IMG/VR virus record: IMGVR_UViG_3300043409_001235 | Coordinates: 1-50,682 of that record | From: a virus | DNA length: 50,682 nt | Reading direction: 5' to 3' (one strand) | In this document: positions 1 to 50,682 of the stretch, piece by piece | How the letters are laid out: each line of letters begins with the position of its first letter | How positions within the stretch are numbered: the first letter of the stretch is position 1 | Notes under the pieces: model-generated | Databases searched by the model: none | Seen by the model: only the letters and a program-made list of their open reading frames with translations | What the model was told of the DNA's origin: nothing | Program-made: the position numbers and the translations under genes

Positions 1-23
1 TTAATCTCCTTGTTGATTTGTAT

Positions 24-31
24 TATTTATA
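24..31 (-). promoter_or_regulatory. T4-type late promoter for the gene beyond the left edge (expected gp23)
   Basis: An exact TATAAATA on the minus strand is followed by a strong AAGGAGATTAA ribosome-binding site that ends at base 1. A gene must therefore start immediately outside the window. In T4 order the gene after gp21-gp22 is the major capsid gene gp23, so this is inferred to be its promoter and leader. A near copy of this whole leader lies at 49,464-49,496. Confidence 0.8.
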
Positions 32-51
32 AGTTTTAATATTTTGATATA

Positions 52-1050
52 TTACTTCTTAATGTTTGTTAATTTGAGTTGACGACTGATAGCATTTACA
101 TAACTTTCCATTAATGGAGAAGCTGTAGTATTTGATTGATTTGATGGGGTTTCTGTATCAAATCTTGGTGTTCTTTGTGTAGAAGTATTGAGTGTTGATC
201 CCTTACCAAAATAAGATTCTTTTAAAAGTTGAATCTTTTCTCCATATTCTTCGATAGTTTCAAAATTAATATTTTCTACTAATGAAGCAAGTTTTTCAAC
301 TTCTGTATCTGTGAGATCTCTAGATCTATTAACAAATTGTTCAATACACAATTGTTTACTTAAAGTAGATCGTAGTTTCATATTTTCACTGATTGCTTCA
401 TTAAGAGTATTTTCGAGTTTTTCTTTTTCTTCGAAAAGATCATCAACAATATCTACTTTTTCTTCTGGTACTTCAATGAAACTGTTCTCAAAAAGATCTT
501 TCAATCCATTGATAAAATTTTCTGCAATTTCAGTTCTAAGACCAGATTCTACTTCGAGTTTATTTTCTTGAAGCCAAGTCTGTCCAACATAGGTCAAATA
601 TCCATCAACAGCTTCTGTTAATTGAACCATTCCTGTTTCTATGCCAACATTAACACCTTGTGTAATTTCTTCTACAATAACTTCATACGAAGAATCTAAA
701 AGTGTTTGTTCAATCAAAGCTACTTTTGAATTTACTGCTGTTTCAAATATTAATTTTGCTTTTTCTTTGAAAGATTCAGTTAAGGTTTCTCCGTTGAAAA
801 GTGCTTGAAGATAATTTTCTGTTTGAACTTCTTCTTGACCACCCTGTGCAACTGCACCATTTGGTCCGCCAAGAAATGATGGTGATGCATTTACCAGTCC
901 TTGATTCAATCCACCTTGTGGGCGCTGGGATTGCATATTCATTTGAGCTTGATTTGGTGCAGCAACAGGTTGAGCTATTTGAACTCCTCGTCCTAAAGCA
1001 TCTGCATATAATCCTACGTATGGGTCTTGATTTTGTGTATTGTTTTCCAA
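52..1050 (-). CDS. 22: Prohead core scaffold protein, gp22-like
   Basis: This 332-residue protein is called gp22-like, the internal scaffold on which the capsid assembles and which the prohead protease later degrades. Support is mainly context: it directly follows gp21 and precedes the expected gp23, as in T4. The sequence is acidic and helical; residues about 195-235 look like a coiled coil (EEKEKLENTLNEAISEN), and the first 70 residues are Gln/Asn/Pro-rich. The start codon is TTG (1048-1050): an in-frame stop lies shortly upstream with no ATG between, and GGAGGATA sits at proper spacing. An exact late promoter lies at 1075-1082. The family assignment by sequence alone would be weaker than by position. 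Confidence 0.8.
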   Translation of the reverse strand: MENNTQNQDPYVGLYADALGRGVQIAQPVAAPNQAQMNMQSQRPQGGLNQGLVNASPSFLGGPNGAVAQGGQEEVQTENYLQALFNGETLTESFKEKAKLIFETAVNSKVALIEQTLLDSSYEVIVEEITQGVNVGIETGMVQLTEAVDGYLTYVGQTWLQENKLEVESGLRTEIAENFINGLKDLFENSFIEVPEEKVDIVDDLFEEKEKLENTLNEAISENMKLRSTLSKQLCIEQFVNRSRDLTDTEVEKLASLVENINFETIEEYGEKIQLLKESYFGKGSTLNTSTQRTPRFDTETPSNQSNTTASPLMESYVNAISRQLKLTNIKK

Positions 1051-1074
1051 TGTTATATCCTCCGTTATTTTAAT

Positions 1075-1082
1075 TATTTATA
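1075..1082 (-). promoter_or_regulatory. T4-type late promoter for gp22
   Basis: Exact TATAAATA on the minus strand in the gap between gp21 and gp22, 24 bases upstream of the gp22 TTG start, with GGAGGA between. The known T4 box lies around -10, which gives a short leader containing the ribosome-binding site. Confidence 0.75.
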
Positions 1083-1100
1083 TATTTGAATTTTTTGACA

Positions 1101-1751
1101 TTACAGATTACGTAAGAATTTATTAAAAAGTAATAGCGTATCTTCATCTAATTTACGCGTGGGAATCTTTTTAATAGCTTTCTTATATTCATTTACTTCG
1201 GATTCTTTAAGAAATCCATTATCCCACACCCATTCTTTTCCTTCTAATATACCATTAACAAATGCATGTGGTGCTGATGGATCTGCAACAATATCTATTG
1301 CAGAAAGCATAAAATCGTCCTGAACTTCATTATGTTCGTTGATTTTCTTCAAAGATCCCATTCCTCTGGTAGAAACACCTAATCGTGCTCCTTCATCAAT
1401 AAGGCTTTTTACTATGTTACCCATAGGAGTACTTAATATTTTACCTTTTCCATAAACATCATGTCCTTGTTGACGCAGTTCTGTTATCATATGAGATACA
1501 CGGTCTAGATTAACACTAGGACCTGCAGGATGATTCAATTCACCGAATGATCTCTTCTCTGCAACAAGTTCTTTATTATATCGACTACATTCGTTCATTA
1601 AAATTCTTGATGGATATTTTCGACCGTTTCGATTAACTGTTTCAGCCTGCATCATTATACCTTCAATGAAGTATGACTTTGGTTTACCATCAGCAGCCTC
1701 TAAGATTAGAGGTTTAACCGTTTCGAAAGATTGTTCTGTTATTAAAAACAT
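1101..1751 (-). CDS. 21: Prohead maturation protease, gp21-like
   Basis: A 216-residue serine protease of the T4 gp21 type, which cleaves scaffold and capsid proteins during prohead maturation and then itself. The expected catalytic positions are visible: His74 in GELNHPAGPS, Ser127 in LGVSTRGMG, and an acidic position in the SAIDIVADPSAP segment (Asp153 or Asp157). The motif NRNGRKYP near residues 40-47 is typical of these proteases. The ATG overlaps the TAA of the upstream core gene by one base (TAATG), which indicates translational coupling. It sits between core protein and scaffold genes as in T4. Confidence 0.95.
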   Translation of the reverse strand: MFLITEQSFETVKPLILEAADGKPKSYFIEGIMMQAETVNRNGRKYPSRILMNECSRYNKELVAEKRSFGELNHPAGPSVNLDRVSHMITELRQQGHDVYGKGKILSTPMGNIVKSLIDEGARLGVSTRGMGSLKKINEHNEVQDDFMLSAIDIVADPSAPHAFVNGILEGKEWVWDNGFLKESEVNEYKKAIKKIPTRKLDEDTLLLFNKFLRNL

Positions 1752-2131
1752 TATTTCTTTTTGATTGCAGATTTGACTGCATCTCGACGATTCTTCAAAT
1801 AACCATCAGATTTATCTGTATCACCATCGTTATCAATATCACCATCTTCTTTGCCAACTGGATCTAACTTTTTAGCAGATGCTGAAGTTTTTGCTGCAGC
1901 TTTTCTCTTTTTCAATATCGCTGCTGCCAACTTTGGCGAGTAAAGAACACTACCCTCCCCACCATCATCTTCCATAGAATTTACAGTCTTTGCTTCAAAC
2001 AATGTTGGAGCATATTCTTGTAATTTTTCTTCAAGAAGCATACCTATCTTTTCGTTCATAGATTCAGTTATCAATTCTTGAGCTTTATTGTATTCTTTTG
2101 ATAATATTGCATTGATTATGTCGTTGTTCAT
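1751..2131 (-). CDS. Small prohead core protein (gp67/gp68 position)
   Basis: A 126-residue charged protein between portal and protease, where T4 has the small core proteins gp67 and gp68. The N-terminal half is helical (ILSKEYNKAQELITESMNEK); the C-terminal half is Lys/Ala-rich with the acidic loop DGDIDNDGDTDKSD (about residues 96-109) followed by GYLKNRRDAV. The loop resembles the Ca-binding loop of EF-hand/dockerin modules. It has a good AGGAGA site and an exact late promoter at 2146-2153, and its stop overlaps the protease start. The role in the prohead core is inferred from position and composition; which of gp67 or gp68 it matches is not settled. Confidence 0.7.
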   Translation of the reverse strand: MNNDIINAILSKEYNKAQELITESMNEKIGMLLEEKLQEYAPTLFEAKTVNSMEDDGGEGSVLYSPKLAAAILKKRKAAAKTSASAKKLDPVGKEDGDIDNDGDTDKSDGYLKNRRDAVKSAIKKK

Positions 2132-2144
2132 TGTAGTCTCCTGT

Positions 2145-2444
2145 TTATTTATACATTTTAATATTTCTAATATTGTTTAAAATGTATTCTAATGTACTTG
2201 GATCATTTAATAATATTTTTTTAAACATTCGATTATATTTTATAATATCTATATCTATATAGGTTTTAATCAAAAAAGCATCATTTGGTGTTATTATTTT
2301 AACTATTTTATTTCTAAATCTTATTTTTTTATTTCTTTTTCCTTTAGCGGTATTTAATAAAAAATTATAAAAATTATCATCAAAATACTGAAATATACCA
2401 GATTCTTCTGATTTAAGCTTTTCCTGGTTGCGGTGTGATTCCAT
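2145..2444 (-). CDS. Small hypothetical protein overlapping the portal 3' end
   Basis: A 99-residue basic protein not recognised. It begins inside the last 32 bases of the portal gene in another frame and ends just before the small core gene, filling what would otherwise be a 280-base gap in a densely packed operon. The composition is Lys/Asn/Ile-rich as expected for a real gene in this AT-rich genome (FQYFDDNFYNFLLNTAKGK). No convincing ribosome-binding site precedes the ATG, so it may rely on coupling to portal translation, or the true start may lie further in. Position would allow a diverged small prohead core protein, but no motif supports this. Confidence 0.5.
   Translation of the reverse strand: MESHRNQEKLKSEESGIFQYFDDNFYNFLLNTAKGKRNKKIRFRNKIVKIITPNDAFLIKTYIDIDIIKYNRMFKKILLNDPSTLEYILNNIRNIKMYK
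2146..2153 (-). promoter_or_regulatory. T4-type late promoter for the small prohead core gene
   Basis: Exact TATAAATA on the minus strand, 14 bases upstream of the ATG at 2131, followed by AAACAGGAGACTACA. It overlaps the last codons of the preceding small gene. The geometry matches the gp13 promoter at 10,674-10,681. Confidence 0.75.
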
Positions 2445-3990
2445 TTTGTTGTTCCATCACTTGTTGTTGCATAGCTTGTTGTGCTTTTTGTTCTCTCTCA
2501 ACAGACATCTCTTGGTCCATTTGTTGCATTTCTTCGTCTGTTTGATTTAATATTGTTTTTCTTATGTATTTGTCAGAGAAAAATATACCAGACATTTGAC
2601 TTAAAGTTCCGAGCATTTCGACCTTTTCTTTTAATATTTCATTATTTTTCAATTCATCGAAATATGAATCTTTATTGAAATCGAATCGAATATCTTGAAC
2701 AATATTTTCCCAATCACTCAGAGTCATTATTCCTTTGAGTATGCATTGTTTCTTCAAAATATCAATAAACAGGTATGCAAATTTTCTTCTCATGCGTTCT
2801 ATGAATTTAAAGAATTTTACTTCATCTCTAGAAATTTCACTTGTTCTTCCCATATTAAACCCATTCTGTGCATCTAGACGAGATGATGGAACGTTTAATG
2901 ATCTAAAGAGTTTCTTTAATAAATAATCAATATCATCTAATTGACCGAGATTTTGACCACCATCAAGAGTAGAAATTTCTGTACCTTTTCCTCCCTCTCT
3001 TCTAGGAATCCAAAAATCTTCTAACATAGAATTATGATTATAGTCATCTTTTATTGCACCAGTTTTTGGGTCATACGATAATTTATTTCTATATCGTACC
3101 ATAAGATCTTTCATATATTGTTCTGCTTTTTGTTTTGGCAAATTACCAACATCTATATAAAAAATTCGTCTTTCTGGGGCACGGGTCATTCTGTAAATAA
3201 CTACAGCGTCTTCGATTTGACGAAGCATGTTTAATGGTCTTATTGCTTTATGCAAATATCCAATTACTTTTTTAGTTGATTGATCTATAATACCAGAGTG
3301 AACATATGTGATACAATCTGGTGATATTTTTAAACCAGTAGCTGTAGTCGGAAGTAAAGAATCCACGGAACTATCCGTATAAATAAAATGTTCATCAATA
3401 TTTTTAATAATATATATTTGTTTTCCGTTTATTGTCTTTAATTCTTTTTCTACTTTTCTGATTTTAGTTATTTTTACTGGATCTATTGATCTAAGTTCTG
3501 ATATTCCTCTATCTGGTCTTTCGTTATCAATAATATTATGAAAATATAATCTTCCATCGATATACCATCTTCTAAAATAATCATATCCTTTATTATTAAA
3601 ATCTAAAAGTTTTAAGATATTCTTATATTCTTCGTGTAATTTAAATTTAATATTCGGAGAAAGATTTACATTAGTTAAATCTAATTTAATAGAAGTTCCG
3701 TCTGCTTCAAATACTATAGATTCATTTGTTATATCTTCTATAGCAAGATCAACTTCAGGGTATAATGACATAGATCTATATTGTGCAATAGATTGAGTAT
3801 CATTAGCGTATGCCATTCCCCCAAAATCATAGACGGATGCCATAAGTCCACCAGACTCAATAACATAAGTTCCGTCATAGTTATCAGGTGCTACAAATGA
3901 TGGAGTAGAACTTTGTTCGGAACCAGTAGCTCCAAAATCTTCTGCTTGCTTATTACCACCAAACGAAAATCCAAATAATTCAAATGCCAT
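2413..3990 (-). CDS. 20: Portal vertex protein, gp20-like
   Basis: A 525-residue portal protein, the dodecameric ring at the unique capsid vertex that nucleates assembly, docks the terminase and passes DNA. It is close to T4 gp20 length (524). Characteristic portal segments are visible: YRSMSLYPEVDLAIEDI (71-87), RAPERRIFYIDVGNLP (270-285) and LEDFWIPRREGG (323-334), then LNVPSSRLD in the clip/crown half. A Gln/Met-rich tail ends the protein. It lies between tube gp19 and the core genes as in T4. The ATG has no clear Shine-Dalgarno; instead a TATACATA box lies only four bases upstream, see the leader finding. Confidence 0.97.
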   Translation of the reverse strand: MAFELFGFSFGGNKQAEDFGATGSEQSSTPSFVAPDNYDGTYVIESGGLMASVYDFGGMAYANDTQSIAQYRSMSLYPEVDLAIEDITNESIVFEADGTSIKLDLTNVNLSPNIKFKLHEEYKNILKLLDFNNKGYDYFRRWYIDGRLYFHNIIDNERPDRGISELRSIDPVKITKIRKVEKELKTINGKQIYIIKNIDEHFIYTDSSVDSLLPTTATGLKISPDCITYVHSGIIDQSTKKVIGYLHKAIRPLNMLRQIEDAVVIYRMTRAPERRIFYIDVGNLPKQKAEQYMKDLMVRYRNKLSYDPKTGAIKDDYNHNSMLEDFWIPRREGGKGTEISTLDGGQNLGQLDDIDYLLKKLFRSLNVPSSRLDAQNGFNMGRTSEISRDEVKFFKFIERMRRKFAYLFIDILKKQCILKGIMTLSDWENIVQDIRFDFNKDSYFDELKNNEILKEKVEMLGTLSQMSGIFFSDKYIRKTILNQTDEEMQQMDQEMSVEREQKAQQAMQQQVMEQQNGITPQPGKA

Positions 3991-3994
3991 ACTA

Positions 3995-4002
3995 TATGTA
4001 TA
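3995..4002 (-). promoter_or_regulatory. Late-promoter-like box directly upstream of the portal start
   Basis: TATACATA, one mismatch from the T4 late consensus, ending four bases before the portal ATG. The stretch TATACATATAGTATG differs by one base from TATAAATATAGTATG before the gene at 11,312. Whether it is used as a promoter is uncertain, since initiation would fall at the start codon. Confidence 0.4.
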
Positions 4003-4008
4003 AGAATT

Positions 4009-4536
4009 TTATACAGCGCCAAGAATCATTTCGTGGTAATCGTATGCTATAGTTATAGTAAATTCTGCAAATGAATCTACCATATCATAACTTAAATCTA
4101 TAGGACTGATATCCACAGGCCAACAATTATGTAATTTATATCCACGACCGGCCCCCAGCGAACCTCCTGGATTTCCTTGACCAGTACCATCGTTGTAAAG
4201 TACCTGCCAATCTTCTGTCTCATTATAAGATATTTTATGAGTCAAAAATCCGTCCATCATTTCTATCCAGCTTTCAAAACCATCTCGAAGGTTTTCGATA
4301 CTACTGTCATATACTGTTACTGCCCATTCGCCGAACTGTCTATCGCCAGAAAATTTTATCTGTCTTCCTTGAAATGACACAGGAATCATTCCTATTTGTG
4401 TACCTGGTATACTTAAAGCTTTAACATATATCTCGCCATTTTCTGTACCGAGCGGACCTTTGTCGCCGGAAGTGACAATTTTATATCTATTTGCTCTAAC
4501 ACCATTAAAATTATCTCGAAATCCTTGAATATCCAT
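4009..4536 (-). CDS. 19: Tail tube protein, gp19-like
   Basis: A 175-residue tail tube subunit, the protein that stacks in hexameric rings to form the inner DNA channel inside the sheath. Length is near T4 gp19 (163). Family features include the start FRDNFNGVRANRYKI, the FESWIEMMDG helix, the CWPVDISPIDLSYD segment near residues 138-151 and the C-terminal strand EFTITIAYDYHEM. It has an AAGGAGA ribosome-binding site and lies directly after the sheath gene. A second protein of the same fold is at 42,328-42,897 on the other strand. Confidence 0.95.
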   Translation of the reverse strand: MDIQGFRDNFNGVRANRYKIVTSGDKGPLGTENGEIYVKALSIPGTQIGMIPVSFQGRQIKFSGDRQFGEWAVTVYDSSIENLRDGFESWIEMMDGFLTHKISYNETEDWQVLYNDGTGQGNPGGSLGAGRGYKLHNCWPVDISPIDLSYDMVDSFAEFTITIAYDYHEMILGAV

Positions 4537-4561
4537 GTTTTTTCTCCTTAATTAAATTCTT

Positions 4562-5950
4562 TTATTTGTTTGTGAGTGTTATATTGATATAGTTTATAGA
4601 TCCTGGTATTTTTACAGAAATATCTGCAACAAAAGCTTTAGCATCTATAACAGATTGAACATTATTAGTTTCATCACAAACAACAGAATATTCACTTAAT
4701 CCATCGACAGCTTTAATTCTCTTAAGTATACCGTCAGCCTGAAGAACAAACGACCCACGAGTAGCTGCAGTATTTTGTTCAAACAATACTGCCGAAGCAA
4801 TATCCTGCAAAACAGTTCGTATGTATATAATAGTTCTAATAACATTCAAACTAACTAACGAGGAAGTATCTGAAGCGTTTGTGATATCTCCATACAAGAG
4901 AGTTCCGCTACCTGGTAGTGATATTACAGGATTTATATTGTTATTATATAAAGTATCTTGTGCTAGTGAGGTAAATTTATTTCCCAACCTGACTACATTT
5001 AGAATTCTTCCACGTTTGATTCCAGCTGGTGAATACCATGGTCTACCTGTATTTGCTATACATCCAGCAATATCTGGAGCTAAAGGCGTTCGTATTAAAT
5101 TTGTAGATACTGTTGATGCTACAGAATTTAAATGATATTTATCTCCAGCAACCATAAAAATATACTCATTAGGTGTAGTAAGAGGAAGTCCAATTTTGGC
5201 GTCAGTTTCTACATTGCCAGTTAGACCAACATTAATTACACCGATTACAGGACGTTCTGTTGATTTTAATGCATCAGTTATATCAATAACATTTTGTGAT
5301 TCTGTATACGGACTCCAAGTTGCACCACTCCACCCGGAATACCCGGAGATGTCTTGATGATATGGTTGAAATACAACATCAAACAACCCAGGGGCTGCAA
5401 AATCTATTGCCGTTGAATAAGGACTAAGAGTTCCAGCACCGCTATTGTTTGGTGATGCTGCAGATGTAAATCCTACACCAGAAACACCTATTCTAACAGT
5501 GGTGCCGTATTGTAAAGCATTATGTACTGCCCACCAATTTGGTCTAAATTTGTTTGTAGATCCAATTGTTAATGTGTTGCCACTCGCACCTGCAATCGCT
5601 GAGATGGTATATGTAGTTCCATATGCTCCATCGAGAAGGCCTATAGCTCCTCCCAGAGTACCACCACTAGTATAGGTTGCACCTTGCATTATAATAGTAT
5701 TATAGTCAACATTATCAGCGCTTACGCCTTGTGCATATTCTGATAATAATCGAATTCTTTGAAACCAATTGCCTTGTGATGATTCTGTGATATATCCATC
5801 TTGTAGTTCACCAGGTGTAGCAATTAGGTGTAGAGCTGGAGCCCAGCATCCTAATATCGGTTTAGTTGAACCGAATATAACTGTCTCGAGTGGAAGAACG
5901 AAAGATTGGTCTATTATTTCAAATGTTAGTTTTGGTCTGCTTCGTGCCAT
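4562..5950 (-). CDS. 18: Tail sheath protein, gp18-like
   Basis: A 462-residue contractile sheath protein placed between terminase and tube genes, as in T4. It is shorter than T4 gp18 (659), consistent with loss of outer protrusion domains and retention of the core that contracts. The C-terminal region (LNVIRTIIYIRTVLQDIASAV and following) has the conserved helix-strand arrangement of sheath proteins. The leader carries AAGGAGATATTAT before the ATG, the same as gp13, and a TATATATAA box about 30 bases upstream that may be a variant late promoter. Confidence 0.92.
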   Translation of the reverse strand: MARSRPKLTFEIIDQSFVLPLETVIFGSTKPILGCWAPALHLIATPGELQDGYITESSQGNWFQRIRLLSEYAQGVSADNVDYNTIIMQGATYTSGGTLGGAIGLLDGAYGTTYTISAIAGASGNTLTIGSTNKFRPNWWAVHNALQYGTTVRIGVSGVGFTSAASPNNSGAGTLSPYSTAIDFAAPGLFDVVFQPYHQDISGYSGWSGATWSPYTESQNVIDITDALKSTERPVIGVINVGLTGNVETDAKIGLPLTTPNEYIFMVAGDKYHLNSVASTVSTNLIRTPLAPDIAGCIANTGRPWYSPAGIKRGRILNVVRLGNKFTSLAQDTLYNNNINPVISLPGSGTLLYGDITNASDTSSLVSLNVIRTIIYIRTVLQDIASAVLFEQNTAATRGSFVLQADGILKRIKAVDGLSEYSVVCDETNNVQSVIDAKAFVADISVKIPGSINYINITLTNK

Positions 5951-5994
5951 ATAATATCTCCTTGTTGGTTACATTATATATAAAAATCTATATT

Positions 5995-7719
5995 TCAGAA
6001 AAAATTATTTTGTTTATACAGATCTGTCCAATTATCATTTTGTGTTTTTTTATCAATCGTTAACCATTTATCCTCAGAATTCCAATTTTCTTCAATTTCC
6101 GCAGAATCGTCGTCAACTCCATCTAAAATATAACCAAAAGGCAACAGTTCATCTTCTATTTTTTTAATATCCTGTTCATACATTTCCAATCGAACATCAG
6201 TATTTGTCAGATTTTTGAAAAATTCCTGTCTGGTCGACCAAGCAAATAAAACTAAAGTCATGACCATATCGTCATTGTATCCTCGATCAGCACTAAATGA
6301 GGCATTTGTTGAAATAAAGGTGGTGAGTTCTTCTATGATTTCAGCATCTTCTATGATAAGTTTATCGTTTTCAATTAAATTTTTCAAAACAGAGCAGCCT
6401 AGTTTTTTCACAACTTGACTAGTTCTGATTCCTAATTGTTGATTCTTACTACCACCAAAGCCTTCTGTTATAATTTGGCCTTTTCTTCCTCTCATATTAC
6501 TTTTAATCAAATTTTCATATTCTAAGTCTCTGTGGAGAATATCAGCCACCTGACTTCCAATATCATTCAATTCTACCATTACATAGGCGTCATTGTATCG
6601 TTTTCCCAAAGATCGTATAATAGAAGGAAACAGTAAAGGTGATATTATATTATTTCTGTATTTTGCCACAATCTTATAGGGCATCTGAGTTATATCAATA
6701 ACTGTTAGTGCACTATAGTCTTTTCCTTGTCCGCGAGCCACGTCGACAACAATAAAATAAGTATGCAGGGGTGTTGTTTCAGTTTCTTTGACGGGATCTA
6801 CAAATATAGTTAATCCGTCATCTGTTTTGGACATTGGTTTTACCCAAGTAAGATTATTTAATTTTTCAGAAGATATAAGAGTATTACTAGATCCAATGAA
6901 ATCACATTCAAACTCCTCGCTGAACTGTCTTTCGGAACTGTTACGTATAGTTTCTTGTTTCCACGCTTCATCACGAAGAGGACCACCTGGATATTTTGGC
7001 ACTTGATTCCATGTTACCTCTATAGGAATATACTCGTTTTGTTTACTTTGAGCACCTTTCCAGAAATGGTAAAACATATTCAACCCCTTTGGAGTTGAAA
7101 TCATAGCTACTTTAGTTGTTTGACCAGAGGTGATCGTCGGATAGACTGAACTAAAGAATTCTTCTGCTACGTTTGTTGGAACGTGGGCGTATTCATCGAG
7201 TACTAGAAAATTATATGAACCTCCTCGGATTGCACTCGAGGATGTTGCTGCTGCTATAACTCTAGAACCATTTTCCAGTGCAATTGAATATTTATTCCAT
7301 TCCTTTATTCCTTGTTGTAGCCAAGTAGGAAGATATTCATATGCAAGCTTTAATCTAGCAAGAATATCTTTTGCTGTAGATTGCTTATTTGCAAGTATTG
7401 CAACATTCATACTTTGATTAAACAAAATATAATGTAACAGATATGAAGTAACTGTAGTCGTTTTGCCGGATTGTCGTGGAAGTTTAGCAATAATAAAGCG
7501 ATTGTCGTGAATTTTATTTATCATATCTTCTTGATAATCAAAAAGATGAAAAGGTACAAGTCCTTTATCCAATGAAACTACTTTAATATATTTCTGAATA
7601 AAATATACTGGATTTTTTGCACATTTAATATATTCTTCTATCTGTTCTTTTGTAAAGTTTACAGTCTGACCTTCTGGTTTTAAATTTGGATTTCCTAAAT
7701 ATCCAGCATTTCTTCCCAT
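5995..7719 (-). CDS. 17: Terminase large subunit, gp17-like
   Basis: A 574-residue packaging motor that hydrolyses ATP to translocate DNA and cuts concatemers. The ATPase domain shows a Walker A PRQSGKTT (81-88, Lys86), Walker B FLVLDE (171-176, Asp175 and Glu176) and the coupling motif ISTPKG. The nuclease half begins with YFIVVDVARGQGKDYSALTV and contains further acidic positions near GYNDDMVMTL. The length matches T4 gp17 (610). The gene starts one base after the small terminase stop and has GGAAGATTAA as ribosome-binding site. Confidence 0.98.
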   Translation of the reverse strand: MGRNAGYLGNPNLKPEGQTVNFTKEQIEEYIKCAKNPVYFIQKYIKVVSLDKGLVPFHLFDYQEDMINKIHDNRFIIAKLPRQSGKTTTVTSYLLHYILFNQSMNVAILANKQSTAKDILARLKLAYEYLPTWLQQGIKEWNKYSIALENGSRVIAAATSSSAIRGGSYNFLVLDEYAHVPTNVAEEFFSSVYPTITSGQTTKVAMISTPKGLNMFYHFWKGAQSKQNEYIPIEVTWNQVPKYPGGPLRDEAWKQETIRNSSERQFSEEFECDFIGSSNTLISSEKLNNLTWVKPMSKTDDGLTIFVDPVKETETTPLHTYFIVVDVARGQGKDYSALTVIDITQMPYKIVAKYRNNIISPLLFPSIIRSLGKRYNDAYVMVELNDIGSQVADILHRDLEYENLIKSNMRGRKGQIITEGFGGSKNQQLGIRTSQVVKKLGCSVLKNLIENDKLIIEDAEIIEELTTFISTNASFSADRGYNDDMVMTLVLFAWSTRQEFFKNLTNTDVRLEMYEQDIKKIEDELLPFGYILDGVDDDSAEIEENWNSEDKWLTIDKKTQNDNWTDLYKQNNFF

Positions 7720-7720
7720 T

Positions 7721-8143
7721 TTAATCTTCCATTTCCTTTAAAGGACTGCGTTCTCGATTAATTAAGTTTTGTAACTCGGAAGTAGATCCAACATAGATTG
7801 AATTGTTTGTGGTATTTTTAATTGTTACTTTTTTAGATTCTGCATCTGTTAATTTATCATGTATATCAATCAAATCTTTATTCATTTCACTTAGAGTTTT
7901 CATCATATTAGTAAGAACTTCATATGCTCGAGGAGAATCACTTTCTGTTGCAACCTTAACTATACCTTCCATTGCATCCATTCCAGTACTTATCAAACTG
8001 TGAATATTTTTTCTAGCAGAGTCAAAATCTCCTTGTAGTGTTTCATTTTTTTCTGTTACATCTACCTTGTCAATTACTACTAATGGTAGGGTTTCAAAAT
8101 CAACACCAAGCGCATTTGATATTTTTAAATCAGAGTTTTTCAT
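7721..8143 (-). CDS. 16: Terminase small subunit, gp16-like
   Basis: A 140-residue small terminase, which forms a ring that regulates DNA recognition and gp17 activity. The region ARKNIHSLISTGMDAMEG followed by SPRAYEVLTNMMKTLSEMN is typical of the T4 gp16 central helical domain. The start at 8143 is preferred over an upstream in-frame ATG at 8170: it gives an ATGA overlap with the stop of gp15 and an AGGATT site, while 8170 has no ribosome-binding site. It lies directly before gp17. Confidence 0.9.
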   Translation of the reverse strand: MKNSDLKISNALGVDFETLPLVVIDKVDVTEKNETLQGDFDSARKNIHSLISTGMDAMEGIVKVATESDSPRAYEVLTNMMKTLSEMNKDLIDIHDKLTDAESKKVTIKNTTNNSIYVGSTSELQNLINRERSPLKEMED

Positions 8144-8889
8144 AATCCTGCTGTATTTCCTGGCGACCATGTAATAGATCCAGTAATACTGTCTCCTGTA
8201 TATCCTATATCTGTTAAAAATTTATTATTAATAACATCCCCGTCAAATATATCTATATCTACAGTTTCGATAATAGAACTACTTCTAATCTTAATTGGAG
8301 AATAAATATAACCTTTCATAGTAAACGAAATAACAGATATTATGGATCTTCTATTATCAAAATCGCCTTCATATTCTTCATTCACTTGTACATCTGTTAA
8401 TATAATAGGAATATCTACTTTTGTATAAAAATCATTCATATTCATAGTTACAGTAAAATCAGGAGTAAAAAATGGAACAATTTGTTCTATTATTTGTAAA
8501 TTTTGTTCTGAACTTCTAGAAAACACATACAAAACAAAATTAAAATTATAAGGAGATTCTGAATAAGCTGTTTTTGTTATGTTGTTTGTTGTTTTATTTT
8601 TTTCTTTTAATTTGTTTATTCTTCTCATAGGATCATATTGTAAATTATTCAACTCAAATCCTATTCTTGGTAAAGACATCTGGACGTGTGTCTGATCAGT
8701 AATACCACTTTCAGATATTATCTTTTGAATAAATTTTTCTTTTGGGCCATAACTTAATGGAACTCTTGTTTTTTCAATTCCAGAACTACGCACAGTTTTG
8801 ACATATAAAGAATTGAATAACGAACCAAACCCAATAACATGTTTTCTTATTGTATTGTCAAAACTGTCATCTATTATTTGATTGAACAT
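8140..8889 (-). CDS. 15: Tail sheath stabiliser / tail completion protein, gp15-like
   Basis: A 249-residue protein of the T4 gp15 type, the hexameric ring that caps the finished tail and joins it to the neck. Family features are the segment HVQMSLPRIGFELNNLQYDP, with the following RINKL, and the central IIEQIVPFFTPDFTVTMN. Length is near T4 gp15 (272). It is coupled to its neighbours on both sides: TAATG with gp14 and ATGA with gp16. Confidence 0.95.
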   Translation of the reverse strand: MFNQIIDDSFDNTIRKHVIGFGSLFNSLYVKTVRSSGIEKTRVPLSYGPKEKFIQKIISESGITDQTHVQMSLPRIGFELNNLQYDPMRRINKLKEKNKTTNNITKTAYSESPYNFNFVLYVFSRSSEQNLQIIEQIVPFFTPDFTVTMNMNDFYTKVDIPIILTDVQVNEEYEGDFDNRRSIISVISFTMKGYIYSPIKIRSSSIIETVDIDIFDGDVINNKFLTDIGYTGDSITGSITWSPGNTAGL

Positions 8890-9833
8890 TAGTATTTGCC
8901 CTCACTAAAAGGATCTATGTCTGTAAAGTCGAATATATCAATTCCAGACGATTGTAGTTGATCATTGTCAACAACATTCAATCCTGTACTTGGATCTTTC
9001 TGTGTTATTATATTAGAAACAGAAGACGATCCTTTAAGATAATATTCTCCACCAGAGATTGCACCTTTTATAGTCTGTGTTGCGGCATAAGAAATTGTTC
9101 CACTTATGCCTGTTATATACAACTGACTCTGTGTAGTTCCCTTAATAAATTGTAAGGAAATTGCTGTTGAAGTTGCAGCACTGAGAGTTGCACCAACTCC
9201 AGTAACACCAAGTACTTGATATAGTGGTTCGCCGGCCAGTATTATGTTTCCTGTTAGTCCAGATAATGGATTCAGTGATAAAGGAGCAAGTATGGCATAC
9301 GATTTTCTCGAATCTTCCACTTTGTCTATGTCTGTAATACCAGTATCGATATTTTCGCCACTATAGGTAAAGAGTTCAACATGTAGAGTATATGTGGTCA
9401 ATCCACCTAATTGATAAAATGGTGTCTCGTCTTCTACGAAGTCTATTTCAAACAAACTACCCGATAAAGGAAAATAAATTAAATCGCCCTCTCTTGGTTT
9501 TTTTATTTCATTTCTATAAGACGAGATTTCGGTTTCAAATCTAGTTCTAGAAACAGACAGGGTTGTTCTATCTGTAATTTGAATTCCAAATTTTGCAACT
9601 ATATCTCTATTGCCTTGAAATTTATCAGTATCTATCATATACATTTCAATAGGATATCCCTGCGAAAACTTTGATTCTGGATCTTCTCCAAACAAATTGT
9701 CTATAATTAAATAATCTCTAGGAATATAGACCACATCTCTACCCATTGCTTTGATTGTCTCAATAGTCAGATCATTTATTAATCTCTGTTCTAGTTTAGA
9801 ATCATAACTTTTAAAATATGGATTTGTTGCCAT
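8889..9833 (-). CDS. 14: Neck protein, gp14-like
   Basis: A 314-residue neck (head completion) protein of the T4 gp14 type, which with gp13 closes the portal after packaging and forms the tail docking site. The conserved start NPYFKSYDSKLEQRLINDL and the segment MGRDVVYIPRDY are diagnostic, as is GDLIYFPLSGSLFEIDFVED. It is somewhat longer than T4 gp14 (256); the extra length is a Gly/Ser/Thr-rich region around residues 200-280. Order gp13-gp14-gp15 is as in T4. Confidence 0.95.
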   Translation of the reverse strand: MATNPYFKSYDSKLEQRLINDLTIETIKAMGRDVVYIPRDYLIIDNLFGEDPESKFSQGYPIEMYMIDTDKFQGNRDIVAKFGIQITDRTTLSVSRTRFETEISSYRNEIKKPREGDLIYFPLSGSLFEIDFVEDETPFYQLGGLTTYTLHVELFTYSGENIDTGITDIDKVEDSRKSYAILAPLSLNPLSGLTGNIILAGEPLYQVLGVTGVGATLSAATSTAISLQFIKGTTQSQLYITGISGTISYAATQTIKGAISGGEYYLKGSSSVSNIITQKDPSTGLNVVDNDQLQSSGIDIFDFTDIDPFSEGKY

Positions 9834-9853
9834 TTATTCTTTCTACGTTCGTT

Positions 9854-10657
9854 TCAACCTATAAAAAAGTCACTTGGCATTTCGTGAGTACTTATTAACT
9901 CTTGTTCAATTGCTTGAATTTCCTGAACAGCTTCTGCATATATCTGCGCACCTTTAGTTGTGATTCCACCAGGAAGTTGAACTCCATCGAATTTTGACAT
10001 ATTTGTTCCCCATTGTCTTTTGATTAGAGAAGTTACATATTTTTTCATTAATCGATCATCATATATTTCTGTGTATATGTCTGGATTAAGTGCAGCATAT
10101 GCTTCAATTATGATATACGCTCCAGGGGTCATATCTTCCATATACCCATCTATATGAATTTTATTTGATACTTTATTGAATCGTATTGCTTTCTCAGGGG
10201 AAAAAAACTGTTCAATCAAACTAATATATCTCATAGTAGAAGAATATTGAGGTAACCCTAAATTAGCATTAGCTCCTAATCCTCTATTAATTCCAAAATA
10301 ATCAGTTAATGCCATCTGATATCTTATGTCAAACATATTAATATTTGCAAATCCACTAAATCTGAATAGTTTAATAACAGACACAATAGTTGTGCCATCT
10401 GGACCATCTCCTGTTATTCCGCTTGGTGGTAATAATAATTCGGTATTTATAGATTTAGTTGATATGTCGTTTTCAGTTAAAACGTGTTTAAAATAGACTT
10501 TTTCGACACCATCAAAGTGTCGTTCAGCAAATAACTCTAAAGCTTCATCTACTCGATCCAGGCACTGTTCATAATCGACATTTATTTCGATTACAGGGTA
10601 CCCTAGATTTCTGAATGCATATTTAATAATAGCATCTTTAGAATTAACATTTCCCAT
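9854..10657 (-). CDS. 13: Neck protein, gp13-like
   Basis: A 267-residue neck protein of the T4 gp13 type, partner of gp14 at the head-tail junction. Diagnostic segments are AFRNLGYPVIEINVDYEQ near the start, LFAERHFDGVEKVYFKHVLT, and the C-terminal LPGGITTKGAQIYAEA followed by a Glu-rich helix. It has its own exact late promoter (10,674-10,681) and an AAGGAGATATTAT ribosome-binding site, and begins the head-neck transcription segment that runs to the left edge. Confidence 0.96.
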   Translation of the reverse strand: MGNVNSKDAIIKYAFRNLGYPVIEINVDYEQCLDRVDEALELFAERHFDGVEKVYFKHVLTENDISTKSINTELLLPPSGITGDGPDGTTIVSVIKLFRFSGFANINMFDIRYQMALTDYFGINRGLGANANLGLPQYSSTMRYISLIEQFFSPEKAIRFNKVSNKIHIDGYMEDMTPGAYIIIEAYAALNPDIYTEIYDDRLMKKYVTSLIKRQWGTNMSKFDGVQLPGGITTKGAQIYAEAVQEIQAIEQELISTHEMPSDFFIG

Positions 10658-10673
10658 ATAATATCTCCTTGTT

Positions 10674-10681
10674 TATTTATA
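10674..10681 (-). promoter_or_regulatory. T4-type late promoter for gp13
   Basis: Exact TATAAATA on the minus strand, 16 bases upstream of the gp13 ATG and followed by AACAAGGAGATATTAT. It lies in the short gap after the Cys-rich gene, so head-neck genes can be transcribed independently of the fibre block. Confidence 0.8.
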
Positions 10682-10703
10682 AGAAGACATATATCACAAT
10701 TCA

Positions 10704-11312
10704 TTATTCTGGTTTTTTAGGCATAGAAACTTGTATTTTATTAATTTGGTCATAATTTAATGTTTCTATATAGGCTCTTCGTGTGATTGGAGGCACAGAT
10801 TCTGATTCTATCGATTCTTTATAATTACTAAATCCAGGCATCTGTAAAGGACATGCAAGTTTTGGATAGTCTAATTTACCGTATTCTTCACCCTCTCCTG
10901 TTAACCATGTAAGAGGTTTGTCTCCACAACCACACCCACCACAGAAAAATTTACCAGCTGTTGAGCTTTTCCTTATATATTCACATGGTGGTAATTCCCC
11001 ACCAGTGTTTTTGTTACCAAAACAACTCAAAACTCTGAGTTGCTTCAGGGGTAGAGAAACCTTTTCACTGTTAATTCCTTTAGAAGCAAGAGAAGAAATA
11101 AAACTTTTAGCCATAGATATACTTTTTACTACAGAATTTTGAGATTCTATGGTTCTATTTGTAAATATCGGTTCTTGATTTACCTCTGGGGCAACTGATG
11201 GTATATTTTTTGGTGTATTGTCACTATTGTTCATAATTATTTTTTCCTTATTGTATAAAAAAGATTTGCAGGAAGCACCTTCACATTTTTTCTTACCACA
11301 TCCACAACTCAT
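10704..11312 (-). CDS. Cys-rich protein of unknown function next to the neck genes
   Basis: A 202-residue protein not assigned to a family. It opens with the Cys cluster MSCGCGKKKCEGASC and has a second cluster FFCGGCGCGDKP near residue 132, then LDYPKLACPLQMPGFSNY. The paired Cys clusters suggest a metal site or disulfides. The middle is Ser/Lys-rich and probably helical. Position between the fibre block and gp13 suggests a virion or assembly protein (in T4 this is the whisker region, but no fibritin-like coiled coil is seen). There is no normal ribosome-binding site; a TATAAATA ends four bases before the ATG. Confidence 0.75.
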   Translation of the reverse strand: MSCGCGKKKCEGASCKSFLYNKEKIIMNNSDNTPKNIPSVAPEVNQEPIFTNRTIESQNSVVKSISMAKSFISSLASKGINSEKVSLPLKQLRVLSCFGNKNTGGELPPCEYIRKSSTAGKFFCGGCGCGDKPLTWLTGEGEEYGKLDYPKLACPLQMPGFSNYKESIESESVPPITRRAYIETLNYDQINKIQVSMPKKPE

Positions 11313-11316
11313 ACTA

Positions 11317-11324
11317 TATTTATA
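11317..11324 (-). promoter_or_regulatory. Late-promoter box immediately before the Cys-rich gene
   Basis: Exact TATAAATA on the minus strand ending four bases upstream of the ATG at 11,312 (TATAAATATAGTATG). If used as in T4, the transcript would begin at about the start codon. It may instead be chance in AT-rich sequence. Confidence 0.45.
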
Positions 11325-12132
11325 CGTTCACTTTAACAGTTCTTATACATGCACGTAAAGTATTAATATAGGGGCCCATTAGAAATATTGACCCGTATAC
11401 TATATCTAGACCATATAAATAATTATTATTGTTTATATTACTAGAAGTTTTATATCCAGAGTTTGGTGATATAGAAAAAACACTGGAACTTATTAAAGTT
11501 TTAGAATTTGTAGTATTGAGCATTTTATCTATTTCAGTTCTAATCTTTGAATATTTCTCATATTGATTTTTAATAAAAAACAATTCTCCTATAGAGGGCC
11601 AATGCCAATCACGAAATACTGTATTATCAAAATTCACTGGTGGTTGTTTGGAGTTTCCTTCTTCTAATATTAAATTATATTTACCATTATAATATGAAGT
11701 ATTACTTTTTAAGGAATAATCTTTCTTTAAATATGGAAGATCAAACATCTCTGGATATATTATCAATGCATAAGTTTCTGTATCTGTTGATGTTATCGTA
11801 TTTATTTTATCGTTGAAAGATATACCAATTGGTGCGTAAATACCTGCATAAATTCCTCCAGCAAACATAGAACCTATTTTTATATTAGACAAAGAAGAAC
11901 TAGAAATATTATGTGATGTCCAAAAATTTGTATTATATTTTTGTAAATCTGGATACATAGATCCAGTACAACCTACTGCTTTGTGGTATATACCATCACA
12001 ATTACCACTCAAACTTTCAGTACAATTAGCGGATATAATATCACTTTCTGTTTTATAATTATACCTATAACAGGATCCCCAATTCTCTCCAGAAGCTAAT
12101 AAGTACGAATAATCAGATAAAGATGATGACAT
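11320..12132 (-). CDS. Putative tail/fibre protein with Lcl/DUF1566-like domain
   Basis: A 270-residue protein. The segment GSMFAGGIYAGIYAPIGI (87-104) followed by WHWPSIGELFFI (176-187) and the C-terminal RACIRTVKV matches the layout of Lcl/DUF1566-type domains, which carry a W-x-x-P-S-x-x-E-L motif and often occur in surface adhesion proteins. A clearer relative is the C-terminal half of the protein at 21,521-23,284, which shows the same two segments. Ribosome-binding site AAAGGATATACAAC. It is the last gene of the fibre block; a surface or receptor-related role is inferred only. Confidence 0.7.
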   Translation of the reverse strand: MSSSLSDYSYLLASGENWGSCYRYNYKTESDIISANCTESLSGNCDGIYHKAVGCTGSMYPDLQKYNTNFWTSHNISSSSLSNIKIGSMFAGGIYAGIYAPIGISFNDKINTITSTDTETYALIIYPEMFDLPYLKKDYSLKSNTSYYNGKYNLILEEGNSKQPPVNFDNTVFRDWHWPSIGELFFIKNQYEKYSKIRTEIDKMLNTTNSKTLISSSVFSISPNSGYKTSSNINNNNYLYGLDIVYGSIFLMGPYINTLRACIRTVKVNV

Positions 12133-12144
12133 GTTGTATATCCT

Positions 12145-12390
12145 TTATGTTTCTAAAAATGGTAAAAATGGATTTGGACATATAGTTTTTGGTGTATAGT
12201 TACTAGTTTTGAGAACTTCATTATCTGATATAGTATATGGTATGAATACACCACCTGTTGCAAAACACGAAGAATGATTATATTGCCCCGTAGTTCCTAC
12301 TAGGGTGATTCCTTTACAACATATTCCATAATTCAAAAGTGAATTATAGTTTATTGCTTCTCCTGATCTAGATCTAAACTGTATATTCAT
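12145..12390 (-). CDS. Small hypothetical protein in the fibre block
   Basis: An 81-residue protein not recognised. It starts MNIQFRSRSGEAINYNSLL and contains GICCKGITLVG and a further Cys pair (HSSCFATGG, KTICPNPF), so it shares the cysteine habit of the surrounding block. The ATG overlaps the stop of the upstream gene by four bases (ATGA), with GGAATATT as a possible ribosome-binding site. Its place in a tightly coupled operon makes it a credible gene, perhaps a small accessory to a fibre. Confidence 0.6.
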   Translation of the reverse strand: MNIQFRSRSGEAINYNSLLNYGICCKGITLVGTTGQYNHSSCFATGGVFIPYTISDNEVLKTSNYTPKTICPNPFLPFLET

Positions 12391-13415
12391 CTTGGAAATA
12401 TTCCTAATAAATTTAAATTGCTTTTAGTATCTATAATATCCATAGAAACAGAATCATTAGAGTTATTGATGGGTTTAACAATTAACGATGATGACACAGC
12501 TGGCTGTGGAACAGGAGTATCTATACATTGTAAACTGTCGCATTGGAATTTTACCACAAAGTCAGTAGTTAATGCTGGATCAGTTGTATCGCATATTCCT
12601 AAAACAAAAAGTCTAATGGTTTTGTACCAAGGGTTTTCTTTATTATCAATTTCAACATCATCTTCTGTTATTGTTATTTTTTTTGTATTCTCTCCTTTTG
12701 CACAGTCTAATACTCCAATTATACTATTATTAAAAGGAACGTCATTAAGACCTAAATATGGGTGGTTAGGCTTATTAAGCGCTGTATTCCATCGGACTTT
12801 ATCATTAGCACTACATGTGCCATATGTAACTAAAGATGGAGAATATGTTGATCCTGCATTTTTAGTACCAAGTATAATAAATTTATCAGCTACAGTATAA
12901 GAATCTGTCTCGACACATACTGATATTTCTTTTTTATTAGTAATGGGATTTGTCTCAAATGTTGCACCGTGTAGGTATAAATTAAATGACGATAAACATA
13001 ATCTTGAACTCCATGTTATAGTAGTATCACATAAAGTAATTTGTGGAACACACTCACAGTTTATAGAATCACATGATTCATTTCCCATATACACTGCACC
13101 CGAAATTCCAACACAGTCATTGTATGATACATTAGGAATACATTCTCCTCCTATACAACAAGCGCCTGGTGTATTAAATAACCAGTTACATGTAATATCA
13201 ACTTCAACTGTTCTAGGAGGATCTCGACTGTTATCAACATAACTGGTACGTTGACACGGAATCTTATTGAATATTCCTTCGACAAGATTACATTCAGTTC
13301 GAGTATATCTATCCGCACATCTTAAATATACAGCTTGTACCATAGGTACAGGTGTCAGTGAAGAATCTACTGGTATACAACAAGAAGTCTGATATGCTAT
13401 AGGAACACTAAACAT
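12387..13415 (-). CDS. Cys-rich putative tail/fibre protein
   Basis: A 342-residue protein with about twenty cysteines. Around residue 100 it contains the module GACCIGGECIPNVSYNDC followed by GISGAVYMGNESC, a pattern (GxCCxxxxC, C, then GGxxxGxxxxC) found repeatedly in this block and known from secreted proteins of aquatic bacteria. The C-terminal half is beta-rich without clear motifs. The ATG overlaps the TAA of the upstream gene (TAATG), whose last glycine codons supply the GGAGGAG ribosome-binding site. A virion surface protein is the likely role, inferred from block context. Confidence 0.75.
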   Translation of the reverse strand: MFSVPIAYQTSCCIPVDSSLTPVPMVQAVYLRCADRYTRTECNLVEGIFNKIPCQRTSYVDNSRDPPRTVEVDITCNWLFNTPGACCIGGECIPNVSYNDCVGISGAVYMGNESCDSINCECVPQITLCDTTITWSSRLCLSSFNLYLHGATFETNPITNKKEISVCVETDSYTVADKFIILGTKNAGSTYSPSLVTYGTCSANDKVRWNTALNKPNHPYLGLNDVPFNNSIIGVLDCAKGENTKKITITEDDVEIDNKENPWYKTIRLFVLGICDTTDPALTTDFVVKFQCDSLQCIDTPVPQPAVSSSLIVKPINNSNDSVSMDIIDTKSNLNLLGIFPR

Positions 13416-14764
13416 TATACTCCTCCTCCACCAAATCCACCACCAGCACCACCACCACCAAATCCATCAAATCCATCGCCGCCACCACCACCATATCCAC
13501 CATCATTGTTTTGACCCATATACCCATCAAGATCACCAAACCCAAAACACGGGTCCCAACAATCTATTACACTACATCCTTTGTTATCAGTGACTTCAAC
13601 AGACCAATGTCTTCCTCCGTGTTTTTCACACAGAAATCTAGAAATATCATTTCTACAAATACCATTGATGCAACAAGATCCAATTTCTTGTAATTCTATA
13701 TTAGTATTATTGCATATACCATATATACAAAAAGTTCCTCCAATGGAATCACAGAACTCTTTAGTAATATAACCTTCACAAGTCACACCTTTACTACAAG
13801 ATCCTAATATTTGTGAAGGTAAACAATCTCCAGGACTAGCACCATATCCTTTACCAAAGAAGTTTGCCTTCCATACAGCACCATTATTTTCTGTGATTAA
13901 ATTTAATATATTTTCTCCACAGCTTAAATTTGCTTCTCCTGGTCTAAACCAAACATTATTTGGAAAATTCCACACAGAATCGTTTTGTATTATAAGAGTT
14001 ATCGACAATAATTCTCCAGTAGATCCAGAAGCTCCAGAAAATCCAGTGAATCCCATAATACCGTTTGGTGTATTTATATAAAATACTCCTGCTTTGGATA
14101 CATCTAGATAAGAACCACTGCTACCTAAAACTTGTTTTTCTAAACTACTTATTATATTATTTGTGATTAATCTAGTAACATATGGGGTATTACCTCCTGG
14201 AATATTTGTGTGTAATATATCTCCAGTAAACCTCATATCTGTTGTTATACCAGCTAATTCTGTGTTAGATTTAAAATAAACTAATGAACCTTGTGAAATA
14301 CCAATAGATGATTGTGTATTGTTTGGACTATCTATACTAATGAAAGTAATTCCAGGAGTTATAGTAATTCCGTTAACACTTGATGTTAACCATTTGAAAT
14401 TAAAAGTAGCAGTAGAACCCGATCCGATTGTTCCTGAGTATGTAATATTCTTTAATAAAGAAATATATGAAGTTGAAGATGCAGCAGAACTAATACCATA
14501 TGCATCAAATAGTTTGTTTCCTACAAAAACTGATGCATCAATATTTTCTACATTATTATTACTATAAGTTATATTAAAACGGCCGTAATTGGTTGATACA
14601 GCAGTTTGTGTAATACTTGTTATATGAGGTGCTGTATTTCCTCTAGATAATACACCACAATCTTCTACTCTATCATTTCCAGTATTCCCAGTTGGACCTC
14701 TAGCTCCATATGCTCCTGGATTACCAGTGAATCCACTAAAAGATATTGCACTAGATCCTATCAT
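13415..14764 (-). CDS. Fibre-like protein: collagen-like start, Cys modules, Gly-rich tail
   Basis: A 449-residue protein built as N-terminal collagen-like Gly-X-Y repeats (GNPGAYGARGPTGNTG, about 13-28), a long Ser/Thr/Gly/Ile beta-rich shaft, two Cys modules (GSCSKGVTCEGYITKEFC and GSCCINGICRNDISRFLC, about 330-385), and a C-terminal tail of almost pure glycine with Phe and Asp. This is a typical trimeric phage fibre layout with added Cys modules. The final GGA GGA GTA codons act as ribosome-binding site for the next gene. It starts with an ATGA overlap with the giant Cys-rich gene; AAGGAGAGG precedes the ATG. Confidence 0.75.
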   Translation of the reverse strand: MIGSSAISFSGFTGNPGAYGARGPTGNTGNDRVEDCGVLSRGNTAPHITSITQTAVSTNYGRFNITYSNNNVENIDASVFVGNKLFDAYGISSAASSTSYISLLKNITYSGTIGSGSTATFNFKWLTSSVNGITITPGITFISIDSPNNTQSSIGISQGSLVYFKSNTELAGITTDMRFTGDILHTNIPGGNTPYVTRLITNNIISSLEKQVLGSSGSYLDVSKAGVFYINTPNGIMGFTGFSGASGSTGELLSITLIIQNDSVWNFPNNVWFRPGEANLSCGENILNLITENNGAVWKANFFGKGYGASPGDCLPSQILGSCSKGVTCEGYITKEFCDSIGGTFCIYGICNNTNIELQEIGSCCINGICRNDISRFLCEKHGGRHWSVEVTDNKGCSVIDCWDPCFGFGDLDGYMGQNNDGGYGGGGGDGFDGFGGGGAGGGFGGGGV

Positions 14765-17700
14765 AGGTAAGGACTTTCCTCTCCTTTAAGATGGCGGTTT
14801 GGATTACAATCATAACAATCTTTATCAAACCCTATAAATCTTCCATTTTTCTGATCACAATCTCCTGGAGTAGTACTCAAACATGTATATAAAGCCGGAA
14901 ATACTATACGACCATTTTCGTCGACGACTGGTTCTTCAACAGTATTTAGACAACACGCACCAATATAATATTTGCAACAATTTTCTCTCATACAATCAGC
15001 TAGTATTCCCTGATCTGCACTACACATTTTATTGTATTCCCATGCAAATGCAAATTTTGGATCTGGTCCACTACAACCCGGCTCTGTTGTAATACTACAA
15101 GACGTTTCCCATGTATATACATTTGTCTTACAACATGCACCAGTTGAGCCTGGTGGACCAGTAATAACTCCACCATCTGAACAAGGATCATCATCACACA
15201 TCTTGTTTGCATCCCAATTACCTGTACATTTACATTGTACAGTATCAGTACAGCTGGTACCTATACAACATGCACCAAGTTCAAACTGATTCGAACTACA
15301 GCCTCCTACAAGATTTTGACAATCCACGTGATCTGTAAATTGTCCTTGTTTTAAAAAACATGAGAATTCATCAAAATTATCACCACATTTTGTGTTTTCC
15401 CCCTCAATATAACAACACGAACCTATTCCTGTAACAACACACTCAGGATTTGGTTTTATGTATCTATTATTCAACCAAGCTTCAGAAGAAATCAATGGAT
15501 ATGTTGGAGTATAGTGCACATGAATATCACTGTAAACAGGATCTAGTATTTCATAATCTGTTGTAATTCCTGCTTCCGCTATAACACGTATTTTTCTTCT
15601 TGGTATATAATCCGTATATGGATCATTTCTAGATATAGGTGTTGATGCTTCTTCTGTTGTATTAAATACTCGAGCAGTATCTCCATATGATTCTACTTCT
15701 CTCCACGCCGATATCGGACTACCGGGCAACCCAGTAAAAGCACCTGTATAGTATCGTGTTCTACCTTTTATACTATAGATCTTTCCAATCTCGTCTGTAG
15801 TTTGTAATGTGCCAGATAATCCAGGATTTGATCTGTAATATAAAACAGGACTAGATCCTTTTATGTCTATTTGACACGGCGCATAAGTTATTAATTTTTT
15901 TACTTCGGCGCCAACTATTGTTTTATAGAAAACTTCATCAATCTGATTAGGGGTATTGGTATTCGGATCCCATGCTTCAATTGGTATAGTTGCATAATCA
16001 TATCTATTTCCCCAACACATAAAATGTCTGGAAATGGCACCAGCTGGTGTTGTACAACGACACACAGTGCACGTTTCCCCAGTCTTTCCAGCAGAAATCC
16101 AATCCCAAGAACCTACGCTGCCGATTGTGCCTAACCGGTTATCACATACTTTATCTGCTGAAATCATAGAAATATATGGCATTGCACCCGTACCACCATG
16201 CCATATTGGATGGTCTTCGTGTCCCAATGTTACTCCATATTTAAAACAACAGGTAAATCCTAGAGAATAAGAAGTATTACACATATCATAATTAATTATA
16301 TTACCGTCTTTAAAAGAACATACATTATTATCAGAATCAAATACTCTAAATTCTATTGGAGTTGCACCATCCATTCCTGTAAGGCCTATATCGTATAATT
16401 TATCTTTTTGATTAGTATAAGATATTTCGTTTACACATTTCATCATATTGGGACCATATTTATTTGAGGCAAACAAAGATAAATCCCTTGAATCTCCTCC
16501 AAATAAATTAATATCTGCTGTAGACCATTTTGTTTTTGTTTGATCTATTTTGCCGTAGGTCTGCCCAGAAAATTGAATCAAATATGGTACAGTTTTTATT
16601 TGAGGAGGACCAAGTATATTGTCTACTCTCTCTATACCAGCATCCCATTTTCCTAAACTAACTACTGCATGTCTTTCACCTACAGCAATTTGATTATAAA
16701 AAACACTAGTATACATGTCTTTTTCGACATCACACGTTCCAGAAGAAGAATATAAAGAACAATAGGTATGACCCACAACATCCCCACACGTCGTGCCTGG
16801 ACCTGCCATGAAATTGTTGGGATATAACATATTTGCTATTCTAAATATTAACAAATCTGGTCTTTCACCAAATACACCCATAGTATATCCAGTATAATTA
16901 ACCATAACAACAGGATTACTATTACCAGTTGTTCCACACACAATCTTGGGAGGAAGAGTAGATCCCACAGGATAAGTAATATCATTTATAACAATTTCGC
17001 GTGGTAATCCAATACTTCCACCAGGATAACCATAATTGTATATATCATTAGCAAGTTCCACACAATCTGCACTCCATCCACTAGACGAACAGCAATTAGG
17101 ATAGAAAGAACATACCAAATCTGAGCAATACGAACATCCAAGTGGAGAACAGTATCCAGCCGGATTGTTGCAAGTACATCCTGCTATACCTACTATACTA
17201 TGAGTAACCCCACAATTATTCATAGATATTCCCTGTGGAAAAGCAGAAAGATAATTAAATCCAAATGGTCGATACGGAAGAACATTCATATTAGACCACA
17301 GAGTAGCAAATACATCACCTTCAGAACTTATACCCACACCAATTGAATAATCGTTAAACGTTGATCCACATAAAACACGAGGTGGAATTACATCTGGATC
17401 ACAAGGTTCAACTGGTGCAACAGGATTACAAGGTATTCTTAGATTTGTATATTCGATGTTATTGATATTCCAAGTAAGAGTTGGACCATGTGGTGGACCT
17501 ACAGGTAACATAACTCCCTGTTGGTATATCAAATTAGAAACAGTAACGCAGTCTGCACTCCACCCTGTTGGAGATGTACCTATATAATTTGATACATCAC
17601 AACAAGCTGGCATTAACAAACACACCATATCTGTACAAAAAGAACAGCCTACAGCAGAACAAGGTGTTAGTGAATTAGCGCATGTGCATCCTGGCAAAAC

Positions 17701-19404
17701 TACATCACCCTCAATACCGACAAGAGTTTTATGTACAGTACTACAATTTGATGATGCTGAAATTTCTATAAAATCGTTTTGATGTACTTTATCATTTCTA
17801 GATCTATTTCCATCTATAAAATATGGAACAGCAGTAAAGTCCAACGATAATTGCATTAAGTCTGAGAAATATAGATCAGATTTTGTTCTGGCACTGAATT
17901 TATCTTTATCGATAATTGATATATAATTTTTGTATATGACTCCACTCAAAAAGGTTGGAGAAACATAAGAAAAATATCTTGATCCTTGTGCAACTTGAAG
18001 GGGGTTCGTGACACTAAAATAATTACTTTCATTACCGCCAGGGAAATTTATTCCCTGTTTATTACTTCCTAATATTTGATTTTTGTAAGAAGATATAGAA
18101 GTATACCATGGTCTATTAGAGTCACTTAAACCATATACATGACTATACGATTCTACACCATTCGGATTACAATTAGGTATTCCGTTTATCAACCCACATG
18201 TAGGAGTTTTATTTATAGGTAAAATAATTGTACTTGATATTCCTTGTATGGATTTCGGGTTTAGTGTTTTATAATAATCCTTTATATTATAATGAGGACA
18301 ACATGAAATAGTTTTACATAAACTACCATTACCTTGACCACAAGTCGGACATGGACCTTCTTCTCCTTCTCCCCCCGATTCGTTTTTACCTGAACCAGAT
18401 CCTGAACCAGATCCTGAACCAGATCCTGAACCAGATCCTGAGTCGTCATCAGGAAGACAAGGTTCGCCATCATTACATGGAGGATTTTGACAACATTGAG
18501 GACATCCATTCACACCACAAGAACCAGTACAATCACAGTCAGGACAACTTCCTTCGCCACACCTTACGCAAAAGCCATCACATGGAGGACATCCTGGACT
18601 TCCACATGGTCCATTACAAGTCGTACATGGAGGACATCCAGGAGTGCCACATATAGGACATGGACATTGAGGACATCCAACAGTACCACATCCTTCTGGA
18701 CAAGTTATATCATCACCACCACAACCCCCAAATCCACCACCACTTCCGCTACCACTACCACTTCCGCTACCACTACCACTTCCGCGGCCACTACCACCGT
18801 CGTTGCCGCATAGAGGACATCCATTCACACCACAAGAACCAGTACAATCACAGTCAGGACAACTTCCTTCGCCACATTTTGTTATACAACTGCCACCACA
18901 TGGAGGACATCCTGGACTTCCACATGGTCCATTACAAGTCGTACATGGAGGACATCCAGGAGTACCACAGGCGGGACAATACCCACTACATGGTCCATTA
19001 CAATCGCCACTACCACACCGAGGACATCCTGGAGTTCCACATGGTCCATTACAAGTCGTACATGGACATTCAAGAGTGCCACAGACGGGACAATTACCAG
19101 TACATTCAGGACATTCGTTTACACCACATGAGCCAACACAACTACACGGAGGACATCCATAATCACCACAATTTCCAACACAAACACCGCCACCACCACC
19201 GCCACCATTACACGGTATACCGTCACCTCCTACTGATAACTCATAACAAAATTCATAAGTTAAGCCGGGTATTAGACCATCTATTTTATATTTTTTTATA
19301 ATAGGAGGGGCATTATCGAATGCATATTTAGAATATCCAATCTCATATAACTCACAAATTTCTGCACAATGTGGCGCATTACATGGACAAGTATTTCCTA
19401 TCAT
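14761..19404 (-). CDS. Giant Cys-rich tail/fibre protein
   Basis: A 1547-residue protein, not assigned to a family. Residues about 65-380 are a dense array of short modules such as CNGPCGTPGCPRC and CTGSCGVNGCPLC, broken by two Gly-Ser linkers. Two later domains (about 585-660 and 745-820) each carry the pattern VC-x4-P-x-CC followed by GWSADCV and a helix, a Cys motif known from large secreted bacterial proteins. The C-terminal 200 residues hold four more GACC-type modules. The start is the ATG at 19,404, which gives an ATGA overlap; an in-frame TTG at 19,410 is less likely. Cysteine load implies disulfide or metal cross-linking, so folding outside the reducing cytoplasm or after lysis is inferred. 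Confidence 0.8.
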   Translation of the reverse strand: MIGNTCPCNAPHCAEICELYEIGYSKYAFDNAPPIIKKYKIDGLIPGLTYEFCYELSVGGDGIPCNGGGGGGGVCVGNCGDYGCPPCSCVGSCGVNECPECTGNCPVCGTLECPCTTCNGPCGTPGCPRCGSGDCNGPCSGYCPACGTPGCPPCTTCNGPCGSPGCPPCGGSCITKCGEGSCPDCDCTGSCGVNGCPLCGNDGGSGRGSGSGSGSGSGSGSGGGFGGCGGDDITCPEGCGTVGCPQCPCPICGTPGCPPCTTCNGPCGSPGCPPCDGFCVRCGEGSCPDCDCTGSCGVNGCPQCCQNPPCNDGEPCLPDDDSGSGSGSGSGSGSGSGSGKNESGGEGEEGPCPTCGQGNGSLCKTISCCPHYNIKDYYKTLNPKSIQGISSTIILPINKTPTCGLINGIPNCNPNGVESYSHVYGLSDSNRPWYTSISSYKNQILGSNKQGINFPGGNESNYFSVTNPLQVAQGSRYFSYVSPTFLSGVIYKNYISIIDKDKFSARTKSDLYFSDLMQLSLDFTAVPYFIDGNRSRNDKVHQNDFIEISASSNCSTVHKTLVGIEGDVVLPGCTCANSLTPCSAVGCSFCTDMVCLLMPACCDVSNYIGTSPTGWSADCVTVSNLIYQQGVMLPVGPPHGPTLTWNINNIEYTNLRIPCNPVAPVEPCDPDVIPPRVLCGSTFNDYSIGVGISSEGDVFATLWSNMNVLPYRPFGFNYLSAFPQGISMNNCGVTHSIVGIAGCTCNNPAGYCSPLGCSYCSDLVCSFYPNCCSSSGWSADCVELANDIYNYGYPGGSIGLPREIVINDITYPVGSTLPPKIVCGTTGNSNPVVMVNYTGYTMGVFGERPDLLIFRIANMLYPNNFMAGPGTTCGDVVGHTYCSLYSSSGTCDVEKDMYTSVFYNQIAVGERHAVVSLGKWDAGIERVDNILGPPQIKTVPYLIQFSGQTYGKIDQTKTKWSTADINLFGGDSRDLSLFASNKYGPNMMKCVNEISYTNQKDKLYDIGLTGMDGATPIEFRVFDSDNNVCSFKDGNIINYDMCNTSYSLGFTCCFKYGVTLGHEDHPIWHGGTGAMPYISMISADKVCDNRLGTIGSVGSWDWISAGKTGETCTVCRCTTPAGAISRHFMCWGNRYDYATIPIEAWDPNTNTPNQIDEVFYKTIVGAEVKKLITYAPCQIDIKGSSPVLYYRSNPGLSGTLQTTDEIGKIYSIKGRTRYYTGAFTGLPGSPISAWREVESYGDTARVFNTTEEASTPISRNDPYTDYIPRRKIRVIAEAGITTDYEILDPVYSDIHVHYTPTYPLISSEAWLNNRYIKPNPECVVTGIGSCCYIEGENTKCGDNFDEFSCFLKQGQFTDHVDCQNLVGGCSSNQFELGACCIGTSCTDTVQCKCTGNWDANKMCDDDPCSDGGVITGPPGSTGACCKTNVYTWETSCSITTEPGCSGPDPKFAFAWEYNKMCSADQGILADCMRENCCKYYIGACCLNTVEEPVVDENGRIVFPALYTCLSTTPGDCDQKNGRFIGFDKDCYDCNPNRHLKGEESPYL
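18389..18441 (-). repeat. 12-bp tandem repeat encoding a Gly-Ser linker
   Basis: Tandem copies of gaaccagatcct (plus-strand reading) encode the SGSGSG linker of the giant Cys-rich protein. A second, less regular Gly-Ser linker lies near 18,735-18,795. Such repeats can change copy number and so linker length. Confidence 0.8.
18498..18650 (-). repeat. Internal duplication, copy A (copy B at 18,813-18,968)
   Basis: About 150 bases inside the giant Cys-rich gene recur 315-318 bases away at 18,813-18,968, in the same frame and nearly identical except for a short divergent patch. The unit encodes several Cys modules. The near identity shows recent in-frame duplication. Confidence 0.85.
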
Positions 19405-20225
19405 GGACAACCACCTCCACCATCATCATCGCCGCCACCATCATCGTCACCACCACCATCATCATCGCCACCATCATCATCGCCGCCACCATCATCGTCA
19501 CCACCACCACCACCACAGTCTCCTTTGGTAACCCATCCATTTGCTGCAGCATCCCATTGTTTACTACAAGGTTCTTGGTCGTCATAACAACCCCATTCTT
19601 CAGATTTACAAGCACAACAAGCGCAGATTGCCTCGCGAGCAACTTCTCCCGTGATTTGATTAAGTGGTGGACATGCAGTATCGCACCCACCACATGTACC
19701 GCAAGCGTGTGCAGATTCCACGCCGGGACAACATTTGTTGCCGTTACACCCTGGCCAAGTTTTGGAGACACTTATAGCTGCTGGACATACTTGACCAGGT
19801 ACCTCTGGCGTGGGCCATTTGTCTGGTGCAGATCCACAGCATATGTGATAATCTGGTGCTACTTTGCAGCCATAATGTGACAAATCCCACCACGCCGTGA
19901 CAACATCACCACACAGTTTTTCTGGTGGACCATCAAAATCAGCTGTTGGATCTGGTCCGCTTTGTGGAGCTCCACTAAAAGCTTGAGGTCTGCCTGTCTC
20001 TCCAGCTTCACACGAACAACACTCTGTACGGGCTGCAAAACAATAATGCGACAGTTTGAGACCAGTTGGACCTAATGGAACTGAATTTCCATTGGAATCT
20101 GTCCCACCACCACCATTTTCTTTGCCATTTAGTTGAGTGAATGGAGGACAACCACGACACAACGCATCTTGGCAATACTTATATTGCCTAGTCGGCGTCC
20201 ACACTGTTTTTGATGTATGCGACAT
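19401..20225 (-). CDS. Cys-rich protein with Asp-Gly repeat tail
   Basis: A 274-residue protein not recognised. It has about thirty cysteines (for example ECCSCEAGETGR, CGTCGGCDTACPP, CACCACKSEEWGC) and ends in roughly 35 residues of DDDGG units followed by CP. The Asp-Gly tail looks suited to bind Ca2+ or to form an extended acidic spacer; this is inference. Its Gly codons supply the GGAGG upstream of the next gene, which overlaps by ATGA. Its own start overlaps the previous stop (TAATG). The tail is encoded by trinucleotide-like repeats at 19,411-19,515 and may vary in length. Confidence 0.7.
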   Translation of the reverse strand: MSHTSKTVWTPTRQYKYCQDALCRGCPPFTQLNGKENGGGGTDSNGNSVPLGPTGLKLSHYCFAARTECCSCEAGETGRPQAFSGAPQSGPDPTADFDGPPEKLCGDVVTAWWDLSHYGCKVAPDYHICCGSAPDKWPTPEVPGQVCPAAISVSKTWPGCNGNKCCPGVESAHACGTCGGCDTACPPLNQITGEVAREAICACCACKSEEWGCYDDQEPCSKQWDAAANGWVTKGDCGGGGGDDDGGGDDDGGDDDGGGDDDGGGDDDGGGGCP

Positions 20226-21520
20226 TAGACTAAATCACACTCCTCATTAAACCACACACCGCCTGAATATTTCTGATAACAATCAAATTCATTTTCTGCA
20301 TAGCAACTTCCTTTATAACAACATTTACCGATATTACAAGCAAAACACATCTCAGGAGGACATTTATTAAAGGCACCTTCAAAATAAAAGCATCTAACAT
20401 TTCCTACTATCCCCATAAATCTCTCGCACTCGTCCGCATATGTATTTATACAAGTAATACCACCTAAAATATAATCATAAAGACAACAAGATTTTTTAGA
20501 TTCGTATGTTTCGTCTCTTTCAGCACAAGACACTTCATCGAAAGTTCCTCCCATAAGATTACATCCAACTTGGGTAGTGTAATCCATACATCGTCTTGAT
20601 GGCTCTTCTATTTTTGAGAGATAACAAGATCCATACGTTATTCCTATATTATTCTGTGGAGTAAACGTTACACGATTTCCACTAGTAATAGCAACCTGTT
20701 GGTTAAAAAATAGAATTTGATTTGCTATTTCTTTACTAGCACTACGTTTAATATAAAATGCTTGTTCTGTGAATGTAGTACCATTAATAGATGAAATGGG
20801 CACTACATCTAATGAGTTAAAAGTATACCCCGCTAAAGGCATAGTCAGACCCGATTCAGTTCCCACGTTTCTCACACTATCTTTTCTATAATTACTGTTA
20901 TCTAACGTCAAACCAGAAACATCATTTTCCTTTGTAGCTACAAGAGTTAATGTTATATTTTTATTTAAAGAATCCCAAGAATTGTTATCCATTCCTATTA
21001 AACTATAACTAGGATTTACATAAACAAGTTCTCCAGTATTTCCTTGAATAGTATATGGATTAATACCAATAATAGACGATAATGTTATTCCGTTCGAAGA
21101 AGATAATATTCCTATATTACGAAAAGTTATTCCTCTCAATTTAACTATTTTATTAGTTGTTCCTACACCATAGGTAACAGAGTTTGAATTATATTCAGTA
21201 GGATTAGTACTGGCTATAATAGAAATTCCTTCTGTAGTAGTTCCCCTGATATTGAAAAAAGAATTATTAGATTTTGTTGTTCCTGTTGTACCTTTTAAGG
21301 AAGAATTTAATATTAAAGTTAATGTATTTCCAGATCCAAAAGTTATTCCTAGATCATTACCTATAATTTGTATACCAGTTATACCATATCCAGTATTTCC
21401 TTGTAAACAACTTCCAGTGTTCCCTGTTGGGCCAGTTATACCTGTTGCGCCAGTGGGTCCAATATTACCCATACTGCCACCAGAATACTGTATAAATGTA
21501 GGAGAACTACCTCTATTCAT
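20225..21520 (-). CDS. Fibre-like protein: collagen-like start and C-terminal Cys modules
   Basis: A 431-residue protein with N-terminal Gly-X-Y repeats (GPTGATGITGPTGNTGS, about 21-37), a beta-rich Ser/Thr/Gly shaft, and three Cys modules in the last 130 residues, including GSCYLSKIEEPSRRCMD and GKCCYKGSCYAENEFDC with the trailing GGVWFNEEC. The layout is the same as the gene at 13,415-14,764 without the glycine tail, so the two are likely paralogues. It follows the 587-residue gene directly, the TAA of that gene being adjacent to this ATG. Confidence 0.75.
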   Translation of the reverse strand: MNRGSSPTFIQYSGGSMGNIGPTGATGITGPTGNTGSCLQGNTGYGITGIQIIGNDLGITFGSGNTLTLILNSSLKGTTGTTKSNNSFFNIRGTTTEGISIIASTNPTEYNSNSVTYGVGTTNKIVKLRGITFRNIGILSSSNGITLSSIIGINPYTIQGNTGELVYVNPSYSLIGMDNNSWDSLNKNITLTLVATKENDVSGLTLDNSNYRKDSVRNVGTESGLTMPLAGYTFNSLDVVPISSINGTTFTEQAFYIKRSASKEIANQILFFNQQVAITSGNRVTFTPQNNIGITYGSCYLSKIEEPSRRCMDYTTQVGCNLMGGTFDEVSCAERDETYESKKSCCLYDYILGGITCINTYADECERFMGIVGNVRCFYFEGAFNKCPPEMCFACNIGKCCYKGSCYAENEFDCYQKYSGGVWFNEECDLV

Positions 21521-23284
21521 TTAAGAATTAACCTCCCATATTTCAGAGTATATTGTATTTTTTAATGATCTTCCATCACACCTAATTAATCTGATAGGTC
21601 TTATTTTTTTAGAGGTAAGTCTGTCATCTTTTTGTACAGAATATTGATTGTCAAAATTAACAGACCATGCAGATGATCCTATATTATCAGTAGTTATGCC
21701 GTTAGAATATCCTTCTCCTGTTATTCCTGTATAATTGAATGTGCCAGTAGAAGACCAATAATCTCCAAACATTGGAGTTCCTCCAACAGAAATAATAGTG
21801 TCATTCAGATTGTTATATTTACACTGATGAGCAATAAATGATAATTCATTTATACTGGGTATAAACCACGAACTTGTATAGTCCACTACTTTAGTAGTAG
21901 TTGAATTCAAATCTCTTATCGGTTTAGTTGCAGGAGTCATATAATTCGAAGAAAATCTAGAAGATGGGGCATATAAAGAAGGATATAGGTTATTATCTGT
22001 TGTTGTTCCTTGTTCGTAGTACATCTGTGCATTTACCATTCTTACTGTATTGTGTAGACCCCAATCAGAAAACCACCTACCATTAAATCCATGAGTTGTC
22101 CTATTATATATTCTTTCAATTGGAGTTTCATTATATTCTCTTCTAGAACAAGATGGAATGGAATTTTCTTGTATTATTTTTTTATTAACCTCAAAGGATA
22201 AGGAAGTATTGATTATATACCCTTCCTTTAAATTGTTTAATTTATCACCATATGGTTCTACAACTTTACCATATGATTTGATTAAAGGCCCATAATAAAA
22301 TCCTCCATGACTCCATGTATAATTTTGTTGACCAGTAACACCTTCAGATGCTGGATTAATCGACATTATCATTATGTAAGAATCTGAAGAATTGTCACAT
22401 AAATCATAATCATACAGACCATAACCATTATAATCATAGGACGAGGTATATGCCTTTGAAATTACAGTATCATTACTTACTAATTCGGAAAATCCTAAAT
22501 TGCCCCCAAATAGCGGATTTCCATAACAAGCAGAACCCTTTGGGTTATATATTCCTACGACAATTCCATCTTCAAATATATCACCTACTTTTAGTGTATA
22601 TCCAACTATACTGTCTAAACAGGGAATATCTCTTGTAAAACAGGAATATTGATAACATGATCTATTTTGACCAAGGTATAAACTTTTTTGAGAAATACAA
22701 TATGTTCCTGTTATTCCATTATTACAAGTTACTCCATTACAACATCCTCCAGTTCCTCCTATGCATATTTCGTTTTCACAGACAGTTCCCAATCCTTGGA
22801 AAAAATGATCCATTTTTAAACATACATTTTCTGTTGTTTCGTGACACATGCCATTTCCATCACAACAAGCTCCTAATTCATCAACAACATTTTTACATGA
22901 ATTTTTGGTACATGGAATCGGATTCCATACGAATGAAAAATTAAAAGAATTGGCTAAATTATAACAATCACAGTATGAAGTTTCCTGACATGGTAATGCA
23001 GTACTATTTTCTTTATCTCTAAGACAACAAGATCCAATTTGAGAAGAGTTGCATGTTATACCTTGTTGAAAAACTCCTTTTGCTCTATCACAAATATAAG
23101 CATCAGAATGAAAACAAGTACACCCACTTACACCAGTTATTCTACAAGAACCTGTTACTGATTTAAAATTACTTATTATATTATTATCTCTAGTATCTAA
23201 TATGACTTGATCAGATATAGACTCTATAACACTTTCACTTAGTGTTGTTTGTACTATTGGTTTGAGTATTGGTTTAGGAGCCAT
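21521..23284 (-). CDS. Cys-module protein with C-terminal Lcl/DUF1566-like domain
   Basis: A 587-residue protein. The N-terminal 210 residues contain four Cys modules (for example GSCCLRDKENSTALPC and GACCDGNGMCHETTENVC). The rest resembles Lcl/DUF1566 domains: VGDIFEDGIVVGIYNPKG near residue 235, WFIPSINELSFI (473-484), GDYWSST (507-513) and a closing KKIRPIRLIR. These domains occur in bacterial surface proteins and phage receptor-binding proteins, so a role in adhesion at the tail tip is plausible but inferred. Ribosome-binding site AGGAAA. It is the best preserved member of the pair with 11,320-12,132. Confidence 0.78.
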   Translation of the reverse strand: MAPKPILKPIVQTTLSESVIESISDQVILDTRDNNIISNFKSVTGSCRITGVSGCTCFHSDAYICDRAKGVFQQGITCNSSQIGSCCLRDKENSTALPCQETSYCDCYNLANSFNFSFVWNPIPCTKNSCKNVVDELGACCDGNGMCHETTENVCLKMDHFFQGLGTVCENEICIGGTGGCCNGVTCNNGITGTYCISQKSLYLGQNRSCYQYSCFTRDIPCLDSIVGYTLKVGDIFEDGIVVGIYNPKGSACYGNPLFGGNLGFSELVSNDTVISKAYTSSYDYNGYGLYDYDLCDNSSDSYIMIMSINPASEGVTGQQNYTWSHGGFYYGPLIKSYGKVVEPYGDKLNNLKEGYIINTSLSFEVNKKIIQENSIPSCSRREYNETPIERIYNRTTHGFNGRWFSDWGLHNTVRMVNAQMYYEQGTTTDNNLYPSLYAPSSRFSSNYMTPATKPIRDLNSTTTKVVDYTSSWFIPSINELSFIAHQCKYNNLNDTIISVGGTPMFGDYWSSTGTFNYTGITGEGYSNGITTDNIGSSAWSVNFDNQYSVQKDDRLTSKKIRPIRLIRCDGRSLKNTIYSEIWEVNS

Positions 23285-23296
23285 ATAAATTTCCTA

Positions 23297-25297
23297 TTAA
23301 TTAAATGTAATTCCACTGTTAACAAAAACCGATTGAGAGGTGGTAGGTATTGGTCTTTTATACCTTACAACGATAGAGTTTCCTCCTGATGTTGCATTTA
23401 TATAAGTAGGAAGAGTCTGAACTGTAAGACTCGTAGGAGACTGACTAATTATTGCACAGAACTGAGGTGGAGTTCCTGTTCCACTGATGTAAACTGATGT
23501 CGTCGGCGAAAACGCAGATGCATAATCGAGATTTGTACCGATTATGTTAAATGTTGCACCAGGATTTATATAACCTGGAAATATACCAGTTATAGTTGCA
23601 TTACTACCAGTATATTCAAATCCATCTATTAGACTTGCAGTGTTCTGTGGACTAGTTTGACTTCTCACAATAACTGTTGCTTTATATAAAGGGCTGTCTG
23701 ACAGATTTCTACCAACCATAAATGTCGTCCCTGCAGTTATTTTGGTGGAATTAACCCAAAGAGCCCCAGGAACATCATGTTCCGTGTTGCTATATTTGAA
23801 TTTAACTACACTATCTTGTTTAAAAGATCCACCTCTAATTGTGATCTCAGTTCCTCCATCTGATCTTCCAGAAGAAGGAGTAATTCCATAAATCGTAGTA
23901 AAATCACCGTATTGAATAGCAGCTGTAGTTATTCCTGTACCAGATGGATTGATTATAGAAATATCATAATCTCCTGCGTCATGCTCTGTAACTCGAGGAA
24001 TAGTGATTTCTGTATCTTGAGACAACCCTGATCCTAGTGTCCAATTAGTTTGTCTGAAATTACCAATATATACTCCCGTAACACCACTGAAATATTTTCC
24101 AATAAGTTTAACACTAGCACCACCATCGACTGAAACAAATGCAGGAATAACTTGATCAACAATTGGTAAGTGGAATGGCACGTCTAATGTAATACATGGT
24201 CTAGAAAAATATTGACCATCTGCAGTGCCAGGTATTAGACAATTATTCTTTGCTCTAATATAGTTGTCGTGTGATCTAGCTAGTGCATCATCTGATATTA
24301 TTGCTACATTGTCTGATATTAAATCTGATATATTTTTCTTGTTGGTAATAGATTTCTGTGAGGAATCGTCATTCCATAACGCATAATTACCATACCATTT
24401 ATTTTTTCCTTTAGATATTAAGTTAATAACATCCAATTTATTAGATAATTTAATATCCATTCCCATTGGAAACGAACACAACAGATTTTCGTCAGAATTT
24501 ATAATAAATTTTGTTGTAGTATTGAGTTCAGCAGTAATTCCATCTGGAATTAAAATAGTAATTCCTTTACTTATATTAGGAGAGACAGTTGATATTATAT
24601 TTATATATTTATCTCTACCAGAAGTAGTATCAGGTTTTAATTGAAAGATACTATATACATCTGTATATAAATCCCATTGACTGTCGTTTGCAAAAGAAGT
24701 GGCAGGATATACGTTTGTTATTCCTTCAAGATATGAATCTATTTTTATATTTAAAACTGTATTAGTCGTATTATATTTTGTTCCGTTTGCTGAAGTATAT
24801 CCATTATCGATTCCTCCAATTACCATTTTATTTACAGAAGAACCACTAAAAGATATACCTTGAATTGGAGTATAATAATCAACAATAATATTATCACCAT
24901 TCGGTGTTAAAGTTATTCCTATAGTCTCTGGTGTAGTTGTTGTAAAGTTTTTAAGTGTGAGAAAATCACCAGATGTTTCTAAATTACTATTTACAGAATT
25001 ATTGTTCCCAACAGAAGAGAATATACTATTAGCGTTTCCCTCACCTGTTCCAGAAATTCTGGCTTGCCATAGTCCAGTAATTCCTTTTATGTATGAACTT
25101 TGTTGTGTTGAATTATCATCAAAATTAAATAATAATGTATTATCTGCTGTGAAAGTTATTCCAGTTATAGATGAGCCAGTTATGCCATATTTTGACTGAC
25201 CGTCTGCGCCTATAAATCCATCAGGTCCAGTAGGGCCTGTTGGGCCAGTACTGCCAGCTCTTCCAGGAATAACAATAGATCGAAAAAAACTAGACAT
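23297..25297 (-). CDS. Fibre protein: collagen-like start and three TIG-like domains
   Basis: A 666-residue protein. Residues 11-33 are collagen-like (GRAGSTGPTGPTGPDG). A beta-rich shaft follows, then three IPT/TIG-like immunoglobulin-fold domains at about 383-462, 468-563 and 569-647, each with the signature P-x-x-G-x-x-x-G-G-x-x-x-x-I-x-G (for example GITPSSGRSDGGTEITIRG). TIG domains are common in phage tail proteins that touch the cell surface. Unlike its downstream neighbours it has few cysteines. It is two bases from the next fibre gene upstream. Confidence 0.82.
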   Translation of the reverse strand: MSSFFRSIVIPGRAGSTGPTGPTGPDGFIGADGQSKYGITGSSITGITFTADNTLLFNFDDNSTQQSSYIKGITGLWQARISGTGEGNANSIFSSVGNNNSVNSNLETSGDFLTLKNFTTTTPETIGITLTPNGDNIIVDYYTPIQGISFSGSSVNKMVIGGIDNGYTSANGTKYNTTNTVLNIKIDSYLEGITNVYPATSFANDSQWDLYTDVYSIFQLKPDTTSGRDKYINIISTVSPNISKGITILIPDGITAELNTTTKFIINSDENLLCSFPMGMDIKLSNKLDVINLISKGKNKWYGNYALWNDDSSQKSITNKKNISDLISDNVAIISDDALARSHDNYIRAKNNCLIPGTADGQYFSRPCITLDVPFHLPIVDQVIPAFVSVDGGASVKLIGKYFSGVTGVYIGNFRQTNWTLGSGLSQDTEITIPRVTEHDAGDYDISIINPSGTGITTAAIQYGDFTTIYGITPSSGRSDGGTEITIRGGSFKQDSVVKFKYSNTEHDVPGALWVNSTKITAGTTFMVGRNLSDSPLYKATVIVRSQTSPQNTASLIDGFEYTGSNATITGIFPGYINPGATFNIIGTNLDYASAFSPTTSVYISGTGTPPQFCAIISQSPTSLTVQTLPTYINATSGGNSIVVRYKRPIPTTSQSVFVNSGITFN

Positions 25298-25298
25298 A

Positions 25299-27209
25299 TT
25301 ATACTAATTTCGTAAACCAATAAGGGGCTTTTCCGTAATTTGGTAACCAATAAGCTATACGACCTCTATGGTTTGTCCCATTAAGACCATTAAGAGTAGC
25401 CTTTATTAATACACCTTGAAGAGTATAGTAAAATTCACGATGCATCCCTGTAGTTGCCGTTGGGTAGCCTTTTAAAGATAAATCATCCTTTACTATAGGA
25501 TTACCTAACACAAGAATATCAATTGGATCTGTTTTGGTCGAATATGTAGTAGAACCTAAACTAACACCAAAATATGTATCAGGGTCAAGAGCAGTTTCAA
25601 TATCATTAAGAGCACTATATAATTTTGTACCATACGGTATTGTATCCGGGAACTCACCCCCTGAAATCATATTAGTTAACGTATAATTACGAGTTCCAAG
25701 TGCACTTCCATCATTCAATCTACCTACTCCAAAAATGTAAGCCATATAGTCGCCCGACGTTGAAGTCAAAAAATTTGGAGTTCCTGTTCCTGAGAAATTA
25801 CCATTAGACCATAATGTTTTTGCATTCGTAAAAGCATTAAAATCTGACGTTATGAAAGGATGTAACCGCACCCATGGTTGCCCTGAACCAAGATCAGGAG
25901 GCGCACCATTAGAAATGGGATGAGTATTTGAATATATTCTTTGTATTTGTGTATCAGATGTATTTAAATTATATAAATTATTCTTCAACCATACTCTAAA
26001 TGAATTGGCATCACTATAACTATTATATGCATAAACTGAACGTTCTGATACATTTAAGATATCTTCGCTATGACTAATAAGATGACCATCTAAAGGATAT
26101 TTGTTATAAAAATTATAATAAGATAGATGAAAATCATTAGCAGCACCCTGAGCCGTGCTGTTTTGTGCGGCATTTAAATTACCACCTGTAACACCATAAA
26201 AGATACTACCCAAAGTAGTAGATAAATCTGTTACTGAAGTACTATATCCAACATAATTGACTAATTGACCACTGAATGTCACTCCAGAAAATGCATGAGA
26301 ATATGCATAGTATAGAGGTTTTATTATTTGGTTAGGAAGTGTTGGAGCTAAATTTTGCATATGTCCTGCAGTTGTCCCAGATAAGAACCATATGTCATTT
26401 CCACCAGAACCACCACCACTACCAACGTCATTTAGTACCGTGGAGGGCACAACAACAGAACCCTGTGTAACAACTGTTGCCGTAAGACCTGTTATACTTT
26501 CAATTATACCAAAAACTTCTGAAGTATTAAATGCATCTGCTTTTGATTTAGCCCAAGTTGCCCCAGGTATATCATAGAACACAGAGTTTCCTACAATAAG
26601 ATTTCCATTAGTAGGAATTTCTGCTATAGTTCTAGAAGCAGATTTAATATAAGATGTCGATTCGCTTATTAGTATTTCTTTTTGATTTAATACAACAGCT
26701 CCAGTATTTCCAAGTGAAAACAAAACAGGTTTGATAACAGATCCAACAGTGGTAGGAACTGTGGAAGTTATACCACCATCAGATAAATAGTATAATACAT
26801 TATCCAATAATGCTGGAGATCTATTAAAAAATCCAGAAGTAGTTATTGTATAGCTGCTATCACCGACGGCCGTTATGAATCCTAAATATTTTTGAGAAGA
26901 ACTGAGTGATGTATTAGATACTGATCCAAATATACCTCCAGTTATACCAATAATAGAATTTAATGTAAGACCACTAGGAATACTTCCTGTAACATTAAAT
27001 CCTATATTAGTTACAAGAGATATGTCAGGAAAAACTACAGATAGGGTAATACCACCAACTGTATTAGGGCCAGTGAATGTTACACCAGTTCCAGCATATA
27101 CCGTAGATATATCTAATAAATTTAATCGATCTATTATTGTGTTATTTTTAGTAAACAGAGTTTCAAATGTATCTGTTTGTACTAATGATGTTATATCTGG
27201 TAATGGCAT
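25299..27209 (-). CDS. Putative tail fibre / virion surface protein
   Basis: A 636-residue protein with the Gly/Ser/Thr/Ile-rich beta composition of phage fibre proteins (repeats of the type TGVTFTGPNTVGGITLS). The C-terminal 250 residues are more complex, with many aromatic residues (DFHLSYYNFYNKYPLDGH, RIAYWLPNYGKAPYWF), as in a folded head domain. No named family was recognised. It lies between the adaptor-like gene and the TIG fibre. Ribosome-binding site AAGGAT. Confidence 0.7.
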   Translation of the reverse strand: MPLPDITSLVQTDTFETLFTKNNTIIDRLNLLDISTVYAGTGVTFTGPNTVGGITLSVVFPDISLVTNIGFNVTGSIPSGLTLNSIIGITGGIFGSVSNTSLSSSQKYLGFITAVGDSSYTITTSGFFNRSPALLDNVLYYLSDGGITSTVPTTVGSVIKPVLFSLGNTGAVVLNQKEILISESTSYIKSASRTIAEIPTNGNLIVGNSVFYDIPGATWAKSKADAFNTSEVFGIIESITGLTATVVTQGSVVVPSTVLNDVGSGGGSGGNDIWFLSGTTAGHMQNLAPTLPNQIIKPLYYAYSHAFSGVTFSGQLVNYVGYSTSVTDLSTTLGSIFYGVTGGNLNAAQNSTAQGAANDFHLSYYNFYNKYPLDGHLISHSEDILNVSERSVYAYNSYSDANSFRVWLKNNLYNLNTSDTQIQRIYSNTHPISNGAPPDLGSGQPWVRLHPFITSDFNAFTNAKTLWSNGNFSGTGTPNFLTSTSGDYMAYIFGVGRLNDGSALGTRNYTLTNMISGGEFPDTIPYGTKLYSALNDIETALDPDTYFGVSLGSTTYSTKTDPIDILVLGNPIVKDDLSLKGYPTATTGMHREFYYTLQGVLIKATLNGLNGTNHRGRIAYWLPNYGKAPYWFTKLV

Positions 27210-27218
27210 AGTTTATCC

Positions 27219-27917
27219 TTAAGAGTTTTTATGAACTAGATTATTTAAATATCGTAAGTTTCCGTCTGGTCCAATTTTAAAAATATCCCTATGTGGTTCT
27301 GTTTTTATATTTGTTCCAGCAAAAGATCTTTGATATCCACTAGACTGTGTGAAATTTAATTGATATCTATCAGCACCAGGACTTAATGAAGAATTAAAAA
27401 ATCCATTAGAATTATCATATAATTTTGTGTCCATTTCTGGTGTTATATATTTTTTATCTTCTAATTTAATTCCAATATACTCTCCTGGTGTTTTAGTATA
27501 GTTAAAGGTTATAACATTATTGTTATAGATCCAAAACTTAATACCACTATAATCATCAACAAGATACCATGCCTTTTTAAAAGTAATCGTAGTATCTAGT
27601 ACACTGATAGATTTAAATGGGTCATAGGGTACAGCACCAATCCATGATGGCCCTGTAATAGGATCTCCATTTCCTGACGTGAAATCACCACTGCCCACAA
27701 ATATCCAATTCTTTAATAGGTGATTACTTAATGTTAAATTTTTATAAAAATTTTCCTGAACTTCATTTAATTCTGATGCTTGTAACGCATTTCCTGGTTT
27801 AAATGCGTGTAATATATAATTTGCTGCTGGTAATACTGTAGAAAATTCAATATTCGAAGTTCTAGAATTATAAGGATACCTACTAAGTGGACTATTATCG
27901 GTAAATGGAGGTTTCAT
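27219..27917 (-). CDS. Putative baseplate-fibre connector protein
   Basis: A 232-residue protein. The segment FKPGNALQASELNEVQENF (about 59-77) matches a motif seen near the start of structural proteins of marine T4-like phages, where a PG-x-x-LQ-x-x-EL stretch precedes a helix. The rest is beta-rich with many aromatic residues. It lies directly after the gp8-like wedge gene, where T4 has gp9 and gp10, which attach fibres to the baseplate. Assignment to gp9 or gp10 is not supported by sequence alone. Confidence 0.6.
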   Translation of the reverse strand: MKPPFTDNSPLSRYPYNSRTSNIEFSTVLPAANYILHAFKPGNALQASELNEVQENFYKNLTLSNHLLKNWIFVGSGDFTSGNGDPITGPSWIGAVPYDPFKSISVLDTTITFKKAWYLVDDYSGIKFWIYNNNVITFNYTKTPGEYIGIKLEDKKYITPEMDTKLYDNSNGFFNSSLSPGADRYQLNFTQSSGYQRSFAGTNIKTEPHRDIFKIGPDGNLRYLNNLVHKNS

Positions 27918-27918
27918 A

Positions 27919-29298
27919 TTATCTCGTTTGTTGTGGATCTATTCTTTTGATCATTTTTATCTGTGTTAATTCTTTATTTGCGATTGATCCATATGAAGTC
28001 AACGGATAAATTTGTAATTTTGCAGGACATAAATTATTTATAGTAGATTTTATTCCATGAACTTGATCTGTTTTTACTATTCCATAAAAATTTAATGATG
28101 TAGCTGCATCTGGTGTTGCATTTATTATATTTACAACACGATCTTCTCCAATAGAATCCTGTGAGGCTACATTGAAAATTGAATTAATTTCAGTAAAAGT
28201 TAATGAAGGTGGAGTCCCAATCAACTCAATATTATTGATTAATGCTTGTCTTTTTAGACTAGAACTGATGTTTGGTAATAGGACAGTCGCACCCGAAATA
28301 TAATCTTTTCCGGTTTGTGTCAAATTTATTCCAATAATTTTACTATATGTTGTACCAGCTATAGAAGTTATAAACTCTATTTTTGCACCAGTTCCACCTT
28401 GACTTCCAGTTCCACCAGCAGTTCCACCTGTAACTGACATTGAACTTTCGGAGGATGATATGTTTAGATACGAATTAGTAGCACCATCTAGTATTTGTTG
28501 TGCATTTATTGCAGACAGATTTATAGTAGCACCTAATATAGCTCCACCTGAAATACCAGAGTTTTTTGCACCCAAATAATTATATGCTAAAAAGTTCAAT
28601 TTAGCATTTATTTTACCAGATTCTATAGCATTCTCTAATGAAGTTGTCCAATCAAATAAAGATATGGTTGATGGAATTGTATCGTTTGGTTCAAAAAATT
28701 TAGTAGTCAATAGATCCGTTTTTGTAGTCTCTTTTGCTATATCAGAACACGTAGTACATCCTGTTATATCAGAAAAAATCAAACCAGCAGTAGACCCAGA
28801 ACCTTGTAAATATAAAGCACAAGTTCCAGTAGAACCATTGCATTTTATTGCATCAGATTCTAGATTGGCGATTGAATTTTTCAATTCATATACACTAGGT
28901 GCAGGAATAAATTTTGAATTAATAAGAGAACTGACACTTGATGTTATTTTATATAAATATAACCAAGTATATCCATCTGCATATTTTTTATACCCAAGAG
29001 TATGACTAGGTGCATAATTAGAAGAATTCGATATATTTTTAACATTATTGGTATTATTAGATATACACAGATATACATTATTATTATATAAAGTGTAAGA
29101 ATTGCTATTATTTTCTTCGGTATATGAAAAAAAGGCTTTACCTTTCCCCCAATCTACTTTTGGGATGGCAAAAGATATATTATTTCTAGGTATAAGGTTT
29201 GCTGTTACATTACTGGAGTTTAATACCTGATCATATGTTAGGTAAGAAGATCCTGGAGCGTTAGCATTGTGTCCTGTTATGAGGTAGTATGTATCCAT
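27919..29298 (-). CDS. 8: Baseplate wedge protein, gp8-like
   Basis: A 459-residue protein proposed as baseplate wedge gp8. The segment LYNNNVYLCISNN followed by YKKYADGYTWLYLYKIT (103-119) fits the gp8 pattern of a short strand, a DGY-x-W motif and a strand. It is longer than T4 gp8 (334), with an insertion rich in Gly/Thr near residues 260-310. Position after gp6 and the gp7-place gene is right for gp8. A TATAAATA box occurs 42 bases upstream inside the preceding gene. Confidence 0.7.
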   Translation of the reverse strand: MDTYYLITGHNANAPGSSYLTYDQVLNSSNVTANLIPRNNISFAIPKVDWGKGKAFFSYTEENNSNSYTLYNNNVYLCISNNTNNVKNISNSSNYAPSHTLGYKKYADGYTWLYLYKITSSVSSLINSKFIPAPSVYELKNSIANLESDAIKCNGSTGTCALYLQGSGSTAGLIFSDITGCTTCSDIAKETTKTDLLTTKFFEPNDTIPSTISLFDWTTSLENAIESGKINAKLNFLAYNYLGAKNSGISGGAILGATINLSAINAQQILDGATNSYLNISSSESSMSVTGGTAGGTGSQGGTGAKIEFITSIAGTTYSKIIGINLTQTGKDYISGATVLLPNISSSLKRQALINNIELIGTPPSLTFTEINSIFNVASQDSIGEDRVVNIINATPDAATSLNFYGIVKTDQVHGIKSTINNLCPAKLQIYPLTSYGSIANKELTQIKMIKRIDPQQTR

Positions 29299-29299
29299 G

Positions 29300-30442
29300 T
29301 TAAGTGCAGTCTGGTATTGATATGTTTGGGTTTATATTGGTATTTATACGACATAAAGCAAACATTGCATTGATTGGTATATCGAAAAATTTACTATAAG
29401 ATTCTATTCCTAAAGACCATGATGGGAAAAAATGAGAAGGTGCAGCAGGACTTCCAGTACAACCATCAGTATATGTTATTCCATAATAAGATATTCCAGA
29501 ATTTGATCTTAAAAAATAACCCTCTTCTTTGTATATTGTACCCAATTCATACAAAAAATAATTTTCCATAGAGACTAATATTTGACAAATTTCTCCTTCA
29601 TCTATAAAAGTCGATCCTGGTGGTTCATAATTGAGTAAATCTATTTCGGAAAAAAGATTAAGACCTGCAGGGTGAACTAGTCTTTTAAACAATGGAATAT
29701 AGGATCCATTAGTTAAACCACTATTAATAACATACGAATAATCTGTGTGTAATGAACCATCTTGAGTTATATTATGGTTCAAATAGGAACCAATAATTTC
29801 ATTTTCGATATTATCTAGTTCTAATGGTTGATCAAATGTAGACCCATAAAAGGCTTGAGGAAATTTATCACTATGAAATGCTCCACCATTTAATCTTAAT
29901 ATTTGTTTTTTTGGATATCGTATTAATACTTCTGATTCGTCTATAGACGGATAAGAAAATAGTCCTTTAAAGAAAAGTTTTAGAGACTCTAAAGATCCTT
30001 TTTTATTATAAAATTTAATTTTAATGGCTTTAACAAAGTTTCCAATGGACTCGTCTGATATTTTAGCAGAACTCGAATCCAGTAATATTTCTGTGTCTTT
30101 ATATTCTGGAAAATATGTAGAGTATAATCTTTTGCGATACATATCCTTTGTTCGTTCTACATCAATAATATCTAATAATTTATTCTCTAATATATAACCA
30201 GCGCCACTGCAGGATTCTTCACAATACAACCAATCATAATATTTTTGAATAAAATCAAATATAGTTAATACATCTCCACCTCTTTCTTCTTTTTCCATTA
30301 TAACCCAAAATGGTATTTGAGAACTTATATCCAAATACGTAGGACAACAAGAAGGATCTGTAGAGTTTTCTATTATATTAAAAATAGTATCTAGAGGGTT
30401 TGGTACTGCGGCACTTGATTGTAAAAGTGGAAATACAGACAT
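29300..30442 (-). CDS. Baseplate/tail structural protein in the gp7 position
   Basis: A 380-residue protein between gp6 and the gp8-like gene. It contains FDFIQKYYDWLY (about 62-73), a helical region, then KAIKIKFYNKKGSLESLKLFFKGLF (split here as KAIKIKFYNKKG and SLESLKLFFKG, about 138-162) and a conserved-looking RYPKKQILRLNGGAF. This arrangement is common in structural proteins of marine T4-like phages, but I cannot name the family with certainty. T4 gp7 is far longer (1032), so equivalence is by position only. Confidence 0.6.
   Translation of the reverse strand: MSVFPLLQSSAAVPNPLDTIFNIIENSTDPSCCPTYLDISSQIPFWVIMEKEERGGDVLTIFDFIQKYYDWLYCEESCSGAGYILENKLLDIIDVERTKDMYRKRLYSTYFPEYKDTEILLDSSSAKISDESIGNFVKAIKIKFYNKKGSLESLKLFFKGLFSYPSIDESEVLIRYPKKQILRLNGGAFHSDKFPQAFYGSTFDQPLELDNIENEIIGSYLNHNITQDGSLHTDYSYVINSGLTNGSYIPLFKRLVHPAGLNLFSEIDLLNYEPPGSTFIDEGEICQILVSMENYFLYELGTIYKEEGYFLRSNSGISYYGITYTDGCTGSPAAPSHFFPSWSLGIESYSKFFDIPINAMFALCRINTNINPNISIPDCT
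29341..29348 (-). promoter_or_regulatory. Possible late promoter for the gp8-like gene
   Basis: Exact TATAAATA on the minus strand, 42 bases before the gp8-like ATG and inside the end of the upstream gene. Spacing would suit a normal leader, but exact matches also occur inside genes by chance, so support is moderate. Confidence 0.4.
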
Positions 30443-30445
30443 ACT

Positions 30446-32149
30446 TTACTCTAATATTAATTTAACTCTAGCTGCAACAGATTTCAGTTCACTTATATTC
30501 TTGTATAGAGAGGTTATAGAAATAGCTAATTCATCAACAGTATATATTTTATTAATTAACATATGTCCTTTTCCATAACTTATCATACCAGCATCTATAT
30601 GTGGTCTATATGAATATGTTTGGTCTGGATTTAATTGCCATGCTTCTAATCTAATGTATGCATTATTATCAGAAACAGGGGATGGTAATCTCAATACTAT
30701 TTGTGTACTTTCTTCTTCTTCACTCACAAGAATAAACGGATTGCAAATAGTTACAGATGTTGTAGATCTTTCTATTGGATAATTGAGTGAAATTTCAGAT
30801 ACTTGTGTATCTTTTATAGTAAATTCATATAATATAGAATTAACAGTCAAAGAAGTTAGTCCTCTTGAACGAAAACCATTACCAATAGTAGATATTTCTT
30901 GGGCATCTATTGCTAAATTAAATAAATAGTCAGTCACATATTCACCGTTTATAGAATTAAATTTAGCAATAATATTATTTTTTATTGTTTCTTGTTGATT
31001 ATTTGAAATACCATTATCAAATACAACAGACGATTTAACGGTAACTAAAGCTTTATTAGGTATAATATATTCTGGCAAAACAGTTAACATATTTTTTTCT
31101 CGTAAATAATTTATTATTTCTTGTGAATTTGCTATATCTTCAAATGGTAAAAATGAAACAAACACTCTACCATATTTTGGCGGATATATTTCATCTCCGC
31201 CGTATATAGCAACTTGATTGGTATTATTGATAAAGTTATTTTTTAACAATAATGCTACATAATCTTGTGTAGTTACTGCTCTTTCTTGACCTGAAAAAAC
31301 TTTTGGAGCTATAAATTTTATACTATTGATATCTGGTCCATCTTTACCCCCAGCAGATGGAAGATACACATCAACTACTGTTGTATCTGAAAATTGATAT
31401 AACCCATTAGAATCAGATCCAGAAGATAACAAATAACTAATTCTAATAGAATCTCCACTTTCTATAGATTTTCCTAAATTATTGTATTTTCCTAGTTCTA
31501 TAGTAAATACAGTTCCCATTCTTTCTATATAAAAAATATTATCATCATTGTTGGGAAAATTGTTAACATTAGTCCATTCTGTCCAATCTTCTTCGCCATT
31601 TAGTTTTATTTCAACTCTTATTGTAGAAATATCAACGTCCTCTTCGTCTAAAATATATCTTTGTTTTATATAATCAAAATTAGAAGATATATCTAAACTA
31701 TTAACTAATTGATATCCTTCTGTTACATCAAGCCGATCTGCTATAGAATTAGTTAAAGGTGCTATATTTGTATTATAAAAAGTATAATATACTCCGTTAG
31801 TATTTATAGCAGTGAATGGGGTATATCTTGCAAGATCATTACCACCATCTAAATAATATTTAATTTTAGTACTAGATGATTTTTTCCCAGGAATAGTATA
31901 TCCTAGTGGTTTAACTAATGATGTTAGAGATTCTATACGAGTAGCTGTATCTAAAAATAATTCACTAGTAATCATATTAGAATAAAACGCATAATAATAT
32001 GTATTGTATGATAATAAATCAATTAAGGTCTGTATTACAGTACCTTCAAAATTATAGTCAACAAATACTGACTGGTTTTTTAAAAAATCAGTTAAAGATT
32101 TTTTAATATCAGGAAAGTTTAATTTGGTTAAATCTGGATTAGTTGTCAT
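30446..32149 (-). CDS. 6: Baseplate wedge protein, gp6-like
   Basis: A 567-residue baseplate wedge protein of the T4 gp6 / phage gpJ family, which forms the inner ring that holds wedges together and moves when the baseplate opens. The N-terminal region shows the family pattern VDYNFEGTVIQTLIDLLSYN and then MITSELFLDTATRIES, followed by LVKPLGYTIPGKKSS. The segment TTQDYVALLLKN near residue 295 is also typical. It is coupled to gp25 by an ATGA overlap, which is the common order gp25-gp6. Confidence 0.93.
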   Translation of the reverse strand: MTTNPDLTKLNFPDIKKSLTDFLKNQSVFVDYNFEGTVIQTLIDLLSYNTYYYAFYSNMITSELFLDTATRIESLTSLVKPLGYTIPGKKSSSTKIKYYLDGGNDLARYTPFTAINTNGVYYTFYNTNIAPLTNSIADRLDVTEGYQLVNSLDISSNFDYIKQRYILDEEDVDISTIRVEIKLNGEEDWTEWTNVNNFPNNDDNIFYIERMGTVFTIELGKYNNLGKSIESGDSIRISYLLSSGSDSNGLYQFSDTTVVDVYLPSAGGKDGPDINSIKFIAPKVFSGQERAVTTQDYVALLLKNNFINNTNQVAIYGGDEIYPPKYGRVFVSFLPFEDIANSQEIINYLREKNMLTVLPEYIIPNKALVTVKSSVVFDNGISNNQQETIKNNIIAKFNSINGEYVTDYLFNLAIDAQEISTIGNGFRSRGLTSLTVNSILYEFTIKDTQVSEISLNYPIERSTTSVTICNPFILVSEEEESTQIVLRLPSPVSDNNAYIRLEAWQLNPDQTYSYRPHIDAGMISYGKGHMLINKIYTVDELAISITSLYKNISELKSVAARVKLILE

Positions 32150-32538
32150 ATAATTATATTTAGTGTTTGTATTTCTGTTGTTTTGACGTTTGTATATGTG
32201 ATCCCTAGATTTAAATTAGAAGATACAAGATTTAACGTTATATTTATATCTTTTATTCTAGGCTCATATCTCATTAATACTGATATTATCTCATTTATTG
32301 TTGTAGTAGAAGTATATTGGTCATTTACAACTCTAGACTTATTTTCAAATAATATATTGGAATATATTGTTGTTCCTATTTGTGTGTTAAATGCTCTTTG
32401 ACCAAAGATTGTCAAAACAAGATTCTTTATACAATTGTTTATAGACACGTTACCTTTTACTAAATTTATATCTTTAGTAAACATGTTTTTAGTTATAAAA
32501 ACAGGTATGTCTGTTGCATTATATCCTAATATTCTCAT
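32146..32538 (-). CDS. 25: Baseplate wedge protein, gp25-like
   Basis: A 130-residue protein of the gp25 family, a lysozyme-like fold used structurally in the wedge, where it starts sheath assembly. The family's signature EPR lies at 92-94 (RYEPRIKDI), after NLVLTIFGQRAF and the IGTTIYSNILFE segment. The start at 32,538 is chosen because it overlaps the upstream stop as TAATG; an in-frame GTG at 32,550 would overlap more and fits less well. Length matches T4 gp25 (132). Confidence 0.93.
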   Translation of the reverse strand: MRILGYNATDIPVFITKNMFTKDINLVKGNVSINNCIKNLVLTIFGQRAFNTQIGTTIYSNILFENKSRVVNDQYTSTTTINEIISVLMRYEPRIKDINITLNLVSSNLNLGITYTNVKTTEIQTLNIII

Positions 32539-33587
32539 TAGGATTCCCACTTATCTTGTTCTAAAATATAGATTGGAGAGTCCCATCCCACATCATCTGC
32601 TTTATATTTATTTGTATCTCTCATTAGAGTTAATATTGTTGATTGGTTTTTGTTCTCAAATTTATATTCTATTTCTGTTATTAGCCATTTTCCGTGAATT
32701 TTTCTTTCTTCTCGTCCTATCATTTTATTTTGATCCTGAACGATTATGATGTCTCCTAATTTCAATTCCTTGGACAAAGCTGCTACAGTTACAGTAATTG
32801 TATTAGATTTTAGTTGTCCCATCTGTGCTATTCTAACTAATGGAGTGGTGTGGGGAGTTTCCAAAAATGTAGAATATGTTCTAGTATATGATAAATAATC
32901 ACCAAAAGATACTCCCTGTTCTGGACACAAACAGCTACATGGATGTTTCGGGTCATTCCATATACATCCCATATATTTTTCACCAAATTTTTCCTTTATG
33001 AGATCACATTCATTTGTTTTTAAGTATGCTTCATATAACTTTAAATATGACGGTTCAACTTCTGTTGGTTTAGAACTTTGAGCTGGACAATTTGCATGAA
33101 TATCTCCCTGCGTTGCTCTCTTAGGTTGATTTTTTACTGGATATGAACACCAATCTAAGTCTAGACTTTTACAAGATAAGTTTCCTGGACCAAAAACTAC
33201 AAATTGTGCAGCCCAATTAGAATCAAATAGATCATAATTTGGTTCATTAATGGGTGGTTCGACTAATCCATAGTCACTTTCTCCACTAATATCCCACTTC
33301 CATACGTCTTTTGTCTTGAGTGGAGTGTTGCCGGGGTTATAGATTATAGCATCACCATTCATCCAACTCATGGTAGTTTCGGTAAAATACTTATCTAAAC
33401 TCGATTTGTATGTATCACTATAAGCTGATAGATGAGTATTTCTATTAATTTCTAATGAAACGGCTTGCTCAATAAGGCTATGGTCTGTTGGTAACTCTGG
33501 ATAATTATCAGCAGTTAAGCCTGGTAACCATGGTCCGACTTCACAGTTTATTTCTTTATCTGGAGGATTTGTCTCATTTGTTGCCAT
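32538..33587 (-). CDS. Baseplate hub-region protein, unassigned
   Basis: A 349-residue protein. The C-terminal 100 residues (KLGDIIIVQDQNK, GKWLITEIEYKFENKN, STILTLMRD) look like the beta-barrel end of hub proteins that sit beneath the spike, including gp27-type proteins. The middle has a Cys cluster (HPCSCLCPEQG) and an aromatic-rich stretch. It ends at the gp25 start. T4 has the lysozyme spike gp5 near here, but no lysozyme catalytic region is visible. A TATAAATA lies six bases before the ATG. Confidence 0.65.
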   Translation of the reverse strand: MATNETNPPDKEINCEVGPWLPGLTADNYPELPTDHSLIEQAVSLEINRNTHLSAYSDTYKSSLDKYFTETTMSWMNGDAIIYNPGNTPLKTKDVWKWDISGESDYGLVEPPINEPNYDLFDSNWAAQFVVFGPGNLSCKSLDLDWCSYPVKNQPKRATQGDIHANCPAQSSKPTEVEPSYLKLYEAYLKTNECDLIKEKFGEKYMGCIWNDPKHPCSCLCPEQGVSFGDYLSYTRTYSTFLETPHTTPLVRIAQMGQLKSNTITVTVAALSKELKLGDIIIVQDQNKMIGREERKIHGKWLITEIEYKFENKNQSTILTLMRDTNKYKADDVGWDSPIYILEQDKWES

Positions 33588-33593
33588 TTATAA

Positions 33594-33601
33594 TATTTAT
33601 A
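33594..33601 (-). promoter_or_regulatory. Late-promoter box immediately before the hub-region gene
   Basis: Exact TATAAATA on the minus strand in the 65-base gap between the nucleotidyltransferase-tailed gene and the 349-residue gene, ending six bases from the ATG. With T4 spacing the transcript would begin at the start codon. The gap location favours a real promoter. Confidence 0.5.
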
Positions 33602-33652
33602 CCATTATTTAGTCTTCAATTTGATAATAAGATATTTTTTCACTGTTTGTCT

Positions 33653-36220
33653 TTAAACTTCTTTATTTTGGGAAGATTGTACTATGCGAAACGCTTTATT
33701 GAACATATTTTTATATTCATTTATATCATTTGGTCTGGATATATATTCCAATTTAGTGAAAATATCACCAATATTTAATTGGTCTAGAAAAGTAGCAATA
33801 AAAGAAACAGTGTTTTCAATATATTTTGAATTTTTTCTGTTTTTGTAATTGGTCATAGCATAAAATCTACCAAGAATACAAGAAGATATGGTACTTATTG
33901 ATATTTCGTTATTTTTATATTTTATTTTTTCAAAGTCATAACCACCCATAACTGTCTGACTACGTTTTCTAAAAATATCGACCACCATTCCATTGTTCGT
34001 ATTGATAATAATAATAGGAAATTCTGTTTTTACTACTCCCATATCATCTAACGATGTTCTTTCAAAAACACTGTTAATATAATCCATATTATAATACCAT
34101 TCTTTGGGTAGTATATTTAAAAATTTTGTCATAGCATCCGAATCTATAATATCCTCTATTACAATATCAACATCCTTTATGTCCGTCAATATATTTCTAT
34201 TTGTATTTAATTTATAATTTTTATGTATATTTAATGCTATACCTCCCACCAAACTTGGAGATAAATTATTATTTTCGAGTATGGATAATAAATTTATTAT
34301 GCTATTTTCTTTATCATTTGGATTTAAAGTATTATAGTTATAAATTTCTATATTATTGTTTAGTTCTACAAGTTTTTCTTCAAGTTCTATACCACCCTGA
34401 ACACCCATCAATCTAAAACTACTGCCGCCACCACCATCACATTCTGCACTATTACAAGAGGGACATCCTTCATTTTCTCCACAAACAGAACAGTTCGAAC
34501 AACTACAATCATCACAGGTGTCAATTGGTCCACCATCACATGTCGGGCTATCACAGGAAGGACATCCTGGACATTGTCCACATAAAGCACAAGTATCACA
34601 GTTACACTCAGAACATGGAGGATTTTCACACTCACATGTATCATTACGACATGAATCTATTTTATTTGTTTTAATATAAATATCTGTCCCATCCCCATCC
34701 CAAACAGGATCATGATAATCCTTTACGTCAGTAAATAATAACTGCATAAAACGAAAAGATCTTAAATTATAATCCTTACAACATCCAGGATTATCATCTG
34801 GTATTCGATACCCTGTATCGAACGGATCCATTAAATCTAGAATAGATGAAATAAAGTTCCCGAACTGAAAAATACCATCTACTCCTGTTCCTGCTGACCG
34901 CGGCATATCTGCACTTGGCCCAATAGTATGAAGTACTTCAATATCTCCAGAGTTGTAACTATCTTCACCTTGTGTAGGTACTTTCGATATGTAGCTAGGG
35001 GTAACTCTACATTGCTCACAGACACCAAGTTTTTTGTTATTATCAGAACATTTAGTTTGTGGACACAATAATGGTGCATTGCATATTGCTAATTTAGGGA
35101 AAAGACCACCATTCGGCGTTCGATTTGATGCCCAATCTTTCCAGTTAGGATAGTCAGTTTGTGTTAATTCCCAATTGATAATAGGTGGATTTATTGTTGA
35201 CCATTTACCAGGATCATTAGTGGTCATTTCTGTCAATTCTCTTGGCCATGTATTCATGGTATACACATAGTCATGACATTCATCTATACCATTATATTCC
35301 ATTTTAAAATTTTCACATATATTTTTACACGTTTTATATAATGTTGGAACATGTTCTGTTCTAAAATTTTCAGTTAAAGCAGAAAATTCAAATCCAATAG
35401 TTGTCGTGTAGCCAGGATTAAATGATGCTACAGTTAGATTTGGTGGTTCAATTACTCCCAATATTGTAAATGGAGAGTAAGCTAAATCTGCACAAGCCGT
35501 ATTTTGTAATGCTGCTTCTGCACAAGCAGAATTCCATTTACCAGTACAGCATTGGGGTAGAGTTGCACATACAGCAGATCTACACACTTTACTAGGACAC
35601 CATGCTTCAGATGGTAATTGTTCTTCAATACCTTCTCCACCATCACACAAAACACTACAACCACATCCATCATCCTTTGACACTTCATTGCATGGTTTAG
35701 TACATCTATTATAATAGTTTGGTCCGTACTTTTCTCTATTTTTTATTGTTAAATTTGTGTTTGGTCGACATCCCACATACGTATTATCAATAGCACCCCC
35801 AAACCACCATCCCCATTCAGCGTCAACAACATTAAATTTATTATAATCATTATTTGGCCACCACGAGTTTACATCCACATTTATAGTCCAAACTGTATCT
35901 AATTTTTCTGGAGTAATTAGTCCTTCATTATATGCTTTCGCATAAGGACTCCATGGCGCAGTCCACGTTTCAGCTGGAAAAGCATATCTATCACTATGAT
36001 CTCTTTTTATTTCATAATATTTGATTTGAGTTCGGATTCCACATGAATCTTTCGGAACCCAGTCTGGTCCTGCAGTGCCGTCTCCATTACACGGAGGATA
36101 ACAACCACTACCTGCTCGTGAATAACAACAAGGAGGTTCAAATTTGCTCTGAATATACCCATATATAGGATATGAATTTGACAGATACCAAAAATTATCA
36201 CCACAACAACAAAATGCCAT
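33653..36220 (-). CDS. Cys-rich hub-region protein with C-terminal nucleotidyltransferase-like domain
   Basis: An 855-residue protein with three parts. Residues 1-528 are aromatic and Cys-containing and include one VC-x4-P-x-CC motif (212-243: VCATLPQCCTGKWNSAC). Residues 529-594 are a Cys cluster (CNCDTCALCGQCPGCPSC) and are followed by a GGGG linker. Residues 605-855 resemble a nucleotidyltransferase fold of the minimal/AbiEii-like type: LVGGIALNIH (657-666), then TDIKDVDIVIED with Asp683 and Asp685, and a third Asp748 in GMVVDIFRK. The reading frame is open throughout; Met605 has no good ribosome-binding site, so a fusion is favoured. It lies between the gp27-like hub gene and baseplate genes. 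Activity and substrate are unknown. Confidence 0.75.
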   Translation of the reverse strand: MAFCCCGDNFWYLSNSYPIYGYIQSKFEPPCCYSRAGSGCYPPCNGDGTAGPDWVPKDSCGIRTQIKYYEIKRDHSDRYAFPAETWTAPWSPYAKAYNEGLITPEKLDTVWTINVDVNSWWPNNDYNKFNVVDAEWGWWFGGAIDNTYVGCRPNTNLTIKNREKYGPNYYNRCTKPCNEVSKDDGCGCSVLCDGGEGIEEQLPSEAWCPSKVCRSAVCATLPQCCTGKWNSACAEAALQNTACADLAYSPFTILGVIEPPNLTVASFNPGYTTTIGFEFSALTENFRTEHVPTLYKTCKNICENFKMEYNGIDECHDYVYTMNTWPRELTEMTTNDPGKWSTINPPIINWELTQTDYPNWKDWASNRTPNGGLFPKLAICNAPLLCPQTKCSDNNKKLGVCEQCRVTPSYISKVPTQGEDSYNSGDIEVLHTIGPSADMPRSAGTGVDGIFQFGNFISSILDLMDPFDTGYRIPDDNPGCCKDYNLRSFRFMQLLFTDVKDYHDPVWDGDGTDIYIKTNKIDSCRNDTCECENPPCSECNCDTCALCGQCPGCPSCDSPTCDGGPIDTCDDCSCSNCSVCGENEGCPSCNSAECDGGGGSSFRLMGVQGGIELEEKLVELNNNIEIYNYNTLNPNDKENSIINLLSILENNNLSPSLVGGIALNIHKNYKLNTNRNILTDIKDVDIVIEDIIDSDAMTKFLNILPKEWYYNMDYINSVFERTSLDDMGVVKTEFPIIIINTNNGMVVDIFRKRSQTVMGGYDFEKIKYKNNEISISTISSCILGRFYAMTNYKNRKNSKYIENTVSFIATFLDQLNIGDIFTKLEYISRPNDINEYKNMFNKAFRIVQSSQNKEV

Positions 36221-36228
36221 AATATTCC

Positions 36229-39200
36229 TTAGTTAAATTTAGTATTCTGTAACATAGTCATTATTGTAGCTAATACTGCTTGATCATCGTCTAAGAAATT
36301 CAACCAACCATCAAATGGATCTCCTGGTAGATTTGTTATATTAAAATTACCATGTCGAAAACTTGTACTCAAATCAGTATCAAGCATTGAATATATTTTT
36401 TGTGGAATAAATATATTTTTTGGAAAATGAAATGCCCACCAAGATCTATGTGGTTTAATTTTTCTATGAGATCCAAGTAAGATACCACTTCCCATAGCAG
36501 TTTTTCGTCTTTCCGGGTCAACCTCAGCAGATCTCATTTTTGGTAATTCTACATCTATAGATGATATATCGGATTTAGTATATGAATCAGAATATGACCA
36601 CATTTGTCTAGGATCTTCTGCATAATAAGGATATTCAGTTTCAAACATTGGTTCTGGCCAAAGATCCATTCCATTTCTAGTAAGTTCTGTTTGAGTTAAT
36701 TCTGGATTTCCACCCTCAGCAGACCAATCATTTCTATGATCGTATTTTGATTCTATTTTACCTTTTTTGACAGCAACGTCAAACCCATAAGGATCCATAC
36801 CAATAACAACTGCATTATTTCGAATAGTCTGACGACCAGACGGACCTGCAGTTAAAGAAACAATATACGGCAAGAAATACTCAGAACCCATATCCCTAAT
36901 AAACCCATCAGGAAAATCTTTAATTCGATCTAAGCCTATAGGTACTTCTAATTCAACTCTGACATATGAAGCAATCTGTTCTCGTTTTATATTAGGTAAT
37001 CCTCGGTATTCCTCGGAAATGTTCGGATCAAATAAATTAGCATCCAGCAACCCAGGCATTGAACTTATTATAGTTTTTTTAAATTCTTTATTTTGTACTA
37101 CAACCACATTATCTTGATTTGAATAATAATTCAGTCTAGAATTTATTATTTTTGTTTGAAAGTTTTTCCTCCTCCACAGAGCAACAGCTGCGACTGGGTT
37201 GAATTTTTGATTATAATATGGATTTGAATTTGTATAAGAATATGTTTGAGCATTTTCTCCTTCAAACCAAATATTATATAACCATTCTCCCATACTAGCT
37301 CCTTCTATACCACGAGCTTTAGAAAGGATTTCATAACGACTTCCACGTATAGGTTTTCTGGTGATCTTTTTAACACCATATAAGGAAAGTGGTTGTGATA
37401 AAGTTTTTCCTCTAAACCCTTCACTTACATTTCCTTTAAATATTGATGTTCCTGGAGTTTTAGAATAAAAGAATGCAGGCCTGTTCCAATATTCATTGTA
37501 ATGTGTTTGTAGTTTTGAAACTAGACCAGACTGTATTTTATTTTTAACCTTTAGAAGTAAATAATTTTCTATATTAAGCATATTTAACTGTAAAACTGCA
37601 ATTTCTTTTAATGCATATAATATATTAGGATTAAAACAATACTCATTATAACACGTATTTCCGACACACTTTTCTTTCATCTTCCATCCAATATGCTTGT
37701 ATGTAATTCCTGCATCGGATCCTCGCATAAATGTATTAGTATAACACTCGTTCATTTTGGTATTAGTGAATTGTATGTCGTATGTTGGTCCGAAATTTAA
37801 TTCAACACCAGGCGCAAGAGCATCGTAAATGTCTTTATATTCTTTATATACTTTGTTACTTTCTTTTTTCCAATTTTCATCAAAATTTATAGTTTTTAAA
37901 CAAGAATATTGAGGAATTCTAAAATATGGAATTTTTCCAATGCCCTCTATATCTGATACTGGACCAAATGCAGTTAACCCCTCAGACGTAACACCAGTAC
38001 CAGCCCAAACAAAAATATCAGGACCTCCATATTCTGGTTTATATCCACAAGGAACTGACAATTTATTGAGATCTGGATAAGTAGTTTTATATTCTGGTAG
38101 ATTTTTATTACTCATATGACGCATTGCTGTCCAATAATTATTGACATCAATCAATACGTCATTTTTATCCCTATTTTCGATACATTGTGAACAAGGTACT
38201 AAACTTTTTCCAATATAAGTTATTGCTTCGTCTATCCACGAATCAACCTTATTTCCAAATACTTTTATATCATTAATTCTGCTTTGATTTTCGGATATTT
38301 TCTTATCATATTCTGTAAGACCGCGGCTAATGACATTATAATAATAATCTGATAGTTTAATGTTACCATTACCTGCTAGATTATAAAATCTTCCTATAGA
38401 TTCATTGTATACACCTTTAGTGGTATCTATTGCCCAAGTTAATCCATTTTGGTCGGTGGTCAAACCTGTATAATTTATATGATCATTAAAAGATCCGGCT
38501 GCAACTATTTCATATAAACCGACAGAAGAACCTATATCAAGATAATCTTTTTTATCTGGTTTATTTACAAATAATCCATTTTTTCCAAATAAATCCCCAA
38601 TATCATAGGATTTTATTGTTCCATCAATACCTTCCACTTCAAGTTGCGGTTGAGAGTATATAGATCGTAACAATTGAATATCTTCTGCAGAACCTATAGG
38701 CTGATCCATACAACAAACAACACATCTATATGCTTCCCATTTTCTTTTTATATTTTTCATACGAGCAAAAGCCATTCTTCTTGCTATTAATGGCATTCTT
38801 ATTTCAGTATGAAATTTATAAAAATTCTCAAAATTTATATCACTTATATCGTGTTGTGGTTGCCATGTAACATTATTATATTTGTTGTTTTCTTTTCCTA
38901 AATAATCCCACCAAACAGGAGTATCAGTATTATACGGACTAGAATCAAAATACCCAAAATCTGTTGCGACTATATTTGTTATTAGATTTTCTACTGGGGG
39001 GTCGATAGATAGACTTGTTGATTTTATAGGAAAAGTAAGATCAGTGATTAGCGGGTTATTATAAAAATGTTTAACATAATTAAACGAATCGTTGTAATTA
39101 TAAATAACATTACTTTTTGTCATTCCACTTTCAGTATCAGTAAAATCCAAATAAGGTTTTGTATAATCTGGATCTGTTCTACTATATGAGGAATAGAATA

Positions 39201-40074
39201 TTTTATTTTCAAGACTAGAAATATTATCAGAAGAAGAATTGACAACTATGTTAGTAATTTTATCCTGAATATTTAACATAGGGTTTGAAATAATAGTATG
39301 TACTGGCTCGTTTATTAAAAAAGAATCCGCTGTTTTAAAATGCCAGAAACTTTCTATATCTGACCATAGTAAAAAATTGACTTTTTTCTTGTCCATTGAT
39401 ACAGCATTTTTTGTTACTGCTGCAAATAGTTGTATCAAATTACTTTGAAATAAACTTATACCATATGGATTAGAAATATTATTATATTTTATCCATGCTC
39501 CATTTGATGCATCTTCTATCTCCTTGGGGTCATATATAAAGCCATTTCTCTTAAAGAATTTGTGTATGAAACTAGGAATCTCAAGAGAATCTTTTCGTGA
39601 TATCCACCCAATCCAGTCTTTTTTTACTTCTTGTGGAGTTGTGTTATTTGCCACAAATAGATCTTTATTCATAAATGTTAATGAAAATAATCTAACATAT
39701 TCCGACGGATTCATTTTAAGAGCTAATGTCGAATCATTAGTTATAAGAGTAACATCAGTTATTATTCCAGCAAAGGTATAAATCTTTCCATCTTTTTTTT
39801 TCCGAAACGAAAAAATAATATCCTCAAATCCTTGTATGTTATAATTGTCCACGAAATTTCCAATATCATTTACTAAAAGTTTACCAGAAACAACAGGAGA
39901 AAATAAACTTTCCTTTACGGAAATAGAGGAAAATATAGAAGAACCACCGATATGTGGTTTTTCTTGTGGATATATACTAATACTTCCAAAAATTTCTGAG
40001 ATAATAGTAATATCAACAATATTATCTGATGTGAATAGTGTATTATCTGGCGTATCTGGTAGTTCTATTTTCAT
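36229..40074 (-). CDS. 27: Baseplate hub protein, gp27-like N-terminus with giant extension
   Basis: A 1281-residue protein. Residues about 40-330 match the style of T4-like gp27 hub proteins: FSSISVKESLFSPVVSGKL, then a strand-rich region and PSFIHKFFKRNGFIYDP. T4 gp27 has 391 residues, so roughly 900 are additional; these hold CVVCCMDQPIGSAEDIQLL, a Cys pair (VPCSQC), and a C-terminal section rich in Trp/Tyr (PHRSWWAFHFPKNIF). It might combine gp27 with functions of gp5 or gp29-associated hub parts, but no lysozyme motif is recognised. It is followed eight bases later by the Cys-rich nucleotidyltransferase-tailed gene. Confidence 0.75.
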   Translation of the reverse strand: MKIELPDTPDNTLFTSDNIVDITIISEIFGSISIYPQEKPHIGGSSIFSSISVKESLFSPVVSGKLLVNDIGNFVDNYNIQGFEDIIFSFRKKKDGKIYTFAGIITDVTLITNDSTLALKMNPSEYVRLFSLTFMNKDLFVANNTTPQEVKKDWIGWISRKDSLEIPSFIHKFFKRNGFIYDPKEIEDASNGAWIKYNNISNPYGISLFQSNLIQLFAAVTKNAVSMDKKKVNFLLWSDIESFWHFKTADSFLINEPVHTIISNPMLNIQDKITNIVVNSSSDNISSLENKIFYSSYSRTDPDYTKPYLDFTDTESGMTKSNVIYNYNDSFNYVKHFYNNPLITDLTFPIKSTSLSIDPPVENLITNIVATDFGYFDSSPYNTDTPVWWDYLGKENNKYNNVTWQPQHDISDINFENFYKFHTEIRMPLIARRMAFARMKNIKRKWEAYRCVVCCMDQPIGSAEDIQLLRSIYSQPQLEVEGIDGTIKSYDIGDLFGKNGLFVNKPDKKDYLDIGSSVGLYEIVAAGSFNDHINYTGLTTDQNGLTWAIDTTKGVYNESIGRFYNLAGNGNIKLSDYYYNVISRGLTEYDKKISENQSRINDIKVFGNKVDSWIDEAITYIGKSLVPCSQCIENRDKNDVLIDVNNYWTAMRHMSNKNLPEYKTTYPDLNKLSVPCGYKPEYGGPDIFVWAGTGVTSEGLTAFGPVSDIEGIGKIPYFRIPQYSCLKTINFDENWKKESNKVYKEYKDIYDALAPGVELNFGPTYDIQFTNTKMNECYTNTFMRGSDAGITYKHIGWKMKEKCVGNTCYNEYCFNPNILYALKEIAVLQLNMLNIENYLLLKVKNKIQSGLVSKLQTHYNEYWNRPAFFYSKTPGTSIFKGNVSEGFRGKTLSQPLSLYGVKKITRKPIRGSRYEILSKARGIEGASMGEWLYNIWFEGENAQTYSYTNSNPYYNQKFNPVAAVALWRRKNFQTKIINSRLNYYSNQDNVVVVQNKEFKKTIISSMPGLLDANLFDPNISEEYRGLPNIKREQIASYVRVELEVPIGLDRIKDFPDGFIRDMGSEYFLPYIVSLTAGPSGRQTIRNNAVVIGMDPYGFDVAVKKGKIESKYDHRNDWSAEGGNPELTQTELTRNGMDLWPEPMFETEYPYYAEDPRQMWSYSDSYTKSDISSIDVELPKMRSAEVDPERRKTAMGSGILLGSHRKIKPHRSWWAFHFPKNIFIPQKIYSMLDTDLSTSFRHGNFNITNLPGDPFDGWLNFLDDDQAVLATIMTMLQNTKFN

Positions 40075-40090
40075 AAAATATAAATCTCGC

Positions 40091-40951
40091 TTATTGTATT
40101 ATAATATTAAATAATCTAGATCTATTTAATATACCCATTGTTTTTTTAATTTCCGATTCTATAGGAGATACAGTACTAATAATAGGTGTTTTTATAGAGA
40201 TCTCAGTTTTCTGTGAAGTATATTTATTTGCTTTTGTGACTATAGAATAGGCACTATGACTTATACCATCCGTTATATATGAATTTAATAGGGTTTTGTT
40301 AAAAGTAACTCCAACAGACGATTCCGAAAAATAAGTCTGACCAGATCCACTCACATTCAAATACGGAGAAACTGTATTAGTAGTCGACCGAAATCTTATA
40401 GGAAAATTTTCCACGTAAGATATTTTTTCTAAACTTATTCCACCAGGAGGAGTTATTAGATCAAAACCGTTTTCGTCTATATTTTTTCTAATTATTGCTA
40501 TACTCTGATGTTTTTGAAAAGAATCCCCACTAGCACCTATTTCTGTAACAACAACAGATCTAAAAACAGGATCCCAGCTATCTACATATAAAAAAGAACT
40601 AGTAACACCAAAATTGTCTAAATTTGCATCTATTACTATATCATTTTGTTTTATATCATGAATAGTTTTAATGGAATATATTTTTTTGTTAGATAATTGT
40701 ATTTGTGTGTTAAATGATGGTATATCTGTATATAAAAAATAATTATTATTTAAAAATAATAACCAAGAATTATCTGGAGTATCATATATTTTTTCAGATA
40801 TGCTTTCTAAAGAATCATTTGTCTGTAATACATACACTTCTTGAAAGTTTTCATCTACAGTTAATGTATTTTTACGAAATATATCTAAAAAACTATATTC
40901 CTTTCCATTAAAATTATATTTCATATAAGGATGATGGTCAAAGTATTTCAT
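40091..40951 (-). CDS. 53: Baseplate wedge protein, gp53-like
   Basis: A 286-residue baseplate wedge protein of the gp53 type, the subunit that links wedges into the star. The motif YVLQTNDSLESISEKIYDTPD followed by NSWLLFLNNN is the LysM-like start typical of the family (split: TNDSLESISEKIYDTP, about 43-58, and SWLLFLNNN). T4 gp53 has 196 residues; the C-terminal 90 here are extra and beta-rich. Its start overlaps the stop of the gp48/54-like gene (ATGA). Confidence 0.88.
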   Translation of the reverse strand: MKYFDHHPYMKYNFNGKEYSFLDIFRKNTLTVDENFQEVYVLQTNDSLESISEKIYDTPDNSWLLFLNNNYFLYTDIPSFNTQIQLSNKKIYSIKTIHDIKQNDIVIDANLDNFGVTSSFLYVDSWDPVFRSVVVTEIGASGDSFQKHQSIAIIRKNIDENGFDLITPPGGISLEKISYVENFPIRFRSTTNTVSPYLNVSGSGQTYFSESSVGVTFNKTLLNSYITDGISHSAYSIVTKANKYTSQKTEISIKTPIISTVSPIESEIKKTMGILNRSRLFNIIIQ

Positions 40952-41817
40952 GGATTATTTGAGGATGGTGTGGGTTGATTTACTCCACCCTTAAGAGCTC
41001 TAGATCTATTTATAACAGTAAACTCATATGGATCTTGAATGGCGGGTTCTAATTCACTAAAAGTCAAACTTATAGTATAGACTAAGGGCAATACATCTCT
41101 TGCATTATTCAGAGATCCTATGGCTAATACTCTATTATTTTCACCACCAGCTCTTGATGTTTGTACTGCAGTAAGAACTGACAACTGTGGACCTATTCCA
41201 TCATGCCATTCTGGTGCTCTTATGAGCCTTCCAGGGGCAATAGACATCCATACAACCCAAAGATCTGGATGAAGAAGTTTTGCATTTCCATCTAGTACTC
41301 CCTGAGATTGTAATAGTGGCCAACATTGGGAAGATAACATACTACACACCCTAGCAGCTGCTTTAGAATCTTCGGCCGATTTGCATACCAATTTACACGT
41401 TATAATATATGACCTTTTTCCACTACCAAGAAACATCATATCCATCATATCAACTGACATATACACATTTGGGTCAATAGTTTCATTTTCAGGGGTGTCG
41501 TTGATTGAAACTCTACCCCCCTCGTCTTGTTCTAATAAAAAAGGTAATCCTTTAATTCTTGTTTTGTCTGCACGGGTCTTTGGGTCAGCTCCAGTTATTT
41601 GTGCTATAATTTGATTTGGATCATTTGTATAATTAAGATTGTTTTTACTAACAAAATTTCCATCAAACGGCAAAGCAATACTTAGATTCGCATCCCATGC
41701 AAATCCGATTGGATCACGATTTCTATCTTCAAGAGTTTTAAGTTTATTATAAGATATAGCACAAAAATTTACCCATAACGGAATTTCAGTCAGATGATCA
41801 CCTGTTGGAAATATCAT
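40948..41817 (-). CDS. Baseplate tube-initiation protein, gp48/gp54-like (tentative)
   Basis: A 289-residue protein tentatively matched to the tube cap/initiator proteins gp48 and gp54, which share the tail-tube fold and connect hub to tube. Supporting segments are YIITCKLVCKSAEDSKAA, LLHPDLWVVWMSIAPGRL and VYTISLTFSELEPAI, which resemble the strand-helix-strand core of this group. It heads the minus-strand baseplate operon and diverges from the gp4-type gene. Ribosome-binding region CAGGAATAACCGTAA. Which of the two T4 proteins it corresponds to is open. Confidence 0.55.
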   Translation of the reverse strand: MIFPTGDHLTEIPLWVNFCAISYNKLKTLEDRNRDPIGFAWDANLSIALPFDGNFVSKNNLNYTNDPNQIIAQITGADPKTRADKTRIKGLPFLLEQDEGGRVSINDTPENETIDPNVYMSVDMMDMMFLGSGKRSYIITCKLVCKSAEDSKAAARVCSMLSSQCWPLLQSQGVLDGNAKLLHPDLWVVWMSIAPGRLIRAPEWHDGIGPQLSVLTAVQTSRAGGENNRVLAIGSLNNARDVLPLVYTISLTFSELEPAIQDPYEFTVINRSRALKGGVNQPTPSSNNP

Positions 41818-41908
41818 TTACGGTTATTCCTGAATGTCATATACATATTTATTCCATATCTCCATTAGAAAAACTATATTCTTATATTTTTTACTATATA
41901 TTATATAG

Positions 41909-42328
41909 ATGCCATATAAAACGTTTTTCATCCCAAAAAATAAAAAAAAATATATTGGCAATTGCGACAATATCCGTTGTAGATCTTTATGGGAAAGAAG
42001 AATGTGTAAATATCTAGATGAAAATGATAAAATAACAAAATGGGGGTTTGAAATTCTCAAAATACCGTATATCTCCCCCACCGATAACAAAATTCACAAT
42101 TATATACCAGATTTTGTAATAGAAACTGTTAATTCAGACAAAAAAGAAATAACAATAGTAGAAATAAAACCAATGAAACAGACAATAAATCCATTATCTA
42201 GAAAAAGAAAAAATCTAAAAGAATGTATGACATATTCTATAAATAAAGCAAAATGGGAAAGTGCTATATCGTATTGTGAAAAAAATAACTGGACATTTAA
42301 GATTATAACAGAAAAGGAGTTATTTTAA
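41909..42328 (+). CDS. 4: Head completion nuclease-like protein, gp4-like
   Basis: A 139-residue protein of the T4 gp4 (gp50/65) head completion family, which acts on proheads after packaging and has a TnsA-type endonuclease fold. The expected residues are visible: Glu29 in RSLWERRMCKYL, Asp68 in NYIPDFVIE, and Glu85-x-Lys87 in VEIKP. Length is near T4 gp4 (150). It is the first gene of the plus-strand segment, divergent from the gp48/54-like gene across 91 AT-rich bases (with TATATATTATATAG just before the ATG), and its stop overlaps the next start (TAATG). Confidence 0.92.
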   Translation: MPYKTFFIPKNKKKYIGNCDNIRCRSLWERRMCKYLDENDKITKWGFEILKIPYISPTDNKIHNYIPDFVIETVNSDKKEITIVEIKPMKQTINPLSRKRKNLKECMTYSINKAKWESAISYCEKNNWTFKIITEKELF

Positions 42329-42897
42329 TGTCATATGACAACTTTAATCCTGGTACTGATTTGGAAACCTTTCGAGCTAAAATGGCAAACCTCCAACCAC
42401 CAAATAAGTATATGGTGCAATTTTTTAAGACTGGTCTTGGGTTGATAAGTGTTTATCCAGACTCCATAACATTACCAACAATTGAAGTTCAACCCATGGA
42501 GTATTCTGTATGGGGAAATCCAGTATTGATCCCAGTAACTACACTTACAGGAGAAATGACTGTAAGTTTTATATTATTAGATGATTGGGAAATTAGAACA
42601 TATTTCGAAAATTGGTTAAAAATGATTCAGGAACCATCTTTTCCTGGAGCAGTCACTCGAGCCCCGAGTGCGTATGAAAATGCATATGGATCAGGAACTG
42701 TAACATTTTATAACAACGCGAAGCCAAAAACATATAATATACCAGAATGCTATCCATTAAACTTAACTCCCATAGAGTTTTCTGCTAGTTCCAGTGGATA
42801 TACAATATTTACTGTTGTTTTTTATACCCGTAATATTCAGGCAGATATTAACTTGGGAACAACCACTAACATACAACAAAATCAAACGATTCAATAA
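42328..42897 (+). CDS. Second tail-tube-like protein (gp19 fold; possible gp54 role)
   Basis: A 189-residue protein with clear similarity to the tube protein at 4009-4536: FENWLKMIQE against FESWIEMMDG, and CYPLNLTPIEFS against CWPVDISPIDLS, followed in both by a long closing strand. In T4, gp19, gp48 and gp54 share this fold. It may be the tube initiator gp54, a tail terminator, or a second tube subunit. It is coupled to gp4 by TAATG with AAAAGGAG upstream, and precedes the gp26-like gene, giving a tube-chaperone-tape order. Confidence 0.85.
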   Translation: MSYDNFNPGTDLETFRAKMANLQPPNKYMVQFFKTGLGLISVYPDSITLPTIEVQPMEYSVWGNPVLIPVTTLTGEMTVSFILLDDWEIRTYFENWLKMIQEPSFPGAVTRAPSAYENAYGSGTVTFYNNAKPKTYNIPECYPLNLTPIEFSASSSGYTIFTVVFYTRNIQADINLGTTTNIQQNQTIQ

Positions 42898-42915
42898 TAA
42901 GAAAGGAACTTAAAT

Positions 42916-43617
42916 ATGCCGTTATGTGATATATTATTAAATATTTTACCAAAATACGAAACCGAAATACCTTCCACCAAAGAAAAGGTATGGTTTCGGC
43001 CATTGTTGGTAAAAGAAGAAAAGATATTAATGCAAATATCTGAATTTGGTAACCACAAAGAAAAAATAAATTGTATATTACAAACACTAAAATCTTGTTT
43101 TGAATATACTAATTTTGAAAAATTGAATATTGTAGATATTCAGTATATGTTTATTCAACTCAGAATAAAATCTATAGGTTCTGTTGTTTCTCCGTTTTTT
43201 ATATGCAAAGAAACAGGAGAACGGATAAAATTAAAAATAAACCTAGAAGATGTAAAAGTCACATATGATGAAAATCATGTAAAATTTATAGAATTTGATG
43301 ATATTAAAATAAAAATGAAATATCCATCAATTACAACTATAATGCAATATAGTTCTTCTAGCGACGAAAATGATGTATATAAATTAGCAATTTCGTGTAT
43401 AGAAGAAATCCACACTAGAGATGAACAGATTGATTGTTCTACGCAAAGTCAAACTGAATTGGAATCTTTTTTAGACAATATGACAAAAGAACAATTCGAT
43501 AAAATTATACGTTTCTTTGAAACTATGCCTAAAATCGAAAAACCCGTAGAATATACAACATCAGATGGTGTTAAAAGAACCATAGTGTTACGAGGAATTT
43601 CTGATTTTTTCGTCTAA
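42916..43617 (+). CDS. 26: Baseplate hub protein / assembly factor, gp26-like
   Basis: A 233-residue protein of the T4 gp26 type (T4 baseplate protein family). The conserved start is visible as PSTKEKVWFRPLLVKEEKIL (about 19-38) and LNIVDIQYMFIQLRIKSIG (about 70-88), then FICKETGERIKLKINLEDV. It is near T4 gp26 length (208). Proteins of this family resemble tail assembly chaperones. AAAGGAACTTAAAT serves as ribosome-binding site. It is followed by the small gp51-like gene. Confidence 0.88.
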   Translation: MPLCDILLNILPKYETEIPSTKEKVWFRPLLVKEEKILMQISEFGNHKEKINCILQTLKSCFEYTNFEKLNIVDIQYMFIQLRIKSIGSVVSPFFICKETGERIKLKINLEDVKVTYDENHVKFIEFDDIKIKMKYPSITTIMQYSSSSDENDVYKLAISCIEEIHTRDEQIDCSTQSQTELESFLDNMTKEQFDKIIRFFETMPKIEKPVEYTTSDGVKRTIVLRGISDFFV

Positions 43618-43628
43618 CCCTTAGCCAT

Positions 43629-43814
43629 ATGAGTTTTCATGACTTTATGAAATTACAGTTTAATCTAATACACATACAGAAATATAATATATCAGAAATA
43701 GATAATATGCAGATATGGGAAAGAGATTTACATATGGACTTACTAAGGGAATTTATCAAAGAAGAAAATTTAAAAAATATTCAAGAAGCATCTAACAATA
43801 AACGTAGAAGATAA
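43629..43814 (+). CDS. Small gp51-like baseplate hub assembly protein
   Basis: A 61-residue basic protein after gp26 and before the repeat gene. The segment KYNISEIDNMQIWERDLHMDLL (split: YNISEIDNMQIWERD, about 19-33) is the short helix pattern seen in gp51/gpT-type assembly factors, where an IxxM-x-x-W/Y-E element precedes a helix. T4 gp51 is longer (249). The start lacks a strong ribosome-binding site; the 11-base gap with a stop in gp26 argues against a frameshifted fusion. Assignment by position and pattern. Confidence 0.65.
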   Translation: MSFHDFMKLQFNLIHIQKYNISEIDNMQIWERDLHMDLLREFIKEENLKNIQEASNNKRRR

Positions 43815-43816
43815 AT

Positions 43817-45910
43817 ATGAAATATAAAAATGAATTAATAAATGTAATTAAAAATACTTTTATTTTTGGTATCAATGATACGTTATTACCAAATACGTAT
43901 GATACTAATTTATATCCAGAAGATAAAAATTTTAAAGATATCGATAACCCTCAACAAAGAAATATAAATTCAGATATTATTTTCGATAGACCATTGAATA
44001 ATATTACTAACTCTAAATTTAAAAATAAAAATTCGATGGCATCTAGATTTTTAGATATTCAAAAAAATATAGACATACTACCAAAAAAATTCAACAAGAT
44101 ATTGGAAAAAATAAATATAGTTCAACCAAACAATGATATTATTAAACACTTACCATCAGAATCCGTTGAACCCGTATCAAAGACCTTAGCCACATCAGAA
44201 TCGTTTGAACCAATACCCGAGTCCGTAAAGATACCACCAGAATCCTTTGAACCCGTATCAAAGACCTTAGCCACATCAGAATCGTTTGAACCCGTATCAA
44301 ACACTTTAGCCACATCAGAATCGTTTGAACCTGTATCAAAGACCTCTATTGTACCATCAGACTCCTTTGAACCAATACCTGAGTCCGTAAAGATACCATC
44401 AGACTCATTTGAACCCGTATCAAACACTTTAGCCACATCAGACTCCTTTGAACCTGTATCAAAGACCTCTATTGTACCATCAGACTCCTTTGAACCCGTA
44501 TCAAAGACCTTAGCCACATCAGACTCCTTTGAACCCGTATCAAAGACTTTAGCCACATCAGACTCCTTTGAACCCGTATCAAAGACCTTAGCCACATCAG
44601 ACTCCTTTGAACCAATACCTGAGTCCGTAAACATACCATCAGAATCCTTTGAACCCGTATCAAAGACCTCTATTGTACCATCAGAATCCTTTGAACCCGT
44701 ATCAAAGACCTTAGCCACATCAGAATCCTTTGAACCAATACCTGAGTCCGTAAACATACCATCAGACTCCTTTGAACCAATACCTGAGTCCGTAAACATA
44801 CCATCAGAATCCTTTGAACCCGTATCAAAGACCTCTATTGTACCATCAGAATCCTTTGAACCCGTATCAAAGACCTTAGCCACATCAGAATCCTTTGAAC
44901 CAATACCCGAGTCCGTAAACATACCATCAGAATCCTTTGAACCAATACCTGAGTCCGTAAAGATACCATCAGAATCCTTTGAACCCGTATCAAAGACCTT
45001 AGCCACATCAGAATCGTTTGAACCTGTATCAAAGACCTCTATTGTACCATCAGACTCCTTTGAACCAATACCCGAGTCCGTAAACATACCATCAGAATCC
45101 TTTGAACCAATACCCGAGTCCGTAAAGATACCATCAGACTCCTTTGAACCAATACCTGAGTCCGTAAACATACCATCAGAATCCTTTGAACCCGTATCAA
45201 AGACTTTAGCCACATCAGAATCGTTTGAACCTGTATCAAAGACCTCTATTGTACCATCAGACTCCTTTGAACCCGTATCAAAGACCTTAGCCACATCAGA
45301 CTCCTTTGAACCAATACCCGAGTCCGTAAAGATACCTGATATTCTTTCTTCCTCTGAAGAAACAACTCAAACAATTACTCCATATACAAAAAGTATACCA
45401 AATTCTGTTGAAAATTTAAAAAAAATATCATTTGAACAAAAATTTAAAAGAGGAATTTTTTACCCAGATGCTGTAGAAATAAATAATATAAAAAGAAATT
45501 TATTTACAGATATTCTAGGAGATAATGTATCTCAAAATATTTTAAATAAAAATTTACAAAAAATTCCTGCATTTAAAGATGGAGGCAAATTTGCCTCATC
45601 TGGTGTAGATTTTAAAGCTATAGCTTATAATGAACCAGGCAGTAGATCTAATGAAACTCATATAATACAACCAGATAATACACCTATGACTACTATAAGC
45701 AATATTAATACAACTAAAGAATCGTCTATTCCTATAGAAATGGAACAAGATATATCAGAATCTATATTAATTCTTAGTAACAGAATAAAGAAATTGGACA
45801 GGAAAAAAAACGACACACCAGGGCCAGAACCAAAATTGAAATATCCTCCAAACGGTAATAGAGGATTAAATAATAATATAGAAATATATTATAATTATTT
45901 TAATACATAA
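43817..45910 (+). CDS. Repeat-built protein in the tape-measure position
   Basis: A 697-residue protein with a unique N-terminus (1-113), a repeat region (about 114-507) and a unique C-terminus. The repeats are 29 units of 13-14 residues of three kinds: SFEPVSKTLATSE, SFEPVSKTSIVPSD and SFEPIPESVKIPSE. The C-terminus holds IPAFKDGGKFASSGVDF, reminiscent of the FxDGG segments near the ends of tape-measure proteins. The order tube-like, gp26, gp51, this gene is that of tape-measure loci, and no other gp29 candidate is in the window. Pro-rich repeats are unlike the usual helical ruler, so the role is tentative. It ends at a terminator. Confidence 0.7.
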   Translation: MKYKNELINVIKNTFIFGINDTLLPNTYDTNLYPEDKNFKDIDNPQQRNINSDIIFDRPLNNITNSKFKNKNSMASRFLDIQKNIDILPKKFNKILEKINIVQPNNDIIKHLPSESVEPVSKTLATSESFEPIPESVKIPPESFEPVSKTLATSESFEPVSNTLATSESFEPVSKTSIVPSDSFEPIPESVKIPSDSFEPVSNTLATSDSFEPVSKTSIVPSDSFEPVSKTLATSDSFEPVSKTLATSDSFEPVSKTLATSDSFEPIPESVNIPSESFEPVSKTSIVPSESFEPVSKTLATSESFEPIPESVNIPSDSFEPIPESVNIPSESFEPVSKTSIVPSESFEPVSKTLATSESFEPIPESVNIPSESFEPIPESVKIPSESFEPVSKTLATSESFEPVSKTSIVPSDSFEPIPESVNIPSESFEPIPESVKIPSDSFEPIPESVNIPSESFEPVSKTLATSESFEPVSKTSIVPSDSFEPVSKTLATSDSFEPIPESVKIPDILSSSEETTQTITPYTKSIPNSVENLKKISFEQKFKRGIFYPDAVEINNIKRNLFTDILGDNVSQNILNKNLQKIPAFKDGGKFASSGVDFKAIAYNEPGSRSNETHIIQPDNTPMTTISNINTTKESSIPIEMEQDISESILILSNRIKKLDRKKNDTPGPEPKLKYPPNGNRGLNNNIEIYYNYFNT
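44155..45337 (+). repeat. 29 tandem 39/42-bp coding repeats of three types
   Basis: Counted from the translation: 12 units ending in KTLAT (39 bp), 6 ending in KTSIVP (42 bp) and 11 ending in ESVKIP or ESVNIP (42 bp), total 1182 bp. Order is scrambled, and units differ mainly by Glu/Asp and a few silent changes. Near identity at DNA level shows recent expansion. Because repeats contain no stop in other frames, long false reading frames occur on the minus strand. Confidence 0.93.
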
Positions 45911-45940
45911 AAAAACCCCCATTGAGGGGGGTTCTTTTGT
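45909..45940. terminator. Bidirectional intrinsic terminator
   Basis: A hairpin of CCCCC and GGGGG around ATTGA, preceded by a run of A and followed by TTCTTTTG, lies between the converging repeat gene (plus) and gp32 (minus). It can terminate both. Confidence 0.9.
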
Positions 45941-45958
45941 TTGAAAAGACTATTACTA

Positions 45959-46861
45959 TTAATCTTCTGCAAGTTTAGAAAAATAATCTAATGCATCTGT
46001 ACTCTCATCAATGTCCTCTGTGACTGATTTCTTTGATTTGAGTGATTTACTAGTAATTTCTTTAATATCATCAACATTAACATCTTCAGCTGTTTTATTT
46101 GAATTATCTGAAGATGTGGCACGAATATCACCACCAAGAACTTCGTATAACCTGTCTTTCAATTCTTGGTGTGTCTTGAAATTACTAGAATTAGTAAATT
46201 CAGTTAGAGGATACTGACTCTTCCATACCTTTTCGAGTTCAGCATCATCACCCTTACATAGGGGACTAGAAGAATCAAATTCAGACTTATCGTAATTTGT
46301 GTATCCTGCAACCTTTCGAATCTTGAGACGGAAATTAGCACCCTTCCAAAAGTCAAATGGATTGATTGCTTCTTCATCTTTAAATTCTGGCTTCATTACT
46401 TCTTGTAACTTCTCAAAGATCTTAGCGCCATACTTGTAAAGAAATACCTTTCCTTCGTTTTGTGGATTAGAAGGATCAGATACAACATAAATGTTACTCG
46501 TATAGTTAAGTTTACGCTTTCGATCTCTTGCTAGATTCTTGTCGCTTTCCACACCAGAATTCCAAAGTTGGGTATTTAATTCTGAAACTGGATCTTTTTG
46601 AGAAATAGTAGTCAGACAATTCTCGATATACCAACCACCCGGGCCTCTGAATGCGTGACTATAAACCTTAGCCCACGGACAATCTTCGTTTTCAACTTCA
46701 GGCAGAAAACGGATAATGGCAAATCCATTACCAGTCTTATCAATCTCTGGTCTCCAAAAACGATCATCCTTATAATCTGTCTTTTTTGTTTGATCCTCCA
46801 TCTTTCTGATGAGATCAGTCATATTATTCTTAGATTTCTTCTTCAATTCGTTAAAACTCAT
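45959..46861 (-). CDS. 32: Single-stranded DNA-binding protein, gp32-like
   Basis: A 300-residue ssDNA-binding protein that coats replication and recombination intermediates. It aligns along the T4 gp32 core: GFAIIRFLPEVENEDCPWAKVY, then GGWYIENC, DPSNPQNEGKVFLYKYG and FWKGANFRLKIRKVAGYTNYD (each partly quoted). The basic N-terminus (LKKKSKNN) fits the cooperative binding motif, and the tail is acidic. The T4 zinc ligands are only half present: His69 and Cys82 remain, but the CPVC pair is DPVS (90-93). It has its own sigma70-type promoter and a leader hairpin; ribosome-binding site AAAGGAATT. Confidence 0.96.
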   Translation of the reverse strand: MSFNELKKKSKNNMTDLIRKMEDQTKKTDYKDDRFWRPEIDKTGNGFAIIRFLPEVENEDCPWAKVYSHAFRGPGGWYIENCLTTISQKDPVSELNTQLWNSGVESDKNLARDRKRKLNYTSNIYVVSDPSNPQNEGKVFLYKYGAKIFEKLQEVMKPEFKDEEAINPFDFWKGANFRLKIRKVAGYTNYDKSEFDSSSPLCKGDDAELEKVWKSQYPLTEFTNSSNFKTHQELKDRLYEVLGGDIRATSSDNSNKTAEDVNVDDIKEITSKSLKSKKSVTEDIDESTDALDYFSKLAED

Positions 46862-46877
46862 ATAATTCCTTTCTTTC

Positions 46878-46894
46878 CCGAAGATCTACTTCGG
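46878..46894 (-). promoter_or_regulatory. Leader hairpin just upstream of gp32
   Basis: A perfect 6-bp stem CCGAAG/CTTCGG with a five-base loop, ending about ten bases before the AAAGGA of gp32. T4 gp32 represses its own translation through a structured leader; this hairpin is in the right place for a similar operator, which is inference. Confidence 0.55.
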
Positions 46895-46936
46895 CCTAAT
46901 TATTAGATATGGGAACTCCCCACTTCTATACTATTT

Positions 46937-46965
46937 ATCATACTATGAAACACCAAAACTGTCAA
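46937..46965 (-). promoter_or_regulatory. Sigma70-type promoter for gp32
   Basis: TTGACA (46,960-46,965) and TATGAT (46,937-46,942) on the minus strand with an exact 17-base spacer. It lies at the end of gp33, so gp32 can be expressed early by unmodified host polymerase, about 75 bases upstream of the gp32 ATG. Confidence 0.8.
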
Positions 46966-47207
46966 GCGAATGGTAGTTTATTTTTAGATTTTGGTAATAA
47001 ATTCAGACCCCTACCCTCTTCTTGTATCTTTTCCAGGATTGGTCTAGATAACAATTTAGATATTATGTCATATTCCATGCTTTCTATTTCAGAAACAGCA
47101 ATAGTGGCGTCTATATACGAAGATCCGTATGTTTTGACATATTTTTCTATTTTTTTAGAAAGTTCTTCTTTGGAGAAATCTATTTTATTCATAGTCTTAG
47201 TATACAT
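46962..47207 (-). CDS. 33: Late transcription co-activator, gp33-like
   Basis: An 81-residue protein of the gp33 type, which binds RNA polymerase and couples late-promoter initiation to the sliding clamp. The pattern SKKIEKYVKTYGSSYIDATI, then ISKLLSRPILEKIQEEGRGLNLL fits gp33 of marine T4-like phages (quoted in part). T4 gp33 has 112 residues and also lies near gp32. The start could be the ATG at 47,207 or the in-frame ATG at 47,192; neither has a strong ribosome-binding site. The last bases overlap the gp32 promoter -35 box. Confidence 0.85.
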   Translation of the reverse strand: MYTKTMNKIDFSKEELSKKIEKYVKTYGSSYIDATIAVSEIESMEYDIISKLLSRPILEKIQEEGRGLNLLPKSKNKLPFA

Positions 47208-47256
47208 GCGTATTTAAATAAATCAACTATCTTTATATATATTCTAAAGGAAACAT

Positions 47257-48555
47257 ATGCCAACAGCAGACACCAATAATAATATTATAGTAACCATCTA
47301 CGACGGTATAGCCACATTAGGAACAGATTATAACACATCTGGAGTCAGTTCCAGTATTCATATTCCTCATTCTAAGATGATATGGGGAAATCAAAATGAA
47401 TCCTATAGAGTGGGTTTAGAATATCCTATGCCGGTAAATGTGCTATCCTTTAATGGAAATTCAGGCGCATCATATCTAATGGGAGTAACAGGTAGTGTTT
47501 ATGGTCTTGGAACGTTTACAGTAGGAAATACATCAACCAATCCGTTGTATGTAGTTGGCGTTTCTGGATCAACACACTCTCCAGTACAAATCAAAGGAAC
47601 AATTCAGGGCATAACAAGCGGAATTTTGGTAGGAATAACCACAGGACCTATATTATTCTCTAATACTTCTATTGGAATTTATGGAATAAGTGGTGGCACT
47701 GCCATGGCAATAACTGGCGGTAGATACTTAAACAATACAACAGATTCTATCAGAAGTATTGCATACCTAACAGGTTTAAGTATGACTACTGGTTTGGTGG
47801 GTTCCACTACAGATAGTGTTAGAATATTTGGATCATCTGGTGAAAAATACATACCAACAGTATTAAATTATCTTAGCGGAAACACACTATTTGGTGTGGG
47901 TATGAGTGGCGATGCTGTAAAAGTCAGTATTCAAAATACAGGATTTACATTCACCGTAAATCTTTCAACTTCTATTGGTGTAACTAATGGTACTGAATCT
48001 GCACTAAAAATACAAGGTGGTACTGCTGGAGATAATCCAGTTTTAATCAAATACTATAACAATAGTTCAGTTCCTGTAACAATATCTTCTGTGATTCAAA
48101 CAGAAATGGTAACTGTAGGCAGCACATACGATAATCAAATAAAATCTATAATAACTGCTTTAACGGGTTCAACAGGAAATATACAAAGTATTAAAGATAG
48201 TACAAATCTTATTTCTACTATTAATGACAAACTTTCTACAAATGGTGTTACTGTACGAATTTCAGAAATATCAAAACCAAATAGAATTGTTAATGGTACA
48301 AGTTTATTCACATCTTCGTCCAATGTTGTTCAATTACCAAGTAATGTATTAAAAAGTGGAATAAATCTTAAAACTTCATCTTCTAATACTTCGACAGTTT
48401 ATGTTGGAAATAATACGATTGTTTCTACAAAAGAAACTGCGTATCCATTAGAACCAGGTGAATCTATATTCATAGAATGTAATAATACAAATTTGATATT
48501 TTGTTATAGTATAATAGATCCAACAAAGCAAAAATTAATTTATATGGGTTCTTAA
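47257..48555 (+). CDS. Putative virion/fibre protein
   Basis: A 432-residue protein with the Gly/Ser/Thr/Ile/Val-rich beta composition of phage structural proteins (GVTGSVYGLGTFTVG, YGISGGTAMAITGG). The N-terminus (IVTIYDGIATLGTDYN) and a helical patch near residues 295-330 are more complex. No family recognised. AAAGGAAACAT precedes the ATG, and a TATATATAT box lies about 15 bases further upstream. It is divergent from gp33 across 49 bases. Likely a tail or capsid-surface protein, inferred from composition. Confidence 0.65.
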   Translation: MPTADTNNNIIVTIYDGIATLGTDYNTSGVSSSIHIPHSKMIWGNQNESYRVGLEYPMPVNVLSFNGNSGASYLMGVTGSVYGLGTFTVGNTSTNPLYVVGVSGSTHSPVQIKGTIQGITSGILVGITTGPILFSNTSIGIYGISGGTAMAITGGRYLNNTTDSIRSIAYLTGLSMTTGLVGSTTDSVRIFGSSGEKYIPTVLNYLSGNTLFGVGMSGDAVKVSIQNTGFTFTVNLSTSIGVTNGTESALKIQGGTAGDNPVLIKYYNNSSVPVTISSVIQTEMVTVGSTYDNQIKSIITALTGSTGNIQSIKDSTNLISTINDKLSTNGVTVRISEISKPNRIVNGTSLFTSSSNVVQLPSNVLKSGINLKTSSSNTSTVYVGNNTIVSTKETAYPLEPGESIFIECNNTNLIFCYSIIDPTKQKLIYMGS

Positions 48556-48559
48556 ACAT

Positions 48560-49363
48560 ATGTTTAATTCAAACAAATATAAAAATACAAAAAACAATAA
48601 AGAAAAAAACGAGTTTGAATATGTCAAGACGATTTCTTTTATTGGATTGGGTATAAGTGGATCGTATCTTTTAAATGATAGCTACACAGAGGGAATTCTT
48701 ATAACTCCCCAAGTTACTGTAGTTAAGTCTACAGCTCCAGACATTGTCTTTTTTGATTTTAATAATAAGTTGTATAATATAAACACAAACTCAAAAATTA
48801 TAGAATCGTTTTTTTCTAAATTTAGTGTAGGCAATACCTTTGATGTAACAGATTCTGTTTATGATTTTGACGAACACGATTTGAATGCAAATTTTACTTT
48901 TGTTACTTTTAAAAACAATTTACTAGTGGCTACATGCGCAGCTGGACTTACTAATGCTGCAGAACAAACCTATTACCCAGAATTATTCAATAGTGTTCCT
49001 GTGTTTGAGTTATCTTCTTCTAAAGTATTATATACAGATCCTAATACATTATTATTGACTAATATTATACCTAGTGTTAATAACTCTTTTATTTCCGCAG
49101 GAATAAAAGCAAATGATATTTTAGAATTTTTTGACCAAAAATATACAGTAGAATCTATCAAAAGTAAAATAAACAATACAGTAGAAGAATTGATATTAAT
49201 TAATTTTAACAATTATACAGTTATACCACCAATACAATTGAATAGTTATACTATAATTAATGTATACAAGCGTCTATCTACTAGTAGTGGAACAAGTCTT
49301 TCAGTGACTCCAACTGTAACTACAATTGCAGTTTCTGATACTCCAAATCAAATGTATATGTAA
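48560..49363 (+). CDS. Putative virion protein, unknown function
   Basis: A 267-residue protein not recognised. It has a Lys/Asn-rich start, then a beta-rich body (EYVKTISFIGLGISGSYLL, DVTDSVYDFDEHDL) and a Thr/Ser-rich end (SLSVTPTVTTIAVSD). It follows the 432-residue gene after four bases, so the two are probably co-translated and act together. Its TAA is followed within three bases by the tRNA 3'-half remnant. Confidence 0.65.
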   Translation: MFNSNKYKNTKNNKEKNEFEYVKTISFIGLGISGSYLLNDSYTEGILITPQVTVVKSTAPDIVFFDFNNKLYNINTNSKIIESFFSKFSVGNTFDVTDSVYDFDEHDLNANFTFVTFKNNLLVATCAAGLTNAAEQTYYPELFNSVPVFELSSSKVLYTDPNTLLLTNIIPSVNNSFISAGIKANDILEFFDQKYTVESIKSKINNTVEELILINFNNYTVIPPIQLNSYTIINVYKRLSTSSGTSLSVTPTVTTIAVSDTPNQMYM

Positions 49364-49365
49364 AA

Positions 49366-49389
49366 CATTTCCAATTGGGATCGAACCAC
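49366..49389 (-). pseudogene. Remnant of a tRNA 3' half
   Basis: Twenty-four bases matching the acceptor end and T arm of the tRNA-Arg at 49,929-50,002 (21 of 24 identical, position by position with 49,929-49,952). Sequence beyond the T arm does not form a tRNA. Immediately flanking bases (gtaaa before catt) are also shared. Confidence 0.75.
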
Positions 49390-49497
49390 TCAACACTGAA
49401 TACTTAATATACGACAAGATCGACAAAGACGAACTGAAGCTCAGGCCTATAAATATTAGAACTTATAAATAATATAAATCAACAAAAGGAGATTAAC
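49390..49497 (+). promoter_or_regulatory. Leader region with two late promoters and gp23-like leader
   Basis: After the tRNA remnant comes about 55 bases with no gene, then exact TATAAATA boxes at 49,448-49,455 and 49,464-49,471 and an AAAAGGAGATTAAC ribosome-binding site. From 49,464 to 49,496 the sequence equals the gp23 leader at 1-31 (minus strand) except for one substitution and a two-base insertion. Confidence 0.85.
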
Positions 49498-49662
49498 ATG
49501 CCTAGATTCCCAGGACCCCCACGAAGTCAGCGCGAAGCTCATGCAAGAGTCCAACAAAGTAGAACCCAAGGCGCCGCTGAGCGGCGGGCAGCATTTCAGG
49601 CAATTCCGCAGCGGAACCGTCGTCCAATTGGCCCTCCATTTCCTAGTCCGAGGCCTCGGTGA
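49498..49662 (+). CDS. Arg/Pro-rich basic mini-protein 1
   Basis: A 54-residue protein: starts MPRFPGPPRSQREAHARVQQ and ends GPPFPSPRPR, with about twelve arginines. It has an excellent ribosome-binding site and two late promoters, so it is probably strongly expressed late. GC content is far above the rest of the window and many arginines use CGN codons although the phage's own tRNA reads AGA, signs of foreign origin. A paralogue follows at 49,728. Basic and Pro-rich character suggests nucleic-acid binding or membrane activity, but no family is recognised. It could instead be a structured RNA, because the same bases form strong hairpins. Confidence 0.6.
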   Translation: MPRFPGPPRSQREAHARVQQSRTQGAAERRAAFQAIPQRNRRPIGPPFPSPRPR

Positions 49663-49687
49663 GGCGCCATATTCCGGTGAATTTGAT

Positions 49688-49715
49688 GGGCCGATAACAA
49701 AGTAAACATTCCCAA
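49688..49715 (+). repeat. 28-bp direct repeat, copy 1 (copy 2 at 49,910-49,937)
   Basis: Two identical 28-base copies follow each of the two GC-rich mini-genes. The last bases of each copy include the tRNA 3' acceptor sequence ATTCCCA; in copy 2 this is the real tRNA end. They mark a tandem duplication of a unit of about 225-230 bases made of ribosome-binding site, mini-gene and repeat. Confidence 0.9.
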
Positions 49716-49727
49716 AAGGAGATTAAC

Positions 49728-49919
49728 ATGCCATTCCCTTCACCCGCACGAAGCCAAACCCAAGTCAATAGAACCCAACAAGGGCGCGAAGGCGCCGCTG
49801 CCCGGCATCGGGCAGCATTTCCGGCCTCTCCGCCAATAATTAACGGCCGGGCCGTCGGAAGAGTTGGTCCTCGATTTCCTAGTCCGAGCACTCGTTCGCA
49901 GAGAGCCTCGGGCCGATAA
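49728..49919 (+). CDS. Arg/Pro-rich basic mini-protein 2 (paralogue of 1)
   Basis: A 63-residue protein starting MPFPSPARSQTQVNRTQQ and ending FPSPSTRSQRASGR. It shares with the mini-protein at 49,498 the N-terminal P-x-R-S-Q element, an NRTQ/SRTQ element, GAA-x-R-RAAF and the FPSP element, and has the same AAAAGGAGATTAAC ribosome-binding site. About twelve arginines, strongly basic. The GC-rich body forms hairpins at 49,800-49,813 and 49,843-49,855. It has no promoter of its own and would be read from the two late promoters upstream. Function unknown. Confidence 0.6.
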   Translation: MPFPSPARSQTQVNRTQQGREGAAARHRAAFPASPPIINGRAVGRVGPRFPSPSTRSQRASGR

Positions 49920-49937
49920 CAAAGTAAACATTCCCAA
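49910..49937 (+). repeat. 28-bp direct repeat, copy 2, running into the tRNA 3' end
   Basis: Identical to 49,688-49,715. It covers the stop of mini-gene 2 and the first eight bases of the tRNA 3' end read on the plus strand. Confidence 0.9.
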
Positions 49938-50002
49938 CTGGGATCGAACCAGTAACCTACAGATTAGAAATCTGTTGCTCTATCCAATTGAGCTATGGGA
50001 AT
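49929..50002 (-). tRNA. tRNA-Arg (anticodon UCU)
   Basis: A complete cloverleaf on the minus strand: acceptor ATTCCCA with TGGGAAT, D stem GCTC with GAGC, anticodon stem ACAGA with TCTGT around loop TTTCTAA (anticodon UCU), T stem ACTGG with CCAGT around TTCGATC, discriminator G. CCA is not encoded. It reads AGA, a codon favoured in AT-rich phage genes. Its 5' end directly adjoins the T run of a terminator. Confidence 0.95.
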
Positions 50003-50032
50003 AAAAAAGCCCACTATGTTTCCATAGTGGGC
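50003..50032 (-). terminator. Intrinsic terminator after the 99-residue gene
   Basis: A perfect 10-bp stem GCCCACTATG/CATAGTGGGC with a four-base loop, followed on the minus strand by TTTTTT. It lies 20 bases after the stop of the gene at 50,053 and immediately before the tRNA. Confidence 0.92.
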
Positions 50033-50052
50033 TTATAAGTTTAAAGATTCAC

Positions 50053-50352
50053 TTAAGCTAAGCTAAGTGAAGGTGTTGCAATCTTTTTGGAAGGAACAAA
50101 CAAATTATTAGTAATTGCTCCTGTATAATGATCTTCCAATTCCTTCAGTGGATCAATAATAAAAACTACATTCTTTGTATTGATCGAAACGCCTTCACTT
50201 GTGTTTGCATATGGAAGCCACTTAACAAAAAGTAACTTTCCTTCCTGTGAAGGAACTAGAACACATGGATCCTTGAGAGTTAACATATCTCCCTTTTCCG
50301 TAATCTTTGCCATAATTTCTTCACCACTATCGAGTCTTACAATCTTAACCAT
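50053..50352 (-). CDS. Small conserved-looking protein, possible Sm-like fold
   Basis: A 99-residue protein. It starts MVKIVRLDSGEEIMAKITEK and contains LKDPCVLVP and LPYANTSEGVSI, a pattern of short strands with a G-E-x-I turn that resembles Sm/Hfq-like small barrels found in phages; this is a weak resemblance. The ATG at 50,352 is chosen over one at 50,388 because AAAGGAGATT precedes it; it overlaps the upstream gene by eight bases. It ends in a strong terminator. Function unknown. Confidence 0.7.
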   Translation of the reverse strand: MVKIVRLDSGEEIMAKITEKGDMLTLKDPCVLVPSQEGKLLFVKWLPYANTSEGVSINTKNVVFIIDPLKELEDHYTGAITNNLFVPSKKIATPSLSLA

Positions 50353-50605
50353 TTGAATCTCCTTTATTAAAATTCTTATCACAATCACATTTATTCAAAA
50401 CACTATCCCAGAACCCACAAGGTTCTTTATCGATTGGCCAACAAGAACAACAATCATCACCTAAAAGATTAGTGTTTTCTGGTTGCATTGCCCTTGCATG
50501 TGCAGTTATCACTTCATCTTCTGTTAACAAGAGATCTAGACATCTTCCGTCAACGTTGACTTTGGTTTTTGTTAGGCTAGCTGGTTCGTTAGAGGAATTA
50601 ATCAT
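50345..50605 (-). CDS. Small Cys-containing hypothetical protein
   Basis: An 86-residue protein not recognised. The first half is TKVNVDGRCLDLLLTEDEV-like helical sequence; the second half carries DDCCSCWP, EPCGFWD and NKCDCDKN, six cysteines that could bind a metal. It is translationally coupled to the following gene and has a late promoter at 50,623-50,630, 17 bases upstream of the ATG. Ribosome-binding site weak (AGG). Confidence 0.6.
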   Translation of the reverse strand: MINSSNEPASLTKTKVNVDGRCLDLLLTEDEVITAHARAMQPENTNLLGDDCCSCWPIDKEPCGFWDSVLNKCDCDKNFNKGDSNG

Positions 50606-50622
50606 ATTGAAAACCTACAAGC

Positions 50623-50630
50623 TATTTATA
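50623..50630 (-). promoter_or_regulatory. T4-type late promoter for the two small right-edge genes
   Basis: Exact TATAAATA on the minus strand between the stop region of the edge gene and the 86-residue gene, at a spacing that leaves a short normal leader. Confidence 0.7.
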
Positions 50631-50682
50631 CAACTTTTTTAGATTTACTCTTAGGCTTTTTGAAGATTTTATCATAATTCTT
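50626..50682 (-). CDS. C-terminal end of a gene cut by the right edge
   Basis: An open frame enters from the right edge and ends in TAA, giving the last 18 residues KNYDKIFKKPKSKSKKVV. The Lys-rich tail is plausible for a real protein end, and its stop sits at the late promoter of the next gene, as elsewhere in this genome. Too short to identify. Confidence 0.5.
   Translation of the reverse strand, partial: KNYDKIFKKPKSKSKKVV

Follow-up and report, generated by a model that had tools for sequence, protein, structure and literature searches.

What would a phage, which synthesises its proteins under reducing conditions, do with a run of neighbouring genes loaded with cysteine? The window analysed here, the whole 50,682-nucleotide stretch of IMG/VR record IMGVR_UViG_3300043409_001235, raises this question because its fibre block holds 252 cysteines in 3713 residues (6.8%), against 56 in 8259 for 19 other structural proteins of the same window. 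The genes of the block, like every feature located below, are on the minus strand, and they almost abut or overlap. Five neighbours carry a six-cysteine module: P3 (12387-13415), P4 (13415-14764), P5 (14761-19410), P7 (20225-21520) and P8 (21521-23284).

Gene neighbourhood of the cysteine-rich block

Genes for portal, terminase, sheath, tube, neck and baseplate surround the block and identify a T4-like myovirus, with a portal about 50% identical to those of S-SSM4 and Mosig. The block has baseplate genes on one side and neck genes on the other, the site of tail-fibre genes in cultured relatives, which fits a T4-like tail-fibre locus; in cultured Kyanoviridae the tail-fibre genes precede the neck gene, and the slot is termed the host recognition cluster in the accessible portion of one study (PMC7029224). 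The fibre clusters of Kyanoviridae (cyano- and pelagimyophages) share with ours the site between baseplate wedge and neck, the collagen-like repeats and a variable content, but the two cultured slots that we measured are low in cysteine (0.30-0.35%) and lack the module. Relatives were obtained through a portal search and a DNA pattern; a peptide-pattern search found no close fibre relatives. The gene order of the block is repeated in uncultured T4-like contigs, and no cultured phage matched. In a tree of the neck protein (head-tail adaptor Ad2, 9854-10657), which borders the fibre slot, the contigs with the module group into a separate clade (100/99, open inside) next to five Kyanoviridae rows, outside the named family, and because this clade stands apart from those rows we file the virus as T4-like only. 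The fibre proteins of the window match PHROG weakly, none better than E 0.0013, and through their collagen stretch; the tail-fibre profile match of a homologue (L161, E 9e-6) likewise falls in its collagen part. Gene position and architecture bear out the view of the initial annotation that these are fibre proteins. This uncultured T4-like myovirus probably has modular fibres, with the block as its tail-fibre cluster for host recognition.

Next to the neck gene lies a 202-residue protein with 10 cysteines (10704-11312), which stays beside it in relatives (20 matches). It is followed by a 270-residue protein with a weak likeness to Lcl_C (11320-12132), whose gene is also present in three relatives (L018, L047 and L096), and by an 81-residue reading frame with four cysteines that overlaps P3 (12145-12390). 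On the other side of the block, P9 (23297-25297) has three IPT/TIG domains behind a collagen-like N-terminus, which is fused to P8 in relatives, and P10 (25299-27209) is a fibre-cluster protein with no cysteine, conserved in relatives.

The six-cysteine module in the window

Twelve modules served as seeds (two in P3, one in P4, four in P5, two in P7 and three in P8), and half-modules flank modules in P4, P7 and P8. The initial annotation had called for a profile of the module and a search with it. A profile built from 371 modules outside the window recovers five window stretches with at least 10 bits (residues 84-120 of P3, 362-402 of P4, 310-334 and 400-429 of P7, and 138-174 of P8), whereas 300 shuffled sets that kept the 60-residue composition gave none, the best reaching 8.7 bits. 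Judged by framework and profile together, at this threshold, P3, P4, P7 and P8 match the planctomycete six-cysteine module and P5 does not. The four P5 modules were not recovered by the window-free profile at E 1, and for this reason are called from their motif alone. With this proviso for P5, the claim of a module common to at least five neighbouring proteins holds, and the cysteine-module block is confirmed. The bare string GxCC, with 10 copies, is not above chance for proteins this rich in cysteine (shuffles: mean 5.9, maximum 15). The module found no matching model in Pfam, PHROG or NCBIfam.

The proteins differ in how the modules are set. P3 consists of module P3a (residues 10-76, 13188-13388; a seed with a long last loop), module P3b (residues 84-120, 13056-13166; 23.3 bits) and a C-terminal domain, and is fused behind P4 in L018, L047 and L096. 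P4 has a collagen-like N-terminus, a fibre domain, half-module P4a (residues 321-352, 13709-13804; 6.7 bits), from which the second and sixth cysteines are absent, and module P4b (residues 362-402, 13559-13681; 14.5 bits). P7 likewise runs from a collagen-like N-terminus through a fibre domain to C-terminal modules, with half-module P7a (residues 310-334, 20519-20593; 14.6 bits), seed P7b (residues 343-392, 20345-20494) and P7c (residues 398-428, 20237-20329; 12.3 bits). P8 has three seed modules, P8a (residues 84-130, 22895-23035), P8b (residues 138-174, 22763-22873; at least 10 bits with the window-free profile) and P8c (residues 179-215, 22640-22750; 6.0 bits with the same profile), plus a half-module, ahead of a C-type-lectin-like domain. 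P6 (19401-20225) is without the module and has 27 cysteines in 274 residues and a Gly/Asp-rich tail.

P5, with 1549 residues and 137 cysteines, contains CxxCGxxGCPxC repeats (nine copies of C-x(1,4)-CGxxGCPxC, 18481-19182), two CC-W-xx-C motifs of a second type (C..C-x-P-x-CC..W-x-x-x-C, 17521-17640 and 17035-17130) and the C-terminal seeds P5a to P5d (14806-15423; individually 15298-15423, 15181-15276, 14992-15141 and 14806-14961). Richness in cysteine also reaches past the block drawn in the initial annotation, to an 855-residue protein with 52 cysteines between baseplate genes (33653-36220), which has the second motif once (35495-35587) and in Pfam a match at E 0.01 only.

The initial annotation had also suggested that the module may have spread within the block. 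The number of GxCC in the arrays of P4-type genes varies from 0 to 28, but most P8-type genes carry a fixed four, so part of the spread is old.

Resemblances to planctomycete proteins, iRhoms and Legionella Lcl

The proposed likeness to secreted proteins of planctomycetes was upheld by pattern hits and array alignments. Planctomycetes are named in the titles of 101 of the 120 bacterial pattern loci; viral and bacterial module arrays align at 37% identity over 376-381 residues (E 5e-45 and 1e-40), and P8 matches planctomycete proteins from eight loci at E 8e-10 to 4e-6. These alignments argue against convergence on a simple cysteine pattern, which we consider improbable even though the DNA pattern that collected the seeds itself fixes the cysteine frame and bare GxCC does not exceed chance. 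Compared at sequence level, the planctomycete link is real; the module is shared, and the class of protein (secreted) is not. The planctomycete proteins, mostly from Phycisphaerae, resemble the phage ones in module, tandem arrays and RCC1-like and lectin partners (an RCC1-like plus module architecture is found on both the viral and the bacterial side, in L004 and L237), but have secretion-like starts, proteases and dockerin-like ends (domains called by eye) and no collagen-like start. By crude patterns, the N-terminus is collagen-like in 86 of 137 module ORFs from viruses and in 2 of the 116 from bacteria, and signal-peptide-like starts occur in 1 of 137 and 64 of 116, respectively; in the window P4, P7 and P9 begin in the collagen-like manner. 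In the titles and abstract beginnings of the open-access literature we found no description of the module in phages or planctomycetes.

It is doubtful, though possible, that the modules are receptor-binding parts which mimic or grip module-bearing surface proteins of a planctomycete host. The predominance of planctomycetes among the bacterial loci, the long array alignments and the RCC1-like architecture would fit such a host, as would the photosystem gene psbA, found in 0 of 50 contigs. Against it, the median G+C is 0.379 for T4-like module loci and 0.615 for the bacterial loci, and this low value disfavours a high-G+C host; among 397 genomes of the Phycisphaerae class, only one had the portal, at a weak 25% identity (0 of 12 in a smaller set). 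A phage tmRNA, detected in one contig only, has a tag (ANNNNYMAIAA) that resembles both ANNNYAMAA of the Phycisphaerae class and a Desulfuromonas tag ending in AIAA, and does not decide the host.

Searched against the PDB, the module profile had iRhoms as its four best matches (E 1.6e-4 to 2.3e-3; the next at 4.3). All six cysteines of the module align with the iRhom homology domain of the animal inactive rhomboid proteins 1 and 2, and the module superposes on iRhom over 35 columns at 1.8 Å with 34% identity; the CC-C-C-C-C core agrees with that domain in both its sequence and its fold. In the excerpts of its structural description available, the domain is stapled by eight disulfides and presented as an unprecedented fold. 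Foldseek gave E 0.86 for module and iRhom, weak alone, and nothing at E 0.001 for the module fold, and with the module alone the VIA-align 2 rows lay under Z 5; the iRhom match consists of sequence profiles and a short superposition. The rhomboid fold is absent from the listed matches of the P8 model, an absence that excludes nothing. Unlike the phage fibres, iRhom is a membrane protein that regulates ADAM17 and has no long tandem array, and what the phage module and iRhoms appear to share is only a small domain.

The tip of P8 (residues 218-567, 21584-22633) has the fold of Lcl-CTD (8q4e_A: Z 9.1, rmsd 3.8, 127 aligned of 131) and also matches 4eps (Z 11.6); Pfam Lcl_C scores 24.8 bits, under its cut-off of 34.9, and for that reason P8 at most works like Lcl. 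Homologues of P8 combine collagen stalk, modules and a lectin-like tip resembling that of Legionella Lcl in one chain. In the accessible part of its description (PMC11162425), the Legionella collagen-like adhesin Lcl likewise has a collagen-like stalk and a C-type-lectin-like C-terminal domain; the phage differs in placing cysteine modules between the two, and in the window stalk and tip are on two genes.

Putative disulfides and a proposed fibre architecture

AlphaFold2 modelled the module chain with a pLDDT of 91.9 and a pTM of 0.78, predicting for the module a small strand-strand-helix-strand unit that could hold three internal disulfides. Of 791 non-redundant modules, 738 have the full set of six cysteines. 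Where cysteines are missing, some go in pairs: C1 is lost with C4 (in both losses of C4) and C2 with C6 (in four of eight losses of C2). C3 is lost 13 times, 11 of them with an extra cysteine beside the CC pair and seven also without C6; a sole C3-C6 pairing was dropped once C6 further downstream and extra cysteines were counted. We infer three disulfides within each module, with C1-C4 and C2-C6 among the candidate pairs.

The initial annotation held that cross-linking after lysis would give very tough fibres; on such a view the cysteines would mainly bond between chains and turn the fibre bundle into a covalent net. The many extra-module cysteines of P5 and P6, including the CxxCGxxGCPxC repeat, and the odd cysteine numbers in some modules speak for this, as does the Agrobacterium phage Milano, a disulfide-rich myophage with inter-chain disulfides throughout according to the available sections of its reports (PMC10491603, PMC10811340). 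We nevertheless regard it as unlikely: the six-cysteine framework and its partly paired losses fit intra-module bonds better, a single chain gives a high-confidence predicted fold, and iRhom has modules of the same framework in one chain. Milano also softens the claim that disulfide-rich fibres are unusual for phages. Both are contractile phages with many cysteines, and for Milano the disulfides are proven; in those sections they join subunits of sheath, neck, collar, capsid and baseplate, and such a module goes unmentioned.

A rival reading, in which the modules bind a metal such as zinc while in the cytoplasm and oxidation never takes place, is very improbable. Synthesis in a reducing compartment would suit it, as would the search for DsbA, which had a positive control and gave 0 of 35 contigs with the module (weak evidence, many contigs being fragments). 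The sulfhydryl oxidase Evr1_Alr gave 0 of 50 with a control likewise silent, a blank that carries no weight. The same module, however, occurs in proteins whose starts look secretory, the available account of the iRhom structure shows that domain with disulfide bonds, and the single cysteines and CC spacing seem unlike usual zinc knuckles. The disulfides of the initial annotation gain partial support from the kept cysteines, the paired losses and the solved iRhom structure, and in the virion they are putative.

In the architecture that we propose, a collagen-like N-terminal stalk and fibre domain would form the particle end, one to many six-cysteine modules the rod, and P8-type chains would end in a C-type-lectin-like tip of the Lcl kind. 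The chains lack signal peptides, are synthesised in the cytoplasm and would presumably be assembled reduced, which the DsbA result, though weak, also fits; lysis into oxic water would oxidise them into stiff, protease-resistant segments that hold the tip off the baseplate, where it may bind a surface sugar or protein. We tentatively propose that the module represents one undescribed superfamily, present in phage fibres, planctomycete secreted proteins and the animal iRhom extracellular domain, with phages among those that carry it and may spread it from host to host, and with arrays reduced and soft inside the cell and oxidised and stiff outside. A common but unnamed cysteine module is thereby described in the fibres of an uncultured phage lineage, and for the iRhom homology domain, candidate relatives from beyond its own family are named for the first time. 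Our results also suggest a redox switch in phage fibres, which would be reduced at assembly and oxidised after release.

A probable tail-fibre gene block in an uncultured T4-like myovirus

The 50,682-base window comes from an uncultured T4-like myovirus. Its genes for scaffold, protease, portal, tube, sheath, terminase, sheath stabiliser and neck (52-10657) are separated from its baseplate and tail genes (27219-33587) by a block of ORFs, P3 to P10, lying almost gapless on one strand. P3 (12387-13415), P4 (13415-14764), P5 (14761-19410), P6 (19401-20225), P7 (20225-21520) and P8 (21521-23284) share the strand of the flanking structural genes; P9 (23297-25297) lies upstream of P8 in the reading direction and P10 (25299-27209) upstream of P9. 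Together with a small ORF at 12145-12390, P3-P8 contain 252 Cys in 3713 residues, against 56 in the 8259 residues of 19 further structural proteins from the window, a set that leaves out 10704-11312, 11320-12132 and 33653-36220. The first of these encodes a 202-residue protein with 10 Cys that adjoins the neck gene in 20 relatives (48-69% identity), and for which profile searches gave no clear family match.

Many contigs carry homologues of the window's fibre genes, arranged alike, and the 156.7 kb contig behind locus L071 keeps the entire order from baseplate through P10, P8, P7 and P4 to neck and portal. In a tree of the neck protein Ad2, with 7 cultured rows and long branches flagged by the tool, 17 module-bearing rows and two rows without information form a clade (100/99) separate from the cultured Kyanoviridae in the tree. 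Genes annotated as tail fibre also occupy the region before the neck gene in the cultured phages Melnitz-1 and Mosig, but in the two such slots measured Cys makes up only 0.35% (Melnitz-1) and 0.30% (DSL-LC03). By position and architecture the block is most likely a tail-fibre cluster, a known kind of locus.

A six-cysteine module and its resemblance to iRhoms

As the initial annotation had claimed, at least five neighbouring proteins share a Cys module, of which we count 12 copies in P3, P4, P5, P7 and P8. It starts with G-x-CC, or nearly so, followed by four more single Cys, with G or GG frequent between the fourth and fifth. A profile of 371 modules from other sources, none from the window, gave ≥10 bits to 5 stretches in four of the window's proteins, a score reached by zero stretches in 300 shuffled sets. 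This profile did not recover the four P5 copies, and the bare GxCC count in window proteins (10) is within chance by shuffling. P5 also carries, at 18481-19182, nine C-x(1,4)-CGxxGCPxC repeats linked by Gly-Ser runs, found in none of the other loci examined.

All six Cys are retained in 738 of 791 non-redundant modules. Within this set, loss of C4 is always paired with loss of C1 (2/2, both bacterial), loss of C2 is often accompanied by loss of C6 (4/8), and loss of C3 comes with a new Cys adjoining the CC pair in 11 of 13 cases. Because the Cys are mostly kept and their losses partly paired, the sequences favour disulfides inside modules, without settling the pairs.

For the chain of three P8 modules by itself, with 30 rows from phages and bacteria, AlphaFold2 gave pLDDT 91.9 and pTM 0.78, each module being modelled as strand-strand-helix-strand or near. 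The best Foldseek match of this chain in the PDB was iRhom2 in its ADAM17 complex (8snl_B; 35 columns, 1.8 Å, 34% identity, E 0.86), also matched by the whole P8 model (1.9 Å over 40 residues, Z 2.5). When a profile of 60 single modules was searched against 177,635 PDB sequences, the top four were the four iRhom sequences (E 1.6e-4, 1.9e-4, 2.1e-3 and 2.3e-3), followed by antibodies at E 4.3; a three-module profile retrieved iRhom1 alone (E 0.03), and a single bacterial stretch as phmmer query gave no match. Against the phage and bacterial profile the iRhom1 fragment scored 20.7 bits, compared with a maximum of 18.3 in 2000 Cys-fixed shuffles. According to the structure paper, 8 disulfides staple the iRhom domain and no structure resembling it was found (PMC11248996). 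Common descent of module and iRhom domain is likely, if unproven at such short length, and the module possibly represents a new domain superfamily extending to animal iRhoms.

Modules in phages and planctomycetes

A DNA pattern for one module spacing detected at least 120 loci in viral contigs and at least 120 in bacterial genomes, both lower bounds from non-random samples. By profile, at least 112 viral loci bear modules; among those listed, 45 combine them with a core gene of the T4-like type present in the window, 18 with a fibre homologue only, and 49 have neither. Judging from record titles, 101 of 120 listed bacterial loci are Phycisphaer-, Planctomycet- or Gemmataceae, and some of the remaining 19 resemble chance matches. 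Cultured phages had no match to P5, P8, four module-rich proteins or one P8 homologue, while the portal protein returned 2501 records and the neck protein 960.

Viral and bacterial arrays align over long stretches, as in viral L162 and bacterial L190, titled Myxococcales (36.7% over 376 residues, E 5e-45), or viral L092 and L255, titled merely 'bacterium' (37.5% over 381 residues). P8 matches planctomycete proteins in eight loci, at E 8e-10 to 4e-6. A second motif, CC-x-W-x-x-x-C, of which P5 has two copies and the 33653-36220 protein one, has a closely similar form in five bacterial loci. The carriers differ in their starts, called by crude patterns: signal-like in 64 of 116 bacterial versus 1 of 137 viral proteins, collagen-like in 2 of 116 versus 86 of 137. 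A Phycisphaerae protein (L227, 1-6431) contains a very long tandem module array. In phage locus L004, a protein behind the head genes and outside the fibre slot (15136-17859) joins two modules to RCC1-like repeats, a pairing also seen in bacterial L237.

Modules common to phage and planctomycete proteins make planctomycetes candidate hosts of the module-bearing phages, but median G+C is 0.379 in T4-like module loci and 0.615 in the bacterial loci, and a portal search of Phycisphaerae-class genomes was nearly empty. A cyanobacterial host is spoken against by psbA, found in 0 of 50 contigs with a positive control. The T4-like contig L303, which has module fibres, encodes 11 tRNAs and a tmRNA (14357-14749) whose tag, ANNNNYMAIAA, does not discriminate between candidate hosts; the window has a lone tRNA-Arg (tct) at 49928-50003, and three further T4-like contigs in this group likewise carry one.

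Fibre architecture and a proposed mechanism

Gly-X-Y repeats occur at the N-terminus of P4, P7 and P9. P8 itself has no such start, but most of its homologues join, in a single chain, a P9-like collagen start, modules and a P8-type C-terminal domain, and a Gly-X-Y run is found in 16 of 22 P8-type proteins. In P9 the collagen-like start precedes three IPT/TIG domains (E 3.6e-15), where relatives have modules and a lectin tip. GxCC occurs four times in 18 of the 22 P8-type proteins and 0 to 28 times in 38 P4-type proteins, so that the P8 type represents a fixed design and the P4 type a growing array.

AlphaFold2 modelled P8, with 22 homologues, at pLDDT 76 and pTM 0.64. The predicted C-terminal part superposes on the C-terminal domain of Legionella Lcl (8q4e_A; Z 9.1, rmsd 3.8, 127 aligned). 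It also superposes on a fimbrial protein from Bacteroides (4eps) at Z 11.6, and on other C-type lectins at Z ~5. Lcl is described as a collagen-like adhesin whose trimeric C-terminal domain binds glycosaminoglycans (PMC11162425).

The initial interpretation, which had proposed disulfide-rich fibres with planctomycete-like modules that would be cross-linked after lysis, is borne out in part: array alignments and P8 matches back the planctomycete similarity, position and architecture back the reading as fibre proteins, and disulfides are favoured at the level of the module. Many disulfides, and robustness gained from them, are proven for one contractile phage, Milano (PMC10491603, PMC10811340). 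What the analysis shows is genes, homology and predicted folds; inferred beyond these, the most likely course is that the fibre chains are made in the cytoplasm and would form trimers on collagen-like stalks, that their modules would be oxidised after lysis into stiff rods, and that the lectin-like tip would bind the host surface.

Follow-up and report, generated by a model that had tools for sequence, protein, structure and literature searches.

A predicted nucleotidyltransferase domain on a cysteine-rich protein encoded in the gap of a split hub-type tail gene of an uncultured T4-related phage

Introduction

Why would a phage encode a nucleotidyltransferase (NTase)-like domain at the end of a cysteine-rich protein, in the midst of its baseplate genes? 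Most of the known particle-carried phage enzymes, such as T4 Alt and the MuF fusions, belong to the head, and a tail-hub locus with an exchangeable, NTase-holding slot would offer phages a mount for tip effectors. The question is raised by a gene in the window analysed here, which is the whole 50.7 kb stretch of an IMG/VR record. The window virus is an uncultured relative of phage T4, and its terminase is closest, among named phages, to those of the T4-like cyanophages (~53–56% identity). A sequence-only reading of the window had proposed that the gene joins an NTase domain to a Cys-rich protein of the baseplate hub region, and the sections below consider the gene, its locus, the family and relatives of the domain and its possible role.

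The gene and the split hub locus

The 855-aa open reading frame, which is encoded by the minus strand, is genuine, and the landmarks of the sequence-only reading are correctly numbered (LVGGIALNIH from residue 657, DVD at 683–685, VDIF at 747–750 with Asp748, GGGG from 596 and the domain from Met605; Table 1). The protein, termed the slot protein here, contains 52 Cys residues (6.1%), 51 of which are found in residues 1–600 and a single one in the C-terminal domain, and the proposed Gly linker (GGGG, 596–599) and Cys cluster are both present. As had been claimed, a single reading frame within the baseplate block joins the NTase domain to the Cys-rich sequence, and the same fusion is found in another virus, L113, which encodes a 734-aa homologue at the same position. 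The G+C content of the gene drops from 0.37 (residues 1–600) to 0.25 (residues 601–855), and that of the L113 homologue likewise falls from 0.40 to 0.25 at the domain boundary, which gives the NTase domain the look of a module of its own. Independent translation of the C-terminal part, which the sequence-only reading had itself named as a possible objection, is not borne out and was rejected as the default explanation, since no Shine-Dalgarno-like sequence was seen upstream of the in-frame ATG that encodes Met605 (agttttagattgATG) and since L113 has the same fusion.

The slot gene is flanked by a 1281-aa gene upstream and a 349-aa gene downstream, each of which matches a different part of phrog_350, so that the earlier placement in the 'baseplate hub region' was right and even understated. 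Based on its sequence and its place before the gp25-like and gp6-like wedge genes, we infer that the phrog_350 tail protein is a gp27-type hub; one database record names a relative 'baseplate wedge subunit'. In most relatives the same tail protein is a single ORF of ~1600–2200 aa, in two others (G028 and G030) it is split without a gene between the halves, and in the clade of the window it is split with a gene in the gap. A sequencing error was rejected as the cause of the split, because several independent contigs share it.

Table 1. Coordinates of the slot gene, its parts and the adjoining tail genes in the window
Feature	Position	Strand	Supporting observation
Slot gene, 855 aa: Cys-rich N-terminal part, Gly linker and NTase domain	33653..36220	-	L113:506-2710 matches both N- and C-terminal parts
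Cys-rich part, residues 1-600, 51 Cys, starts MAFCCC	34421..36220	-	MAFCCC start common to L113 and L117-L119
C..VC..CC..W..C module	35492..35599	-	Also in 1549-aa Cys-rich protein (14761-19410) and slot proteins of relatives
Densest Cys cluster, ~residues 525-595	34436..34648	-	
Gly linker GGGG, residues 596-599	34424..34435	-	
C-terminal predicted NTase domain, residues 605-855, from Met605	33656..34408	-	Homologue alignment, models, profile comparison
Motif 1, SLVGGIALNIH, residues 656-666 (LVGG 657-660)	34223..34255	-	
Motif 2, DVD, residues 683-685 (Asp683 and Asp685)	34166..34174	-	
Motif 2a, VDIF, residues 747-750 (Asp748)	33971..33982	-	
N-terminal half of split hub-type tail protein, 1281 aa	36229..40074	-	phrog_350 positions 33-100 and 178-306
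C-terminal half of split hub-type tail protein, 349 aa	32538..33587	-	phrog_350 positions 336-429
Baseplate wedge protein, gp25-like by gene order	32146..32550	-	phrog_261, phrog_43
Baseplate wedge protein, gp6-like by gene order	30446..32149	-	phrog_219, E=5e-76

Elsewhere in the window, a 697-aa protein (43817–45910) that consists mostly of SFEPVSKT/SFEPIPESV repeats adjoins the phrog_150 baseplate hub gene. Near the window end there is a G+C-rich island (49430–49990, ~0.55 in a contig of 0.33) that contains two short ORFs in tandem. Both are preceded by the same ribosome-binding region (AAAAGGAGATTAACATG), and they seem to encode related Arg/Pro-rich peptides. A tRNA-Arg(tct) gene (49928–50003, minus strand) adjoins these ORFs, and a short stretch at 49360–49410 (ttgggatcgaacca...) resembles the 3' part of this tRNA gene and is possibly a tRNA remnant.

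Evidence for an NTase fold

The Pol-beta NTase superfamily is defined by the motifs hG[GS], [DE]h[DE]h and h[DE]h in this order (PMC4125220). All three are present in order in the window domain (LVGG 657–660, DVDI 683–686 and VDI 747–749), and L113 has TGS, DIDV and MDI at the matching positions. The three active-site elements recognized by the sequence-only reading are therefore upheld, as the loose pattern hG[GS]..DhDh..hDh occurred in only 25 of 20,000 shuffles of residues 601–855 (P ~0.001) and the motifs recur in L113. The L113 homologue is 26% identical to the slot protein in the N-terminal part (E=1e-18) and 24% identical in the C-terminal domain (E=6e-17), and the Gly of the first motif and the three Asp are kept at aligned positions at this low identity, suggesting that the active site is under selection. 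Judged from the sequence, the predicted metal-binding site formed by Asp683, Asp685 and Asp748 is intact.

AlphaFold models of both domains were built from the two-sequence alignment and are of low confidence (pLDDT 49.5 for the window domain; pLDDT 56.7 and pTM 0.57 for that of L113), because only two homologues were found. When the low-confidence L113 model was compared to the PDB, Pol-beta-type NTase folds accounted for 50/50 among the matches listed; the best was JHP933 (4o8s, E=4.6e-4, probability 1.00), and the others include ANT(2'')-Ia, poly(A) synthases, FKRP, the CCA-adding enzyme, TUT7, Pol mu and SpoT. NTases also rank first for the window model, where the top ranks are held by the MenAT1 complex (8an5), an NTase-like protein, CdnE and ANT(2'')-Ia, none of them below E=0.001, and the order of the secondary structure elements fits the NTase core in both models. 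Structure prediction, which the sequence-only reading had suggested as a check, thus agrees with an NTase fold, though at low model confidence.

The profile search suggested along with it gave a divided answer. No significant match to the C-terminal domain was found in Pfam, PHROGs, NCBIfam, PADLOC or the PDB sequences; the best PHROGs match is phrog_1614 'nucleotidyltransferase' at a non-significant E=0.11, and the L113 domain reaches NTP_transf_5 at E=0.12, below the family cut-off. In profile-profile comparison, however, NTP_transf_5 aligned at the GG and DxD positions and none of 150 column shuffles did as well, while AbiEii and DUF6036 were equalled by 1/150 and 5/150 shuffles, respectively. 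A peptide scan and tblastn across IMG/VR, GenBank phages, plasmids and bacterial genomes revealed no direct relative of the domain except L113, which was reached via its gp6-like neighbour gene; one bacterial profile hit (L405) was rejected, as it turned out to be an unrelated long ORF. Considering the motif residues kept in L113, the fold matches of the L113 model and the NTP_transf_5 comparison, the C-terminal domain very probably adopts an NTase fold.

Which NTase family

The DUF1814/AbiEii family, with MenT1, MenT3 (TglT) and JHP933 among its members, is defined by motifs 1, 2 and 2a, by an invariant Arg and a Ser/Thr that precede the DxD, and by two further motifs (3 and 4) that lie in a helical domain (PMC7205606). 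The window domain has motifs 1, 2 and 2a, it shares the hG[GS], DhD and h[DE]h motifs and the order of an NTase core followed by a helical part, and members of this family are the best structural matches of both models. Nevertheless, no PF08843 (AbiEii/DUF1814) match was obtained for the window protein in the profile search, and the R-x-[ST]-x-D-x-D signature, present in 24/30 fetched AbiEii proteins, is absent from the window (T-D-I-K-D-V-D) and from L113 (K-G-L-K-D-I-D). By eye, the motif-3 Lys position appears to be Arg in both proteins and the motif-4 Asp position appears not to be kept. There is no AbiEi/MenA antitoxin gene beside the slot gene, both neighbours being hub halves, and, in a further departure from the family, the window domain is fused to a phage tail-block protein. 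Since the Arg and Ser/Thr, the PF08843 match and the antitoxin gene are all missing, a domain that is DUF1814-like in structure comparison is not filed there, and AbiEii membership is not supported.

The minimal MNT type is not supported either, because the domain, which ends in a long helical part, spans ~250 aa inside an 855-aa protein and no HEPN gene is found beside it, the flanks being hub halves and baseplate wedge genes. Of the minimal or AbiEii-type layout proposed from the sequence, the NTase fold and the active-site residues are thus supported (models, NTP_transf_5), and neither of the two family assignments is. NTP_transf_5 (PF14907) is the sole family whose alignment beat every shuffle; unlike the window domain, its fetched members are standalone bacterial proteins of ~335–490 aa. 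The C-terminal domain is best called a divergent Pol-beta-superfamily NTase.

The slot in related viruses

The contents of the slot vary. Three relatives (L117–L119) have a 171-aa MAFCCC protein and another (L120) a 610-aa Cys-rich protein, all of them without an NTase, and the slots of L242, L245, L248 and L253 also hold Cys-rich proteins. Those of L248 (L248:2-5938) and L253 (L253:3-5963) are nearly 2000 aa long, cut by the contig end, and carry RCC1 beta-propeller repeats and Cys-rich ends between the hub halves. The fused NTase was seen only in the window and L113, in collections that consist of contig fragments. Because most slot proteins of the relatives lack the NTase, the domain is apparently not needed for particle assembly. 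When the window is compared with L113, identity amounts to 72% at the end of the upstream hub half and to 56% in the downstream half, as opposed to ~25% for the slot protein, and the slot is therefore a fast-changing position in a conserved tail locus.

The C..VC..CC..W..C module is found repeatedly, both in slot proteins and in a Cys-rich window protein of 1549 aa; together with the RCC1 repeats, this fits slot proteins being exposed parts of the particle. The 1549-aa protein (14761–19410) has 8.8% Cys, long Gly-Ser repeats and two copies of the module, and its neighbours at 19401–20225 (9.9% Cys) and 21521–23284 (5.1% Cys) are also Cys-rich.

In L121 the slot encodes a 908-aa Cys-rich protein that ends in poly-Gly, followed by a separate 272-aa ORF (L121:7617-8435, the same ORF as L114:124-942) with a Cys-rich end and, by eye, an NTase-like motif (VVVGSVARFFHG..RDIDIL..IDLM; VVVGS). 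Profile comparison did not support this ORF as an NTase (15/100 shuffles were as good), and for this reason repeated recruitment of NTases to the slot is not claimed. The NTase of G046 (L081, phrog_4400/phrog_1614) was set aside as a relative, being a different protein beside the helicase loader and outside the hub slot; it is a standalone gene (L081:1231-1965) located directly before the phrog_269 helicase-loader gene in this 140-kb relative.

Possible roles of the slot protein

The slot protein is most likely a tail-tip or baseplate-hub component, and its gene context makes carriage by the virion probable and delivery plausible; the NTase would be active. The reading we prefer, in which our confidence is evenly balanced, is that of a variable tail-tip or baseplate-hub protein carrying a virion-borne NTase that would modify a host molecule early, or a phage or host target during assembly. 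The clade of T4-related phages to which the window belongs keeps this variable slot gene in the gap of its split hub-type tail gene. The Cys-rich N-terminal part, probably stabilized by disulphides, would form part of the tail tip or baseplate, and the Gly linker would tether the Pol-beta-type NTase and leave the domain free. After tail contraction, the NTase might transfer NMP to a host molecule, such as a tRNA end, another RNA or a protein, at the start of infection. By analogy, tRNA would be the natural first candidate substrate, because DUF1814 toxins lengthen tRNA ends (PMC10435456). Alternatively, the enzyme may modify its phage or host target during virion assembly, when NTP is available. 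In its boldest form, which we put forward only tentatively, the hub gene was broken in two and the gap became the site of an exchangeable cargo gene for a disulphide-rich tip protein, which in some lineages would include an NTase. Tail contraction would deliver this enzyme, and host RNA or protein would be modified as soon as infection begins.

Pol-beta-type NTases require NTP, which is absent outside the cell, and this counts against an enzyme carried by the virion. The preferred reading is also weakened by the low confidence of the models, by the lack of a curated family match for the domain and by the absence of the NTase from most slot proteins of the relatives, and it would require a folded domain to get from the baseplate into the cytoplasm. 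It is conceivable, although we think it rather doubtful, that the NTase is not injected and acts inside the infected cell after late expression, in RNA or tRNA end repair or in the modification of host or phage proteins, with the fusion being incidental or serving to couple it to assembly. NTP is available there, jumbo phages are known to repair RNA with CCA-adding and RlaP NTases (PMC7824862), and the NTase-like candidate of L121 (GS..RDID) occupies the slot as a gene of its own, so that the fusion would not be essential. Two lineages nevertheless retain the fusion behind a Cys-rich, structural-type part, profile comparison leaves the L121 candidate unsupported, and no RNA ligase or repair gene adjoins the slot gene.

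That a former NTase has been recruited as a non-catalytic module, binding a nucleotide or other ligand or holding parts together, is unlikely in our estimate. Of the DUF1814 motif residues the Arg is missing and, by eye, so is the Lys, and most related slot proteins do without an NTase, all of which would suit such a module. Repurposed enzyme folds are also common in phage adhesins, and count in its favour, but the Gly of the first motif and all three Asp of the predicted metal-binding site are retained at 24% identity, which speaks against the loss of catalysis. Finally, the motifs might have arisen by chance and the fold matches might be artefacts of poor models, in a domain that is not an NTase at all. 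The absence of any significant curated profile and the low confidence of both AlphaFold models leave some room for this; nonetheless, the single fold class among the PDB matches listed, the rarity of the motif pattern and of equally good NTP_transf_5 alignments in shuffles, and the secondary structure order of both models make it very improbable.

Comparison with known systems

Enzymes attached to or packaged with virion proteins include T4 Alt, the N4 virion RNA polymerase, MuF fusions and polyvalent proteins (PMC5512222), and the slot protein would resemble them in combining an enzyme domain with virion proteins. MuF has also been found fused to a RelA/SpoT domain, which is related to the Pol-beta NTases (PMC3482391), while Pol-beta NTases in polyvalent proteins have been reported from conjugative elements only (PMC5512222). 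Unlike T4 Alt, the N4 virion RNA polymerase, the MuF fusions and the polyvalent proteins, which are packaged in the head, the carrier in the window is encoded inside a tail-hub locus. The contractile phage Milano, whose tail and baseplate contain Cys-rich proteins linked by disulphides, provides a precedent (PMC10811340), although its structural proteins contain 2.1% Cys as compared to 6.1% in the slot protein, and Milano lacks the NTase. No NTase fused to a protein of a tail-hub locus was found in literature searches of an open-access library.

The arrangement also invites comparison with the T6SS effectors that are joined to VgrG, PAAR or Hcp. As in these systems (PMC3482391), an enzyme would be placed at a contractile, tail-like tip beside hub-type proteins. 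The window differs in representing a T4-related phage and in where the enzyme is attached, which is behind a Cys-rich protein that lies between the hub halves and is distinct from the hub chain itself. If the proposal is true, an exchangeable tip cargo with an NTase would be the phage counterpart of the T6SS tip effectors.

Follow-up and report, generated by a model that had tools for sequence, protein, structure and literature searches.

A repeat-bearing candidate tape measure in a T4-like virus of aquatic bacteria

The tail operon of a T4-like virus ends in a gene for a 697-residue protein (ORF697), 57% of which consists of 29 short repeats. Is this protein the ruler of the tail, and if so, can a ruler be built from repeats that each contain proline? 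The gene lies in IMG/VR record IMGVR_UViG_3300043409_001235, whose full 50,682 bases, a fragment, are the window analyzed here.

The virus and its tail operon

The virus is one of aquatic bacteria, and its genes for terminase, portal, sheath, tube, neck, and baseplate wedge proteins and for gp32 mark it as T4-like. Its terminase is approximately 55% identical to cyanophage terminases, and its gp26 has at most 39% identity among the matches listed from 50,697 phage records. In sequence, the virus is far from all of these records. A direct tblastn search of the same records with the tube-like protein gave no match, and gp26 was used to find relatives instead. The plus-strand order is gp4, tube-like gene, gp26, gp51, ORF697, and a terminator, followed by the convergent gp32 gene (Table 1). 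An earlier note on this DNA had placed the candidate behind a tube-like gene, gp26, and gp51, and the gene starts (42328, 42916, 43629, and 43817) confirm that order. The start of ORF697 lies 3 bp beyond the end of gp51.

Table 1. Features of the tail operon and related positions in the window
Feature	Position	Strand	Basis or remark
Main tail tube gp19	4009-4536	-	Separate from the operon
gp4-like head completion gene, first of the operon	41909-42328	+	PHROG 218 head closure, E 1.8e-45
Second tail-tube-like gene, gp54-like position	42328-42897	+	PHROG 45 tail tube, E 2e-21
gp26-like short tail assembly chaperone (TAC-N)	42916-43617	+	PF12322, E 5.6e-53; PHROG 150, E 6e-56
TTTTTTC slippery heptamer before the gp26 stop, predicted -1 frameshift site	43605-43611	+	
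gp51-like TAC-C, probably a -1 frameshift extension of gp26	43629-43814	+	Open conserved -1 frame
697-aa protein in the tape-measure slot	43817-45910	+	ORF; synteny with L003, L004/L005, L018, L021, L022, L089-L092
Non-repeat N-terminal part, 113 aa, short predicted helix	43817-44155	+	AF2
Repeat array, 29 units, three types	44156-45337	+	TRF and parsing of the ORF
C-terminal region: IPAFKDGG, a degenerate tape-measure motif, and a terminal helix	45338-45910	+	Profile; AF2
Intrinsic terminator closing the operon; convergent gp32 gene next	45914-45933	+	

Several other features of the window are recorded in their own right. The single hub ORF of the relative L003 (1693 aa) corresponds to two window ORFs (1281 and 349 aa, within 32538-40074 on the minus strand), which are split by an 855-aa Cys-rich ORF (33653-36220, minus strand) that has no match to the L003 hub and whose end looks nucleotidyltransferase-like by eye. 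The T4 late-promoter core TATAAATA occurs 25 times in the whole window, compared with 13.6 expected from shuffles. Further short tandem repeats of 12, 18, and 15-18 bp (18389-18441, 18734-18797, and 19412-19509) are found in and just past the region of a 1549-aa ORF, and they probably belong to tail-fibre genes.

The repeat array

Parsing of the ORF resolves 29 tandem units of 13-14 residues and three types at 44156-45337, in agreement with the interleaved array that had been described at about 44155-45337. TRF delimits the array at 44151-45336, with a score of 750 for a 42-bp unit and 1126 for a 165-bp higher-order unit. Type A (SxSFEPVSKTLAT, 13 aa) accounts for 12 units, type B (SxSFEPVSKTSIVP, 14 aa) for 6, and type C (SxSFEPIPESVxIP, 14 aa) for 11. 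They follow one another in the shuffled order ACAABCABAAACBACCBACCABCCCABAC. Units of the same type are also nearly identical at the DNA level, as had been claimed: only 3-6 codons vary within a type, and about half of these changes are synonymous, with the remainder mostly D/E and K/N. At least one proline is present in 29 of 29 units, again as first noticed, and 14.4% of the array residues are proline. Each unit has exactly one phenylalanine except the first, which has valine there. Because exact repeats within the array reach 148 bp, the count of 29 is provisional and could be a miscount if the record is a short-read assembly.

With the window protein as query, no close relative of this array was found. 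Its DNA pattern matched L095, L096, and L097, all of which were rejected because none has the neighbouring genes; the L097 match sits in the portal/terminase region of a different phage type. A 390-aa ORF opposite the array (44122-45294, minus strand) was rejected as a gene. It is a shadow frame that stays open because the unit lengths of the array are divisible by three.

An upstream chaperone pair with a predicted frameshift

Judged by profile similarity and reading frame, gp26 and gp51 are T4-like tail assembly chaperones joined by a predicted -1 frameshift. A profile of the gp26-gp51 fusion matches T4 gp26 (E 1e-24) and T4 gp51 over nearly its full length (E 2e-11). The 3' end of the window gp26 gene reads GA TTTTTTC GTC TAA, and a -1 slip at the heptamer would read on as FFRLTLSHMSFHDFMKLQF... 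into gp51. A heptamer near the gp26 stop occurs in 37 of the 37 loci scored (25 TTTTTTC and 12 TTTTTTT). The -1 frame between it and gp51 is open and conserved in every one, including the window, P-SSM2, S-CREM1, and Melnitz. Cyanophages in which gp26 and gp51 are annotated as separate genes are also among these loci. A frameshifted tail-assembly-chaperone pair of this G/GT type normally precedes the tape-measure gene, and the gene that follows the pair in the window consequently occupies the tape-measure slot.

In lambda, a chaperone pair of this kind binds the tape measure (PMC5009743). PMC10274946 and PMC10885494 cite Vladimirov et al. 2022 for such chaperones in T4-like phages, so we dropped the gp26/gp51 signature as a new finding. 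According to the same citations, T4 itself encodes the short and long chaperone copies as separate genes. An older observation that cyanophage gp51 has only about 20% of the length of T4 gp51 (PMC3037559) agrees with gp51 being a frameshift extension.

Relatives and their slot proteins

In a tree of the gp26-gp51 fusion, the window forms a clade with L003, L004, L018, L020, L021, L022, and L091 (support 100/99), within which its own branch is long. The slot of the relatives is defined here as the interval between gp51 and gp32 on viral contigs. The L020 contig stops just past gp51 and leaves its slot protein outside; every clade member whose contig continues past gp51 has an Asn/Ser/Thr-rich protein in this place. 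The slot protein has 461 residues in L003, 465 in L018 (12-aa unit DIHNNITNVNPP), 548 in L004/L005 (14-aa unit NNLTSNVTNTTLPT), and 478, 478, 565, and 541 in L089, L090, L091, and L092, respectively (12-13-aa unit ITNQSNPVTNNS). The repeat sequences differ from lineage to lineage within the clade. The slot ORFs of L021 and L022 are Asn-rich and truncated. The L021 protein (6926-9511) has at least 862 residues, 46% of them Asn, Ser, or Thr, and its contig ends inside the repeats; it is possibly the longest of the clade.

Copy number varies even between close relatives. L089, L092, and L091, whose DNA around the gene is 98.4-99.4% identical, have 3, 8, and 10 units (478, 541, and 565 aa, all in frame), counts that share the caveat of the window array, since the L021 and L022 contigs end inside the slot gene and the assembly of such arrays is fragile. 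These three phages support the earlier suggestion that the length of the array can change quickly. The aligned part of the slot protein has a dN/dS of 0.11 (L090-L091), which indicates that it is under purifying selection, and the slot protein evolves faster than gp26 or gp32.

Similarity to tape-measure families

C-terminal pieces of 55-59 residues from the L003, L018, and L089 slot proteins each match 8-9 PHROG tape-measure families, always close to the C-ends of the profiles, and the L004 piece matches such families weakly. Compared with the 50,697 phages, the L003 protein matches five records, which are the annotated tape measures of S-CBS1 (two records) and S-CBS3 (two records) and the S-CREM1 slot protein. 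A herpesvirus glycoprotein match of L004 falls under the curated cut-off and is a composition artefact.

Neither the window protein nor its C-terminal segment matches a tape-measure family among the PHROG and Pfam profiles. Its C-terminus (IPAFKDGGKFASSG...) is a degenerate version of the tape-measure motif that reaches an E of only 0.015-0.1 (0.097) against a profile of the relatives built without it. Against the relatives' C-terminal profile, ORF697 outscores all other window ORFs and 200 shuffles. The N-terminus has no sequence match to the relatives, so the case for the window protein depends mainly on its position. Searches detected no second tape measure in the window (a 50.7-kb fragment) or in the 156.7-kb L003 contig, the completeness of neither being established, and this includes the separate, clear gp29-type gene that the earlier note had set against its own proposal. 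Ten large ORFs of the L003 contig were considered as alternatives, and none matches a tape-measure family. Profiles of helix-rich slot proteins likewise detect nothing in the window or in that contig; because they also miss T4 gp29, a very divergent ruler could escape them. The original reading of ORF697 as a candidate tape measure is thus partly supported, by its slot, by the C-terminal motif of the clade relatives, by the repeat number that varies between near-identical relatives, and by the lack of another candidate in these two sequences, but not by any family match of the window protein itself.

Composition and predicted structure

Descriptions of known tape measures present them as mostly helical, and a hydrophobic (membrane-active) segment is common in them but not universal. 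The window protein is not predominantly alpha-helical by composition or AF2, and 19-residue hydropathy detects no hydrophobic segment typical of tape measures. Helix formers make up 29% of its residues and 24-34% across the clade proteins, compared with 39-50% in T4 gp29 and other T4-like slot proteins. Its best 19-residue hydropathy is 0.94 and the clade maximum is 1.28, whereas T4 gp29 and the other slot proteins have values of 1.16-2.28. A 7-residue periodicity is present in gp29 and several other slot proteins, and one of 12-14 residues in the repeat-bearing clade proteins.

The AF2 model of the window protein has low confidence (mean pLDDT 34.7) and contains no secondary structure in the array. 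Its helices, at residues 2-14 (block pLDDT 67) and 640-663, are both outside it. A similarly low-confidence model of the L003 slot protein (pLDDT 38.8) has short helices at the ends. These models suggest that the window array is probably disordered, in line with the earlier remark that it is unlike the known helical rulers. They also make the earlier estimate of a tail of about 105 nm (697 residues at 1.5 angstrom) unsafe, since that figure assumes a protein that is all helix and the array is non-helical by composition and AF2.

Slot-protein length and tail length

Tail lengths of cluster C cyanophages (Table 2 of PMC10665884) can be set beside their first slot proteins, which have 1565 residues in S-CREM2 (tail 418 nm), 933 in S-N03 (138 nm), 936 in S-H34 (129 nm), and 864 in S-CRM01 (140-170 nm). 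The longest first slot protein occurs with the longest tail, which is suggestive for only four isolates. The corresponding spacing is 1.4-2.0 angstrom per residue in three isolates and 2.7 in S-CREM2. An extended conformation of all 29 units, at 3.0-3.3 angstrom per residue, would give the window virus a tail of about 165-175 nm.

S-CREM2 (L101 24483-33554) has two unusually long slot genes (1565 and 1456 aa), and its 418-nm tail is the longest reported for a cyanophage. The annotation of both products reads endolysin and virion protein, and "tape measure" does not occur as a term in the main text of the S-CREM2 paper.

Proposed function and alternatives

We favor the interpretation that ORF697 works as a tape measure with lineage-specific, fast-changing, and probably disordered repeats, and we hold it with moderate confidence. 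It is based on position, the frameshift signature, a tape-measure C-terminus in three lineages, arrays that change, and searches of the window and the L003 contig that found no other candidate. ORF697 would be made together with gp26 and the gp26-gp51 frameshift fusion, and these chaperones would coat it, perhaps with one hydrophobic anchor per unit. The tube could then polymerize from the hub around ORF697, whose C-terminus would lie at the baseplate hub, and stop at the end of the protein. One hydrophobic position does recur in each unit (Phe in the window, Leu or Ile in the relatives), and aromatic anchors have been described in other tape measures (PMC3271669; PMC5099701). By analogy, this residue may bind a chaperone. 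Recombination between units would move 13-14 residues in or out in frame, and such gains and losses should lengthen or shorten the tail.

A broader version of this proposal is possible but doubtful. The clade rulers might all be largely non-helical, with disordered or extended arrays that are unrelated in each lineage and vary in copy number within species. Each residue would then account for well over 1.5 angstrom of tail, and these rulers would have no hydrophobic segment for membrane passage.

ORF697 could also be a tape measure in which the array is only a floppy spacer, with the remainder of the protein as the ruler and the repeats as tolerated noise or, for example, chaperone-binding sites. 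The predicted disorder fits this arrangement, as do the nearly equal lengths of the L003 and L018 proteins (461 and 465 aa), of which only the latter has a clear array, and the fact that lineages differ in array sequence and keep only the unit size of 12-14 residues. However, deleting repeats or other parts of the TP901-1 tape measure shortens the tail proportionally (PMC5099701), and a spacer of 29 units, more than half of the protein, would have to be stored inside a fixed tube. We consider a spacer unlikely.

An improbable alternative is that ORF697 represents only a C-terminal tape-measure remnant or a hub plug and that another gene encodes the real ruler. It would account for a protein with neither a helix-rich ruler nor a hydrophobic segment and for relatives that resemble tape measures only in the C-terminal motif, and the genome is incomplete. 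Against it, neither the window nor the 156.7-kb relative yielded another candidate, and a gene of this kind follows the chaperone pair in every clade member that reaches the slot. That ORF697 is unrelated to tails and merely sits at the end of their operon is very improbable: the missing family match and the high Ser/Thr/Pro content would be compatible with it, but all relatives have the protein in the same slot, it shares the operon up to the terminator, a tape-measure motif is present in relatives, and the slot protein is under purifying selection.

Comparison with known systems

If ORF697 is a tape measure, its closest parallels are only partial. The TP901-1 tape measure also has 29 proposed repeats, each of which carries an aromatic residue in a constant position, and its tail length follows protein length (PMC5099701). 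Its repeats, in contrast, are 11 or 18 residues long, degenerate, and alpha-helical, and it has two hydrophobic regions (PMC5099701), whereas the window units are of 13-14 residues, near-identical, proline-containing, and predicted to be disordered in a protein with no hydrophobic region. T4 gp29 shares the T4-like tail, chaperones of the gp26/gp51 type, and a comparable total length (590 aa versus 697 aa). It differs in its helix-favouring composition, heptad periodicity, and hydrophobic stretch, and has no detectable sequence similarity to ORF697; moreover, T4 gp26 and gp51 are separate genes on opposite strands.

Slot proteins of Kyanoviridae (S-CREM1 SCREM1_47/48, P-SSM2 T4-GC 13/14, and S-CREM2 gp208/209) also lie behind gp26-gp51, and that of S-CREM1 has the motif PAxxxGGxxxxPTxxxxGExxPExxIP in common with the clade relatives. 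Usually two genes encode them, and the proteins are rich in helix, have hydrophobic segments, and sometimes include peptidase domains. In the window and its clade relatives there is a single slot gene with none of these three attributes. YscP, the ruler of the Yersinia type III needle, varies in length between strains by repeat copy number, including that of a 14-aa repeat, and its size is linearly related to needle length (PMC3469391). It is a secreted ruler of another machine and not homologous, so it serves as an analogy only.

That tape measures can contain repeats is thus already known (PMC3271669; TP901-1, PMC5099701), as is a ruler, YscP, in which a 14-aa repeat varies in copy number (PMC3469391). 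The present case is set apart by a non-helical make-up with no hydrophobic segment, by a repeat that each lineage has swapped for an unrelated one, and by copy numbers that vary between near-identical phages. The titles and abstracts from a literature search, with most subscription journals outside its scope, contain no description of disordered or asparagine-rich tape measures.

If the proposed function is correct, then a clade whose slot is filled by proline- or asparagine-rich, probably disordered repeats implies that rulers can measure without helix or that this clade controls length in a different way. L089, L092, and L091, nearly identical but with 3, 8, and 10 units, constitute a natural length series for relating tail length to repeat number, and tail length may change easily among these viruses.

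Follow-up and report, generated by a model that had tools for sequence, protein, structure and literature searches.

Near the right-hand end of this phage DNA, two very small, GC-rich open reading frames (ORFs) follow a near copy of the phage's own capsid leader. This locus raises the question of how such genes came to lie there, whether they might be expressed late in infection, and what their products might do. The window analyzed here is the whole 50,682-base contig of IMG/VR record IMGVR_UViG_3300043409_001235. It belongs to an uncultured T4-like phage, as indicated by the presence of gp22, gp21, the portal and sheath families, a gp33-type late regulator, and gp32, the last of which is ~53-55% identical to gp32 of Pelagibacter phages and marine cyanophages. 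The gp33 family member is located at 46962-47207, and by this gene the phage possesses T4-type late regulation. The contig ends at the gp23 leader, before the ATG, and gp23 itself lies off the contig. Bases 1-44 were identified as this leader because of the gene order, in which the genes for the gp22 scaffold and the gp21 protease precede it.

The two small ORFs are designated mini-genes 1 and 2:

49498..49662, + strand: mini-gene 1, 54 aa, basic and Arg/Pro-rich (ORF list, composition)
49728..49919, + strand: mini-gene 2, 63 aa, paralogue of mini-gene 1 (ORF list, alignment, tblastn)

Both are present where the original prediction had placed two tiny basic proteins of 54 and 63 residues, and its remark that their CGN codons and GC content are unlike the rest agrees with our counts. 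CGN codons make up 16 of the 23 Arg codons in the mini-genes compared to 98 of 302 in 21 larger genes, and for CGG alone the counts are 7 of 23 and 4 of 302. The region is the most GC-rich DNA of the contig, reaching 0.595 per 200 nt versus a maximum of 0.535 elsewhere and a contig mean of 0.33. GC3 is 0.39 and 0.46 in the two mini-genes compared to 0.18 in the phage, and their high GC content arises mainly from codon positions 1 and 2 (0.67-0.72), with GC3 well below these values. Arg and Pro together account for 43% of the 54-aa ORF and 32% of the 63-aa ORF, which places the mini-genes first and second among the contig's 39 ATG-initiated ORFs of at least 25 aa that are preceded by a Shine-Dalgarno (SD) sequence. 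Both products have a pI of 12 and a charge of +9.6. Thus, both small ORFs are compositionally foreign. Each begins with AAGGAGATTAACATG, and each ATG follows, at a distance of 6 bases, a GGAG that the two units have in common. The mini-genes are probably translated, and the main rival to this view is that the ORFs are neutral.

Upstream of mini-gene 1 lies the leader copy, whose features are listed here together with the original:

1..44, - strand: original gp23 late promoter and leader (gp22/gp21 upstream; aligned with the copy)
49451..49497, + strand: copy of the gp23 leader (alignment), with the late promoter TATAAATA at 49464-49471 and the ribosome-binding site AAGGAG at 49486-49491
49448..49455, + strand: second TATAAATA, straddling the upstream edge of the copied leader
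49389..49450, + strand: AT-richer joining segment (sequence), a possible gene tail for which no match was found

It had been claimed that positions 49464-49496 match bases 1-31 with one substitution and a two-base insertion. This description is exact when the reverse complement of 1-31 is used, and the match continues through another 13 upstream bases (49451-49463), which add one substitution. In the full alignment, 42 of 44 aligned bases are identical with a 2-nt gap, and the within-contig BLAST comparison of the copy with 1-44 gives E = 2e-12. The second TATAAATA that was said to lie just upstream is likewise present, at 49448. This motif is common in the contig (25 sites versus 13.6 expected). 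The leader copy scores 37, whereas no other TATAAATA site of the window exceeds 19 and the best leader match in the gp21-gp23 loci of 80 relatives scores 24. The likeness therefore exceeds what a shared late-promoter consensus provides, and the copy is specific to gp23 of the same phage. A scan of viral_contigs with the leader pattern returned one chance match, inside an unrelated gene. DNA matches in loci L009 and L013 (~35 bp, 84%) were considered as late leaders and rejected, as they represent an ordinary -10-like and SD region. The leader region contains no sigma-70-like promoter of note and no terminator, and there is no terminator on the + strand within 48500-50682. The mini-genes may be expressed late from the copied leader, but the earlier claim of expression at capsid level, which was based on sequence similarity only, found no support in our analysis.

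How the segment came to its present position was addressed by comparing gene order with relatives. The relevant features are as follows:

48560..49363, + strand: p267, the neighbor upstream of the segment (synteny), whose stop codon abuts the tRNA end in relatives
49363..49388, + strand: left repeat copy, 26 bp of the tRNA-Arg 3' end that agree with the right copy at 24/26 positions and are located where the real tRNA end lies in relatives
49926..49951, + strand: right repeat copy, within the intact tRNA gene and its 3' flank
49928..50003, - strand: tRNA-Arg, anticodon tct, conserved in relatives
50053..50352, - strand: phrog_527 gene, the right-hand syntenic anchor

In relatives, the gene order is phrog_527, tRNA-Arg(tct), p267, a 432-aa gene, gp33, and gp32. 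Since a search with p267 as the query found no match, the phrog_527 gene and the 432-aa gene served as the anchors for synteny. The distance from the p267 stop to the tRNA end is 0-24 bp in 12 relative contigs with this common gene order (some of which are near-identical to each other) versus 564 bp here. By this comparison, the ~563-bp segment is an insertion that is absent from every relative examined, and it is seen in one contig only. Its two flanks carry the 26-bp copies of the tRNA 3' end, and 12 bp of that end recur between the mini-genes as a third, partial copy. Among 59 tRNA entries (the window plus the fetched loci, with some contigs counted twice), this tRNA-Arg is the only one whose 3' end recurs with five mismatches or fewer. 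The insertion is real and unusual, and probably recent. The anatomy in the original prediction holds for the leader copy and the foreign ORFs, and it missed the insertion, the tRNA-end repeats, and the paralogy described below.

Several other observations concern this neighborhood. Right after the left tRNA-end copy, positions 49389-49469 (+ strand) could encode a gene tail, LNTEYLIYDKIDKDELKLRPINIRTYK, followed by a stop, for which no match was found. In a relative's locus (L030:3532-6455), the p267 homologue is tandemly duplicated with 94% DNA identity over 775 bp, and the C-terminal module of the upstream copy (phrog_2295) is rich in both GC and glycine. A 106-aa phrog_7759 gene comes next. 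The place beside tRNA-Arg therefore exchanges modules in other phages too. In the more distant relatives L014 and L016, the tRNA and p267 are separated by one or two small genes of ~131-136 aa, on the 3' side of the phrog_527 homologue, and no tRNA-end repeats accompany them. The tRNA/p267 junction has therefore taken up extra genes more than once. Finally, a strong 12-bp hairpin followed by a T-run (50007-50034, - strand) is located between the phrog_527 gene and the tRNA-Arg gene, and the tRNA would therefore sit just behind a terminator.

The mini-genes are 54% identical in a global alignment, with a tblastn E value of ~1e-7, and they are diverged tandem paralogues. Each belongs to a unit whose borders are repeated:

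49688..49715, + strand: 3' border of unit 1, 28/28 identical to 49910-49937 and including the 12-bp tRNA-end piece at 49704-49715
49713..49732, + strand: ribosome-binding border of unit 2, 20/20 identical to 49483-49502, without its own promoter
49910..49937, + strand: 3' border of unit 2, which extends into the tRNA, 28/28 identical to the unit 1 border

Gaps between the two mini-gene copies (3, 3, 3, 3, and 11+1 nt) preserve the reading frame as far as the C-terminus, and among the protein comparisons the in-frame one has the highest score (119 versus at most 98 for the others). The C-terminal frame of mini-gene 2 is not kept in mini-gene 1. No purifying selection is visible, because the three codon positions have similar numbers of mismatches (16/13/14) and the differing codons are 22 nonsynonymous versus 7 synonymous. 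Both relaxed and diversifying selection would fit this pattern. The unit borders are 100% identical versus 72% for the interiors, a contrast with a probability of ~1e-6 under uniform divergence (a rough estimate made after seeing the pattern), and simple duplication in place does not explain it. Selection on the ribosome-binding site, conversion, or the arrival of unit 2 as a separate cassette are possible explanations. A more far-reaching version, to which we give very little weight, is an integron-cassette-like array in which units that lack a promoter, have constant borders (AAGGAGATTAACATGCC ... GGGCCGATAACAAAGTAAACATTCCCAA), and vary in their Arg/Pro-rich interiors would be collected at the tRNA end behind the copied capsid leader. 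A scan of viral_contigs with the ribosome-binding border pattern gave 19 matches, all in unrelated genes. A structured noncoding RNA was also considered and rejected, as the units share no common stable fold (z scores of +0.9 and -2.9). Rfam yielded nothing above the gathering score except the tRNA, and a sub-threshold match to Plastid-ycf2 was discarded because it is antisense over the tRNA.

Our preferred reading, to which we assign a probability of about one half, is that the segment is a recently acquired, moron-type accessory cassette that was established by recombination at a tRNA end, carries a copied late leader, underwent tandem duplication, and encodes basic peptides made late in infection. 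A foreign, GC-rich ORF coding for an Arg/Pro-rich product would have been linked to a second copy of the late leader of gp23 from the same phage. Recombination would have placed the leader and ORF at the 3' end of tRNA-Arg, with the 26-bp tRNA end now present on either side. Subsequently, the gene and its ribosome-binding site would have been duplicated in tandem, taking 12 bp of the tRNA end along. We infer that joining occurred by illegitimate recombination and that the duplication took place in situ. The result would be a two-gene late operon subject to T4-type late transcription from TATAAATA, with the promoterless unit 2 read from unit 1 and both ORFs translated from identical strong start sites. 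Given the lack of a + strand terminator, transcription would continue through the tRNA and the phrog_527 gene in the antisense direction. The products would be two basic, mostly disordered peptides that would most likely bind a polyanion, either DNA or RNA of the phage or its host, at a late stage of infection.

The most serious competitor, although we consider it rather unlikely, is that the insertion is real but is neutral passenger DNA, with useless frames that happen to be open in GC-rich sequence, a leader that was carried along or lies there by the chance of joining, and no function for any peptides. The even mismatches over codon positions and the 22 nonsynonymous changes among 29 differing codons are what would be expected of such DNA. 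Likewise, other frames are open over long stretches, mini-gene 1 lacks the C-terminal frame of mini-gene 2, and the mini-proteins have no homologues. However, the start borders are identical in both copies, the gaps respect the frame that also gives the best protein comparison, and a full capsid leader lies exactly before an ATG, all of which argue for genes that are used. An assembly chimera might be suspected because the insertion is known from a single contig, has repeats at its junctions, and shows a jump in composition. Yet both flanks continue the syntenic order of the relatives, 2 of the 26 positions differ between the outer repeats, the leader comes from the same phage, and the inner junction, where CCCAA is directly followed by AAGGAG, would be absent from both parent alleles, so that genuine reads must underlie it. 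An artifact is very improbable.

Elements that integrate at tRNA 3' ends by means of tyrosine recombinases are flanked on both sides by a direct repeat of the tRNA end. Such a repeat is found here (26 bp, 24 identical), but the segment is tiny, no recombinase was found, and the genome is that of a lytic-type phage. In this scenario, which we regard as doubtful, a minimal mobile element would have used the T-arm and acceptor end of tRNA-Arg as its attachment site, with a recombinase acting in trans, the outer repeats as attL and attR, and the inner 12 bp as a trace of a second integration. The insertion does sit exactly at the tRNA 3' end, the 26-bp repeat spans the T-arm and acceptor end, a third partial copy lies between the units, and tRNA genes have been proposed as recombination substrates in T4-like cyanophages (PMC3037559). 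On the other hand, no integrase (PF00589) was detected in the contig, itself a fragment, or in the records of 10 relatives (also fragments), although control genomes were positive. Furthermore, no other tRNA in the loci shows the repeat pattern, the inner copy is only 12 bp long, and an outside element would not bring a leader that comes from the same phage. Although anatomy alone cannot decide how the joining occurred, illegitimate recombination or template switching is favored over site-specific integration because of the missing integrase and the absence of the pattern at other tRNAs.

No homologue of the mini-proteins was found in viral_contigs, phages, or genome_contigs, where scans of the viral and genome collections start from short exact peptide patterns, could miss distant relatives, and may leave out records very near the window. 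The whole records of 21 relatives and PHROGs, Pfam, NCBIfam, and PADLOC likewise gave no match, nor did PDB sequences at E values up to 10 (a set that does not include very short peptides). Alternative reading frames had no phage match, and no donor for the ORF was found. AlphaFold2 predicted, for two sequences and with low confidence (mean pLDDT 70, pTM 0.27), a helix at residues 11-34 with loose arms. By charge alone, the peptides would most likely bind nucleic acid or some other polyanion. The suggested role in the virion, in DNA condensation, or in host killing was not borne out by homologues, by sequence matches to solved structures, or by a codon-position signal of selection. That the peptides are virion or DNA-condensing components made at capsid level would suit their charge, pI, and leader. 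Nevertheless, we judge it improbable, as they have no homologue in any virion family, the model is a low-confidence helix with loose arms, and charge alone cannot separate this role from other binding to nucleic acids or ribosomes. Host-killing action on the ribosome is brought to mind by the short, Arg/Pro-rich composition, since the ribosome exit tunnel is the site of action of proline-rich antimicrobial peptides (PMC11549390). However, the likeness to these peptides is one of composition only, and no solved-structure sequence matched in the PDB search described above. Of all the readings weighed, we give this one the least credence.

Some parts of this anatomy are known from other phages. 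Lambdoid morons (PMC1524935) are, like the segment here, short insertions with their own promoter and an ORF of deviant GC content between conserved genes. In contrast to them, the host genome is T4-like, the late promoter is copied from the phage's own gp23, the two ORFs are paralogous, no + strand terminator was found, and tRNA-end repeats bound the insert. The locus thus has the extra DNA, the distinct GC content, and, as far as its sequence indicates, the promoter of a moron, and we call it moron-type rather than a strict moron because a terminator of its own is missing from the + strand. Nolan et al. (2006) observed that late promoters in five T4-like phages are confined to positions upstream of conserved late genes and that the majority of novel ORFs do not resemble morons (PMC1524935). 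Sullivan et al. (2010) noted that tRNA genes accompany nonsyntenic regions in cyanophages and may be recombination substrates (PMC3037559). The locus departs from the former pattern and is a concrete example of the latter suggestion. The tRNA-associated mobile gene cassettes of T4-like cyanophages similarly place nonsyntenic genes beside tRNA genes, but they are larger and metabolic or endonuclease-associated, whereas the segment here is 563 bp long, has no endonuclease, and shows explicit tRNA-end repeats (PMC3037559). The promoter-early-stem-loop (PeSL) regulatory cassettes of T4-type phages resemble this locus in tying duplicated regulatory sequence to gene shuffling, but they combine an early promoter with a stem-loop terminator, unlike the late TATAAATA found here, with no promoter-adjacent stem-loop terminator (PMC4503421). 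Classification as a PeSL cassette was therefore rejected.

This locus may serve as an example of how a T4-like phage could recruit foreign DNA into late expression through a copy of its capsid leader that is fused to an orphan ORF and set at a tRNA end. The point about late promoters and morons and that about tRNA recombination come together here in a single anatomy that can be tested. Should the peptides be produced, they would represent an unstudied class of late phage peptides.

Two additional ORFs of the contig contain repeats. In the 697-aa protein encoded at 43817-45910 (+ strand), a 14-aa unit (type ESFEPVSKTLATS) occurs ~29 times, and this protein lacks a credible PHROG match. A 1549-aa ORF at 14761-19410 (- strand), with a TTG start and no PHROG match, includes GC-rich internal repeats at ~18.4-19.5 kb in which GC content rises to 0.535.
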